In this document: positions 1 through 64,000 of the stretch, piece after piece
How positions within the stretch are numbered: the stretch's first letter is position 1
Layout: every line of letters starts with the position of its first letter
NCBI GenBank assembly: GCA_963931865.1
Contig: OZ007509.1
Coordinates: 14,716,048 to 14,780,047, forward strand
Direction: 5' to 3'
Length of the DNA: 64,000 nt
Origin: Axinella damicornis
Taxonomy: Eukaryota > Porifera > Demospongiae > Axinellida > Axinellidae
The notes under the pieces: model-generated
What the model was told of the DNA's origin: nothing
Seen by the model: the letters and a program-made list of their open reading frames with translations, nothing else
Database searches by the model: none
Position numbers and translations under genes: made by a program

Positions 1-55
1 AGCCACAACCTTCACTGTCACTGTAAATAATTATGATCACTTTTCCTTTCCTTAG

Positions 56-1850
56 TGGTTCCGTTGTTGATAGTGGCCGTGTCTGCAGGTGCGGGTTACA
101 ACTACTATGACATAACACAGATCGTTTAGTAAGTACTGCGTGTGCTTATCTGCATGCTTGAAATTATATATAGATGAATTGACAAGAAGGACTAGTGCTG
201 TACATAATGACTGTTGCGCATGAGCGGATTTTTCAATCTTGGCAGCCAGACTAATACCTTGTTTACATGACACAAAAATAACCGATCCGTGCCCAAGATA
301 ACCGAACCGTACCGCGCTTGAAACCGTGCCGGCGTGCGTTTACACTAGATCAAAATAACCGTGCTGAATCAATTATTGAGGGCATGATCGAACACGTGTG
401 CATCAGTATAAGTGCTTCTCTGGAGCTAGCTAGAGCCCTCTATGGCTACCTCGCGTTTGCGGAAAGTTTCTCGATCTGCTGTTACGATGTATGCGTTCCT
501 TTACAGAACACCGGCAGTCGGAGTAGAAGCCACGACGTTGTTCATTCAACGCAGAGTAAGACAACATGCTGTGCTTGTCATACTTCTTTCTCAGCTATTA
601 TTGGCTACTCTGAAAGCACCGAGGAGAGAGTGGGTTCGTCTCAGGTACTTTGTACACTCAGTAAGTGCTCACTGCGGTCATACGGTCTTCGTTAGGTTCC
701 GGTACTGGATTGAGACCGCTAGCAGAACCGTTCTAACCGTGCTGGCACGGCACGGTTAGGTGGTCCAAGAACGGTACATTATTCTAGCACGGTTCAGTAC
801 AGTTCAGTTAGCATTTACACGGCAATTTAATAACTGTGCCGAACCGTACTAAACCGTGCCAGCACAGTTGTTTTGTGTCGTGTAAACGGGGTATTAGAGA
901 TTTGCATGGCTATTAAACTTTGTCTTGAAAACATTTGTCCTCTATTATAATCTCTCCACGTATTGTGCAGTTGCCGTGCTGAGAAGTATCCCTTCTGGTT
1001 TGGTCTGGTGCTGCCCTTTGTGGTCATTTACATATTCAACTGGGTGATATTCTTCTTGATCATGAGATCCGTCTTCAAGCTGAACAAGCAAAGTGTCGAC
1101 GTCAACAAACAGGAGGGTTTGAAGAAAGTTTTGATTGCCATTGGACTTGCTACAGTGCTGGGACTTGGATGGGGCTTTGGACTGCTGGCAACCAGTTCCG
1201 ACCTCAGAGGACTCACTCTTGCCTTCCAGATCATATTCAGCATCTTTGTTGGCTGCCAGGGGCTGTTACTATTCGTTCTGCATGGACTACGATCAGTTGA
1301 GGCCAGGAAAGAGTGGAAGCTGTGGCTCTCCACAGTTTCAAACAAATCCGTGCAGCTGTACACCGATGCTAGATCAAGTTCTATGATGACACTCCCTAGA
1401 GCAAGGCGAAGCTCAAACCCCACGTCCCCCTTAAGCTCAGTGTACGAGATTTCAGATATTTCGAAAGGAAGCACACTCCCACGGGCCAGAAAGGTTTCTG
1501 AGGATCAGATGGAAGTGTCAGTCAAAGAGAAGCAAACTCTTGAAGCCAATGAGCCTATTCATAAGCAAAATTTAGGTATTCAAAGCCCGACTCGTGGTAA
1601 GCATGCACAGGAAGGAAATGAGATTCCCCCTGCTGTCATGACGACTGTATGTGAATCCTTGGCTGAAGACCAAATCGATAGTGCTGGAGACCAGCAGCAA
1701 AATGGAATCACTGGGAGGAGTGACAAATGCGACCTTGCCAACACAAGTGAAAGCCCCCCACCTGCTCAATGGGAAAGGGACATCAAGGAACAACACGGCT
1801 ATCCCATCTTGCCAAAGAGCCCTGACCATACGAATACAAATGCTGAATAG
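56..1850 (+). CDS. Gene A: adhesion GPCR, 3' end only (TM4-TM7 and cytoplasmic tail)
   Basis: Two exons, 56-128 and 971-1850, are supported by AG/GT borders, by phase (73 nt, then 880 nt ending in TAG) and by near-identity to the last exons of the two paralogues downstream. The first exon encodes the TM4 segment ([20 protein letters not shown]). The second encodes TM5 ([11 protein letters not shown] onward), TM6 ([16 protein letters not shown]) and TM7 ([19 protein letters not shown]), then a Ser/Pro-rich tail of about 180 residues. The rest of the gene lies left of the window. The tail is closer to gene B's than to gene C's: both A and B carry EKQTLEANEPIHKQNLGIQS. The protein would be a plasma-membrane class B2 receptor signalling through its cytoplasmic loops and tail; its ligand is unknown. 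The family call comes from the complete paralogues. Confidence 0.85.
254..894. mobile_element. 641-bp MITE in gene A intron
   Basis: The left end ATACCTTGTTTACATGACAC and the reverse complement of the right end (ATACCCCGTTTACACGACAC) form terminal inverted repeats of about 24 bp, flanked by TA on both sides (252-253 and 895-896). The interior is full of AACCGTGC/GCACGGTT palindromes. The matching intron of gene B reads straight through this site, so gene B serves as an empty-site control. Open frames inside it (318-759) have no recognisable protein and are treated as chance. Confidence 0.75.
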
Positions 1851-2739
1851 CTAATGTTAACTCAATGCACATGACCGACTGTTTAATTGTTGGTAGTTTA
1901 TTGTTATACTTTATAGTGATTTGAATAGCTAGACTGGAACCATTTTGACGCTCCTCCCTACCTATACATTTTGTGCTTGGTGACTGAGCCACCTTTATCC
2001 GCCGCTTGCCTACCCTATAAAATGGGTTTTTTTGGCTGTTGCTGTTTTACCGAACTGTTTTAATGCCATGACCCCTACCTTGCTTCCTTAGAAAATCCTG
2101 ACTTTTTCTGCTATCACTACATCTCCATATATTTTACCTAATTTTTGTAGCTTGCATTCTGCATTCCGACTGTACACAATTTTGAGTTCAAAGTTCAAAG
2201 TTGCTCTGTGGTGGGTCTGGGAACCAGACAAAGCAGATGAAGCCATTAGTTATTGAGTGGGCGGTTTCAACCTCCTGTGAGGGAGTCCAACAATTTTGAA
2301 CCTACTAGCCCGTATGAAGAAAGAGGAAGAAAACCGATTTTGGCGGTTTGGCGACTTTCTGGCGCGGTACTTACGCCGCCGTGATGCTTATTCACGACGC
2401 TGGGAGTCAGACTAGCGCTTCTTGGCCAGGAAAACGTTTGAAGATGCATAATGGTAAGTTGTCATAAAGGCTCACACGACATCCAATCCTCCAAGTCTAA
2501 AAGATAAGGCATTGCCTCCAACTTGAATTCTCTAATGGACTATACATCTAGGAATTGTTTCTGACGCGGTCTGGATAATGAATGTGCCCCGACTTTTGTG
2601 TGGCAACTGTTGAACAGAACCCTCACCCTATATAATTTACCTCATGTCTCAAATGGATGCCGACTAGCATTGGAGTAGGGTAGATTCTCCTGGAGACATG
2701 ACTGCATTCTCCATGCATGGCCTGCAGTATAGCAGGCAT

Positions 2740-2786
2740 TAGCCTCGTTCCCAGGCCAGAGACGGCAGGCCTGGGAATGAGGCTAA
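2740..2786. mobile_element. Hairpin MITE (TAGCCTCGTTCCCA family)
   Basis: A short palindrome opens with TAGCCTCGTTCCCAGGCC and closes with its near reverse complement. It is flanked by the identical 9-bp direct repeat AGCAGGCAT on both sides, a clear target-site duplication. Confidence 0.8.
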
Positions 2787-3437
2787 GCAGGCATAGGAAG
2801 CAGCCCGTCATACTTCCCCTTGGCACGGATCTGCCGGGAAAACCAGCCTGTGAAAAACACTAACCTTCCACAGTTCCCAACATTAACCTCTGTTATACTT
2901 CTGAATATAGTAATGCTGACAGATTCATAATTGCAAGTAGCCAGCCAGTTGGACTTACAGTGCAAATGTAGCTACTCCGTCTCTAACATTGTTGCAGCAG
3001 CAACCTACATGTATTTAGTTAGCGCTGGGAAGGTCTCAAGCATCACAAATATTATTGCACCCTAGCTATCATTGGGCCACTAGCTATACCCCACCAGATG
3101 ACACTCACGACGCACCAAGGAACTCCACTTTCCAGAGCAGCATTCTAAATGGTTTCTCACCTAGCTAGGCAAGATAAATCATACTAGCTACATCTTCACC
3201 TGCAGAAAACTCCCAACTTGGACTTCACTTCAGACCTAGCTCCACTATAGTAGCTGCTCCTTTTCATTAGCAGTTAGTTACTTTATTACTTCGTGTAGCT
3301 ATAGCTAGCTAGCTACAGCCAATACTCATTGTACATCTTGTACACTTGAGGCCCCATTTGTATTCCGACATGTACTTGTACAATTTCACCCCCAACACCC
3401 ACGGTCACTTAGCCACTGAGGTCAAAGGTGACGTACG

Positions 3438-3450
3438 TAAATATATAATG
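3438..3450 (+). promoter_or_regulatory. Possible TATA-like element of gene B
   Basis: AAATATATAATGC lies about 85-95 bp upstream of the start codon at 3533. This is a motif match only; no transcription start can be seen. Confidence 0.25.
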
Positions 3451-3532
3451 CTTCAACGCCGACGTGACGAATAAGTCGACGACATCCAGTAGCCTTGACT
3501 GCGCGACAGATTGCTCTGCGACTGCTGTCAGT

Positions 3533-6500
3533 ATGGATGTTTTCAACTGTGCGTACCTGAGGGCTCTATTGCTCTTACTGGTGTGCAGTCACGAGATTGC
3601 AAACGGGAAGGCGTTTCACCCAGTATTGAAATGCAACTCGTACGCCGATGCGGTGGACCGAGGACGGGAGAAGTCTTCTCGTGTTTCGGAATCTCCATTT
3701 CTCTTGCAAGTCACTCGGACTGAAGTCGAAGAGTATACATATGTCAACGGAAATGGGTTGCAGTACAAAGGTTGGTTCAATATTATTCGATTGCAGTGCC
3801 AGCTTGGCAATGGAATTATTAATTGACAGTCATTAGTGAGTTCGGCGCCCAGTATTTAAACCGTAACTGTAGTGTCTTAAAAACTAATAATATTGAATCA
3901 CCGAAGGTAGTTAACTGAATCCTCTACCCAAGGTTATAACTGCTAATACTCTGACCGTTGTGCTAAAGCACTATTTGAGAAATGTTAATGAAGCAAGTAC
4001 ACGGCATCAATCAATCTTCCTTAGAAGCCTCGGGTACTTTGAATGGCAGTCTGACCTCCCAAGTTGTGCTGTAACTATGGGGAGATCCGTTTCCTGATGA
4101 AGTGTAGCTTTAATAGTTTTAATTAATTAAGTGTATAGTTTTAATATACCTTAATAAAAATTAGCTGCAGTAACACTAACTCTAAGCACTCATGGGTTGT
4201 TTTAAGTTCACATAATGCTCATTGGGGCTACCTCATTCATTGAAATCAGAAGCTTCTTTTGCTATCTAGCTACATGTATCCAGTGCAGAAACTTCATTAT
4301 CTCTTAGTAGAAGATGGCTCCCAAAAAATTCATCACCATGCAAGTACATGTAGCTAACTGACACACATGTAGAGACACTGCTGGGGGCGAGTCCATTGCT
4401 AAAAGTGGTTTGACCAAATTCCGACCAGCCCGACTGCTTGATACGGGCCTGAAAGTGTGCAGTGTAGCTACAAGAAGCAGAACCTTTCAATCAAATTTGC
4501 ACAGCACAACACTACAGACAAGCTGAATTAGCCATAGATAGGCTCAACATGTGCACTAACAACACACTAGCTAGAAAATTACAGTGATCATGCACTGAAC
4601 ATCTGTGAGGAGATGTCACTCTGTATACGGATACCACTCTGTATGACCCTTCTACTGATAGATCATGTAAGAGGGGTGTATTGGCCCTTCCTCTGTTGCA
4701 AGTAGCTACTCAACTATTCAAACCACAACATCTAAAAGTACTCAACACAACTGCCTCTTCACCCTGTGTATACATACAGTTAGAATAAGTAGTTGGTACA
4801 CTATAGCTTGTGTACCAACTATGTTTAGTGAGAAGTGAGCACCTAAAACTGTGCTTTCAAATTCACATATTGGATGTTCATGAATATATATTATAGAAGC
4901 CAAATCTCCGTTCAATAATTGAAATGTTAGAACACTACAGGCTAGCTAGCTATATGCCCTAACAGCACAGTACAATCACTGATATCACATAGAGGGTATC
5001 CCTGCACAGACGTCGTTTCTTTAGTCAGCCTGCATTTTACACACCCATTATAAGCACAGGGAGTTATCCATGACTCTATCAGATAGCACTGGATGAGGAT
5101 TAATTTTACAGCCAATTGATTACTGCAATTTCCGTCTAGCTATATAGGGTGCTGTTAGTGCACATGAGCCTATGGGCTATGGCTAATTCAGCTAGCCTGT
5201 CGTGTTGTGCTATTAATTAACAGTAGCGCTGCAAATCGTTGTAAGGCATCCGGAGTAACTCATCCCTACTGTATCAAGTAAACAAGGAACTAGCACTTAT
5301 ATAGGATTGCACATTGTGCTTTTATGTATATCCACAAACATCCAATACACGAATTTGAAACGACAGTTCTAGGTGCATGCTCATGTTTATAGTGTATAGT
5401 AATATACATGCAATGTGCAGACTAGCGTACTAACTACTTATTCTATTAAGACAAAATAAAAGTACACGGTAAGATCAAGAGGCAGTAGCCTCGTTCCCAA
5501 GCCTTCTCACCCCAGCGTTTGTCGCTTGCAGTACTGCAAGCGACAAACGCTGGGGTGAGAAGGCCTGGGAACGAGGCTAAAGAGGCAGTATACGTTAGAG
5601 GTTAAAAGGTATAGTGGTTGGAGTAGTTCATGTTAAGCATTTTACATTAAACCAACAGAGGAAGGTCCAATACGTCCCTCTTACATGATCTACATGTAGA
5701 TGGAGTGGTGTCCGCTTATAGATGTACAGGGCTACATCTGTGATGGGACACCACTAGAACTGCACTCAAACTGACGACCCATTTACTGATATTCAGATCA
5801 TGTAAGAGGGACGTATTGGCCATCCCTCTGTTGATTCAATGCACTTACTCTACACGGACTACTCAAACCACTACCTTTAACCTCTAAAGTACTCAAAACC
5901 ACCGCCTCGTAACCCTGATGTGTGTACTTTATCTTAAGCTTTTTATTTTGCCTTGATAGAATAAGCAGTTGGTACACATATTTGCAATACACACTACAAA
6001 CATGAGCACCTAAAAGTTTAGGGATACATCACCCCAGACACATTGCAAGGATTTGCAATGCTATTATTGTCTATTCAGCTGAAATGTGTGCATGTGATCT
6101 AGCTGGAGACTGGTGAGCTCCACTGTAGTCTTTTGCCGTTATGGGCACATAGCTAGACATAATTCATAAGTACAATTGCAAGTTAGTCACAATGACCATG
6201 TAGCTACTTTAATTCAGTTGTACTACATGTTCCTTACTCTATTCTAGCACCTTAGCTACGTTTATTTTTGAATGAGAAATTTGCTCCCTGTTTTCCTTTT
6301 TGTACGTACATAGTCTCCTTTGTGTAACTGCTACGTATACATGTATGTTACTATAGCTGGTTTACTTACAGGTATTCTGTTACTTGTTTTCAGCTGTAAT
6401 GATTACTGGAATGATTATCCACTGATAAAGACACCTCATAGGAAGTGGCAGCATAAGCTAAAGTAAATTAGATTTTTGAACTCATGTGCAAGACACTGTC

Positions 6501-9500
6501 ACAGGCGTAAAAACAATTTGTTTCTGCTTGAAGGGTTTCTTCCTGTAATGCTATGCACCATTTCATGAGCAACTTCACATCACTGATCGGATGTATGGAC
6601 TCATTCCCAGGCATAATCTGATGTGCATTGGTCGTGCATTGGTCGTGCATTATTATACCTTTGTTCCATTGTTTGAGAATCGATGGCAGTAGCTAGATAT
6701 AGATGGGAAAGCATGCAGATAACAGTGTCAGTAGACATACATTGAAGCTGAGTCATGTACACAGCGAGAAAACAAAAAAACAATTGTGGTAATACAGTGC
6801 CAGGTTCAGTGGTATGGGAATACACAAGTACATTACAGCTAGCCTTTAGCTTTAGACCAGCAGATGAATGTGATATTGTGGTAGGAATGGTGGCATGTCC
6901 CTACACAACACAGTTGTTTTAACTGCAAGTGTACCGGCAGTGCATGGCACATCTGGGCATGCACCTCATCTCGCTTGGCACCATTATCATACCCATGGCT
7001 CAAGGGACATTAAATTTTACTCTACCTTTCTTTATGTTATTGTTACCTACTGCTTGTTTGTTTGCTGTCCTATAAAGTTTACACACTAGACTAGCTTGAT
7101 GAAGTTAATTGTGTACCCCTCAATTTTATTTGTAATTGCAAATGTAGCTAGCTAAATGCAGAAACTTTGAAAAATAAACCAGCCAAGGGTAGCTAAAACA
7201 TCAGCAGGCAGTGGAACTCCTTTTGGTACTTCGCTAGATCTTGGTCTTACAATAATTATTGTATACCTACTTTCACTCCCAGCCCTCGCTCCAAATGCCA
7301 CCATGTTGCTCTTGAAGAATATACGAACTTGAGCACAGCCAAAGGACGCCTCCCCCATCTAATAATACCGTAGGGTTGAAATATTCTTTGAACTTGATAT
7401 TTGTACGAAATTTGGTGACTTTCATGTGGATAATGTGTGTTCCATTTTGCAGTTGAGCTGTATGCCACCAAACAAGGCCAGAAATTCCAAGGGTTTCTTA
7501 TCCAGGCACATCATCCACCCAACATCAAGATGTCAAACTCCATGAAAGGAACGGGATTCTTTACTAGCCCCAGCAGTGAATGGGAGCCAGTAACATGCCA
7601 GACAACCAACGTAAGATATATAGTTACATACCGTGGACTTGTTGGTTGTAGTTATCATAGAGTCGGTAGACTCTATATGTAGAGATACAACGGACACGCA
7701 ATTGAAGCTAATACAAAAAAAATCTTCCCAAATCTCTCCAAATCTCAAAACGGGCGGCAAATAAGCCTTGTAATGTATATTAAAGTATAGGGCATGTAAC
7801 TGTATGTATAGAGAGCAATATGAGGGTACTTGTGAAAGTGAAATGCAGGACTTGAGAATGGAATGTAAGTTCAGCACACTGAGTTTGAAGGCTGTGTTCT
7901 TGCTAAGTAACCTCCGCCTAAAGAGTTTTATATAGCTGAAGGTGGTCAAGTGGGCATGTGTGGTTGTGGCCACACCAAGTTGGTTCCCAGGGTGCAGGGC
8001 TAGTGATTGGGTCACCTAAAGAGGATACACTTTCAAGTGGTAGTAGTGTACTTGGTGAGTGATCTTATACCGTATTTTCATGGCATGGATTGAAATGCTT
8101 GATAAGGTCGTCAGAATGAATTTTCGTGGTTCTAATTTTCGTGGGGCCTGGGATAGCATGGTCCTCGTTTTTTGATGTACATGGTTATTGAGGCCGAAGC
8201 TTCAACGACATTGCGCTTCAGCAGTGGGAGAGGCCACTTTGTCAGTATAAGATGTGGGAGGCCAGTGTTGGAGAAGAACTAATAATTATGCTAATGCGAC
8301 GGAATGGCAACTGTGCTGATCTATTTGCTGTGGCAAGCGTCACTGGCCTCGTTTTTTCATTGTTCGTTAACTAGCTATGGCAATGCACAGCTGGTGATAG
8401 AGGACCCTGTAGATTGAGGGCGGGACATAGGTAGCGATGAAGAGCCATACTTGAATGACAGCACCTATAATTATGTGCTATATATGGGTTGAAAATTTCA
8501 TGGGTGGAAAATTCCATGAGTTGTTGGTGAGTCATGAAAATTGGCACCCCACGAAAATAACCCGCTATACGGTATCAAGGGCGCATCGACCCTAACGGGA
8601 ACAGGACATGCAGCTCTCACGCGTATTGACTCTGAAAACGGCTGAAATGGATATACTATCATTAGACATTGGCATGTAACCGTATATGTGAATTATCCGA
8701 TTATGCGGAATACGGAATATCGCAGAGCAGGCCAGAGAGCTAGATCGAGCGCGTAGAGTGGATGAATGGACGCCATCCAAGTTTTGACGACTGCAAACAA
8801 CGTGCCTGTCCGTCCTACATGCGGCAGCCATTGTACGCAGGTGCCGTAAGCTTCGCTCAGGACTGTCATCACTGAATGACACGGGTCGTTGGCAAAACTG
8901 AGGCAAGGAGAAGGCAGTTCTAGTCTGATTCCGAGACTAGAACTGTGGCTGTGAGTGTGACTACCGCGGTTTAGCGTGCCAGAGCTAGCTGCACGCGCCG
9001 CGGATCTGAAATAAACAATGTAGCACGTGATTTCTCCCGGCTCAATACGCCCTTGACGGTATATTAGCATCCAAATAACAACACGAAAGTGCAGCTCATA
9101 CACATAGACAGTACTAATGCACCTGAACAAAGGAACACAAGGCTATCTGCAGTAGTAGGCAGCGAGCACTAAGTACGGTAGAGATAAAAGCGAGTGGATT
9201 CTTGCTTTCACAGGATTGAATGGAGTAGCTATATAGATTTGAAACTGTTATCATCTTGCATTCAGTAGCCATTGTGTTTGCATTACATAATCAAATTATT
9301 CAACCCCAATGTCTCTATCCAGGACTCAGCCATCAGCACTACATCCACCTTGAGGGAGTATATTCACCTCACTTGGGAGACTCCAAGTAGTGGTATCCCT
9401 ACCATATTCTGGTATATTACTCTCATACATAATGCTGCATGTATTCTTATTCCTGCAGGTTTTGTCCAAGCTATAGCTTTCATACCGCAAAAACAGGGTC

Positions 9501-9879
9501 TAGAATGTGCAAATATTGCTAGCAAGGCATGACTTTCTATGGAGCAGCATGAAAGCGTATCCCCATTTCAACTGACAACTCCAATGACATTCATTTTACC
9601 ATACATATGTCCCCACTTATCTGACAACCATAAGCATCAAATTAGCTAGCTGCATGGTAATTCCAAAACAATGAAGCTCAGGTTAATGATGCTGCTGTTA
9701 TGTTGCTATGCAGGTACATTGTCCAAGATGAAAATGGCTACTTTCATAGTTTCACACAAGAGACCAATTTGGTAATGGCACTTGTGTCCATTCGTCTATT
9801 ATGTTCTCATGTTTATATTATACTGCTATGAACTTTCAGCATTTGGAAGCATTGACCAGAAGAAGCAGGATGAAAAGAT
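3533..9879 (+). CDS. Gene B exons 1-5: signal peptide and Reeler-like domain
   Basis: Exon 1 starts at the ATG followed by a hydrophobic leader (LRALLLLLVCSHEIANG). The next exons give KFQGFLIQA, a GTGFF segment and LTWETPSSGIPTIFW, which match the Reeler pattern of a GFLLQAR-like strand, a central Cys and a final W-T-A-P-like strand followed by an aromatic pair. Exon 1 in genes B and C has the same length (238 nt, phase 1). Exon 5 ends in a basic run, RRSRMKR followed by Ser, which fits a furin-type R-X-K-R site and would separate the Reeler module from the rest after secretion. The link to downstream SMB exons is inferred from phase continuity and the identical arrangement in gene C. Confidence 0.75.
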
Positions 9880-12800
9880 GTAAGTCAATGAGCTGTTGTG
9901 AATTGGATTTTAAATAGCATGCTCTAACAGATCATAATACATAATATTATGTGCTTGTTTGGCTGGGTACTTGCCTGGTGCTAGAAAATCTAGCTATAGC
10001 AATAGAATACCTCTGAAACCATTTTTCATATTTCGTGCAAGAGATAATGATAGCTGCACACGGGTGATTCACTGCTTCATGGAGTAGCTAGCTATGATGC
10101 ACTTTTTATTTACAGCTGCCAGCAATGATGATATCGGTCCTGGACTAGGCCACTGCAGAGCCATTTGGGGTCAGTCCTGTTAGCTATAGTTTCTCTGAGC
10201 TCAATAATAGATTTTGCTATACTCAATAGAGCTGTATCATAGAGTTGGTAGACTCTATATGTAGGGATACGACATACACCAGGGCCGGCGTAGCAGGGTG
10301 GGCCAGGTGGGCCATGGCCCACCCAATTCTCGGGCCAGGTAGCTAGTTGGTTGGGGGGTTTTTACCTGTCGCTCCATTGCGACATCGAGCATCGAGGCAA
10401 CATCGAGTGCTCAGTCGATCGACACTCGCACTCGTGATCGGGTCATAGCCTCGTTCCCAGGCACCTGGGAACGAAGCTAATAACTAGCTGCCGTTACATT
10501 GCAACTCCTGAACGGCTTGGGAATGAGACCACGTATAGCTACATGTAAGTACGTATTACGTTGCGCGAGCAAAATTTGAGCTAGTTCTGATCTTTTCACA
10601 TAATGCATGTATAATGTAGGGGGTTGTATACTGTACTGTTTTGCCAGCAATAAAAACAAAAACATTACAGGATGTAGGGATACCAGAACGAAAAAAAAGT
10701 GAGGAAACAAGGAATGGATGATCGAACATAACAGTGAAGCATACATCCCCCCTACAGAGATCTTTTTCCATAATACGTGTATAATGAAGAAAGATGTGTA
10801 GGAGGATTGTAAACTTCACTGTTTTGTGCGATCACTGTAAGTTTTGTGCGATCATCCAGCTCCACACCACTCTTAATCAACCAGCTCAAGAGTGGTATGA
10901 ATAACTGAGAGACAATTTGTTTCGTGCTAATACCACGGTGAGTACTTTAACAAATCTCAATATATTTTTGGCTGAAGAAAGTCAGAACAAAAATGGCTAT
11001 TTTGCTATGGTACACTTTTGTAGCTGTAGAATTGTCTTCCACGATACTCTTGGGCAACGTTTTGAGGTTATAAAATCACTCAAAGATGAAGCTGGGTGCT
11101 TATATGAGCTCATAACACCATTCGTAGTTGAGTTTTATGACTTTTGCTTATTAGCCAACCCCACAGAATTCTTTAGAGTAGCTATACATTTTCATGCCTT
11201 CAGTGCAGACCACCTTTGTACTCCTCTCACACAGCTTACGCTCCTCAAGGGCCAGACTTAGTGGGGCTAGCACACATGGAGAGCCCCCTCTGCCAATACC
11301 CATCATTCATGACCACCCACAAGCCCAGCAACTGGATCGAGTCAAAAGTGGATGTCAGCCAGAATTTTGCCCAGGATCTCCCTAAACTTGGACCGTAGCA
11401 CATCGTACACCATCAACCTGCATGTTTTCTTGAGGACCCCCTAAGGCCCTCAGTGGGGTCTATGAATCTCATTAAGATCAAAAATGCCGTGGGGGCTGTG
11501 CCCCCTAACCTCCCCTCCCCCCCCCCCCCCCCCCCCCCTCCCCCCCCCCCCCCCCCCCACAAACCAAAGGGTTAAAGTATTATTACGTGTCTGTGGTATC
11601 CCTGCATATAGAGTCTACCAACTCTATGATGCTATCTTCCCTACCTTGTTTCCTTGCCCTTTTTTGCCGTTCCACTACATTTCTATGATATTTTTTGTAT
11701 TCCACATGTTCTTTATCATGCTTGAGCTTAGCCTGTGCAAATCAAGAAAATAGCATTGCAAGTGAAACCATAGTTTTTGAGTGGGTGGTTTCAAGTGCCT
11801 CTTGCACTTCAAAGTTGTGAAAAAGCGGTGCATGGGGTTTGTAGCTACACTGGTTCAGTACTTTTGCAATGCTTTTTCGTGACATTGATGGGAGTCTTAA
11901 TTCTTGGTCAGGAAAATACTCAAAGATGAATGGTATGTCATCATAAAGGCTTACATGTTGCCCATTTTTGAGACTGAGTATTATCTATAGTGCGCGTCCG
12001 CTCTATCCCTACATATAGCTAGAGTCTACTGATTCCATCCATTTTGCTTTGGGTCTGCAAGGTCGGGCCTACCCAGGCATCGCATGCCCAGGCATCTCTG
12101 CATAATCTCAGTCACGGTTTTCCTAAACATGCTCAAGCTCCATGCGTGGAACGAACCTGGAAGACTTGTCAAGGGCCTATAGGGGTAGAACAAAACATTC
12201 CACCAGCCAAAACACTTCGTGTACTTTGTACCAAAAGGCAGAGATGACTCGCCCGAGTCTTGTGACCAATCAAGTGAGTGGCCACAGTCTGGACTGGATT
12301 ATACTTACTTAGCTCTACCACACTAGCTGGTTCATAGCCACTGGCGGATCCAGGGGTACTTCGTTGAGTTCGGTCGAACTACCCAGAATTATACCCACAA
12401 AATATCGTACACTACGTATCGACCAGTGGCGGATCTAAGGGTGCGAGCGAACCCCCCTTTTGACCCTTGTTAACATAAACTACTTGCATTATTGGGGCGA
12501 GCCTGAGCGAGCCCCACATAGACGTGTAAAACGGAATCCGTGTCTGTATGTCTGTATGTATCGTACGTATACCGTAAATAAACGATTCTGCAAATAACCG
12601 AAAGTCCCTTGCGTCATGATAATTCACACGTGCTCAGCGCTCGATCGTTGCAACGTACTGTTCTGAGACTCAGAGAGGCACGAATTCGTGAACGGTGTAT
12701 TTCTTGGATGGCTACATGTACAACAGGGACGGAGACCACCGTCACGAATCTACCTCTTCAATGGATACAGCGATGCGCGCTACCCGGCGTACAGCAACAA

Positions 12801-15800
12801 AGACTACATGCCGGCGAAAGTGCGACTTCTGACTGATCTAGCTATAGCCCTATAAGTTCACCGATCGCGACTCGCGGCTGCACTGTTGCTCACTGTGTTG
12901 AATTAAGTCACTGACTCGTAGACCTAGCTACCTCTGGTCTTCAATGGCTACAGTCATGGGAGCTACTGCATAGCGAAAGAAGACAGCGCCGAGAGTGCTT
13001 TCTGTTTCATCTACTCGTGCCGCATGTAGCTAGCTATACTTGCATGATCACCATGTACTGTTCTTGTGCTGCAATTCTACAGCCTGAGGTTGAGTTACAT
13101 TCGAATAAGTGAAATGCATGTTGCAATGCATGCACTCGCTCAGGCTCGCCCCACAATGTTATACATTCTGCTAGTTGTAGCTGTGGTTGGTAATAGTAAT
13201 ACCTTGACCGTTCGCGGGCTGAAAGCCTGAAGGCAGACATAGTCTTGAGCTAGCTAGGTTTACGCTGCTACACAATTTTAATTTTACATCAATTTTTTTG
13301 TTCTGTACGTATAATTGGGGCGAGCCTGAGCGAGCCCCACATAGACGAGTTTGCTGTAAATTTTCTATATATATATATATATATATGTATCGTACGTCGT
13401 GCCGTAAATCACTTTTCCTGGTGGTATTTTGCGTGTTCTTGCGACATGCGTTATTTCCAACCTGAGTTCACTTACTTCCTGCATGCTCGTGCGTTGATAT
13501 CATGATGTCGCGCCGGTCTAACTGAGACGCGAACTACGAACAGTCTACCTCAACAAGGCCTTGAGACTATAGCGGGGCGGTGAGTGGCTAACAGAGACCG
13601 CTCCTGGACCTACCTGCCAGACTGCTTCAAGTGCACGAAATCAATGATTAGTGCGGTCATAACTTTCTCTGGTGTGATCTGTGTCTGTGTCCTTAACTCT
13701 CCGTCAGACTGAGACTCACATTCTGATGACATGCACATGCAACTGCTCCATACACATTCAGTACCTGCATGTACTCGCTCAGGCTCGCCCCACAATGTTC
13801 TGCATTCGTCTAGTTAGAAAATAAAGCAATAATGCAGTGTTCAATCGACTGTCCACGTACGTGGTTGTAGTCCGTCGACGATGAAAAGGAGGGAGCTAAC
13901 AGTCCCACACATCGATACTTACTGGTTACTTAGTCAATCTTCTTTGCGTCTGGGGTTACTTAGTCAATCGTCTTTGCGTCTGGGGTTACTTAGTCAATCT
14001 TCTTTGCGTCTGGGAACATGTCCAGAATGCGCAGAGATGCTACGAGAGCGCTTCCTGATCGCTAAAAAGAACACGCAAAAAAAATTTCCGCGCTTCGCGC
14101 GGACTGATCGCCGCTTCGCGGCTCTGCGCACCGCCTTCGGCGGTGCGCTGTGTATGTGCCAACCGAACCCCCCTTTCAAAATTTCTAGATCCGCCACTGA
14201 TAGCTCCTTACAATGACCTTCAGAAAGCTCTGAAGTCCATCTCTGAGTGTCTAAAATTCTAAAATTTTGGGGGGCATGCCCCCAGACCCCTCTACCTTTT
14301 TAAGCTTGCACACTTTTTATGCCGTGCAAACAGCAAGCGAAAGTGGATGCTACACCTGCATGTGTGAGTTTTGCCTGGATTAGCTACTTTGAACTTTTAC
14401 AGGCACTACTGGTTGTATACGTACTTCATCAATATGGTATCATAGGCTTTCAATTGCGATAGCTTGTTGTGCGCTTGCAAAAAAGTTAGTTGAAAAGTTA
14501 GAATACAACACATGCATTACGCATTATGCACACACAATAATTAAGCATGCAACATGCCTTCAAACCCATAAACATCATGAAATCCTATGGTAGAAATCAA
14601 TTGTACGTGTATAATTATGAACTGTTGCCAATTGGTGTATATTATACCATGCTGGTGTTCGGAGGCTTGTGGGGATATAAATCTCCTCCACAGCATGTGG
14701 TACAATACTGATATACACCTTCTGGGCATGATTTGTATATTGCGGCATGCCCAAACTAATTTTGCCTCAAAATTCTTTTAGTTTCAGCAATTAATGGATC
14801 TTGTATTGCTGGTGGGTATGATCAGTGCTGTCCTGGTGGAAATAGAAGATGCACAACTGGCAGCTGTTACTGTGATGAAGGTTGTCTTCGCTATGGTGGT
14901 TGTTGCAGAGACTTCAATGAGCTGAACTGCATATGCAACAGAAGTATGTACATATTATTCTGCCGACAACAAAGACATAGATAGATAAATTGTCACATAT
15001 TATTTTTGTACAGCACTTTCAAGAATCACTTCTGGACTGAGTGCTTCTTCAAGTGTCCATCTCGGAGATCAATTCTCAGTCGAATGTACAGTTCATGGAG
15101 TGCCCCGCCCACTCATTGTCTGGTTCAAAGATGACAGATTTGTCAGTTTCGTCAGTTATGTCAATGATACCAATTTGAATATTACATACTCTTTTCCAGA
15201 CTTTTCACAACTCAGAAGTACCCTGACAATACTTGCAGTATCTTTTAGATATCGTGGGACGTATACCTGCCTTGCCTTCAACGATGCTGGAAATAGTAGT
15301 AGCACTGGCACTCTCACCATTACAGGTTAGTTCTGATAGGGAGGGCTGACTTACTTAATGATTTGATTGTGATCATTATTGCATGATTATTGCATGAGCC
15401 CATGAGGGCCATCATGTAATTATGTTGAGTTTGCTGCACTTCATTTCTCAGGTGCCAGTATGGGTCCTGGCCTAGACCTTTGCACATACGAGGTACCAGA
15501 TCCAGGTTTGTCTTGTTAAGGCTTCTCCCTGGATAATTTCTACAATATTGCTGACATGTTCATCCAACAAATGTATATGCATACACCTAAATTCATTATT
15601 TCCTGCATATATATGGCTACAGTGTGCCTAACTGTCACAGTTAGGTATTTGCTTTCAATTAGATTCAAGTTCTGGATCTTGTGTTGCTGCTGGCTACCAT
15701 CAGTGTTGCCCAGGTGGGAATGCCAGCTGCAGAACTGGAAGCTGTTACTGTGATGAGGCTTGCTTTGAAAGTGGTGATTGCTGCAGAGACATCAATGAGC

Positions 15801-18800
15801 TCAACTGCACATGCACCAGAAGTATGAATGTAGTTAACTACCTATATATACAATGATATATATATAATATACGGTAGCGATTTTCTGCTGAAGACAACAA
15901 TCTCTGTTAGAGTATACTGTTGTTAACTTACCACTATAGTTGTTGTTGCTGTTGATTGTTTCTCCTTCTGTTATCTTTATTGTTGCAGCACTTCCAACTA
16001 TCACTTCTGGACTGAGTGATGTTTACAGTGTCCAACTGGGAGATAGATTCTCATTTGAATGTACAGTTCATGGAGTGCCCATACCGAACATTGTCTGGCT
16101 GCAAGATGCAACCTTGGACCTCAGCGATGTCAATGATACCAACCTGGATATTACATACTCTGATCCAACCAATTCACAAGTGACGAGTATCCTGACAATA
16201 CTTGAAATGTCTTTGGGATATCGTGGGACGTATACCTGCCTAGCCACCAACAATGCTGGCAGTGATAGGAGCACTGGTAGTCTCACCATTACAGGTTAGT
16301 TCTATAGGAGCAGGCCTGGGGAAAAGTCCACGAGATGAACTTCTCTTAGTATCTGGCATCTTCAAGAAATGTGTACCACAGTGTCTAGTTAGGAATGGCA
16401 TGGGAATGAGACTGGGGGGCTGGGAATGAGATTTGAAAAATATGAATTGATAAATCACCAAGCCTTTTCGGTATACATACAGATCATGTGCAGTTGTACT
16501 TGGAAGAACCAGATGACAATATGGCTACACGTGGTGGGAGAGTGATCTTCAACTGTGTGGTGCATTCTAACCTTGTGCACAATCTCACGTGGCTGCATAC
16601 CAGCAGAAATGTCACCACAGCTGTAGAAAATGGCCAAGTCTCACAGATCCTCATGACAACCTCAAATATGTCCAATATGACCATCTACTTCCTTACAATC
16701 AATTCAGTAGAGTACTCAGATGCAGGGAACTACACTTGTGTGGCAATGCTTGGTGTTGATTCAATCTCATCGTCAACATATCTTTCTGTGTCTGGTGAGT
16801 GTACCACTTTTAGTAAGTGCTTGGATTATTGTGATCATCATACGTACACACATACAGTTCCTGTGGAGGTGCAAGTTCACGGATCCAACACAGTCACAGA
16901 ATTTGAGTCACTGGTGATTTCCTGCAAGGCAGCGGGTTATCCTCTTCCTGCAGTACAATGGTTTAGGAATGGTGAGAACCTGGATGTGCTAAGCAGCAAC
17001 CCTGGAGCAAGAATTAGCATTTCTACAGAAATACACATGGAAGGAGACTCAGTACCGTTTGTGATGAGCCAACTTCACATTGTACATGTGACATCTCAAG
17101 ACAGTGGAACTTATCAGTGCAGGGCTGAGAATGGCTACCTTCTTCGTAAAGGCAACATTTCAGTAACTGTATCAAGTAAGCTTTAGCTTTAATCTTCTAG
17201 AACTGAACTATCAATGTCCTGTTTTTGGTTACGGCATTGAACTCACTTCCTCTGAATGGGGCATGAAACTTTCATTAGCGAAACAAGGGTATGCCATATA
17301 TGAAGATGCAGACAGATCTGTACATATGAATGAAGATAATCTCTATGACTTCATAACTGATTATAAACACATTAATGCATTTGTCACAAGAATTGCACAG
17401 GCGGTATCTTAATCAGTCCTACAATGCAACCATGTTCTCTTCTATTCAAACAGCAATAAATGGGTGTGCACTCAGAGATGGTGCAACACCATGCCAGAAT
17501 GGCGGAACTTGTGTGGACAGTGTGGGCACCTATTACTGTCACTGTGCTGAAGGATATGCTGGGACGAGTTGTGCTGAGGATGGTGAGTTACACATTTAAT
17601 GTTCTAAGTTAGCAAAATAGGGTTTAGCCAATCAATCAATCAAGAACATGTACATTGAGCACTGCTGTTTCTCACAGCCAATAACAATACCCCACTTAAT
17701 GCAGCTATTCACAATGAGTCACCTCCCACACAACCACCACCCACACAACCACCACCCACACAACCACCACCCACACAATCACACTCACACAGTTACCACC
17801 CACACAATCACCACCCACACAACCACCACCCACACAATCACACCAACACAATCACCACTCACACAATAACATCTCACACAATCACCACTCACACAATCAC
17901 CACCTACACAATTACCTCATGAATTTGTCACAAAGTAGTAACAATTTTTTTCTTCCCTGTATCAGCGTCAGGATCAAGTGAGCCACCTATGATTGTGGCT
18001 CCCCCACTGGACACCCCAATCCCCTTCGTCAATGCACTGAATCTAACTTGTGGTGCCACTGGAAACCCACCCCCCACATACAGATGGTACAGAGATGGGG
18101 AGCTGCTTCCAGGAGCAGTACTGCCCAACTTCTACATTAGAGAAGCAATCCCTGAAGACAGAGGATACTACCACTGTGAAGTTACGAACAGTATAGACAG
18201 AGACCAGTCACTGCCAGCACTGGTAACAATTCCAGGTAACTGATACTGTCCCACACCATTGCAATAGCCACTTGTTGCCAAGGCTGGAATGGCCTCAGGC
18301 CAATGCTACATTTGATTACAGTCTCAGGGAACTCGATCCAATTGCACGTTTTTTTCCTACTTTTTCAGGTGTGTATCAGTACTCTATCAAGGTGGAGCTC
18401 AATGGTTCTACCTTTGGAATTCTTGATCTACCTGCAGAGGTATTGTGAGACTTTACAAATCAAGAGTTTGAAGAGTTTCTGGCAATGGTACGGTGTAACT
18501 TTGAAACATCCTATGATTTCACCTTTAGATTGTTTTTGATGGCTTTAGTGGCAGATCAGACCTATCCCTCTACTCTGTCCATTTGTTGAGGTATGTGATT
18601 CTTGTTATTTGCACCCAAAGGTCTTTTTGATATTCATCTTTTCTCTAATTTGCATAGCAATCGCACCAGTGAGCAAGCTGAACTGCTCTTCACTGTTCTA
18701 GCCAACACTCTCAGTACTGCTGGAATAGCAAACGCCATAACTCAGGAGCTGAATACACTTCCCTTGAACCTACTATCTGAACCTGAAAGATATGGTATGA

Positions 18801-19362
18801 CATTAATACTTTTTAACATTGAAGTAATAGTAATTACCTGGTACTTTCACGAAGCTCTTTAATACTTTATTGTCGTTAATGTGTTAACCCATGAGTTAAG
18901 TATATGTCATTGAGTTATCTACCGGAATTTTATCACTAGAGAGGAGCCTTTAACCCTTTAACCACCGAATTCTTCCCACCAAAACAACACATTTTCATGC
19001 ATTCAGCGCACACCACTTTCGTAGGTACTCCTCTCCCACAGCATTCGCTCCTCAGCGGCCAAACTTGGTGGGGCCCGCACACATGGAGAGACCCCTCTGG
19101 CAATACCGTTAATGATATTCATAACCCCCCACAAGCCCAGCAATGGGAGGTCAAAGGTGGATGTCAGCCGGATTTTCACCCAGCATTTCCCTAAACTTGG
19201 GCCAGATCTCACTGATGGCACACCTTACACCACCAATTTCTTGAGGCCCTGGGTGGGGTCTATGAATATCATTAGAATCAAAAATTCTGGGGTCAATGAA
19301 TCTCATTAAAATCAAAAAACGCCCACGACATGCGAAGGGGGGCTGCCGCCCCCCCTTTCGAT

Positions 19363-19399
<37 letters not shown>

Positions 19400-21704
19400 C
19401 TTGTACGTTTAGTGGGGGAGGCGTGCCGAAATCTGATCAAATTTTTGAGTTCATCCCTCAAAGTCGTCCCTAGGCCCTCTGAAGCCTTTTTGGTCTCTTT
19501 TTGGACTGACGAGAAGCCCTACAAGTGCATAGGGTCTAAATGACGTCTATAGACGTCAATGGGGCTTAAAGGGTTAATACAAGTTGCAAACAAACTCCTT
19601 CTTGCATGCAGATGGGTGCCAGTCCAGGACCAATCAAATTGCTCCAGGGGCTGACATATACTTCAGCTGGAATGAATCAGAGATAGGCAGCCATTCCTTT
19701 CACCCTTGCCCCTGCAAAGACATAATTGAAGCTCCAGCTAATGCCACAATAAGCCGCAGGTGTGGAGGGACGTACAGCAGCAGAGGAAGATGGGATGAGG
19801 TGGAATACAGCCAGTGCTTTACAAACATCACTCTAAAGCTCTGTGAAGCAAGTCTAGTGAGTGGTTATCCTTGTCTATATGTGATAATCAACTAGGATAA
19901 TGTCATAAACTGCAAATGAAAAACATTTCATCTGCTTTCTGATACATACCATACAGTTTTCAGGATCACCTCAAGCTCTTGCTGAAACAGTTGCGACCAT
20001 TACTAACGATTTTATGAGCTTTCAACCCAGTGACGTGTCTGTTACTGCCACACTCATCGGAAGTCTGACACAGGATGCAGTACAGGACCCTGAGGTATTT
20101 TTTTCCTAGTAAGGTACCTAAAGGTACCTCCTCCCAGCACCAATCTCCAATAGTTACGAGTTGGAATTGAATCACCTTCCACACACCTTGAGGCGAGGGT
20201 GTAATTGCATACCTTGTTTGTCTTACAATTAAATGCACACGCATTCTCAGGTGAGAGTCAATTATCTAAATTGTATCGATAACCTGCTACGGGCCAATTC
20301 TAGCGTCATTCGAGAAAGCCAAATGCAGTCAAATACTTCATCAAGGTATGTGGCTACTCATCAGTATATTCATGAGGGGCATACAATTATGAGTAAGACT
20401 TAATTCATACTGCAGGCTGCTCGAGAGCTTCACAGTGTTCAGTGACAATGTGCCCCTTCAAAATGATTCCAATGCCACAACTTTCACCCGCAAAACATTC
20501 GCTCTGCTTGTCAAAGAGGTTGATGTTATGACGTTCAATGATGAAACCTTGTTCATTAACCTGGGAACAGTGGAAGAAGCTACTAACACTAGCAGCGAGC
20601 AGATTGACCCAAATTCACTTGTAGTGAGCACATCTAATATTGCCAACACAAGTGTAGTAACAACTGCTGAAGTTGAAGTACCACAGACAGCTCTCAGTGA
20701 CGAGGGCAAACCAGCACAGAGACTCAGCTACACAGTGTTTGCTAATGACAGCTTGTTCCAGTCTGCAGAGGAAACACAGAATAACATTGCACTGGGATCC
20801 ATTGTGGTGTCGGTACGAGTGAATGTGTCTAACAAATTGCCGAATCCCATTCGAATCACCTTCTTGATTAACAGGGTAGGTTGTTGCTAAGCAACTGGGA
20901 AACACTAGTCGTTAGTTACTAATTTGCTGTTGTATTTGTCATTTTCATCAGCTAATTGAGAATGCAAGCAGGGCCATCTGTGCAGAATGGAACACAAGTA
21001 GGTATTCTTAACTACACCTTCATTCATCTTAGTGAACAACATTATTATTAGCCTCGTTCCCAGTCGCTTGGCAATTACCGAGCGCCTGCATGGGAACGAG
21101 GCTACATTATTATGTCATAGGTTGAAGACACATGGTCTAGCGGTGGAATCGATTTATGTATACTTCTTGGACTACACACATCTGAATAAAAGTTTATCTA
21201 GGTCATACATGACGAACTCTAGCACTAGTTTCTGTTCAGCTGTGAGTATACATGTATGTACATGCACTCGACCTTTAAATTTGAAGCGTTTCTCAATCTT
21301 TGGCTTCAGAGATACCGTTTAAAGTGATGTTTGTGCGAACTTACATACTGTTGTATAAGCTAATTTACTAATACGCAAATGATGTTGTCAATAATTCTGC
21401 TATGCAGGTGGACCTGGGGCATGGTCCAACAACACATGCACAGTGGCCGGAAGGAACAGTGATAGTGACCACAGAACTTATGTCCAGGCAGAATACTTTC
21501 GACCAGGCCACTTCAGCATCCTTTTGGTAAGCATATTTCAGTAGAGAGTCTGAGTCCATGAATAACTGGATGCTTCTCATTGCACTGCAGGATCTGAACC
21601 CAAGTCTCAGTCCTTCCTCGTTTGCTCTGCAAGCCATTTCTTACATTGGTCTGATAGTGTCTCTTGTATGCCTCACTGCCTTCATTGTCACTTATGCAAC
21701 CTAA
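3533..21704 (+). CDS. Gene B: Reeler/SMB/Ig/EGF adhesion-GPCR paralogue, stop codon after TM1
   Basis: Twenty-five exons can be joined in one frame: 3533-3770, 7453-7610, 9323-9411, 9714-9771, 9840-9879, 10116-10169, 14788-14943, 15014-15325, 15452-15505, 15663-15821, 15989-16294, 16483-16794, 16858-17175, 17454-17582, 17966-18235, 18369-18439, 18529-18590, 18658-18794, 19612-19856, 19957-20094, 20251-20345, 20416-20875, 20952-20997, 21408-21526, 21591-21704. They total 4140 nt (1379 aa plus TAA). Domain order with rough residues: signal peptide 1-25, Reeler-like to 190, SMB1 212-264, Ig1 265-368, SMB2 387-439, Ig2-Ig4 440-751, EGF 752-794, Ig5 795-884, linker, hormone-receptor motif 975-1056, GAIN/GPS to 1342, TM1. 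The TAA at 21702-21704 sits exactly at the splice junction where the paralogue reads TCA AA, so a 2-bp loss is inferred. The product would be a single-pass receptor or a pseudogene product. The exon 6 donor (GTCAGT) is the weakest call. Confidence 0.82.
4660..4805. repeat. Single-arm copy of the 5428-5972 palindrome
   Basis: The stretch from GATCATGTAAGAGGGGTGTA to the GAATAAGTAGTTGGTACAC end repeats, in order, the right arm at 5798-5978. It is a diverged copy or a partly deleted element. Confidence 0.55.
5428..5972. mobile_element. Long-arm palindromic MITE
   Basis: The left edge GTACTAACTACTTATTCTAT and the right edge ATAGAATAAGCAGTTGGTAC are inverted copies. The arms run inward to the paired GATCATGTAAGAGGGACGTA near 5798 and its complement near 5685. 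The left arm is interrupted by the hairpin MITE at 5486-5579. Confidence 0.6.
5486..5579. mobile_element. Hairpin MITE (TAGCCTCGTTCCCA family), near-perfect 94-bp palindrome
   Basis: The arms pair almost base for base around GCAGTACTGC. The flanking 9-bp direct repeats are AAGAGGCAG at 5477-5485 and 5580-5588. It sits inside one arm of a larger palindrome whose other arm lacks it, so the insertion is directly visible. Confidence 0.85.
7611..9322. other. Gene B intron 2
   Basis: No exon was recognised. It contains a copy of the ATCATAGAG.TGGTAGACTC repeat at about 7652-7690, a MITE at 8068-8574 and an abutting weaker inverted repeat: AAGGGCGCAT near 8579 pairs with ATACGCCCTT near 9045. Confidence 0.5.
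8068..8574. mobile_element. MITE with TACCGTAT ends
   Basis: It begins TACCGTATTTTCATGG and ends CCCGCTATACGGTA, giving short terminal inverted repeats (TACCGTAT). Subterminal ATTTTCGTGG on the left and CCACGAAAAT on the right are also inverted. No clean target duplication is visible beyond TA-rich flanks. Confidence 0.5.
11191..11560 (+). mobile_element. Diverged, truncated copy of the piggyBac-like MITE
   Basis: The order of segments matches the MITE unit in the 37850-44250 array: an ACTCCTCTC.CACAGC block, a CACACATGGAGAG block, GTGGATGTCAGCC, CTAAACTTGG, GGTCTATGAATCTCATTA and a poly-C tail. There are many substitutions and no intact TTAA ends. It is an older member of the family. Confidence 0.7.
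11513..11558. repeat. Poly-C tract
   Basis: About 45 bp consist almost wholly of C, at the position where the related MITE units carry a C-run. Confidence 0.9.
12491..13157. mobile_element. MITE copy 1, GGGGCGAGCCTGAGCGAG ends
   Basis: ATTGGGGCGAGCCTGAGCGA on the left and CTCGCTCAGGCTCGCCCC on the right are terminal inverted repeats. It is nested within the hAT-like element. Confidence 0.65.
13314..13796. mobile_element. MITE copy 2, same family
   Basis: It has the same terminal inverted repeats as the copy at 12491-13157 in the same orientation, but a shorter interior with an (AT)n run at about 13368-13386. Confidence 0.65.
13925..14014. repeat. Three tandem 30-bp repeats
   Basis: Three consecutive copies of a 30-bp unit beginning GTTACTTAGTCAATC and ending TTTGCGTCTGGG differ at one base (T or G). 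They translate as repeated LLSQSSLRLG, but lie in an intronic transposon and are not taken as coding. Confidence 0.9.
14788..17175 (+). CDS. Gene B exons 7-13: SMB1, Ig1, linker, SMB2, Ig2, Ig3, Ig4
   Basis: SMB exons 14788-14943 and 15663-15821 each have the eight-cysteine somatomedin B spacing, with the CYCDE.C and CCRD signatures. Ig exons 15014-15325, 15989-16294, 16483-16794 and 16858-17175 each carry the first Cys, a Trp and a D.GTYTC or D.G.Y.C motif. Short linker exon 15452-15505 (P.LC.YEVPDP) resembles the one before SMB1. All are phase 1-1 modules, as expected for exon shuffling. The region would be the extracellular adhesive stalk. Ig3 (16483-16794) has no counterpart in gene C. 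Confidence 0.85.
17454..17582 (+). CDS. Gene B exon 14: EGF-like domain
   Basis: A single phase-1 exon gives six cysteines in EGF order (C..., [22 protein letters not shown]). The gene C equivalent starts with INEC, close to the calcium-binding EGF consensus; here it reads INGC, so calcium binding is less certain. Confidence 0.85.
17718..17912. repeat. Minisatellite (ACAACCACCACCC)n
   Basis: About 195 bp of imperfect 13-14-bp CA/CC-rich repeats lie in the intron between the EGF and Ig5 exons. The same intron in gene C is short and lacks it. Confidence 0.9.
17966..18794 (+). CDS. Gene B exons 15-18: Ig5 and juxta-GAIN linker
   Basis: Exon 17966-18235 is an Ig domain ([20 protein letters not shown], then EDRGYYHC). 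Exons 18369-18439, 18529-18590 and 18658-18794 encode about 90 residues with a VYQYS.KVELN strand and a later helix-rich part ([14 protein letters not shown]). The position between Ig and hormone-receptor motif would suit a SEA-like fold, but the sequence is not diagnostic. Confidence 0.75.
18950..19577 (+). mobile_element. Single piggyBac-like MITE in gene B intron 18
   Basis: It is flanked by TTAA at both ends. The ends read CCCTTTAACCACC and, from the other side, CCCTTTAAGCCCC. It is the same family as the array at 37850-44250 but carries a longer C-run (about 19366-19398) and a number of substitutions. Gene C's matching intron has no insertion and is 59 bp long, so this is a clean empty/filled pair. 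Confidence 0.85.
19612..21526 (+). CDS. Gene B exons 19-24: hormone-receptor motif, GAIN and degenerate GPS
   Basis: Exon 19612-19856 has the hormone-receptor pattern (C...HPCPC, W.. near the end and Y.QCF). Exons 19957-20094, 20251-20345 and 20416-20875 encode a GAIN-like region ending in [12 protein letters not shown], an [10 protein letters not shown] strand and [10 protein letters not shown]. Exons 20952-20997 and 21408-21526 give the GPS core CAEWN, W and C. Where HL-T/S is expected before the hydrophobic strand, the sequence is RPGHFSILL, and the usual C-x-C pair is absent. Autoproteolysis is therefore unlikely. Confidence 0.8.
21591..21704 (+). CDS. Gene B exon 25: TM1 exon ending in TAA
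   Basis: It encodes the segment after the GPS and TM1 ([20 protein letters not shown]) and then an in-frame TAA immediately before the GTAAGC donor. The gene C exon has two extra bases at this point and reads through into TM2. Confidence 0.85.
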   Translation, partial: DLNPSLSPSSFALQAISYIGLIVSLVCLTAFIVTYAT

Positions 21705-22148
21705 GTAAGCGGACAAAGAACATCACAAATATAGAGCTACAGTATGTGTATTTAAATTGATGCTGAGATTTTGAACCTTTCTGTCGCTGGTCCCGTGGTC
21801 TGGGTTTCCATTAAGAAAACGCATATCTGGAAGACCTATGGAAGGAGTAAATGAAGCTCTGGAAGATCCGTAAGCAATACTGCACCATTGTTCAGGAACT
21901 TAGGTACGTACAAAGCCAGTGCTGTTTGAAGAAGCCTTCTGCATGTTCAGAAGAAAACTTGCGATTCTCAGAAGAAGCGTTCTAGTTTCCGGAAGAAGCC
22001 TTGCAGTTTTCAGTGAAGCAATTTCATCTCAGAAATGTGTTCCAAATCTCGCTATCAATTTCAAAGATGCATACCATATTCTAGATAATTATCTATAGCT
22101 GGATCTGATGCTGCACTGTATGCTGGTAACATATTGTCTTCCCTGATA

Positions 22149-22235
22149 GCTAGCCTTGTTCCCAGGTCATTCCCACTGCCATTATTTGATCGCTTGCAAT
22201 ACTGGCAGTGAGAATGGCCTGGAATGAGGCCTGAT
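22149..22235. mobile_element. Hairpin MITE in gene B intron before the TM2 exon
   Basis: It begins TAGCCTTGTTCCCAGG, ends with the inverted GGCCTGGAATGAGGC and is flanked by CCTGATAGC on both sides. The same insertion, with the same interior, sits in the same intron of gene C at about 57050-57113. Confidence 0.8.
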
Positions 22236-22348
22236 AGCAACATTTCAATCAGACTATTCCATAGGCCTAACTTCATTGGACTGCTGCACCAAAGCATCCA
22301 ACAGCATAACTATAGCACTACATGTTCACGGTTGCTTTTGCATTTCAG

Positions 22349-24156
22349 GAGCCTGAGAAGCAGTGAGCATGGACAAATATTGATGAATATGAGCTGCTCT
22401 CTGGCTGGGTTCTATATCATCTTCCTGATTGCGGGGCATGCTGCACCTGTTGCCGCGATGTGTGGGATCAGTGCTGCACTCCTGCAGTACTTCATGCTGG
22501 TCTACTTTGGCTGGACAGCAGCAGAGGCGGTGTACCTCTACATGAAGCTGGTGAAGGTCCTGGGAGGAAACATTGCACGATACGTTCTGAAGGCAGCATT
22601 GATTGTCTGGTGTAAGTATCATAGTAATTACCATTAAGGCACAAGTTCATGCACATTCTTCACAACATTTCGAAATTTCACGCAATTGTTCCTACTACAA
22701 GTAAACAATCAATGGTTGGGGAGAATGTCTAAGCTACTGTACACAAAGTGTTAGTCAAATGAACAGAGTATGGAGTCTTACGGCAAGCATTCTTACAGCT
22801 ATGTATGATATAGAGTATGGGGCTAGTATAGGTAGTCAAATAGCCTTACAGCAAGTGTACGTAGATAGTCAAATTGCTTTATAAGTAGCTATGTATGATA
22901 TAGAGGTATATACATTTTGTTGCAGTCACAACCTTTTCTGTCACTGTGAATATAACCACTTTCCTTTCCCTAGTGGTTCCGCTGTTGATAGTGGCCGTGT
23001 CTGCTGGTGCTGGTTACAACTACTATGACATAACTCAGATCGTTTAGTAAGTAGCTACATGTGTGTGCTTACCTGCTTGATTGAAATTATAGATGAATTG
23101 CCAAGAAGGACTAGTGGCTGTACATAACAACTGTTGCGCACGAGCGGATGTTTCAATCTTGGCAGCCTGACTTAGAGATTTGCATGGCTATTAAATTTTG
23201 TTTTGTCCTCTGAGGATAATTAAAATCTCTCTACGTATTTGTGCAGTTGCCGTGCTGAGAAGTATCCCTTCTGGTTTGGTCTGGTGCTACCCTTTCTGGT
23301 CATTTACGTATTCAACTGGGTGATATTCTTCTTGATCATGAGATCCGTCTTCAAGCTGAACACGAAGAGTACCAACCCTGACAAACTTCAAGAGGCCAAA
23401 AAGAAAGCTTTCATCGCCATTGGACTTGCTACAGTGCTGGGACTTGGATGGGGCTTTGGACTGCTGGCAACCAGTTCTGACCTCAGAGGACTCACTCTTG
23501 CCTTCCAGATTATATTCAGCATCTTTGTTGGCTGCCAGGGGCTGTTGCTATTCGTTTTGCATGGACTACGATCAGCTGAGGCCAGGAAAGAGTGGAAGAT
23601 GTGGTTCTCCACAGTTTCAAACAAGTCCGTGCAGCTGTACACCGATGCCAGATCAAGTTCTATGATGACACTCCCTAGAGCAAAGCGGAGCTCAAATCCC
23701 ACCTCTCCTAAAAGCTCAGTGTATGAGATGTCAGATATTTCAAAAGGAAGCACATTGCCACGGGCCAGAAAGGCTTCTGAGGATCAGATGGAAGTGTCAG
23801 CCAAAGAGAAGCAAACTCTTGAAGCCAATGAGCCTATTCATAAGCAAAATTTAGGTATTCAAAGCCCGACTCGTGGTAAGCATGTACAGGAAGGAAGTGA
23901 GATTCCCCCTGCTGTCATGACGACTGTATGTGAATCCTTGGCTGAAGACCAGATCGATCATGCTACTTCCGAAGCCACAACCTCTGGAGACCAGCAGCAA
24001 AATGAAGTCACTGGGAGGAGTGACAAATGCGACCTTGCCAACACAAGTGAAAGCCCCACACCTGCTCAATGGGAAAGGGACGTCAAGGAACAACACAGCT
24101 ACCCCACCTTGCCAAAGAGCCCTGACCATACGAATACGAATACGAATGCTGAATAG
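22349..24156 (+). pseudogene. Gene B exons 26-28: TM2-TM7 and tail, downstream of the stop
   Basis: Exons 22349-22611 (TM2-TM3), 22974-23046 (TM4) and 23247-24156 (TM5-TM7 plus about 195-residue tail) are individually intact, with correct splice sites and phases and over 90% similarity to gene C by eye. They are out of reach of the upstream frame because of the TAA at 21702 and the 2-bp loss. They may be a recently dead 3' half, be rescued by an alternative splice, or be expressed from their own transcript. An assembly error at the junction would make gene B whole. Confidence 0.7.
23247..24156 (+). CDS. Gene B last exon: TM5-TM7 and cytoplasmic tail
   Basis: The open frame of 303 codons from the acceptor CAG at 23244-23246 ends in TAG. 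It contains TM5, TM6 and TM7 segments almost identical to genes A and C, then a Ser/Thr/Pro-rich tail with SNPTSP, PRARKASED and LPKSPDH. Its status depends on the upstream stop. Confidence 0.75.
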
Positions 24157-24346
24157 CTAATGTTAACTCAATGCACATGACTGACTGTTTAATTGTTGGT
24201 AGTTTATTGTTATACTTTACAGTGATTATAGCTAGACTGGAACCATTTTGACGCTCCTCCAGTTAGTCCACTACCAACACATTTTGTACTTGGTGTCTTG
24301 AAATAGAGCCAGCTGTCTTTTGCCTTGTTATCCACATGCCTACCCT

Positions 24347-25330
24347 TTAAGGTAGTAAACATGGGTACCGCGATCTCCGAAACCAAGTTGATGGATAAAT
24401 GGGCAGCATCAAAGCGTACACAAGTTTCAGCAATACTTTGCATCAAACTGCTCCCTCTGCTTGAAAATGCCCTAAAACTCAATTTTAAGGCCCTCTACGA
24501 AACTGAAAATTTGGACCCTCTCCAAGGCCCCACCCACACTCTGACCCCATCATCAATACACACACAAAACGGGCCCAAAAACTACGGATGGATTTACCAC
24601 CTGCTCTCCTCACTTGCAGGCTACAGCCCAAAGCTCACTGCCACCCTCAAAAACAGAGGTTTGGCTACCCTAGGCTTTCAAAAAAAATTCCACGCACGCC
24701 AACTAAAACAGACCAAAGCCAATGCCAGTTTCCAAAAGGTCAACCTACCCCCTGCAAAACTAGGGATGCTTTTCCACGTTCACCTCTCGGTTACTGAGTT
24801 TTGGCCACACATCTACTCCCTCTCACCAGCCCAGTCCAGCTACCAAACCAGCCAAATTCGCCCTAACACGAAAATGGGCGGGGCCTGTAATGCCGAAAGG
24901 TCAACACTCTAGAGTACCTTGGCCAGGGAGCTGTCGGAGGCTGTTCACTTTCCAGGCTGTTCTTCGGCCACTTCAGCAGACCCACAAACATTCCTGCTCA
25001 CTCCACCTAGCTATTCACCCTCAGATAGCCCATCGTTACATTCAATAAGCCAGAATAGCTTCTTACTTAAAAAAAAAAAAAAAAAAAAAAAAAGAGTGTT
25101 CAAACAAATCTTCAAAGTACCGCACGGCCACATCAGAGTACCGATTTGAAACTCGAAAGGGCCGCTAGCCGCATCAAAGAGAGAAGCCCCCCTTGTTTAT
25201 TCCGGTTGCCGCCATGGGAAAATGTAAACAGATCAATAACTCTAAATAACTGTATGCGAGTGATGTCATCTCATTAATTATTCATGAGCAAAATTGCGCG
25301 ATTTCGCCGATGCCGTGTTTCCTACCTTAA
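24347..25330 (+). mobile_element. TTAA element, copy 1 (984 bp)
   Basis: It is flanked by TTAA. The ends GGTAGTAAACATGGG and, from the other side, GGTAGGAAACACGGC form short imperfect inverted repeats. It contains an internal A-run at 25071-25093. TTAA targets are known for piggyBac and Kolobok elements; the GG-start ends suit Kolobok-like better, which is inference. No transposase is present. Confidence 0.7.
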
Positions 25331-26092
25331 CCCAAACCCCTAACTAAAACTCATGAATATTCCAGCTTACTAGCCTTCACTTGAACCCAAACCACACTAC
25401 ATGGGAACTGAAAGCACATCACTAATGATATTCATGAGAGTCAACACAAGCCAAACTACCCTCCAAACAGCAAACTAAAGGCAATCTTGCTCATGACTGC
25501 TACACACGGCTACCTGAAAATGGCTCATTGCTTATTCATGAAGCTGACAGACAAGCTGAATCTCAGCCAAAGCTGAAGGCTTTAATGAGAGTCATTGACC
25601 TCAATTTGGACAGCAATGCCAGTCGTGAGTCCCAATTTAGGGCTAATGATATTCATGATCCCCGGTTGTCAGGGTTAGGAGAGAGTGGAGTCTCAGGGTG
25701 AATTTACGAATATTGCATCACACAACACACATGCTTTCAACCCCATACTACACCACCAAAGATCTGACAGGTGGTCACTAATGATATTCATGAATGTCAA
25801 CATTAGCCAACCCTCCCATCGGACAGCTGACTAAAGTCCAACACGCTCACGAGCACAGCATGGAGCTATCTAATCCTAACTCATTATTATTCATGAGCAG
25901 ACAGAAAGACTGGGTTCTATCCCATGCCCACTGGGTTTTAATGAGATTCATAGCCACACCAAGGTTAGTGGGATCACCCTAACCCGGATCAGGGTTAATG
26001 ATATTCATAGGGCTAGGATCTACAGGGTTAGGCCAAACTCCAGTGTTAGGATTTGTCATTGCACTAGCCTAATTAAAGCCTTGAGATGGCCT
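25331..26092. repeat. Spacer between twin TTAA elements, with TAATGATATTCATGA motifs
   Basis: The 762 bp carry at least four copies of an AATGATATTCAT motif (near 25422, 25646, 25776 and 25998), which also occurs in the piggyBac-like MITE units. No coding content was seen apart from a short chance frame at 25794-25982. Confidence 0.6.
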
Positions 26093-26811
26093 TTAAGGTA
26101 GTAAACATGGGTACCGCGATCTCCGAAACCAAGTTGATGGATAAATGGGCAGCATCAAAGCGTACACAAGTTTCAGCAATACTTTGCATCAAACTGCTCC
26201 CTCTGCTTGAAAATGCCCTAAAACTCAATTTTAAGGCCCTCTACGAAACTGAAAATTTGGACCCTCTCCAAGGCCCCACCCACACTCTGACCCCATCATC
26301 AATACACACACAAAACGGGCCCAAAAACTACGGATGGATTTACCACCTGCTCTCCTCACTTGCAGGCTACAGCCCAAAGCTCACTGCCACCCTCAAAAAC
26401 AGAGGTTTGGCTACCCTAGGCTTTCAAAAAAAATTCCACGCACGCCAACTAAAACAGACCAAAGCCAATGCCAGTTTCCAAAAGGTCAACCTACCCCCTG
26501 CAAAACTAGGGATGCTTTTCCACGTTCACCTCTCGGTTACTGAGTTTTGGCCACACATCTACTCCCTCTCACCAGCCCAGTCCAGCTACCAAACCAGCCA
26601 AATTCGCCCTAACACGAAAATGGGCGGGGCCTGTAATGCCGAAAGGTCAACACTCTAGAGTACCTTGGCCAGGGAGCTGTCGGAGGCTGTTCACTTTCCA
26701 GGCTGTTCTTCGGCCACTTCAGCAGACCCACAAACATTCCTGCTCACTCCACCTAGCTATTCACCCTCAGATAGCCCATCGTTACATTCAATAAGCCAGA
26801 ATAGCTTCTTA

Positions 26812-26845
<34 letters not shown>

Positions 26846-27078
26846 GTTCAAACAAATCTTCAAAGTACCGCACGGCCACATCAGAGTACCGATTTGAAAC
26901 TCGAAAGGGCCGCTAGCCGCATCAAAGAGAGAAGCCCCCCTTGTTTATTCCGGTTGCCGCCATGGGAAAATGTAAACAGATCAATAACTCTAAATAACTG
27001 TATGCGAGTGATGTCATCTCATTAATTATTCATGAGCAAAATTGCGCGATTTCGCCGATGCCGTGTTTCCTACCTTAA
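26093..27078 (+). mobile_element. TTAA element, copy 2 (986 bp)
   Basis: It looks identical to copy 1 across its length apart from two extra bases in the A-run. It is bordered by TTAA on both sides and has the same orientation as copy 1. The near-identity implies recent duplication or homogenisation. Confidence 0.75.
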
Positions 27079-27203
27079 AATTATTATGCTTGCTTAATTT
27101 GTGCCACAAGTTGTTTTTGGTATTTTACAAGTTATAACTCATGACTCAGAGCATCAAGAAGATGCAGCATGCATCAACAAGATGCAGCATGCATCAACTT
27201 ATG

Positions 27204-27433
27204 TAAGGTAGGGCGGGGTAATTCGGGCCACGGGGTAATTCGGGCCACTTCAACGTTGCAACAGGAAAGAAGCATCCATTGGATTCTTGCTTCTAGTGAG
27301 TTGTAGGCTGGTTGAGTCCCTGGATATACATGGCCAGAAGTTTGCCTAAAGTCTGTCCGTTTTTAGTTACCGTTGACCTGAAGTTGAAGTGCCCCGAATT
27401 ACCCCGTGGCCCGAATTACCCCGCCCTACCTTA
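27204..27433. mobile_element. MITE with about 50-bp TIRs, just upstream of gene C
   Basis: TAAGGTAGGGCGGGGTAATT on the left and its reverse complement on the right extend to about 50 paired bases, with an internal doublet of GGTAATTCGGGCCAC. It lies about 160 bp upstream of the gene C start codon, so it sits in or next to the promoter. Confidence 0.8.
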
Positions 27434-27594
27434 TTGAAATTTAGGGGAAGGCAGTTTGCTAATTGAGACTGAACTCGAGTTTCGTGTGGCGCAATGAAAT
27501 TCATTGTACTTCCTGCCACTTCCAGACCTATATCCACTTCAGCGCTGTTTGCAAACCGCGGCGACCGGTCAGTACCCGCAATCCGGTTGTCGGT

Positions 27595-30500
27595 ATGGAT
27601 CGTTGCAGTGCGTACGCGGGGATTCTCTTGGTCTTGCTGGCGTGCAGTACACTGTCCACTGCCGACAGGAAGGACCCCCACCCACTATTGAAATGCAATT
27701 CGTACGATGTTGCGGGCGAGGAGGACCGTGGACGGGAGCAGCTTTCTCGTGGTAGGGAACCTCTTTTCCTTTTAAGGATCACTTGGACTGAAGTCGAAGC
27801 GAGTGTCAACAAATTTGGGATTCAGTACGGAGGTTGGTTCAACTGAACGTTAACGTTACAGTGCTGCTGGTATAGTTACGCCACCCCATTAGCGGTGTTG
27901 TGAAATGAGAACCGCCGTTTGAAAAACACGCACACGCACAAAATAAACAGACTAATTATAGTCGATACTGCGATTTGCTGATATCGATACTGTGGCAACC
28001 AGTATAAGAATGGCATACGGTCTAACAGTTATTATGTGTACATCTGCAACCACTGTCTGTTAAGGTAGACCACTCCATGGTTTAATAATACAGTGGCAGT
28101 GACTGTCATTGCTGCTGTGAATTTGTACTACTGCAGACAATGGGGAGGAAAAACCAACAAGGAAATGCTATATTGTTACCTTTGAAGGCAATTCAAGGAA
28201 AAAACAAACTAATGATTTTGTTATGATGGCAGTGAATATGATAACTGTGAATTTCAGGCTACAATGATTGGAAGACACGATAAGGAAATGCAAATTAGTT
28301 TGTGCATGCCTGTAGTGGTATCACACCTTTGAAGTTCATGTCCACAATCTTTACTGTAAGTTTGAGTATGGTAGGTAAAATCCAGATGTTTTGATAGCCT
28401 TGTTCCCAGGTCTATTTCAGGCTAGCTACGGAGAGCATGTTTGAAAGACTTGTGTCAAAGTATATTCTTACTGGCAGTATTTGAAGCCCATGCAAATCAC
28501 AATTGATGAGGGAACTGTGACGTTTTTTTTTTCTCCATGATGTGTTCAGTAGTGACTTGTCTAGATCACTGACTATATTCTTGCACTACGACCTCAAAGA
28601 CAGCATCACCCCAAAGTACCATTCTAAACACATACCTTTGCCAAAGAGTATAACCTGCATGCAGAAATAATATTATAAACACTAGGCAAGATTTTGAACC
28701 GGTATCACAGTCATGGTTATTTGTCTCGCTGTGCTTGGCAATTAGCTATGTGAGTGTTTATAGGCAGTTTAATAGGGTATACTATTACACTTCATCAGTT
28801 TAGCATCATGTGTGACATTCATTTCACTCAGCTATGGTCACTGCATGGGATGGGGAAAGTGGTGTGGACTTACAGTTAAAGGGATAGATATTTGACCTAT
28901 CATAAAGCCTTTTGGTTGTGCTGACATTTAACATCCTGAAAAACAGCATACATGCATAAGCATGGCATTATTACAATTGCTAAACAACTGTTTCTTTATG
29001 AAACTTGACTGAATTCCGGGTGACAATTTTTGGAGTATATGTAACTCTGGTTCATTTAACATAACATCTTTTCATGCAGCGCTAGAGCTCACTAAAACTC
29101 AACTAGCCACTCAGTGGGTCACGTGCTTCAATTTTGTAGTGATGTGTTATTTCCCTTCTACAGTTGAGCTGTATGCTGCTGAACGAGGACACAAATTCCA
29201 AGGGTTTCTCATCCAGGCATATCGTCATCTATCCAACATCAAGATATCAAACTCCATGAAAGGAACGGGATTCTTTACTAGCCCCAGCAGTGAATGGGAG
29301 CCATTAACATGCAAGACAACCAACGTAAGACATAGCTCCATGGACTTGTGTTGGAAAGTTGAGCAGCAAAAACTACGTATATATATCGGGCATGTTATCA
29401 TAAAACATAATAAAGGCACCTGTGAAAGTAGAAATTCAGAATAGACATGAACTGAATAGCCAGTGAGCAAGCTGCCTCTAACTTGGCTCTAAGTATGATG
29501 TGCTTTTTACAGCTACATTAGGCCAGAGGAAGTTTTCAACTACATGCTATCGCAGGAGCCTGGCATGGCTAACAACTACATAATTATGATACAGTTCTAC
29601 TTCTGTGATTACACACACCATGCTATAACCAATTTGCACCTATGGATAATGCTCCTTCTTAAAGTTTCCTACCTCACCTGTGACCTGTCTCCTAGCTTGA
29701 GTTGCTACAAAGTAGGCCTGGGTAGAGATCGAATGGGGTATTCAATAATAGGTTGGAGATCTATTAAATATCCAAAGACCTTAAACCCAACTCTTCAAGT
29801 CAATTCTGCATCTCAGCGCGGTTAGCGCCCAACACCGCGCCAGCTTTGTTACAACTTAATAATAGTAGCAAAATTAATAACATGGTGCAGAGTGCTATAT
29901 TTTGGGTGAGTACTGATAGTGAGTGCTATTACCACCTAGATAGCCTTACTCTAGACTCTTATTGTATGAGGACCTATCCTACTGCTTTTATGGAAAGACA
30001 ATCAATCATCTCTCAAGCTAGCTATCTAACTGCCTATCTATCTATCTATCTCTCTATCTATCTATCTATATATATATATAATATATATATTATATATATC
30101 ATTGTAGGCCTTCTTTGGTGATTCAAACTGAACCTTAACTGTGCCAGAATAAACCATGCCAGCCCTCCGCTGCATGCAGTAGAGTAACAGAGGTAGTACA
30201 AGCACAGCTTACATAGCATGGTTCAGTTTATTGTTTACAGTGCACAATTGAACCATGACGTTGTTTTGTATCAATTAATATGTCTGACGATGTCTCTGTC
30301 CAGGACTCTGCCATCAGCACTACATCCACCTTGAGAGAGTATATTCACCTCACTTGGGAGACTCCAAGTAGAGATATCCCTACCATATTCTGGTATATTA
30401 TTCTCATCTAGTGTAATGCTGTTGTTCCTGCATGCTTTGCTCCAAGCTAGCTTGTAGAATGTTTGATGCTAAGAATTGAACGTACTATGGTTTCCATGGT

Positions 30501-30716
30501 GCCAAACAATGAAGCTCGGGCTAATGATGCAGCTAGCTGTTATTTTTCTATTCAGGTACACTGTACAAGATGAAAATGGCTACTTTCATAGTTCCACACA
30601 AGGGACCGATTTGGTAATGGCTATATGTGTCTACAGTAGAGTAAAATAATAATATTATGCTACTATCAATGTACAGGTTTTGAAAGGATTGACCAGAAGA
30701 AGTGTGATGAAAAGAT
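27595..30716 (+). CDS. Gene C exons 1-5: signal peptide and Reeler-like domain
   Basis: The leader [16 protein letters not shown] follows the [32 protein letters not shown] and ENGYFH match gene B and the Reeler pattern. The basic stretch at the end of exon 5 is RRSVMKR followed by Ser. It lacks the Arg at -4 that makes gene B's version a good furin site, so processing may differ between paralogues. Confidence 0.75.
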
Positions 30717-31869
30717 GTAAGTTAGTGAGCTGTGGACAATAATTGTGCTGCGTAAATAATTCTACTCAGGAATGGACTACCAAAATTCTGACTACACAGT
30801 TGTGGTTTTGGTGCTGAAACTCACTTTGGTGGTGGAGTTATGAGTGCTTTTGTCTCCCGTCGTGGCCTCGAGTGCTCACTTCAACTTTCGTTGTCAGTAG
30901 TAGCACAGCTCCTAGGATGGGGCCACAAAGATTCTTGCCACACTGGCGTGATAATCGTTGTGCACTGGCGCTTAGGCCTATGTGCTGAAAGTCACCCAGG
31001 CGGCGAAGTTGTGAGGCTAGCAGGGAGTGTTGTCCTGGTAATCACAGTCTGCCCAGGTTTCCACAAGGTGAGAGTAAGACCTGGGCCATGATTCACCGTC
31101 TATCAGGAGTGTGGTCTCCACTCGCCACGATAGAATAGGATTATAAACATGAGGTGATCATGTTCATTTACTGCTAGCTAGCTGTCAGTGTTAAGGAGTA
31201 TGTTCCACTTTATTTTACAGCTGCCAGCAATGACGGTATTGGTCCTGGACTAGGCCACTGCACGTACGATGTGACAGATCCAGGTTTGCCAGATTAAGTA
31301 GCTACCAGCAGATAATTATAATTGAGTTCGTTACCACATGCATTCTTTCCTGACTATAGCCTAAGCAATTCATTTCCTGTAGGTTCAAGTAGTGGATCTT
31401 GTATTCGTGCTGGCTATGATCAGTGCTGCCCAGGCACAAATAGCAGCTGCAGAGCTGGTTGTTACTGTGATGAAGGTTGTCTTCGCATTGGTGATTGTTG
31501 CAGAGACATCAATGAGCTCAACTGTACATGCAACAGAAGTAAGTGCATGTACCTATGTCTGTGTAGCTAAATAATGTTTGAGTTTTCAGAGTATGTGCAC
31601 ACGGATTCTGATCGACTATAGCACTGACACTTTCAGAAGCTCCATCTTGGCAGTATGTATAGAGTCAGGGTTTCATCTAGAAAAAAATGTTTGGGGGGGA
31701 AGTAGTGGCAAGTGCCGTGCAAAATGTTTTGAGGTTAATTAATTCCCCGGAAGAGGTGTGGCCTACAGCAGTATCTGAGTCCTAATATGGTATTACCTAT
31801 GATGTAATGATATAGTCAATCTCTTCTTTGGGGGGGAAGCTAGACTGTTTGGGGGGGAAGCTTCCCCCC

Positions 31870-31900
<31 letters not shown>

Positions 31901-34900
31901 AGTAGATGAAACCCTGAGAGTTGTGAACGTTCGTGACTTCCCATTGGCCGCCATTGCTAGCTTTGTAGGTCTGAGCCTACAGGTTGTATGATTTCCTACG
32001 ATAATTGAGTCATCTGAGAATGGGCCCACTAGCTGCATGCTGCCAGTGTCCACTTCCCTTGCTGTGTCACTTAGCTACTTTGTTGTGTTGTGTCATTCTG
32101 CCCATTCATATATTGTCTTCAGGGGAAAATATCAGGAGTATAGCTTCATTTTGGCTCCACCTCTTCATGATCACAAATACTTAGCAGAGGAAGAGTGTGT
32201 TCACGGAGCAGATATACCCCAACACAATAATTATTGATTTCTAATGAGGTTTAATGCAAGTTAAACCAAGTTAACGTGGAGGGGAGGTCCACACGGCTCT
32301 AGCGTGTAGCGTGCACCGCCAATGCGGCCGCATATCAACGCATGCGCATAATTCAAAGGTATGTACGCGCTCGGCGGAGACTTGGTTAAAAGCAGCTGCA
32401 ACAGCACATAAACTCACTCTCTCAGAAGCTAGCTGCAGCCTATACAGCAGTCGCAGGCAGTTCTAACTCCCGTTCTTTTACCTCTGTCCCGAGTACGAGT
32501 ACGATGAGCTCCCCTTCGCCGCAACCAGCGTCGTCCGCGGAACTAACCGCGAAAGATGTCAGCGGAGCAACTACGAGTATTCCAACTCCAACCCGGGTCC
32601 TGACAATCGAAGAGCAGTTGAAGCTGACTTTGACATCGATGGCGGAGAAGGATCCAGCGTTTCTGAGTAAAATGATGCAGCACCAGACACCGGCGAGCGC
32701 TGTCGACGGTGCGCAATCTTCCTCCTCCACGGCGGGGAAAAAATCCGGTGAGTTGCACTCGCTGCCATCCCCCCCCCCCCCCCCCCCTTTCTTTCCCTGC
32801 ATGCTTTAGTGTCGGTAGAAAGTGCATTTTGTTCATTTAGTGTTCAGATTTGTTCCGCAGTCTCAAAAAAAAAACAAAAAAAAACTTACCATAGCGGGTA
32901 AGAAGACCGAGCGCCATGTTAACATTTGGTCTACTACACTGTTCATGAGACCGTTGTTCTAGCTTATCCGAGAAGCTAAGAGCGCCAAATTTGTGTTTAT
33001 AGTACACAGCTCCGTTTTGGGTCGCTTGGAACAACAAATCCGTTGTTGTGTTGTTGACGAAGTACCTGTAGACGCCCAGACCTTCGACGCCGCAGTGCTG
33101 CCCCTTGGCGATTAGACTTCGGCGGCGCGCGCTGAGCGAGCGTTAGCGCTCTGCGCTGCCTGAGGCTCTCACTGCTATGGCCTATACATGTATATAGGCG
33201 TAAACTCGTACACACACACACACACGCATACACACACAAACTCACAACCTCTCACACACACACACACCCTGTCACACACACATACACACTCACACCCCTT
33301 GTACACACACACACTCACACCACACACCTTCACATTCACACAACATACACATAGACACGACACAATACAATTTTTTTTTTTTTACATGCGCTCATACTGC
33401 TGTGCACACTTGGAATCGCACACAAGTACAGTCACATGCAGTGTTATGCACACGTACGCACACACACACACACACACTCACACATATGCTCACGCGCACA
33501 CATACTAACACATGCTATCACTGTCTTCATGCATTTAATTCCGGCATGCTTCTATGGCATGTATGGTGCGTTCTGGCCGCAGAGCCAGCCTCCATTGGGG
33601 AGTAGACCCTCATGGGTACATGTATGTGTGGCGTTATAGTATGGAGGAGTATAGGATTGAAGTAAGTCATCCTTCCTCCCTTGTAGGCAGTCCCTTGGGT
33701 GCGATGCCAAGTGCAGAAACCTTGGAAGTGGTTCCCCTGCCCACGGGCGGTGCGGCTGCACGCAAGGACCCAGTAGAAAGGGGCAAAGAGCCCATGAACA
33801 GCCAGCGCCCAGCAGCGAAGCTCGGGGCAAACAGCGAGAAGTCTGTGCCGGAGGACTCCAAGTCCGGCCCATTTGTCCTGGGGGAAGGCCTCCCCATTCT
33901 CCCGGCGAAGCTGACAGCTAAGATTCTCCGCGGCGAGTTCGTGGAGATGCACGAGCTACTTCAAGATAACATTGCTCTGGACAAAAAGGTTGCTGATGAA
34001 CTTACAACGTTGAACCAGGGCACCAAACAGAGCAAAAAACGCGAGCTAACGGAGGACGTGCATGGTCTGCTGAGTTGGGTTGAGTGCCAAGTTCAACTTG
34101 TTCTCCTCGGTGCTCCTATCCAAATATCCCAAACTGCACAAGGCACTCACTGCCTATCAATCGACGATTGTACGGGAAGCGCGCCGATTTGGCTTCCGTG
34201 GCTGGCTTCAATATGACCAACTTTTTCGCCAGCATGCCGCAAAGGACCCCGGCGAGACAGCCGCCTGGGGATCACTCAACAGTGCCCTATACGCCATATC
34301 CTTCTTGAGTCGGCAGCGAGGCGACACGCTCACATGCGCGAGTTGCATGAGCTCAGACCACGCCACCGGGCAATGCGCCCTGGCTCGCAGAGAAGACCCG
34401 TACTTCGCGAAGAGGAGGCCCCTCCTCCAGCGACCGTTGAACCCAAAGCGGGGTGTCGGTTCCAATTCCAAGACCTGCTATTCTTGGAACGACGGCAGGT
34501 GTGCCCGAGGAGCAGGGGCCTGCAACTTCCGTCACTGTTGCCTAAGGTGTGGCGACGACCATAAGATGGTCGACTGTCCCCATAAAGCCTCTTCCTCTTG
34601 CAGAGAGAAGGCTATCTGATCTCCTCACAAAAACTGAAACTGAAAACTGCCAGTAGCACTCATTATTCGTTATGCTCGTCCATGTCTCTTGTATGTTATG
34701 ACTTGGACCCCTCAGGGCAGTTCTGTGCTGTTATCATACAGGTCAAGTTGTGTTACCCCCAACATTATGATTCCACAGCCACATGCGCTCACTCACACTG
34801 ATGCATACAGTGTGAGTGTGCGCATGCAGTGTGAGTGTGCGCATTCATTGTGAGTGTGAGCAACCCACCCCCCCCCCCCTCACACACACACACACAAACA

Positions 34901-37900
34901 CACATTCACTCACACAAGCACTAGCTTATCGTAAATCGTAAAGGCAGGGCAGCTATACTGCTGCAGGAGGCCTGGACAGCATTCCAACACTGCAGGCAAG
35001 ACTTTGCCTGTCGCGGTACGAGCAAATTAAATGCTCACAATGGGCTACAGGCGGAACCTGGGACTGAGAGCTCTGTTAGAATTATCACCTATATCTACAG
35101 CTCTACTCTGGCATGTGCACATACTATCCACGGTCTATGTGACTGTATCTATCCTCTTTGCTTCCCCTTCCCCTCCCTCCCAATTGGTATAGGTAATCAC
35201 ATGGGGTTCGAGTGCAATTTGGGAAATAATTGCACGAGCAACAGGCAAAGTAATTGCACGAGCGATAGCGAGTGCAATTTATGACTGTTGTGAGTGCAAT
35301 TATTCCCAAATGGCACGAGAATACATGTGATTAAATACTAATCATGTACTTCCAGGCATGGCATGGTCGAAAGCAAGCGGCTTGAGCGATTAAAGCCACG
35401 CCCCAGCCACAAAAGCGCTCGAAGCGCGCGAGCGAACTACACGCTACTAGTACCGCTTATCTTATTCGCTCAGAGTACTGACCTGTTCTTCAGTTGTGTA
35501 GTGAAGCTTTAGGACGGAAGCGCGGTGTTGCAACTGACACCCCCAGGGTCCCAAAACAGCAGCACAGAGCCTGTGTGCGCATAACAGCCACGAACAGTAC
35601 GGCTGCAGCGCTACTAGCGCCACCGTTTCTGTGACAACACTTTCGCCACGCCATCGTTCGGTTCTCACAGCGTTTCTTCAGCTCAGGTACAGAAAGCTTA
35701 AACAACGCGAGCGCTCACACTGTACAGCCATTTTCAATTGTTGCTAATGAAAACGAGGCGTAGCCATGACGCGGACGCTCGTTGCTAGGGCGGAGCTTCA
35801 CCTGATTGGTTAGCGCGCGCCGCGGCCGCTTCGTAACCGTGCAATTTCTGACAGCCCTCGGGCTACAATAACCGTGCAATTTGGGAAAAAATTGCACACT
35901 TTTCTATGGGAGTAAATGTATGGCAACTATAATAAGTATGTGATTATCGTGATAACCAGCTGGAGGCTGCCCACCGAACGGCGAGTATAAATACATCTCA
36001 GACTTGATAGCCTTAGAGGGCAATGTTCCTTTTTCTCCTCGCAACCTGCCCCCCGCACTTACAGCAATTACCACCCCACTAAAGGCGGGGGCATGGAGAG
36101 ATGCTCTGAGCTCCCACCCAGACAGGAGCTTCTGTCAATACATCACAGAAGGCCTCGAGAGGGGTTTCCGGATAGGATTCAACTACACATCACATTCAAT
36201 ACGCAGCGTCAAAGGCAACATGTTGTCAGCTACCCAGCATCCCCAGGTAGTAACGGACTACATAACCAGGGAGTGCGCTGAGGGGAGGATGCTTGGGCTG
36301 GCGCAAGGAGACCAGATAGACGGGCTGCACGTCAGTCGCTTTGGAGTGATACCAAAGAAAAATCAACCAGGGAAGTGGAGACTCATCACGGACTTATCAT
36401 CTCCAGACGGAGCCAGCGTGAACGATGGGATTGACCCAGCATTCTGTTTCCTGGTCTAAGCATCAATCGATGATGCAGCAGCTCATATCCTCACTCTGGG
36501 AGGAGGGACTCTCCTGGCAAAGTTGGACATCAAAAGTGCTTATCGCACAGTCCCGGTACATCCTGACGATAGGCCCCTTCTCGCAGTGAAGTGGCAAGGA
36601 AAGGTCTACATTGATATGGCACTTCCTTTTGGCCTGAGATCAGCTCCAAAGATCTTCAACTCCATAGCTGATGCGCTGGAGTGGATCATTGCACAGGAAG
36701 TCACCGACCCAGTCCTCCACTACCTCGATGATTTCCTTTTCTTCGGAGCTCCCAAAACGGACAACTGCTACAAGGCCTTGCGCGCAGCCAAGGGTGCTTG
36801 CAGTACACTGGGTGCCCCTCTGGCAGAGGAGAAATCAGAAGGCCCAAGTGTAATGTTGCCATTCGTGGGCATAGAAATGGACACTGAGGCCCTTGAATTG
36901 TGGCTCCCAACAGAAAAATTGCTACGGCTAAAAAGCCTGCTGGCTTCATGGCAGGGTAGAAAGGCCTGCACGAAACGAGAGCTGCTGTCCTTGATAGGAC
37001 ACTTACAGCATGCGTGCAAAGTAGTCAAACCGGGCCGTACCTTCTTGAGGAGAATGATTGATCTGTCCACCACAACCACAGAACTGCACCATCACATCCG
37101 CCTCAATTTGGGATTTCGATCTGACATGTGCTGGTGGGCAACATTCCTACTGGGGTGGAATGGAGTGGGAATGCTCTCCACTCTGGGTCACCTAACTCCT
37201 CAAGCGACAGTGACCTCGGATGCTTCCGGCAAATGGGGGTGCGCCGCCTTTTGTGGCTCAGATTGGTTCCAGCTTCCGTGGCAGGGCAGATGGGAGGGGG
37301 TCCACATTACTATCAAAGAGCTCCTGCCAATCGTATTGGCAGGTGCAGTCTGGGGGAGACAATGGTCAGGGCTACGGATCCAATGTCTCTGTGACAATGC
37401 CGCAGTGGTGGCAATCGTCAATTCCGGGTCCAGCAAGCACCCACTGGTAATGCACCTGATGCGGTCACTTTTCTTCATCGCAGCCCACTTCAAGTTCACA
37501 CTTGTTGCTAGCCATATTCCGGGCAAAGCTAATCAAGCTGCAGACGCACTATCCCGGGATAATTGTCCATCCTTTCTCTCCCTTGTGCCTCAGGCCAATG
37601 CGCACCCGACTCCGATACCACCAGAACTCCTTCAACTGCTGCTGCTCCGCAAGCCAGACTGGACATCCGACAGTTGGAGACAGATGTTCAGTTCTACTAT
37701 TCAAAAGGTTTAGCAAAATCCACCCTTCGTGCGTACCAGTCAGGCAAATGCCGATACACCAAGTTCTGTATAGAGGCTGACATCAGCCCATTGCCTGTAT
37801 ATCCGAACAGCATCTATGTTTATTTGTATCGTTTGTAGCTAAGCAAGGATTAACCCTTTAACCACCGAATTCTTCCCACCAAGACAACACATTTTCATGC

Positions 37901-40900
37901 ATTCAGCGCACACCACTTTCGTAGGTACTCCTCTCCCACAGCATTCGCTCCTCGGCGGCCAAACTTGGTGGGGCCCGCACACATGGAGAGACCTCTCTGG
38001 CAATACCGTTAATGATATTCATGACCCCCACAAGCCCAGCAATTGGAGGTCAAAGGTGGATGTCAGCCGGATTTTCGCCCAGCATTTCCCTAAACTTGGG
38101 CCAGATCTGACTGATGGCACACCTTACACCACCAATTTGCAGGTTTTCTTGAGGCCCTGGGTGGGGTCTATGAATATCATTAGAATCAAAAATTCTCGGG
38201 TCAATGAATCTCATTAAAATCAAAAAACGCCCACCACAGGCCGAAGGGGGGGCTGCCGCCCCCCCTTCGAAACCCCCCCGCTTGTACGTTTAGTGGGGGA
38301 GGCGCGCCGAAATCTGACCAAATTTTTGAGTTCGTGCCTTAAAGTCGTCCCTAGGCCATCTGAAGACTTTTTGGTCTCTTTTTGGACTGGCGAGAAGCCC
38401 TACAAGTGCATAGGGTCTAAATGACGCCTATAGACGTCAATGGGGCTTAAAGGGTTAATGAGATTCATAGTTGGTGAGAATGGGCCCTCAAAACGGCCTA
38501 GACTTGCACTGTGAGCCAGTTTGGGATAGTTTGCCGATTTTTAATGAGATTCATTGATCCTCCATGCACATATTAACCCTTTAACCACCGAATTCTTCCC
38601 ACCAAGACAACACATTTTCATGCATTCAGCGCACACCACTTTCGTAGGTACTCCTCTCCCACAGCATTCGCTCCTCGGCGGCCAAACTTGGTGGGGCCCG
38701 CACACATGGAGAGACCTCTCTGGCAATACCGTTAATGATATTCATGACCCCCCACAAGCCCAGCAATTGGAGGTCAAAGGTGGATGTCAGCCGGATTTTC
38801 GCCCAGCATTTCCCTAAACTTGGGCCAGATCTGACTGATGGCACACCTTACACCACCAATTTGCAGGTTTTCTTGAGGCCCTGGGTGGGGTCTATGAATA
38901 TCATTAGAATCAAAAATTCTCGGGTCAATGAATCTCATTAAAATCAAAAAACGCCCACCACAGGCCGAAGGGGGGGCTGCCGCCCCCCCTTCGAAACCCC
39001 CCCGCTTGTACGTTTAGTGGGGGAGGCGCGCCGAAATCTGACCAAATTTTTGAGTTCGTGCCTTAAAGTCGTCCCTAGGCCATCTGAAGACTTTTTGGTC
39101 TCTTTTTGGACTGGCGAGAAGCCCTACAAGTGCATAGGGTCTAAATGACGCCTATAGACGTCAATGGGGCTTAAAGGGTTAATGAGATTCATAGTTGGTG
39201 AGAATGGGCCCTCAAAACGGCCTAGACTTGCACTGTGAGCCAGTTTGGGATAGTTTGCCGATTTTTAATGAGATTCATTGATTCTCCATGCACATATTAA
39301 CCCTTTAACCACCGAATTCTTCCCACCAAGACAACACATTTTCATGCATTCAGCGCACACCACTTTCGTAGGTACTCCTCTCCCACAGCATTCGCTCCTC
39401 GGCGGCCAAACTTGGTGGGGCCCGCACACATGGAGAGACCTCTCTGGCAATACCGTTAATGATATTCATGACCCCCCACAAGCCCAGCAATTGGAGGTCA
39501 AAGGTGGATGTCAGCCGGATTTTCGCCCAGCATTTCCCTAAACTTGGGCCAGATCTGACTGATGGCACACCTTACACCACCAATTTGCAGGTTTTCTTGA
39601 GGCCCTGGGTGGGGTCTATGAATATCATTAGAATCAAAAATTCTCGGGTCAATGAATCTCATTAAAATCAAAAAACGCCCACCACAGGCCGAAGGGGGGG
39701 CTGCCGCCCCCCCTTCGAAACCCCCCCGCTTGTACGTTTAGTGGGGGAGGCGCGCCGAAATCTGACCAAATTTTTGAGTTCGTGCCTTAAAGTTGTCCCT
39801 AGGCCATCTGAAGACTTTTTGGTCTCTTTTTGGACTGGCGAGAAGCCCTACAAGTGCATAGGGTCTAAATGACGCCTATAGACGTCAATGGGGCTTAAAG
39901 GGTTAATGAGATTCATAGTTGGTGAGAATGGGCCCTCAAAACGGCCTAGACTTGCACTGTGAGCCAGTTTGGGATAGTTTGCCGATTTTTAATGAGATTC
40001 ATTGATTCTCCATGCACATATTAACCCTTTAACCACCGAATTCTTCCCACCAAGACAACACATTTTCATGCATTCAGCGCACACCACTTTCGTAGGTACT
40101 CCTCTCCCACAGCATTCGCTCCTCGGCGGCCAAACTTGGTGGGGCCCGCACACATGGAGAGACCTCTCTGGCAATACCGTTAATGATATTCATGACCCCC
40201 CACAAGCCCAGCAATTGGAGGTCAAAGGTGGATGTCAGCCGGATTTTCGCCCAGCATTTCCCTAAACTTGGGCCAGATCTGACTGATGGCACACCTTACA
40301 CCACCAATTTGCAGGTTTTCTTGAGGCCCTGGGTGGGGTCTATGAATATCATTAGAATCAAAAATTCTCGGGTCAATGAATCTCATTAAAATCAAAAAAC
40401 GCCCACCACAGGCCGAAGGGGGGGCTGCCGCCCCCCCTTCGAAACCCCCCCGCTTGTACGTTTAGTGGGGGAGGCGCGCCGAAATCTGACCAAATTTTTG
40501 AGTTCGTGCCTTAAAGTCGTCCCTAGGCCATCTGAAGACTTTTTGGTCTCTTTTTGGACTGGCGAGAAGCCCTACAAGTGCATAGGGTCTAAATGACGCC
40601 TATAGACGTCAATGGGGCTTAAAGGGTTAATGAGATTCATAGTTGGTGAGAATGGGCCCTCAAAACGGCCTAGACTTGCACTGTGAGCCAGTTTGGGATA
40701 GTTTGCCGATTTTTAATGAGATTCATTGATCCTCCATGCACATATTAACCCTTTAACCACCGAATTCTTCCCACCAAGACAACACATTTTCATGCATTCA
40801 GCGCACACCACTTTCGTAGGTACTCCTCTCCCACAGCATTCGCTCCTCGGCGGCCAAACTTGGTGGGGCCCGCACACATGGAGAGACCTCTCTGGCAATA

Positions 40901-43900
40901 CCGTTAATGATATTCATGACCCCCCACAAGCCCAGCAATTGGAGGTCAAAGGTGGATGTCAGCCGGATTTTCGCCCAGCATTTCCCTAAACTTGGGCCAG
41001 ATCTGACTGATGGCACACCTTACACCACCAATTTGCAGGTTTTCTTGAGGCCCTGGGTGGGGTCTATGAATATCATTAGAATCAAAAATTCTCGGGTCAA
41101 TGAATCTCATTAAAATCAAAAAACGCCCACCACAGGCCGAAGGGGGGGCTGCCGCCCCCCCTTCGAAACCCCCCCGCTTGTACGTTTAGTGGGGGAGGCG
41201 CGCCGAAATCTGACCAAATTTTTGAGTTCGTGCCTTAAAGTCGTCCCTAGGCCATCTGAAGACTTTTTGGTCTCTTTTTGGACTGGCGAGAAGCCCTACA
41301 AGTGCATAGGGTCTAAATGACGCCTATAGACGTCAATGGGGCTTAAAGGGTTAATGAGATTCATAGTTGGTGAGAATGGGCCCTCAAAACGGCCTAGACT
41401 TGCACTGTGAGCCAGTTTGGGATAGTTTGCCGATTTTTAATGAGATTCATTGATTCTCCATGCACATATTAACCCTTTAACCACCGAATTCTTCCCACCA
41501 AGACAACACATTTTCATGCATTCAGCGCACACCACTTTCGTAGGTACTCCTCTCCCACAGCATTCGCTCCTCGGCGGCCAAACTTGGTGGGGCCCGCACA
41601 CATGGAGAGACCTCTCTGGCAATACCGTTAATGATATTCATGACCCCCCACAAGCCCAGCAATTGGAGGTCAAAGGTGGATGTCAGCCGGATTTTCGCCC
41701 AGCATTTCCCTAAACTTGGGCCAGATCTGACTGATGGCACACCTTACACCACCAATTTGCAGGTTTTCTTGAGGCCCTGGGTGGGGTCTATGAATATCAT
41801 TAGAATCAAAAATTCTCGGGTCAATGAATCTCATTAAAATCAAAAAACGCCCACCACAGGCCGAAGGGGGGGCTGCCGCCCCCCCTTCGAAACCCCCCCG
41901 CTTGTACGTTTAGTGGGGGAGGCGCGCCGAAATCTGACCAAATTTTTGAGTTCGTGCCTTAAAGTCGTCCCTAGGCCATCTGAAGACTTTTTGGTCTCTT
42001 TTTGGACTGGCGAGAAGCCCTACAAGTGCATAGGGTCTAAATGACGCCTATAGACGTCAATGGGGCTTAAAGGGTTAATGAGATTCATAGTTGGTGAGAA
42101 TGGGCCCTCAAAACGGCCTAGACTTGCACTGTGAGCCAGTTTGGGATAGTTTGCCGATTTTTAATGAGATTCATTGATTCTCCATGCACATATTAACCCT
42201 TTAACCACCGAATTCTTCCCACCAAGACAACACATTTTCATGCATTCAGCGCACACCACTTTCGTAGGTACTCCTCTCCCACAGCATTCGCTCCTCGGCG
42301 GCCAAACTTGGTGGGGCCCGCACACATGGAGAGACCTCTCTGGCAATACCGTTAATGATATTCATGACCCCCCACAAGCCCAGCAATTGGAGGTCAAAGG
42401 TGGATGTCAGCCGGATTTTCGCCCAGCATTTCCCTAAACTTGGGCCAGATCTGACTGATGGCACACCTTACACCACCAATTTGCAGGTTTTCTTGAGGCC
42501 CTGGGTGGGGTCTATGAATATCATTAGAATCAAAAATTCTCGGGTCAATGAATCTCATTAAAATCAAAAAACGCCCACCACAGGCCGAAGGGGGGGCTGC
42601 CGCCCCCCCTTCGAAACCCCCCCGCTTGTACGTTTAGTGGGGGAGGCGCGCCGAAATCTGACCAAATTTTTGAGTTCGTGCCTTAAAGTCGTCCCTAGGC
42701 CATCTGAAGACTTTTTGGTCTCTTTTTGGACTGGCGAGAAGCCCTACAAGTGCATAGGGTCTAAATGACGCCTATAGACGTCAATGGGGCTTAAAGGGTT
42801 AATGAGATTCATAGTTGGTGAGAATGGGCCCTCAAAACGGCCTAGACTTGCACTGTGAGCCAGTTTGGGATAGTTTGCCGATTTTTAATGAGATTCATTG
42901 ATTCTCCATGCACATATTAACCCTTTAACCACCGAATTCTTCCCACCAAGACAACACATTTTCATGCATTCAGCGCACACCACTTTCGTAGGTACTCCTC
43001 TCCCACAGCATTCGCTCCTCGGCGGCCAAACTTGGTGGGGCCCGCACACATGGAGAGACCTCTCTGGCAATACCGTTAATGATATTCATGACCCCCCACA
43101 AGCCCAGCAATTGGAGGTCAAAGGTGGATGTCAGCCGGATTTTCGCCCAGCATTTCCCTAAACTTGGGCCAGATCTGACTGATGGCACACCTTACACCAC
43201 CAATTTGCAGGTTTTCTTGAGGCCCTGGGTGGGGTCTATGAATATCATTAGAATCAAAAATTCTCGGGTCAATGAATCTCATTAAAATCAAAAAACGCCC
43301 ACCACAGGCCGAAGGGGGGGCTGCCGCCCCCCCTTCGAAACCCCCCCGCTTGTACGTTTAGTGGGGGAGGCGCGCCGAAATCTGACCAAATTTTTGAGTT
43401 CGTGCCTTAAAGTCGTCCCTAGGCCATCTGAAGACTTTTTGGTCTCTTTTTGGACTGGCGAGAAGCCCTACAAGTGCATAGGGTCTAAATGACGCCTATA
43501 GACGTCAATGGGGCTTAAAGGGTTAATGAGATTCATAGTTGGTGAGAATGGGCCCTCAAAACGGCCTAGACTTGCACTGTGAGCCAGTTTGGGATAGTTT
43601 GCCGATTTTTAATGAGATTCATTGATTCTCCATGCACATATTAACCCTTTAACCACCGAATTCTTCCCACCAAGACAACACATTTTCATGCATTCAGCGC
43701 ACACCACTTTCGTAGGTACTCCTCTCCCACAGCATTCGCTCCTCGGCGGCCAAACTTGGTGGGGCCCGCACACATGGAGAGACCTCTCTGGCAATACCGT
43801 TAATGATATTCATGACCCCCCACAAGCCCAGCAATTGGAGGTCAAAGGTGGATGTCAGCCGGATTTTCGCCCAGCATTTCCCTAAACTTGGGCCAGATCT

Positions 43901-46900
43901 GACTGATGGCACACCTTACACCACCAATTTGCAGGTTTTCTTGAGGCCCTGGGTGGGGTCTATGAATATCATTAGAATCAAAAATTCTCGGGTCAATGAA
44001 TCTCATTAAAATCAAAAAACGCCCACCACAGGCCGAAGGGGGGGCTGCCGCCCCCCCTTCGAAACCCCCCCGCTTGTACGTTTAGTGGGGGAGGCGCGCC
44101 GAAATCTGACCAAATTTTTGAGTTCGTGCCTTAAAGTCGTCCCTAGGCCATCTGAAGACTTTTTGGTCTCTTCTTGGACTGGCGAGAAGCCCTACAAGTG
44201 CATAGGGTCTAAATGACGCCTATAGACGTCAATGGGGCTTAAAGGGTTAAAGCACCAGACTATAAAATGCTACTTGTCAGCTGTTCGTCATTTACAGATA
44301 TCCAACGGCTTTAAAGACCCATTTACGGGCGAGCAGGACCCGCCTGCCTATAACTCCCGCTCTATTATCCAAGATGAGGGAAGTATGGGGAGATTCGAGT
44401 GTAGGCACGGAAGTAACCATGATTTGGGCAGCATGCTGTTTAGCTTTCTTTGGGTTCCTTCGTCTTGGGGAGCTTACAGTCCCGTCAGACAAAGAGTATG
44501 ACCCTCAGACCCATCTTGGCCTAACAGATAACTCATTTGATCATCCAATATGCCCATCCAGAATGGCAGTGGTAATAAAACAATCAAAAACTGATCCCTT
44601 CAGGAAAGGAGTGACCCTGAGCTTAGGAAGAACCTCCAACAAGCTTTGCCCGGTGGCAGCAATGGCCGCGTACTTAGTGAAACGAGGCCAAAGACCAGGG
44701 CCACTCTTTCAGTTCCAAGATGGTCGGTTTCTCACACGCCAGCGTATGGTGGATTACGTTCAAGAAGCGTTACACACGGCAAAGGTTGAGGCGAGCTCCT
44801 ACAACGGTCACAGCTTCCGTATAGGAGCAGCAACCACAGCGGCTGCGAAAGGTCTGAAAGACTCGCTCATCAAGACCTTGGGACGGTGGGAAAGCACTGC
44901 ATATCTGCGGTATGTTCGCATTCCAAGAGAACAACTTGCAAGCTACACTAGTATACTTGCATCCTGATCATCTGTGTTTCCTCTTTTTTATACTGCCATT
45001 CCTTTATCTATGGACATGTTCAGGTGGAAATGCTGTACTAATCATGCTGAACGCGTTCAACACGGTTACGCACAGGCTCTTACAATGGGTGCCTGGGGGG
45101 ATAAAAACTTGCAAGTTTTTTTCCTCCTTGGGCCAGGGTGGAGGTGTACCCTCCACTCCTAATTGAATTATCCTCCCAGGCACCAGGTTTTTTTACCTGG
45201 ACAAGGATATCCCAATTTCTGTACTTCCGCCAAACCACACGGACTATGCATCCGTGGCATCATCGGGACGAAGAAGGGCTACGGGACCACACCAGGTCAG
45301 CTCTGTGGTGGGTGGTACCGACAAACGTTAAATGAGCAAGTTAAACCAAGTTAACGTGGAGGGGAGGTCCACACGGCTCTAGCGTGCGCCGCCAATGCGG
45401 CCGCATATCAACGCATGCGCATAATTCAAAGGTATGTACGCGCTTGGCGGAGACTTGGTTAAAAGCAGCTGCAACAGCACATAAACTCACTCTCTCAGAA
45501 GCTAGCTGCAGCCTATACAGCAGTCGCAGGCAGTTCTCCCACCCACCCAACTCCCGTTCTTTTATTTTAATTTTCAATTCCCCTCCGTCGGGTTCTACCC
45601 GACGTGATCGGTACGGAATTGGGCCAGGGTGGAGGTGTACCCTCCACTCCTAATTGAATTATCCTCCCAGGCACCAGGTTTTTTTACCTGGACAAGGATA
45701 TCCCAATTTCTGTACTTCCGCCAAACCACACGGACTATGCATCCGTGGCATCATTGGGACGAAGAAGGGCTAAGGGACCACACCAGGTCAGCTCTGTGGT
45801 GGGCGGTACCGACAAACGTTAATCTCATTTAAGATTCATTCTATAGCACCTCTAGCTCTGAGTCTAATAACATCTCTAAATTGCACATGATGCATGTGAC
45901 CAATCATTATGGAGTGGATGTCATTGCAATTCACTTTGTGATCGTGAAGAGGTGGAGCCAAATATTAAAAATAAAATAACCGGTGAGAATAACAGCCTTG
46001 ACTTGTATCAGGTATGTACACTATTAGTGTACACATAATATTTTATAGAACAGAATACAATGTGACAGCGTAGCTATTTTCAGAAGAGAATGCGCTTGCA
46101 GTGAAATTTGAAGTACTTGCAAAGTCATCAAGACGTCTGAACCATAGGTAGCCTGTAGATTGATCTCATAGCTAACTCAGAGCAGCTTGACCACACGACC
46201 CTGCACTGCAGCAGACCAGTCCCAAGGGTAGAAGGCCCATTCCTCCCAGAAACTCTGCCACATGCAGCTGCCATCCAGTATAGCTACAAGACACAACCAT
46301 CTACAGTTGCTCCAGTTGTGTATAGCCATAACTCTGAGCTACCCATTCCAAACAAAATTCCACACACACTCACTAACTCGAACCAACTAAATCCGAGCCC
46401 ATTTTCTGAAAGGTCATCTTACCCCTGCAAAACTAAGTCAACTTTCTTTGGCCAGGGAACTGTTGGATGCCATTTCATTTTCCAGGCTGGTCTTCGACCT
46501 CTTGAGCAGCCTCACAAACATTTGTACTTACTCTAGCAAGCTATTCACGCTCAACTAGACAATCATCACATTCAATAAGCTATACAAGCTCCGTTCCATC
46601 TCTAAAGTGTTGTATACGAGTTCTTCAAAAGTTCTGCTGAACTGCATTAAAGCACCGACAGAGCCCACTTCAAAGGGCCACTTTCCTCATCGAAGGGAAA
46701 CACCCCTAAGTTACCACCATGGGAAGAAAGCCATGATTGTAAATAGTGCCATTGTGGTCATGTGACATCATTAATTATTCATAAGTCAGAATTGAACCAA
46801 TGCAATAAACAGGAGCATCCTGCATGTTTATAGCCTGTTCCATAGACCATGTAAGAGAGATATATGTACAGCATTCCCATGTGGTGCCTAGAGTAACCAT

Positions 46901-49900
46901 CATCATTGTTGTCATTGTTACTGTCGTCAACATCATCACTGTCATAATCCTGATCGTGATCATCATCATCATCACAGCATTACTATAATCTCCTTTTATG
47001 CAGCACTTCCAAATATCACGTCTGGACTGAATACTTCTTACAATGTCCAACTGGGAGATAGATTCTCATTCGAATGTGCAGTTCATGGAGTGCCCATACC
47101 GAACATTGTCTGGTTCAAAGATGATAGTTTAATCAGCGATGTCAATGATACCAACCTGAATATTACATACAGTAATCCATCCAGTACCCTGACAATACTT
47201 GCAGTATCTTTTGGATATCGTGGGACGTATACCTGCCTTGCCACCAACAATGCTGGCAGTGATAAAAGCACTAGCATTCTTGCCATCACAGGTTAGTTTT
47301 ATTAGGAACCTGTGGCAATAGCCACAATGATGCAGTATGTGTGCTTCAACAACTGTGTAACTGAAGCATTATGTGTTGTCCAGAGACAGTTGACATCTTA
47401 GCACACACAGTGTGTACTCTGCCTACTCTGCAGTTAGCTGCATGTTGTATAGCTAACAGCTGCCCAGTAGTCCAGTACCATGCTTGTACATGGCTAGCAT
47501 TGTGGTAGTGCAGATGGGTTGAGCTTTGTCAGTGTTACAAGCATGATTGGATTTTCATTAGGCTACAGTGACAGTATTATATAATTATAGCTATACAGCT
47601 TATAAATCGGTGAAATTTACTGCACTTCATTTCTCAGCTGCTAGTATTGGTCCTGGCCTAGACCTTTGCACATACGAGGTGCCAGATCCAGGTTTGTCAA
47701 ATATTCATCCACATATATACCTAACTTCAATGGCTATATGGTGTGTCTAACTGTGACAGTTATTGCTTTTAGATTCAAGTTCTGGATCTTGTGTTGCTGC
47801 TGGCTACCATCAGTGTTGCCCAGGTGGGAATGGCAGCTGCAGAACTGGCAGGTGTTACTGTGATGAAGCTTGCTTTGAAAGTGGTGATTGCTGCAGAGAC
47901 ATCAATGAGCTCAACTGCACATGCAACAGAAGTACGAGTTTAGTACCTATACAATGATGTGGTAGTGATTTTCAGCTGAAGACAACAATCTCTGTTACAG
48001 TAGCTATACTGTTGATAGTTGTTGTTGCTGTTGATAGTTTCTTCTTCTTTTGTTGCAGCACTTCCAAGTATCACTTCTGGACTGAATACTTCTTACAGTG
48101 TCCGACTGGGAGATAGATTCTTGCTCCAATGTGCAGTTCATGGAGTACCCATACCAGACATTGTCTGGCTGCAAGATGCAACCTTGGACCTCAGCGATGT
48201 CAATGACACCAACCTGGATATTACATACTCTGATCCACTCAATTCACAAGTGACGAGTACCCTGACAATACTTGAAGTGTCTTTGAGATATCGTGGCACG
48301 TATACCTGTCTTGCCACCAACAATGCTGGTAGTGATAGGAGCACTGGTAGTCTCACCATTACAGGTTAGTTCTAATTGGGATATTATTGTTATTGGATTC
48401 TAAAGCACAAACATCATTCAATACCAGGCATCTCTGCTACCATACCACACACATACCCTTAGTAGGTTAATAGTAGGTTTTCAGAACAGCTGCTGCATGT
48501 GAAGCAAGCGGTTTAGTAACCTATACAGTTAATGACTGCAATTGTTGTGGCATGCTAGCTAAAGGTGTTGCTGACAGCTGTTGGTAGTGTGGGCTGTTCC
48601 ATATTGCATAGCTTCACTGTTGATCCTTTCTGCTTTTACCAGCACCTGCCAACATTGTGGTAGCTCCGATGAACACAATAGTGAGCATTTCCTTCGATGC
48701 TGTGTTGACTTGTGAGGCTTTTGGAGTTCCTGCACCCACAATCTCATGGAATCTACCTGATGGTACTGCAGATTGTGGAAGTGGTAGTGGCATATTGCAC
48801 CTTCGCATTAGTGTTGAGACCAATACCTCAGACTCATCTGCATACCGTGTGATTTCAAGGCTGTCTGTTGAGAATACTGAACTAGGAGATGCAGGGACAT
48901 ACACCTGTGCTGCGACAAATGGATTAATTGGAGCCACTGGTACTGCAGCTGCCACTCTGACCATACAAGGTAAAGCCATGTAACCAGAGCGACTTTGTTG
49001 CACATACTACACAGACAGCTACACAATGTACATGGGTCATTCCATGTCAAATCAACACAAAAAAATCCTGACCTCTTCCAATTTTGACGAAACTTGGTGA
49101 GCCTGTTAGTTCTATTAGGAAACCACTGCACACCAAATTTCAGCTTCTGAACTGCTATAGCTTTTCAACTGTGACAAATTTAATTTTTGCCTCAGGTACC
49201 CGTTTTAGACCGCGTGCCATGACTGAAATACCCATATCTTTAGATGTGATCAACGTAGAGAGTTGTAACAAGGATTTTCTCAAAGCTCTTGAAAGGCTCT
49301 TTCATTTGGCATATAACAATTTGACGTTTGATCTCATTAAAGTTCAAAGGTTATGTAATCTGACCTTTGACCTTGGTTCTGGAAAAACGGAAGTTTTGAT
49401 TTTTTTCAAACTTTTTTTGCAAAGACCTTGAACCTAAATGTGTTTATTCACCAAGTTTTAATTTGGGACTACAATGGGAACAGCAGCTATAGAACAAAAT
49501 GTAGTAGCATGTACGAAATATGTGCACATAGCATACACAGATAATGGGTCTAAAACCCATCATGTTTACTAACCTGCCTAGTTTTATTAATTTCTGAACC
49601 ACCTTAAGCTCTTCAGTTGCAGCTCAGCTTGCTGTCTGTGTCAGTGTGTACGTGCGACCTTTTCGTAGCATTGCTTTATTTACAGGTAACTGGCTTCACT
49701 TGCTTCAGCTACTGCACTGGGAAAAATAATCTGTTTTCAGATTATTTGCGCTGCAAAGGCAGGTTACACTAGCAGAGAATCAATTACATTTCTGGTGAAT
49801 GAGCCAAACAATGGATACATCAGATGGATGCATAACTAACTGGCTGAGTAGCTACCAAGCACGTGCATACTATAATCTTTAGCTGGTAGACAAGAGTCTG

Positions 49901-52900
49901 CCTTGCCTTGCTTTTATGGAAACGTTTGTTCTTTATGAAGCATGACAGAATTTGATGGAGTGACTCTTTGGAATGGTGGATGGTAGACATGTTTGTCCAT
50001 TCTCTTCATGGTACTTACCAGTCAGGTATGCATCATGCATCTTCTGGTTAGTTTGCAGTGTTGCCCCCACATTCACCTACATGAGCACTGCTGTTAACAT
50101 GTTGTGCAGAGGTCTGACAGTCGCTATGACACCTCCGTTCGTGTTAGCGTAGTGCAGCACAAGACAGTTCCCTCTTCACGGACATGCTTGTCTCAATCAC
50201 TACATCTGCATGAGTCCGGTGTAGCTCCTTACTCTGACTAGTTCGTCACTAGCCACCTGAACATGCACATGCAGCTACACTTATGCTTAGGTGTCAGGAT
50301 AAGTTACTAATGTAGGGCTTATTCAGGCTCTCACCAACGAGCAAGGTTCAAAATAACCATAACGTTATAGCGGTTATTCTGTTTTCAGTGAACTCCCATG
50401 CGCTGCAAAGGCAGGTTACACTAGCAGAGAATCAATTACATTTCTGGTTAATGAGCCAAACAATGGATACATCAGATGGATGCATAACTAACTGGCTGAG
50501 TAGCTACCAAGCACGTGCATACTCTGCTGAAATTTGGTGTGCAGTGGTTATGAGATATACCATTGGATGCTGTGAAGATCAGCTGCACAAGTACTATAGG
50601 GCACATGAACTCATCATACATCCAGTTGCAAGCATTCTTTTTGATGAAAAACCTTGCAGATGGTAATTGCAGTATTTAGCTAAGTCTTTTTCTCTCAACC
50701 TAATGATGATCATGGCCTACAACCAAGAAGTATACCTGACTGAGGAAGTCCAAATTTAGTGTGGAGTGGTCTCTCAATTAATGTTTTGTAGCCTGACCTT
50801 TGACCTTGGTTCTGGAAAACCAAGTTTTGAATTCCAACTTTATTTACAAAGACCTTGAACCTACATGTGTTTATTCACCAAGTTTTAATTTGGGACAACA
50901 ATGGGAACAGCAGCTATAGACCAAAATGTAGTAGCATGAATACAAAAAACGTACACATGCTACTTCATTTTGGTCTATAGTTGCTGTTCCCATTGTAGTC
51001 CCAAATTAAAACTTGGTGCATAAACACATTTAGGTTCAAGGTCTTTGCAAAAAAAGTTTGAAAAAAATCAAAACTTCCGTTTTTCCAGAACCAAGGTCAA
51101 AGGTCAGATTACATAACCTTTGAACTTTGAATAGATCAAACGTCAAACTATTATATGCCAAATGAAAGAGCCTTTCAAGAGCTTCGAGAAAATCCTTGTT
51201 GCAACTCTCTACGTTGATCACATCAGAAGATATGGGTATTTCAGTCATGGCACACTGTCTAAAATGGGCACCTGAAGCCAAAATTAAATTTGTTGCAGTT
51301 GAAAAGCTATAGCAGTTCAGAAGCTGAAGTTTGGTGTGCAGTGGTTTCTTAATAGAACTAACAGGCTCACCAAGTTTCGTCAAAATCGGAAGAGGTCAGG
51401 ATTTTTTTGTGTTGACTTGACACGGAATGACCCACATTCAACATCTTGACCCTCAATACCTAGCCTCGTTCCCAGTCCCACGCCCAGCTTTTCGTTGCTG
51501 GGCATGGGACTGGGTACGAGGCTACTCAATACCAGTGTGGGAGGAATTTTGTTGGTATTATGACAAAAATATTATGGTAATCTGTGATCCAGTGATAGTC
51601 TTTCTTCTTACAACTTCAATTCTGCTTCCACCAGCACCTGCCAATATTGTGGTAGCTCCTATGAACACAGTAGTGTGTGTTTCCTTCAATGCTGTGTTCA
51701 CTTGTGAGGCCTTTGGAGTTCCCACACCAACAATCTCGTGGAATCTACCTGATGGTACTGCAGTATCTGCGACATCTGGAAGTGGGATTGGCATGCTGTA
51801 CCCTCGCATTACTGCTGAGACCAGCACCTCAGAATCATCTGCATACCGTATGATCTCAAGGCTGTCTGTCAGCGATACTGAGCTAGGAGATGCAGGGACA
51901 TATACCTGTGTTGCAACAAATGGAGTAGAGAATCTGATTGGAGCCACTGGCACTGCAACTGCCACCCTGACTGTGCAAGGTATTAAGGTCATGCTAACAA
52001 CTAACTAGAGGAACTTCAGTTTCACTGTGTTTTTACATACATTGGGTTTGATTACCTTTTACACTCACGTAGATATTGACTAGTTGCTACATTGTACGCT
52101 GAGTTGCTGGTTACGGTGCATGAGATTTTCACACTCGGCATGTATGTGGAGTTTACTGTAGTTAGTTTCAGATGTCTGTCCTTTCTGTGCACCCTAACTT
52201 TCAAACTGCATAGCTAGTTGAGGTTCGCGATACCTTGGAAATGTGAATGTCTCACTACGGATTGTATCTGCATTATGGAGTTTCAATATTTAGGAAGTTG
52301 CCACGTCATAAGCTAGTGTGTAGCATAGAACTGTGAATGTGCACACTGTGGCGTGAACTTAATTCACTCAATAGCTACCAGGCACCCCACACCAATTCTT
52401 TCATAATTCACTATGGACAGATAGCTTCATCCCTAACCTCATTCCCAAGTCATTCCTAACATTATTGCATTCCCAGGCCATTCCTATAGTCACACTCACA
52501 AGCCATTCCTATAGTCTCATTCCCAGGCCATACAATGCTTGTTGTCTGTTTAGTTTTCACAGTACATTGTCCAATTGATGTTTGTCACACAGCCTCTTGC
52601 ATAATGTACAAGCTTTGCACTTCATAAGCCCATGTGCTATATTTCTTGCAAAGATCTGGTTAGCACTAGCTACTCAGTTCAAGTACAGGACTAAATCTGA
52701 TTGAATTTAGCCTCGCTGTATGTGTACAGATCCAGTGTTTTATTCTATACATGCAGTTCCGGTGGAAGTGCAAGTTCATGGGTACAACACAATCACAGAA
52801 TTTCAGTCACTGGTGATTTCCTGCAAGGCAGCGGGTTATCCTCTTGCTACAGTACAATGGTTTAGGAATGGTGATAACCTGGATGTACTAAGGAGCAACC

Positions 52901-55900
52901 TGGAAGCACGAATCAGCATTTCTATGGAAATACACATGGAAGGAGACTCAATACCATTTGTGATGAGCCAACTTCAAATTATGCGTGTGACATCAGATGA
53001 CAGCGGAATATACCTCTGCAGTGCTGAGAATGGCTACCTTCGTGATAACAGCAACATTTCAGTGACTGTATCAAGTAAGCTTCAACACTGTTCAGTCAAT
53101 AGACTAAGAGTAGACTAAGACATTGAATTCACTTCAGCTCTCAAAAGGGGTGGCAAACAAGGAGTATAATTATTATATATTTCACATTAGCTAGCTCAAG
53201 AAGATTAATTGTGTGTGGAAGAGTCAAAACAAATCATAATTATTCATATCGTCTTCTATTCAAACAGCCATTAATGAGTGTACACTCAGAGGGGGTGCAA
53301 CACCATGCCAGAATGGCGGCACGTGTGTGGACAGTGTGGGCACCTATTACTGTCACTGTGCTGAAGGATATGCTGGTACAAATTGTACAGAGGAGGGTGA
53401 GCAATTATACATGTATACATTTTGTGAGCAAATTTTATAGGCAGCCAAGAGGAAGAGATCTCAAATATACCTCATGAATAAAACCCACAGTATTCTAATG
53501 AGCTATGTAAGTGTGATAGAGCGACATTTTTTTCCTGCATCAGTTCTAGGACCTGGCGAGCCACCAGAGATTGTGGCTCCCCCGCCGGACACCTCTACTC
53601 CCCTCGTTAATACACTGAATTTGACTTGTGATGCCACTGGAAACCCACCCCCCACATACAGATGGTACAAAGATGGGGAGCTGCTTCCAGGAGCAGTACT
53701 GCCCTACTTTTACATTACCGAAACAGCCCCTGAAGACAGAGGATACTACCACTGTGAAGTTACGAACAGTATAGACAGAGAACAATCACTGCCAGCACTG
53801 GTAACAATTCCAGGTAACCAACACGACACACTATCCTGCACCATATAGCAATACAGCAGTGGGACCATAGATAAACTATGTTATGTGTGCCGAGACCAAG
53901 GTGACAACTGTTCATGCACACAGATTTGTGAGACCGAAATGCTTTGTAATTATTGTACTTGAAGGTATCATAGTGTCATCGATCTACTTAATTGTTGCTG
54001 GTTTTGAATTTATTTCAGGTGTATATCAATATTCTGTTGAGGTAGAGCTCAACCATTCTTCTTTCAGAATTAGTGATCTTCCTGATGAGGTACAGAGTTA
54101 TGCTAATAATTATACTATGATACTGTAAATGTATACAAATTTTCTTTCATTCTCTCAGATTGATTTTGATGGTTTCAGTGGCAGATCAAATGTATCTCTC
54201 TACTCTGTCCATTTGTTGAGGTATATCACTGTTGTCATTTGCAGTCAAAAAAGGCCTTTTGATATCAGTCTGTTCTCTAATTTGCATAGCAATCACACCA
54301 GTGAACAAGCCGAACTGCTCTTCACAGTACTAACCAACACTCGCAGTACTGCTGGAATAGCAGATGCCATAACTCAGGAGCTGAATACACTGCCCTTGAA
54401 CCTACTATCTGAACCTGAAAGATATGGTATGACAGTGAAATAATAATTATATTTCTTGCCACTATTATCATGACTAACCTTGCAGATGGATGCCAGGCCA
54501 GGAATGATCAAATTGCTCCAGGGGTTGGCATATACTTCAGCTGGAATGAATCAGAGATAGGCAGCCATTCCTTTCACCCTTGCCCCTGCAAGGACATAAT
54601 TGAAGCTCCGGCTAATGCCACAATAAGCCGCAGGTGTGGAGGGACGTACAGCAGCAGAGGAAGATGGGATGAGGTGGACTACAGCCAGTGCTTTACAAAC
54701 ATCACTCTAGAGTTTTGTGAAGCAATAATAGTGAGTGCATAATTATAGGATGAGACAATCCAGGCTTACACTTCCTGTGTACTTTAGATTATGAACTTGG
54801 CTCTCAAAAATCAATTTTGAGTTTGAATGTGTATGTAGACTATGTACGTGTGTACATATTATTCAGTATCTCTTTACAGTCTTCAGAGTCACCTCAAGCT
54901 CTTGCTGAAACGGTTGCTACCATTACTAATGATTTTATGAGCTTTGAACCCAGTGATGTCTCTGTTACTGCCACACTCATCGGAAGTCTGACACAGGATG
55001 CAGTACAGGACCCTGAGGTATGTTTTATCCTCACAACACCAATCTCCAAGTTATCACCTTGCCCACAGCTCCATGCCTTCAAAGGAGGGAGGGAAGAATT
55101 GCATGCCAATGATGTTTCTTTCTCCTCCAATTAATACACATGCCATAATTATATTTGCAGGTGAGAGGCAATTATCTAAATGCTATAGACAACCTGCTAC
55201 GGGCCAATTCTAGTGTCATCCGAGAAAGCCAAATGCAGTCAAATACTTCATCAAGGTATGTGGCTACTCAAAACCAGTTTTCATGGGTGAGAATTTAATT
55301 GGTAATTCTGAGTTTCTTTTGGGCATTCAAACAATGCACACGCTCTGCATTACTGTTACATAGAAGTGCAGCAACATGATTACAAGTTGTCTTTAAAACA
55401 AATGTGTTTACTACACAATCAAAACCTGTCCTACGGTATGTTTTGAGTGACATACATATACGTATGACTCTGAATTGATTCTTACTGCAGGCTGCTTGAC
55501 AGCTTGACTCTATTCAGTGACAACGTTCCCTTTCAAAATGATTCCAATACTACAACTTTCACACGCAAAACATTCGCTCTGCTTGTCAAAGAGGTTGATG
55601 TCATGACGTTCAATGATGAAACATTGCTCATTAACCTGGGAACAGTGGAAGAAGCTACTAACACCAGTGAAGAGATTGACCCAAATTCACTTGTAGTGAG
55701 CACATCTAATATTGCCAACACAAGTGTAGTAACTACTGCTGAAGTTGAAGTACCACAGACTGCTCTCAGTGGCGAGGGCACACCAACACAGAGACTCAGC
55801 TACACAGTGTTTGCTAACGACAGCTTGTTCCAGTCTGCAGATGAAACACGGAGTAACATCACGTTGGGATCCATTGTAGTGTCTGTACGAGTGAATGTGT

Positions 55901-58900
55901 CCAACGATCTGCCAAATCCCATTCGAATCACCTTCTTGATTAACATGGTAGGTTGTTGCTAAACATTAATCATGAGTTGTTAATTTGCTGTTGCATTTTG
56001 TCTTTTTCATCAGCTAATTGCGAATGCAAGCAGGGCCATCTGTGCAGAATGGAACACAAGTAGGTATTTATTAATCAAGTGTATACCTAGATCATTATGA
56101 GCAAGAGGTTTATGCTATCTTGTACCATGTGGTACGTGAGGCGGATGAAAAGCACTGCCACAGAGTGTATTTCCACCACATGTACACTCTGTGCATACGC
56201 CCTAGGGTGTATGGTTGCCTATATTATAGCTTAGCGTGCACTTATGGTACTGTCATATGTACATAGGTTGCTAGGGTATATGTGATTCATACTTTGAGTG
56301 CAGTTTTATGTATAGTTGATCGTGAGGGTGAAGTCCCTGAGGGAGTGCATAAAACTGCACGAACCTTGCATAAACACATGCATATGAGACTCTATAGGGC
56401 TTGATCCAAGCCTGGACATTGATCCCGGTATGCAGGTGGAGCAGCATGGTCCAACAATACCTGCATGGTGACTGGAAGGAACAGTGATAGTGACCACAGA
56501 ACTTATGTCCAGGCAGAGTACAATCGACCAGGCCACTTCGGCATCCTTTTGGTAAGCATATGGTACATCCTCAGTGTGCATGTTTAACTGTAACTAACTA
56601 TCTTTGGTATGAATGGGGTGCTTTGATAGCTTCATTCCCAGGCCCCACCCAGGTTTTCGTCACTTGAAGTACGGAAACCCGCGTTTCCGTACAGCAAGCA
56701 ACGAAAAGCTGGGCGGGGCCTGGGAACGAGGCTAGTGCTTTGATTAGTTGAAAGGTAGCCAAATATACTCCACAGCATCATAATTACTGAATCATATTTC
56801 TCGTGTTGCCATGACATCTAAATGCTATGTTGATAAAACTATGTATCTGCTTCACTGCAGGATCTGAACCCAAGCCCTGGCCCATCTTCATTCATCCTGC
56901 AAGCCATTACTTATATTGGTCTGATAGTGTCTCTTGTGTGCCTCGCTGCCTTCATCATCACTTATGCAGCCTCAAAGTAAGCGGACAAAGAACATCACAA
57001 TAGAATAGTTGATCTGTATGCTGGTTACATGACAAGCAAACTTGATAGCTAGCCTTGTTCCAGGCCATTCCCACTGCCAGTATTTGATCGTGGTAGTGGG
57101 AATGGCCTGGAACAAGGCTACCTGATTGCAACATTTCAAGCAGACTATGCTGATTATCAGGCCTAACTTTATTGGACTGCTGAATTATAAATCGAAAAGT
57201 TGTCACCAAAGCATCCAACTGCATAACTATAGCACTACATGTTCTTAAAGTTGCTGTTGCATTTCAGGAGCCTGAGAAACAGTGAGCATGGACAAATATT
57301 GATGAACATGAGCTGCTCTCTAGCTGGCTTCTATATCATCTTCCTGATTGCGGGGCATGCTGCACCTGTTGCCGCGCTGTGTGGGATCAGTGCTGCACTC
57401 CTGCAGTACTTCATGCTGGTCTACTTTGGCTGGACAGCAGCAGAGGCGGTGTACCTCTACATGAAGCTGGTGAAGGTCCTGGGAGGAAACATTGCACGCT
57501 TTGTTCTGAAGGCAGCATTGGTTGTCTGGTGTAAGTCCCATATAACTGCATGCAGTTGTTCATAACATGGGGAGAAGTCTATATATGGAAGTTAGTGGGA
57601 TGGACCGAGTAAGATGAATTTCTTTCTCTCTATAATGTCTTGACATTATCATGTGCATGGCATAAATCTATAATATCACTTTCCTTTCCTTAGTGGTTCC
57701 GTTGTTGATAGTGGCCGTGTCTGCTGGTGCTGGTTACAACTACTACGACATAAGACAGATCGCTTAGTAAGTGCTGTGTGTGCTTCTCTGCATGTTTTGT
57801 TACAAGGACTGCAATGTACACAACATTAGTTGTCTGTTGCTTAGCTACATGTACTAAAATCAGAACATGAACAACACAAAGTAAAATGGGTGGAGGTGAT
57901 AATGGGATGTGGTTGCCATGGCAACAGATTGCAAATTAGGTGCAACCCCCGGACCAGAACAATATTCACCATTTGAGTTCATGTTGCTCAGTCTAGGGAT
58001 TGTAACATATCCCATACCATTAACTACCAGAAACTCAGATGCAAGAAAGGGGGCCGGTGGGTTGAGTGTCTCCAGATATGATGTATATATATTATTACAC
58101 CACTGTAATTAGTGCTGTGTATTGTGACTACCATCTGAAGGCTATGATGCCGTAAGCCAGGACTATACATGTAGCCTCCAAGAGATCTAGATGTTTGAAA
58201 TAGATGATTAGGGGACTTGACCAACAACTCTCTATTTGTGCAGTTGCCGTGCTGAGAAGTATCCCTTCTGGTTTGGTCTGGTGCTGCCCTTTCTGATCAT
58301 TTACGTATTCAACTGGGTGATATTCTTCTTGATCATGAGATCCGTCTTCAAGCTGAACACGAAGAGTACCAACCCCGACAAACTTCAAGAGGCCAAAAAG
58401 AAAGCTTTCATCGCCATTGGACTTGCTACAGTGCTGGGACTTGGATGGGGCTTTGGACTGCTGGCAACCAGTTCTGACCTCAGAGGACTCACTCTTGCCT
58501 TCCAGATCATTTTCAGCATCTTTGTTGGCTGCCAGGGGCTGTTGCTATTCGTTCTGCATGGACTACGATCAGCTGAGGCCAGGAAAGAGTGGAAGCTGTG
58601 GCTCTCCAAAATTTCAAACAAATCCGTGCAGCTGTACACAGTTGCAAGATCAAGTTCTACAATGCCACTCTCTGAAGCAAGGCCGAGTTCAACCCCCACC
58701 TCTCCTTCAAGCTCAATGTACGAAATGTCGGACATTTCAAAGGGAAGCACACTGCCACGGGCCAAGAAGGATCAGATGGAACTGCCAGCTGAAGAGAAAC
58801 AAGGGGGCAAATCTCTAGAGGCCAAGGAGAGTGTGCAGCCTACCCGTAAGCAAAGCTTAGTGCAGAAAGCCATTCAAAGCCTGACTCCTGGTAAGCATGC

Positions 58901-59240
58901 ACAGTATGATTTTCTGCAAGGAAGTGAAACACCCCCAACCGCGAGGAAAGAGCCTGTTGTTCTGCATATGACGACTGTATGCGAGTCCTCAACTGAAGAC
59001 CAGATCGATAGCGCTACTTCTGAAGCCAAAACTTCTGGAGACCAGCAGGAAGGCCAGGCTGTACCCCGCAAGCCACGTCGGTCTTTTCTACCACCATTCA
59101 CTGGTAGAAGTGAACAATACGATCTCCTCAAGGCAAGTGAAAGCCCCCCACCTGCTCGCAGGGAGAAGTTCATTAAGAAAAAGCACAGTTACCCTGTTTT
59201 ACCAAAAAGCCCCGATAACACTACTCCTGAAGAATCTTAA
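27595..59240 (+). CDS. Gene C: intact Reeler/SMB/Ig/EGF adhesion GPCR, 1938 aa
   Basis: Twenty-nine exons in one frame: 27595-27832, 29164-29324, 30304-30392, 30556-30613, 30677-30716, 31221-31283, 31383-31538, 47004-47291, 47638-47691, 47773-47931, 48059-48364, 48643-48969, 51635-51979, 52757-53074, 53268-53396, 53544-53813, 54019-54089, 54159-54220, 54290-54426, 54486-54730, 54880-55017, 55161-55255, 55491-55947, 56014-56059, 56436-56551, 56861-56976, 57268-57530, 57694-57766, 58244-59240. The sum, 5817 nt, is divisible by three. Order: signal peptide, Reeler-like, SMB, Ig, SMB, Ig, Ig, Ig, Ig, EGF, Ig, linker, hormone-receptor motif, GAIN/GPS, seven TMs, tail of about 225 residues. It acts at the plasma membrane; the ligand is unknown. 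Compared with gene B it has two [16 protein letters not shown] Ig exons and lacks B's Ig3. Intron 7 is stretched to 15.5 kb by transposons. Confidence 0.85.
29325..30303. other. Gene C intron 2
   Basis: No exon was seen. A (TATC)n/(TA)n microsatellite occupies about 30031-30095. Confidence 0.6.
30031..30095. repeat. (TATC)n and (AT)n microsatellite
   Basis: Alternating TATC units pass into TATATATA; low complexity is evident by eye. Confidence 0.9.
31221..31538 (+). CDS. Gene C exons 6-7: linker and SMB1
   Basis: Exon 31221-31283 encodes a [13 protein letters not shown] linker. Exon 31383-31538 gives a somatomedin B domain with eight cysteines ([28 protein letters not shown]). SMB domains usually mediate protein-protein contacts in secreted or receptor ectodomains. 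Confidence 0.85.
31664..31916. mobile_element. MITE with CAGGGTTTCATCTA ends
   Basis: The left CAGGGTTTCATCTAG and right TAGATGAAACCCTG are inverted repeats. The interior has paired runs of G (TTTGGGGGGGAAG, twice) and a C-run at about 31868-31900. The end sequence is hAT-like, but the target duplication is not clear. Confidence 0.65.
32150..32178. repeat. Inverted repeat partner flanking the Ngaro element (left)
   Basis: TTTTGGCTCCACCTCTTCAT here pairs with its reverse complement at about 45938-45966 on the other side of the retrotransposon. It suggests that the retrotransposon landed inside an older palindromic element. Confidence 0.5.
32257..32480 (+). repeat. Split direct repeat A1
   Basis: It starts CAAGTTAAACCAAGTTAACG and runs to the CTCCCGTTCTTTTA block. 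It is repeated at 45337-45564 with small indels: A1 has an extra TGTAGCGTG-type stretch and A2 has extra CCCACCCAC. Confidence 0.85.
32504..34619 (+). pseudogene. Ngaro-like gag (ORF1), with intron-like gap and frameshift
   Basis: The first part (32504-32747) starts [10 protein letters not shown] and ends at a GTGAGT donor. A matching acceptor at 33686 joins in phase to a second part running to about 34083. There a one-base shift moves the frame to the third part, which ends at 34619. The C-terminal region has a Cys/His cluster ([26 protein letters not shown]) of the kind seen in DIRS-order gag proteins. The gap 32748-33686 holds poly-C, CA repeats and no coding sequence; whether it is a true intron or an insertion is open. 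Confidence 0.7.
33205..33515. repeat. (CA)n microsatellites and T-run
   Basis: CACACA-rich stretches occupy about 33209-33357 and 33455-33512, separated by an 11-bp or longer T-run near 33370. Long chance frames of repeated HTHTH residues arise here on both strands. Confidence 0.9.
34620..36003. other. Non-coding stretch between gag and RT of the Ngaro-like element
   Basis: It contains GTGAGTGTG repeats near 34805-34860, a CA run near 34880 and AT/GC-rich inverted repeats around GTGCAATTTGGGA motifs (35194-35333 and again near 35868-35900). No gene was recognised. Confidence 0.5.
35194..35333. mobile_element. Small palindromic MITE with TAATCACATG ends
   Basis: TAATCACATG at the left and CATGTGATTA at the right are exact inverted repeats. 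Inside them GTGCAATTTGGGA and TCCCAAATGGCAC also pair. A TAATCACAT-like end near 35937-35946 may mean the element is larger. Confidence 0.5.
36004..37713 (+). pseudogene. Ngaro-like reverse transcriptase and RNase H (ORF2), one internal stop
   Basis: The frame runs from about 36004 through a TAA at 36457-36459 and on to 37713. After the stop it has the RT core: [21 protein letters not shown] and the catalytic YLDD box (near 36721). The RNase H part has [18 protein letters not shown] and [11 protein letters not shown], then the ADALSR end motif. It would copy the element's RNA into DNA. The single nonsense codon lies before the palm domain, so decay looks modest here. Confidence 0.85.
37850..44250 (+). 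repeat. Tandem array: nine piggyBac-like MITE units with 114-bp linkers
   Basis: MITE units start at 37850, 38573, 39297, 40021, 40745, 41469, 42193, 42917 and 43641, a 724-bp period (723 for the first because of one missing C). Each unit (about 609 bp) is bounded by TTAA and has CCCTTTAA ends; between units lies a 114-bp linker that starts TGAGATTCATAGTTGG. Units differ at only a few bases, such as GATCC or GATTC in the linkers and one GTTGTCC at about 39793. The array begins and ends with a MITE, not a linker. Short repeated frames inside it are not taken as genes. Confidence 0.92.
44374..44967 (+). CDS. Catalytic domain fragment of the Ngaro-like tyrosine recombinase
   Basis: The longest uninterrupted piece of the recombinase carries all five catalytic positions (R, K, H..R, W, Y) in order and ends at TGA. 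It lacks its N-terminal half because of the array and a frameshift, so it is annotated as a fragment. Confidence 0.75.
   Translation: MREVWGDSSVGTEVTMIWAACCLAFFGFLRLGELTVPSDKEYDPQTHLGLTDNSFDHPICPSRMAVVIKQSKTDPFRKGVTLSLGRTSNKLCPVAAMAAYLVKRGQRPGPLFQFQDGRFLTRQRMVDYVQEALHTAKVEASSYNGHSFRIGAATTAAAKGLKDSLIKTLGRWESTAYLRYVRIPREQLASYTSILAS
45128..45331 (+). repeat. Split direct repeat B1
   Basis: It starts TTGGGCCAGGGTGGAGGTGT and ends ACCGACAAACGTTA. It is repeated at 45619-45822 with about four substitutions. A short CACCAGG/CCTGG palindrome flanks a T-run in both copies. Confidence 0.85.
45337..45564 (+). repeat. Split direct repeat A2
   Basis: Second copy of A1, directly after B1, as expected for an A1...B1-A2-B2 element. 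Confidence 0.85.
45619..45822 (+). repeat. Split direct repeat B2 and right end of the Ngaro-like element
   Basis: Second copy of B1. Past it the sequence becomes unique (AATCTCATTTAAG), which sets the right boundary. Confidence 0.85.
46320..46800 (+). mobile_element. Old, diverged copy of the 984-bp TTAA element
   Basis: Blocks matching the twin elements at 24347 and 26093 appear in the same order: AAAATTCCAC.CAC, CCCCTGCAAAACTA, TTTCCAGGCTG, CACATTCAATAAGC, ACCACCATGGGAA and ATTAATTATTCAT. There are many differences and no clear TTAA ends. It shows the family has been in this genome for long. Confidence 0.65.
47004..48364 (+). CDS. Gene C exons 8-11: Ig1, linker, SMB2, Ig2
   Basis: Exon 47004-47291 is Ig1 ([19 protein letters not shown], then [15 protein letters not shown]), 47638-47691 a linker ([11 protein letters not shown]), 47773-47931 SMB2 with the eight-cysteine pattern and 48059-48364 Ig2. 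All are phase 1-1 and align exon for exon with gene B exons 8-11. Ig1 is 24 nt shorter than in B. Confidence 0.85.
48643..48969 (+). CDS. Gene C exon 12: Ig3 (duplicated Ig exon, first copy)
   Basis: It starts [12 protein letters not shown], has the first Cys in [14 protein letters not shown] and closes with [12 protein letters not shown]. It closely resembles exon 13, 2.7 kb downstream; no such exon is in gene B. Phase 1-1. Confidence 0.85.
49034..51433. mobile_element. Foldback-type element between the duplicated Ig exons
   Basis: Arms of about 475 bp (49034-49506 and 50957-51433) are inverted copies. The ends read GGGTCATTCCATGTCAA and, on the other side, GGGTCATTCCGTGTCAA. The flanking 4-bp direct repeat ACAT occurs at 49030-49033 and 51434-51437. 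A third partial copy of the inner arm lies at about 50783-50940, so there is a nested local palindrome. The two mirror-image 115-residue frames in the arms have no recognised domain. Confidence 0.75.
49737..50523. repeat. Two 125-bp direct repeats inside the foldback element
   Basis: GCGCTGCAAAGGCAGGTTAC through AGCACGTGCATACT occurs at about 49748-49871 and again at about 50401-50523, with one visible difference (GTGAATG or GTTAATG). Confidence 0.8.
51462..51524. mobile_element. Hairpin MITE (TAGCCTCGTTCCCA family)
   Basis: TAGCCTCGTTCCCAGTCCCA on the left and its inverted partner (GGACTGGGTACGAGGCTA) on the right are flanked by 9-bp CTCAATACC duplications. It lies immediately outside the foldback element, upstream of exon 13. 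Confidence 0.85.
51635..51979 (+). CDS. Gene C exon 13: Ig4 (duplicated Ig exon, second copy)
   Basis: It starts [12 protein letters not shown] like exon 12, with [14 protein letters not shown] and [12 protein letters not shown], and has six more codons than exon 12. Its similarity to exon 12 indicates tandem exon duplication within gene C. Confidence 0.85.
51980..52756. other. Gene C intron 13
   Basis: No exon was recognised. It holds degraded hairpin-MITE pieces (repeated CATTCCCAGGCCATTCCTA) at about 52432-52540. Nothing resembling gene B's Ig3 exon is present. Confidence 0.6.
52757..54426 (+). CDS. Gene C exons 14-19: Ig5, EGF, Ig6 and juxta-GAIN linker
   Basis: Exon 52757-53074 is an Ig domain ([18 protein letters not shown], then [13 protein letters not shown]). 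Exon 53268-53396 is an EGF domain starting INEC, with six cysteines. Exon 53544-53813 is an Ig domain ([16 protein letters not shown]). Exons 54019-54089, 54159-54220 and 54290-54426 encode the roughly 90-residue linker. All lengths equal those of gene B (318, 129, 270, 71, 62 and 137 nt). Confidence 0.85.
54486..56551 (+). CDS. Gene C exons 20-25: hormone-receptor motif, GAIN and degenerate GPS
   Basis: Exon 54486-54730 is the hormone-receptor motif. Exons 54880-55017, 55161-55255 and 55491-55947 form the GAIN-like region, and 56014-56059 plus 56436-56551 the GPS. The GPS keeps CAEWN, W and C but reads [10 protein letters not shown] where HL(T/S)xFAVLM would be expected, matching gene B. The region should fold as the juxtamembrane GAIN domain without self-cleavage. 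Confidence 0.8.
56629..56734. mobile_element. Hairpin MITE (TAGCCTCGTTCCCA family), 106 bp
   Basis: Near-perfect hairpin around GCGTTTCCGTAC-type pairing, with left TAGCTTCATTCCCAGGCCCC and right inverted end. The 9-bp flanking duplication is GTGCTTTGA. It is in a gene C intron and absent from the gene B equivalent. Confidence 0.85.
56861..57766 (+). CDS. Gene C exons 26-28: TM1-TM4
   Basis: Exon 56861-56976 encodes TM1 ([21 protein letters not shown]) and reads through into exon 57268-57530 (TM2: [20 protein letters not shown]3: [22 protein letters not shown]). Exon 57694-57766 is TM4. At the end of exon 26 the sequence is TCA AA before the donor, where gene B has TAA. Confidence 0.88.
57050..57113. 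mobile_element. Hairpin MITE in gene C intron before the TM2 exon
   Basis: TAGCCTTGTTCCAGGCCATT and its inverted partner ending ACAAGGCTA share interior sequence (CCCACTGCCA.TATTTGATCG) and flanks with the gene B copy at 22149. It is therefore the same insertion inherited by both paralogues. Confidence 0.8.
58244..59240 (+). CDS. Gene C last exon: TM5-TM7 and cytoplasmic tail
   Basis: After the acceptor at 58243 come [11 protein letters not shown] (start of TM5), TM6 and TM7 as in genes A and B, then a tail longer by about 29 residues than B's. Extra pieces include [11 protein letters not shown] and [12 protein letters not shown], a basic, proline-rich stretch that could bind SH3-type partners (inference). 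The frame ends in TAA. Confidence 0.85.
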
Positions 59241-60065
59241 CTCAAAACATGCTTGTAACTACACACATAGAGTGTGACTTCTTAGTTGGTGGGTAGTTTG
59301 TTATTAGTACACATGTAGATCTAAATGTATTATGTATTGGAGGCAGCTTGTATCCCTTGGCTAGCTACACAGTTTGTACAGGGTGTCCTAGACTTAGCAT
59401 GCGTGTTCACAAGCTGAGCTGTATCTGACCAACCTTCTATATAAAATACTATGCTTGTTATAATGCAGTTACCAAGTTTTATAGCAGATTGCGATAAAAC
59501 TCATGAAAGTTCCAAAGAACTTGTGGTACAAATACTACAACAGTGTAATTTACAACTTCATAATAGCCACTGTGTGTCCACATGTGCTGAGATCTGCTAC
59601 TTGGGCTGATGAAGCAGGCTGCAGCAGGATTGTAGGTTGGGTTGGACAGTTACGTTTGACAATGTGTGCACGCCAGTTACCATCCATTGGGCAGGTCTGC
59701 TACATGACATTGTAGTATTCATGGAAACTAGATATATATTGTACTCAATGTAGTGCAGAAGATGGAAGAGACTTTTAGCAGAGGAAAACGTAAGGTGTTT
59801 AATTTTTACCTCCAAGCCCTTTCAGCCTGAGGCTGGTCTCCCAAGGGATGGAGGGGTAAAGAAATCACACTACCAGTGAAGCAACAGGTGGGATTGGAAC
59901 TCGGGACTTTTGGTGGTCCACAGTCAAATGCTTTAACCACTTGGCTAACTTGGCCACAAGTCACTCAGACGGGGAAGGGGAGGAAGAGAGGGAGGAAGGA
60001 GAGGGGCAGAGGAACACAGATTATGCCACACGTGGAGACTTGATACAAACTTGCGTGTACAATAT
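59241..60065. other. Convergent intergenic region between gene C and epsilon-tubulin
   Basis: The two genes point toward each other with 825 bp between stop codons. Apart from the tRNA-like sequence at 59880-59957 no feature was recognised, and no clear AATAAA signal was found for either gene. Confidence 0.6.
59810..59957 (-). mobile_element. Probable tRNA-derived SINE
   Basis: On the minus strand TTAGCCAAGTGGTTAAAGCA resembles an RNA polymerase III A box (TRGCNNAGTGG), and about 35 bp further GAGTTCCAATCCC resembles a B box (GGTTCGANTCC with changes). A non-tRNA body follows (to about 59810). The tRNA-like part does not fold cleanly into a full cloverleaf, so a SINE head is more likely than a working tRNA gene. 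Confidence 0.5.
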
Positions 60066-63000
60066 TCAGCAAAGTTTCAATCTTGGTATGTTTTCATGCG
60101 GTTTGCCCATTGATGATTCTAGAGTGTCATACTCAGCAACGAGGGAGTTCAAAGACTCAAGACTCTGCTGGAACAACTCCACATCCATTCCCTCCACTCT
60201 GGAGTAGTGGTGTAAGTGTGCCTATGGAGGGGGCGGGGACACTCTCTCAGATAAACCCTTGTAGTCAAACAGCTGGACCATTCAGAGCTACTGTAGGACT
60301 GGTTTTGATTGTGAGAAACTGCAGAGCGTGCAAATGTTTGATGCAACAGGACATGTACACATAAAGTTAACATAAGCACTCACAAAAAAAACTTAAATAC
60401 ACAATTTGCATTGATGTATATTTACTAATCCTCACCTTCCTTCTGTAGAGCTTGTTAAATCTCTCCTTAATGTCGGTGAGAGTGTGCTGGAAACAGGTGT
60501 TGTTTGCAAGTGTCAGCAGAGAATAGGGCTGTGTAGAAATTCACAACATATACTTCAGTCCACTACATACTAGCCTTATTCCCAGACCATTCCTAGCCTC
60601 ATTCCCAAGCCATTCCTAGCTTCATTCCCAAACTACTCCAAGCCTCATTCCAAGACTGTTCCTAGCCTCATTCCCAGGTCATTCCAAGCCTCATTCCCAG
60701 GCCATTCTCCTAGCCTCTTTCTGCAGTTCTGAAGATTTCATGTTGCTTGTCCAAGTTCCATGCACTTAAGGTTACGGGATACTCGTGCGCGCGCCGTCCA
60801 AAATGTATAGGGAAATGCATACTTAAGCTCCCTAACCAAAAATCTCGAGTACGAAGAGCGTGAGAAACTTGATTCTGGCGGTGGAGGTGCGCTGTCACAA
60901 GGCGCAGGGCATGACGGAAGCTTTTTGTGATAGCATAATCCTTGGCAAACTTATCTGCTGTCTCGCTCGAGAAAAGCGGTAAATACGGCTTTTTGGTGAA
61001 CTGAACTGCTCGTTTTTGCACGGATATACAGCGTATCCGTAAAAGCTTCCGTCATGCCCTGCATCTTGTGACAGCGCACCTCCACCGCCAGAATCAAGTT
61101 GCTCACTCTCTTCGTACTCGAGATTTTTGGTTAGCGAGCTTAAGTATGCATTTCCCTATACATTTCGCACGGCGCGCGCACGAGTATCCCGTAACCTTAA
61201 GTACGGCATTATTCTGAAGCCCGGCTTGGAATTACAAAATTACTGCGTGTCCGTTACTGCGTGTCCGTTAGAGTGATTGTGTGCTTGTTTATGGACAAGA
61301 TGCCTACGCCATGTGAATGTCGAAGGTGCACACTGCACACTCTCTCATCAGTGCGGCGGCTGTGAGTGCGTATGCGCTGAAATTTGAAATGGCTCTCGGT
61401 AGGGGCACATGAGCTGCCGAAGGCGGCAAAGGAGCATCAAACTAGTATAGACATGTTGTGATCCCTCACGCCCTTTGGTCATACCTTATATGGAAGACCT
61501 TTGTGGTACCGCACAAATGCCAATTTGTTTTCCACACTTTTATGTAATGGCCTCTTGCTGTATAAGGTAAACTTTGGGGACGTGTGAAGGACCACTACTT
61601 CCGCTAGGGCACGCATGCTGAGTTCGACGCTCCTTCACCCTCATGCGCTCCTGCTCTCGAACAAGCAACCTGGAATCTTCAGTATATACTACTTCAAGGG
61701 AGATGGGAATGGAATAGAAGAGAAAGTATGACTGCAGTTGCACAATGGAGGGGGATTTCCACACGATGTATGATTTGCTGATCCACTAACATGAAAGTTA
61801 TGAACAGGATTTGGATCACGTGGATACCAATACTACAATCGCACATGATAACGTGTTGGTACAAGTTACCCACTCAGAGGCACCAATAGTCTACTCCCGA
61901 ATGACCAGGGAATATTGGTTTTTGGTGGAAAAAAGTATTGCCTTCCCCCCATGTTTGAAATGCAGGTATATATGTATACTGCAAACTGGGTACGCCACCA
62001 ACCTGTCCAATCGGTGGCACGGAGCACAGCCCAGTCTTCCAGCCTTGCTGGTTCCAGTGCACAAAGTGCAGCGAAGGTTGCAGCCTCTCAATGTTCCGTC
62101 GGATGTCGGACATGCTCACCTTCCCTCTGAGCATCAGAGCACAAGCCAAGTAGCTGGAGGAGGACAGTGTCAGATAAAATATACACTTCTGAAGTTATAT
62201 TGCAGTGAATACAATGAGTTATGCTACAGTTAGGGGTCCTCTAAGTGAGAACCCTCTGAGCTACACTTTACTCCACAAAAGCTACTAACATCGGCTTTCT
62301 GGCAACTGGCACAATCTATGTAGGTTAAGACACATAACTACTTTGCAGCACTGATACACTTAGTCTCCAGTCATAATTTTCTGGCTACACCAGCCTGAAT
62401 ATTATAGCATCTCTGTGAACAAAGTCTGGCTTCATTCCCAGACTGTGATGAGTCTGAGAATGAGGCCAGGCTTGTGACTAGATATGTGGTGGAGTTATAT
62501 TACACACTTACAGACTGTGCTTAGGGTCAGCTTTGATCAGCTGACAGTCTCGAGAGAAGGCATCAGTGAATGCTTGATCGAGCCTGCACATAATAGACAC
62601 ACAAAAATAACAACAACGATCTAGAAGATGTCTTTCCTGTCCCATGCAACAACAACCACCCTGGGAGAATTCCTGCCCAGTCCCTCGTTGTTGTTATCCA
62701 TCCCTTTAAAGTACAAGTTGGCTAGCCATACACTCTCATGGTATACACATAGTGCCATGCATGCATAATGATGTAAACGCGCTTTTACGTCATTAGCATT
62801 GAAATCATGAGTGCTCCTTTACTTAACTCATTACTAACCACACAACATTGGAGGACAGTTTTTCAGCTTGTATAGTGACCTAGATACTGTTCTCTTGGTT
62901 GCACACTGAATGCTCTCAAGTGCTTTCATGACTCTAACCACATCCACGCATTAACAACATTTTGATCACCTTGATCAAAAATGCTAACCCGCTCTAGCCG

Positions 63001-63977
63001 AAAAATCAGTCTTGAATGCTGGAATTAGAAGCCACACAATGTTAGAGGACTGTGCCTAGGTCTGAGGCTCCAACCAAGGGATTGTATACATCTGTGCCAA
63101 CAAGCCCAGACACAGCCATGCTATTTTACCCCTGTCTGACCCTTTCTGTCACTTGCTTACTTTCTTGGAGGAAGGCTGACATCACGAGATGTGTAGAGGG
63201 GGGAGATAGCCGACACAAGGTAGTGCAGTCGTGGAAAGGGGACCAGGTTCATGGTGATCTCATTCAAGTCCACATTGAGGGAACCCTCAAAGCGAGAGGC
63301 ACTGGAGTGAGTGAGTGAGTGAGGGAGTGAGTGAGTGAGTGAGTGAGTGAGTGAGTGAGTGAGTGAGTGAGTGAGTGAGTGAGGGAGGGAGGGAGGGAGG
63401 GAGGGAGGGAGGGAGGGAGGGAGGGAGGGAGGGACGGAGTGAGGGATAAGAATTCCGTAAACTGCTACCGGACGCATCACAGCAAGCCATCCTACAAAAT
63501 CTGGTGTTCCTGGAACAACACCTTCACCTGAACATTGTCTGTAGTATTGTTATGTGTATGTACACTTTTGTTATGTATGTGTAACTTTATCTTTGCTTAG
63601 TTGGCTGTGGATAGGGACCAAGCTACATGTATTATTGTACAGCTCCTTTGTATGGAGCTCTGGCAATCTGCTCTTGGATTATACCCTCCCCTCATTGAGT
63701 TGTACTCGTGCATATGTGACAGCTCAATGAAGAGTTTATGATGATGATTATGAGGGAGGGATTCATTGCTAAAGATTTTCTAATTAAGTTTCACTTGAAT
63801 GGCCCACCTGGTGAGATTGAGGAGTAGATTGGCGACAATATTGTTCATATCATCAAACGGTTTCTCCTGTGAGCCTGCAACACCCCCCTGGCCAGCTGTG
63901 ACCCCACTACCAGCCCGAGCTTGCCCCTGCCTAACCTGATAGGCTCTGCTCACCTTCTGACAAAGGTCAGTAAGGGC
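60066..63977 (-). CDS. TUBE1: Epsilon-tubulin, C-terminal part (six exons, 5' end beyond window)
   Basis: Minus-strand exons in coding order: 63977-63808, 63301-63161, 62583-62512, 62153-62003, 60528-60436, 60221-60066 (TGA). All have AG/GT borders and matching phases. The translation has the tubulin C-terminal-domain signature [25 protein letters not shown], then [31 protein letters not shown] and a final helix region ending PRLKLC. The NEI..NLVPFP and [15 protein letters not shown] details fit epsilon-tubulin rather than alpha, beta or gamma. The protein works at centrioles and basal bodies, where it helps stabilise triplet microtubules. It is the only conserved non-receptor gene in the window and a useful synteny anchor. 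Confidence 0.9.
60222..60435. other. Epsilon-tubulin last intron
   Basis: The 214-bp intron shows nothing beyond splice sites. Confidence 0.6.
60580..60720. repeat. Tandem degenerate hairpin-MITE ends
   Basis: At least six consecutive TAGCCTCATTCCCA-like pieces, each followed by a GGCCATTCC-type block, run through this epsilon-tubulin intron. They look like a decayed local expansion of one MITE arm. Confidence 0.7.
60766..61200. mobile_element. TTAA-flanked palindromic MITE in epsilon-tubulin intron
   Basis: Arms of about 190 bp pair closely. The left end is GGTTACGGGATACTCGTGCG and the right end its reverse complement, with TTAA immediately outside on both sides (60766-60769 and 61197-61200). 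No transposase frame is present. Confidence 0.8.
61201..62002. other. Remainder of epsilon-tubulin intron
   Basis: Unique-looking sequence. Frames on both strands overlap the next exon or have no recognisable domain. Confidence 0.5.
62584..63160. other. Epsilon-tubulin intron
   Basis: Nothing recognised apart from short AT-rich sequence. Confidence 0.5.
63305..63437. repeat. (GTGA)n/(GGGA)n microsatellite next to a splice acceptor
   Basis: About 130 bp of GTGA units grade into GGGA units. On the minus strand this is (CTCA)n/(CTCC)n and ends directly at the CAG acceptor of the epsilon-tubulin exon at 63301, so it supplies the pyrimidine-rich tract. Confidence 0.92.
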
Positions 63978-64000
63978 CTGCAATGAAAAAATCAGCAAGT

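Follow-up and report, generated by a model that had tools for sequence, protein, structure and literature searches.

The window, a stretch of 64,000 nucleotides from the sponge Axinella damicornis, holds an array at positions 37850-44250 in which nine TTAA-bounded elements (M; 609 or 610 bp, TTAAs included) alternate with eight 114-bp linkers (L). How could such an array have formed inside a retroelement, and does it stand alone in the genome? Sequence comparison confirmed the array as an earlier note on this DNA had described it, with near-identical MITE units, a repeat period of 724 (723 for the first spacing), an M at each end and the linkers sitting between TTAAs. Single-base differences across the 6.4 kb number five and fall at four unit positions. 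One C is absent from M1, M3 carries C>T and M9 carries T>C; among the linkers, numbers 1 and 4 read C and the other six T. The array has the homogenised head-to-tail repeats of satellite DNA. Its parts are given below; MITE units were placed by the array alignment and linkers by the array and linker alignments.

37850..37853, no strand: target-site TTAA at the left border of the array, from the empty site in four other host-element copies
37850..38458, plus strand: MITE unit M1, 609 bp counting its two TTAAs, one C absent
38459..38572, plus strand: linker L1, 114 bp, C variant
38573..39182, plus strand: MITE unit M2, 610 bp
39183..39296, plus strand: linker L2, T variant
39297..39906, plus strand: MITE unit M3, one C>T
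39907..40020, plus strand: linker L3, T variant
40021..40630, plus strand: MITE unit M4
40631..40744, plus strand: linker L4, C variant
40745..41354, plus strand: MITE unit M5
41355..41468, plus strand: linker L5, T variant
41469..42078, plus strand: MITE unit M6
42079..42192, plus strand: linker L6, T variant
42193..42802, plus strand: MITE unit M7
42803..42916, plus strand: linker L7, T variant
42917..43526, plus strand: MITE unit M8
43527..43640, plus strand: linker L8, T variant
43641..44250, plus strand: MITE unit M9, one T>C, 610 bp
44247..44250, no strand: target-site TTAA at the right border of the array, from the empty site in host-element copies

The element that surrounds the array has split direct repeats in the order A1-B1-A2-B2, a layout that defines Ngaro-type elements. 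Together with a reverse transcriptase, these repeats suggest that the host is a Ngaro/DIRS-like retroelement; the match to a recombinase is weak. Receptor and immunoglobulin domains were matched as well, as would be expected of an animal genome.

32307..45822, plus strand: host retroelement, probably Ngaro/DIRS-like (repeats, reverse transcriptase, recombinase piece), its extent estimated from its repeats
32307-32471 and 45380-45544, plus strand: 165-bp repeat of the host, from the repeat search
45128-45331 and 45619-45822, plus strand: 204-bp repeat of the host, from the repeat search
36523-37713, plus strand: reverse transcriptase of the host, profile match 1.1e-11
44374-44967, plus strand: putative recombinase piece of the host, weak Phage_integrase match, 0.0031, below the cut-off

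In 4/4 other copies of the host element that were found (loci L098-L101), GCAAGGATTAAAGCACC is read straight through with one TTAA, which bears out the claim that the two outermost TTAAs of the array correspond to a single TTAA of the host. This TTAA lies in frame within a recombinase-like reading, which is open over the fetched stretch in L098 and L100 and has stops elsewhere in the remaining two copies. The claim that the codons resume after the array is right, but the window's copy of the host also carries a 2-bp insertion just upstream, which shifts the frame independently of the array.

Empty sites for M-containing units support a TTAA target-site duplication for M. Both of its ends have the form CCCTTTAA, with a terminal CCYT motif and inverted repeats that are perfect over 8 bp and imperfect beyond. 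M is best explained as a piggyBac-like MITE that is non-autonomous and inserts at TTAA, and a piggyBac element that mobilises it would be expected to end in TTAACCCTTTAACC. Two other members of the family, both anticipated in the earlier note (the older one near 11191-11560), were recovered in the window by alignment. As an observation apart, TTTTAATGAGATTCATTGA is common to L and the inverted interior of M, with an alignment score of 43 against a maximum of 39 in 200 shuffled sequences.

18950..19577, plus strand: dispersed single M, full length, 90.6% identical, TTAA at each end
11186..11485, plus strand: old relative of M, 75.6% identical over q40-345

The genome searched comprised 226 Mb in 120 contigs. 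The 5' end of M has 1311 matches (up to 2 mismatches) and the reversed-pattern control none, so the matches are not due to chance. The linker core has 297 matches, and there are 190 M-L and 233 L-M junctions (up to 3 mismatches in each case). From these numbers it follows that M occurs mainly without L, while L is mainly a companion of M. Since most Ms lack L, the idea that the linker belongs to a longer MITE, which would have refuted the earlier note, is rejected. The expectation of a single-copy donor locus, one linker flanked by two MITEs, failed because the 297 core matches are dispersed and include solo copies. A left flank common to four loci was considered as the donor context and rejected; it is a dispersed repeat that received an L-M pair.

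Among the 190 M-L junctions, 100 were listed (exact matches, contigs C1-C7), and they fall into 66 loci. Forty-nine of these loci hold one junction, twelve hold two, two hold three, and one locus each holds four, eight and nine; the longest array among the matches listed has ten units in the assembled sequence. Long many-unit arrays, the other mark of satellite DNA, are thus not seen among the 100 of 190 junctions placed, and the word "satellite" in the earlier note overstates the case. What that note overlooked is that such arrays recur across the genome, along with loci that carry linkers joined to each other.

The fetched loci, which came mostly from the best matches so that young copies are over-represented, take the forms MLM, M(LM)n, ML, LM, solo L, LL, MLLM (L077) and LLLML (L045). 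A census of flanking Ms was based on the 68 linker cores with 0 or 1 mismatch on contigs C1-C4, among 100 of 297 listed. By exact junctions, 32 of these linkers have M on both sides, 20 on one side and 16 on neither. Doubtful loci were then read by hand with other searches for the position of M, leaving out the complex locus L076 and counting three paralogues of one repeat as one. Of the resulting 54 loci on C1-C4, 34 are M-L-M at unrelated TTAA sites, 14 have a single flanking M and six have none, so that at least one M adjoins L in 48/54. The six (L010, L012, L020, L032, L069 and L071) consist of L or LL bordered by TTAA left and right. If Ms were lost from either side at one common rate of 0.24, the three classes would be expected to hold 31.1, 19.7 and 3.1 loci (chi-square 4.57); independent loss of flanking Ms is roughly right, an approximate fit with a surplus of M-less loci. 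TTAA stands on both cluster borders at 39/45 L-bearing loci with borders fetched, and the free end of ML and LM is TTAA at most loci. The omitted locus, L076, contains a repeat of 1440 bp made up of inverted M, L, L and M, with one M lying at a TTAA within an M terminus.

Several lines of evidence bear on how M and L came to travel together. Adjacent M and L have the same orientation in 42/43 loci, the exception being the nested locus L076, where an opposite-facing M lies beside L; the 42 include 14/14 one-sided loci counted on C1-C4. In a dispersed repeat, a single TTAA is occupied by an L-M pair, whose left junction was read in four filled copies and whose right junction was read in one of these, L088; the site is empty in 3/5 other copies fetched, and the other two diverge there. 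Another L-M pair (L015) sits at a single TTAA in one unit of a local tandem repeat, and the units next to it are empty. The sites seem to be independent, as none of the pairs among 44 L-bearing loci match in both 200-bp flanks, a comparison that excluded the paralogues of the dispersed repeat; single flanks sometimes share repeats. Across 39 loci there is a modest correlation between linker and M distances (r=0.33, equalled by 5/2000 permutations), and it persists without six divergent loci (r=0.25, 6/2000 permutations). Because of the constant orientation, the empty sites and the distance correlation, a composite carrying L fits better than independent arrival.

The variation within loci shows local growth. 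Ms of one locus mostly cluster in the M tree, and in 17/21 other multi-M loci they are closest to Ms of their own locus rather than to any other sampled M; in L013, L021, L033 and L047 (4/21) they are not mutually closest, and L077 joins an M of 97.7% to one of 90.5%. Linker distance is 0.0022 within loci versus 0.0335 between them. In some arrays, such as L028, L037 and L045, each linker carries a variant private to the locus across the alignment. The T variant of the window array, found in linkers 2, 3, 5, 6, 7 and 8, is absent from linkers 1 and 4 and from other aligned loci, a pattern that step-wise local duplication could have left.

Two related pairs of loci display different stages. A divergent composite has two units on contig C3, and its counterpart on C5, which matches it at 99.6% over 1335 bp, has ten. 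The window array has a relative on C8 that is a plain L-M pair, with an M 100% identical to the window's M2 and a linker 99.1% identical. A third locus, on C14, was picked up by a linker-lineage pattern but excluded as a sister, its linker being 96.5% identical to the window's and its M match covering 162 bp at 94.4%.

At some loci linkers are joined by a single TTAA: LL at L020, MLLM at L077 and LLLML at L045. The four linkers of L045 are identical and share a private variant, and single TTAAs connect three of them; at L077, two Ms enclose a pair of linkers that have a private variant in common and meet at one TTAA. Read from these sequences, precise departure of Ms would explain the L-L joints, and tandem duplication of L instead of M loss could produce them as well.

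Altogether we consider it probable that a MITE-passenger-MITE composite transposed whole, that arrays grew in place and that single MITEs left later. Two Ms facing the same way would have flanked 114 bp of other DNA at one ancestral site, and this DNA became L. A transposase acting on the outer end of each M would move M-L-M as a whole, and in this way to many TTAA sites. Array growth would follow because two near-identical 610-bp Ms permit unequal exchange, by which some copies may have grown to 3-10 units; the window array would be such a grown copy, inside a retroelement. When single Ms departed at their TTAAs, ML, LM or L would be left of an MLM, and MLLM or LLLML of a longer array. The earlier note had proposed the first two of these steps, movement as a unit and then expansion, and the M-L-M form at 34/54 loci, the fixed orientation, the co-varying haplotypes and the private variants agree with it, while the crossover it named as the means of expansion is a plausible form of exchange rather than an observed one.

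The main rival to this composite is that L moves on its own as a TTAA element lacking terminal inverted repeats (compare MSITE and CMITE-IN), and that M and L come together because each inserts at the TTAA next to the other. The six of 54 loci where L or LL has TTAA on each side and no flanking M are what such an element would leave, their number lies somewhat above the expectation for independent loss, and L-M pairs do occupy single TTAAs. However, an independent element should land beside M in either orientation, which the agreement in 42/43 loci, one-sided loci included, contradicts; L has no CCYT ends or inverted repeats, its haplotypes co-vary with those of M, and 48/54 loci retain at least one M. 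We regard an independently mobile L as unlikely.

The growth of the arrays could also be attributed to extrachromosomal M-L circles that recombined into resident single Ms. Circles would account for the M at both array ends, for the single orientation and for the dissimilar Ms at L013 and L077, but resident and incoming M halves should then differ, whereas Ms within a locus are mostly near-identical and group by locus; this makes circles a distinctly improbable source. Least credible of all is that the window array is an assembly artefact: its variants are specific to positions along the array, and comparable arrays occur at other loci, several with private variants of their own.

How often such a composite arose is addressed by the M tree, which holds 106 Ms (89 from L-bearing loci and 17 solo). 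Solo and composite Ms are interspersed in it, and the composite label does not form one clade, requiring 13 changes of which at least seven are forced by well-supported branches. Therefore a single origin of the composite needs repeated departure of M, or else composites arose more than once.

Arguments about how tandem repeats originate from transposons usually start from end states. In this genome the lone element, the composite of two units, arrays of 3-10 units and decayed remains appear to exist side by side, together with two related pairs of loci, which makes the sequence of composite transposition, local expansion and loss directly testable. If the proposed reading is true, DNA caught between two MITEs could spread genome-wide. 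We lean, by a small margin of confidence, towards seeing in this system a eukaryotic equivalent of bacterial composite transposons, in which a MITE pair disperses a 114-bp passenger, grows arrays, leaves the passenger as a scar and seeds satellite-like DNA. A cut-and-paste transposon would then both disperse and seed such DNA, with the stages kept in one genome.

Among known systems, linked maize Ac/Ds elements form macrotransposons, in which intervening DNA is mobilised by the outer ends of the two elements. The use of outer ends would be alike; here the pair consists of MITEs, and the passenger is short and the same at many loci. In the parts consulted of reviews that cover Xstir and miDNA4 (PMC9659126, PMC12628747), MITE-derived satellites are tandem repeats of sequence inside the MITE, whereas here whole MITEs alternate with a passenger. 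Tandem hAT MITEs are described in cod, in the portion consulted of PMC12368964. No dispersed MITE-passenger-MITE composite was recognised in the literature searched, which was covered mostly by titles and abstract openings, and thinly for subscription journals.

The closest likeness is to the CMITEs of Acropora (Wang et al. 2010, PMC2872659, in the portions consulted, as for all that follows on CMITEs). These are piggyBac-type MITEs with TTAA duplications that form tandem arrays, as M does; one array has gaps, the stretches separating the elements closely resemble one another, and the authors inferred replication slippage. The end of CMITE family II, CCCTTTAAGCCCTA (Table 1 of that paper), agrees with the 3' end of M at 13/14 letters. 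CMITEs are about 100 bp long, against 610 bp for M, and the conserved internal CMITE core (a 60-mer) aligns to M with a score of 29 (sharing CCCCATTGACG), below the maximum of 32 among 200 shuffled sequences. Kinship with the CMITE core is not supported, although the end of one CMITE family still resembles the 3' end of M. The same portions describe CMITE-IN, a TTAA-bounded unit formed by a MITE inserting at TTAA and inferred to be mobile; there the MITE lies inside a direct-repeat element, whereas here the passenger lies between two MITEs. They report neither a dispersed composite with a fixed passenger nor scars of MITE loss for the CMITE arrays. Tandem arrays of piggyBac-type MITEs are thus already known from Acropora, and what is new in the sponge is the dispersed composite, its scars and an expansion that can be traced.

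The retroelement that carries the array of piggyBac-like MITEs (M) and linkers (window 32307-45822) has split direct repeats of the Ngaro type. Compared with its four relatives, the window copy has a 2-bp insertion upstream of the array and lacks 66-69 bp downstream of it.

Sequence alignment found that the linker (window 39183-39296) has TTTTAATGAGATTCATTGA in common with the inverted interior of M (window 38573-39182), and because of this the passenger may derive from a related repeat.

At L076, on contig C4 (6442500-6445300), there is a tandem repeat of 1440 bp composed of an inverted M, two linkers and an M. This repeat arose after one M inserted at a TTAA within the end of another. On contig C1 (12980200-12980900; loci L103 and L088), a sequence with ends CTCTTTACCAACC / GGTTAGTAAAGAG lies at an internal TTAA of an M end and looks like a second TTAA element; the M which hosts this candidate belongs to a linker-M pair within a dispersed repeat.

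The window also contains these frames:

963-1850, open frame matching secretin-family seven-transmembrane receptors
16488-17186, immunoglobulin-domain frame
23239-24156, open frame matching secretin-family seven-transmembrane receptors
51427-52008, immunoglobulin-domain frame
58236-59240, open frame matching secretin-family seven-transmembrane receptors

Together, the three secretin-family and two immunoglobulin-domain frames possibly represent a tandem receptor gene family.
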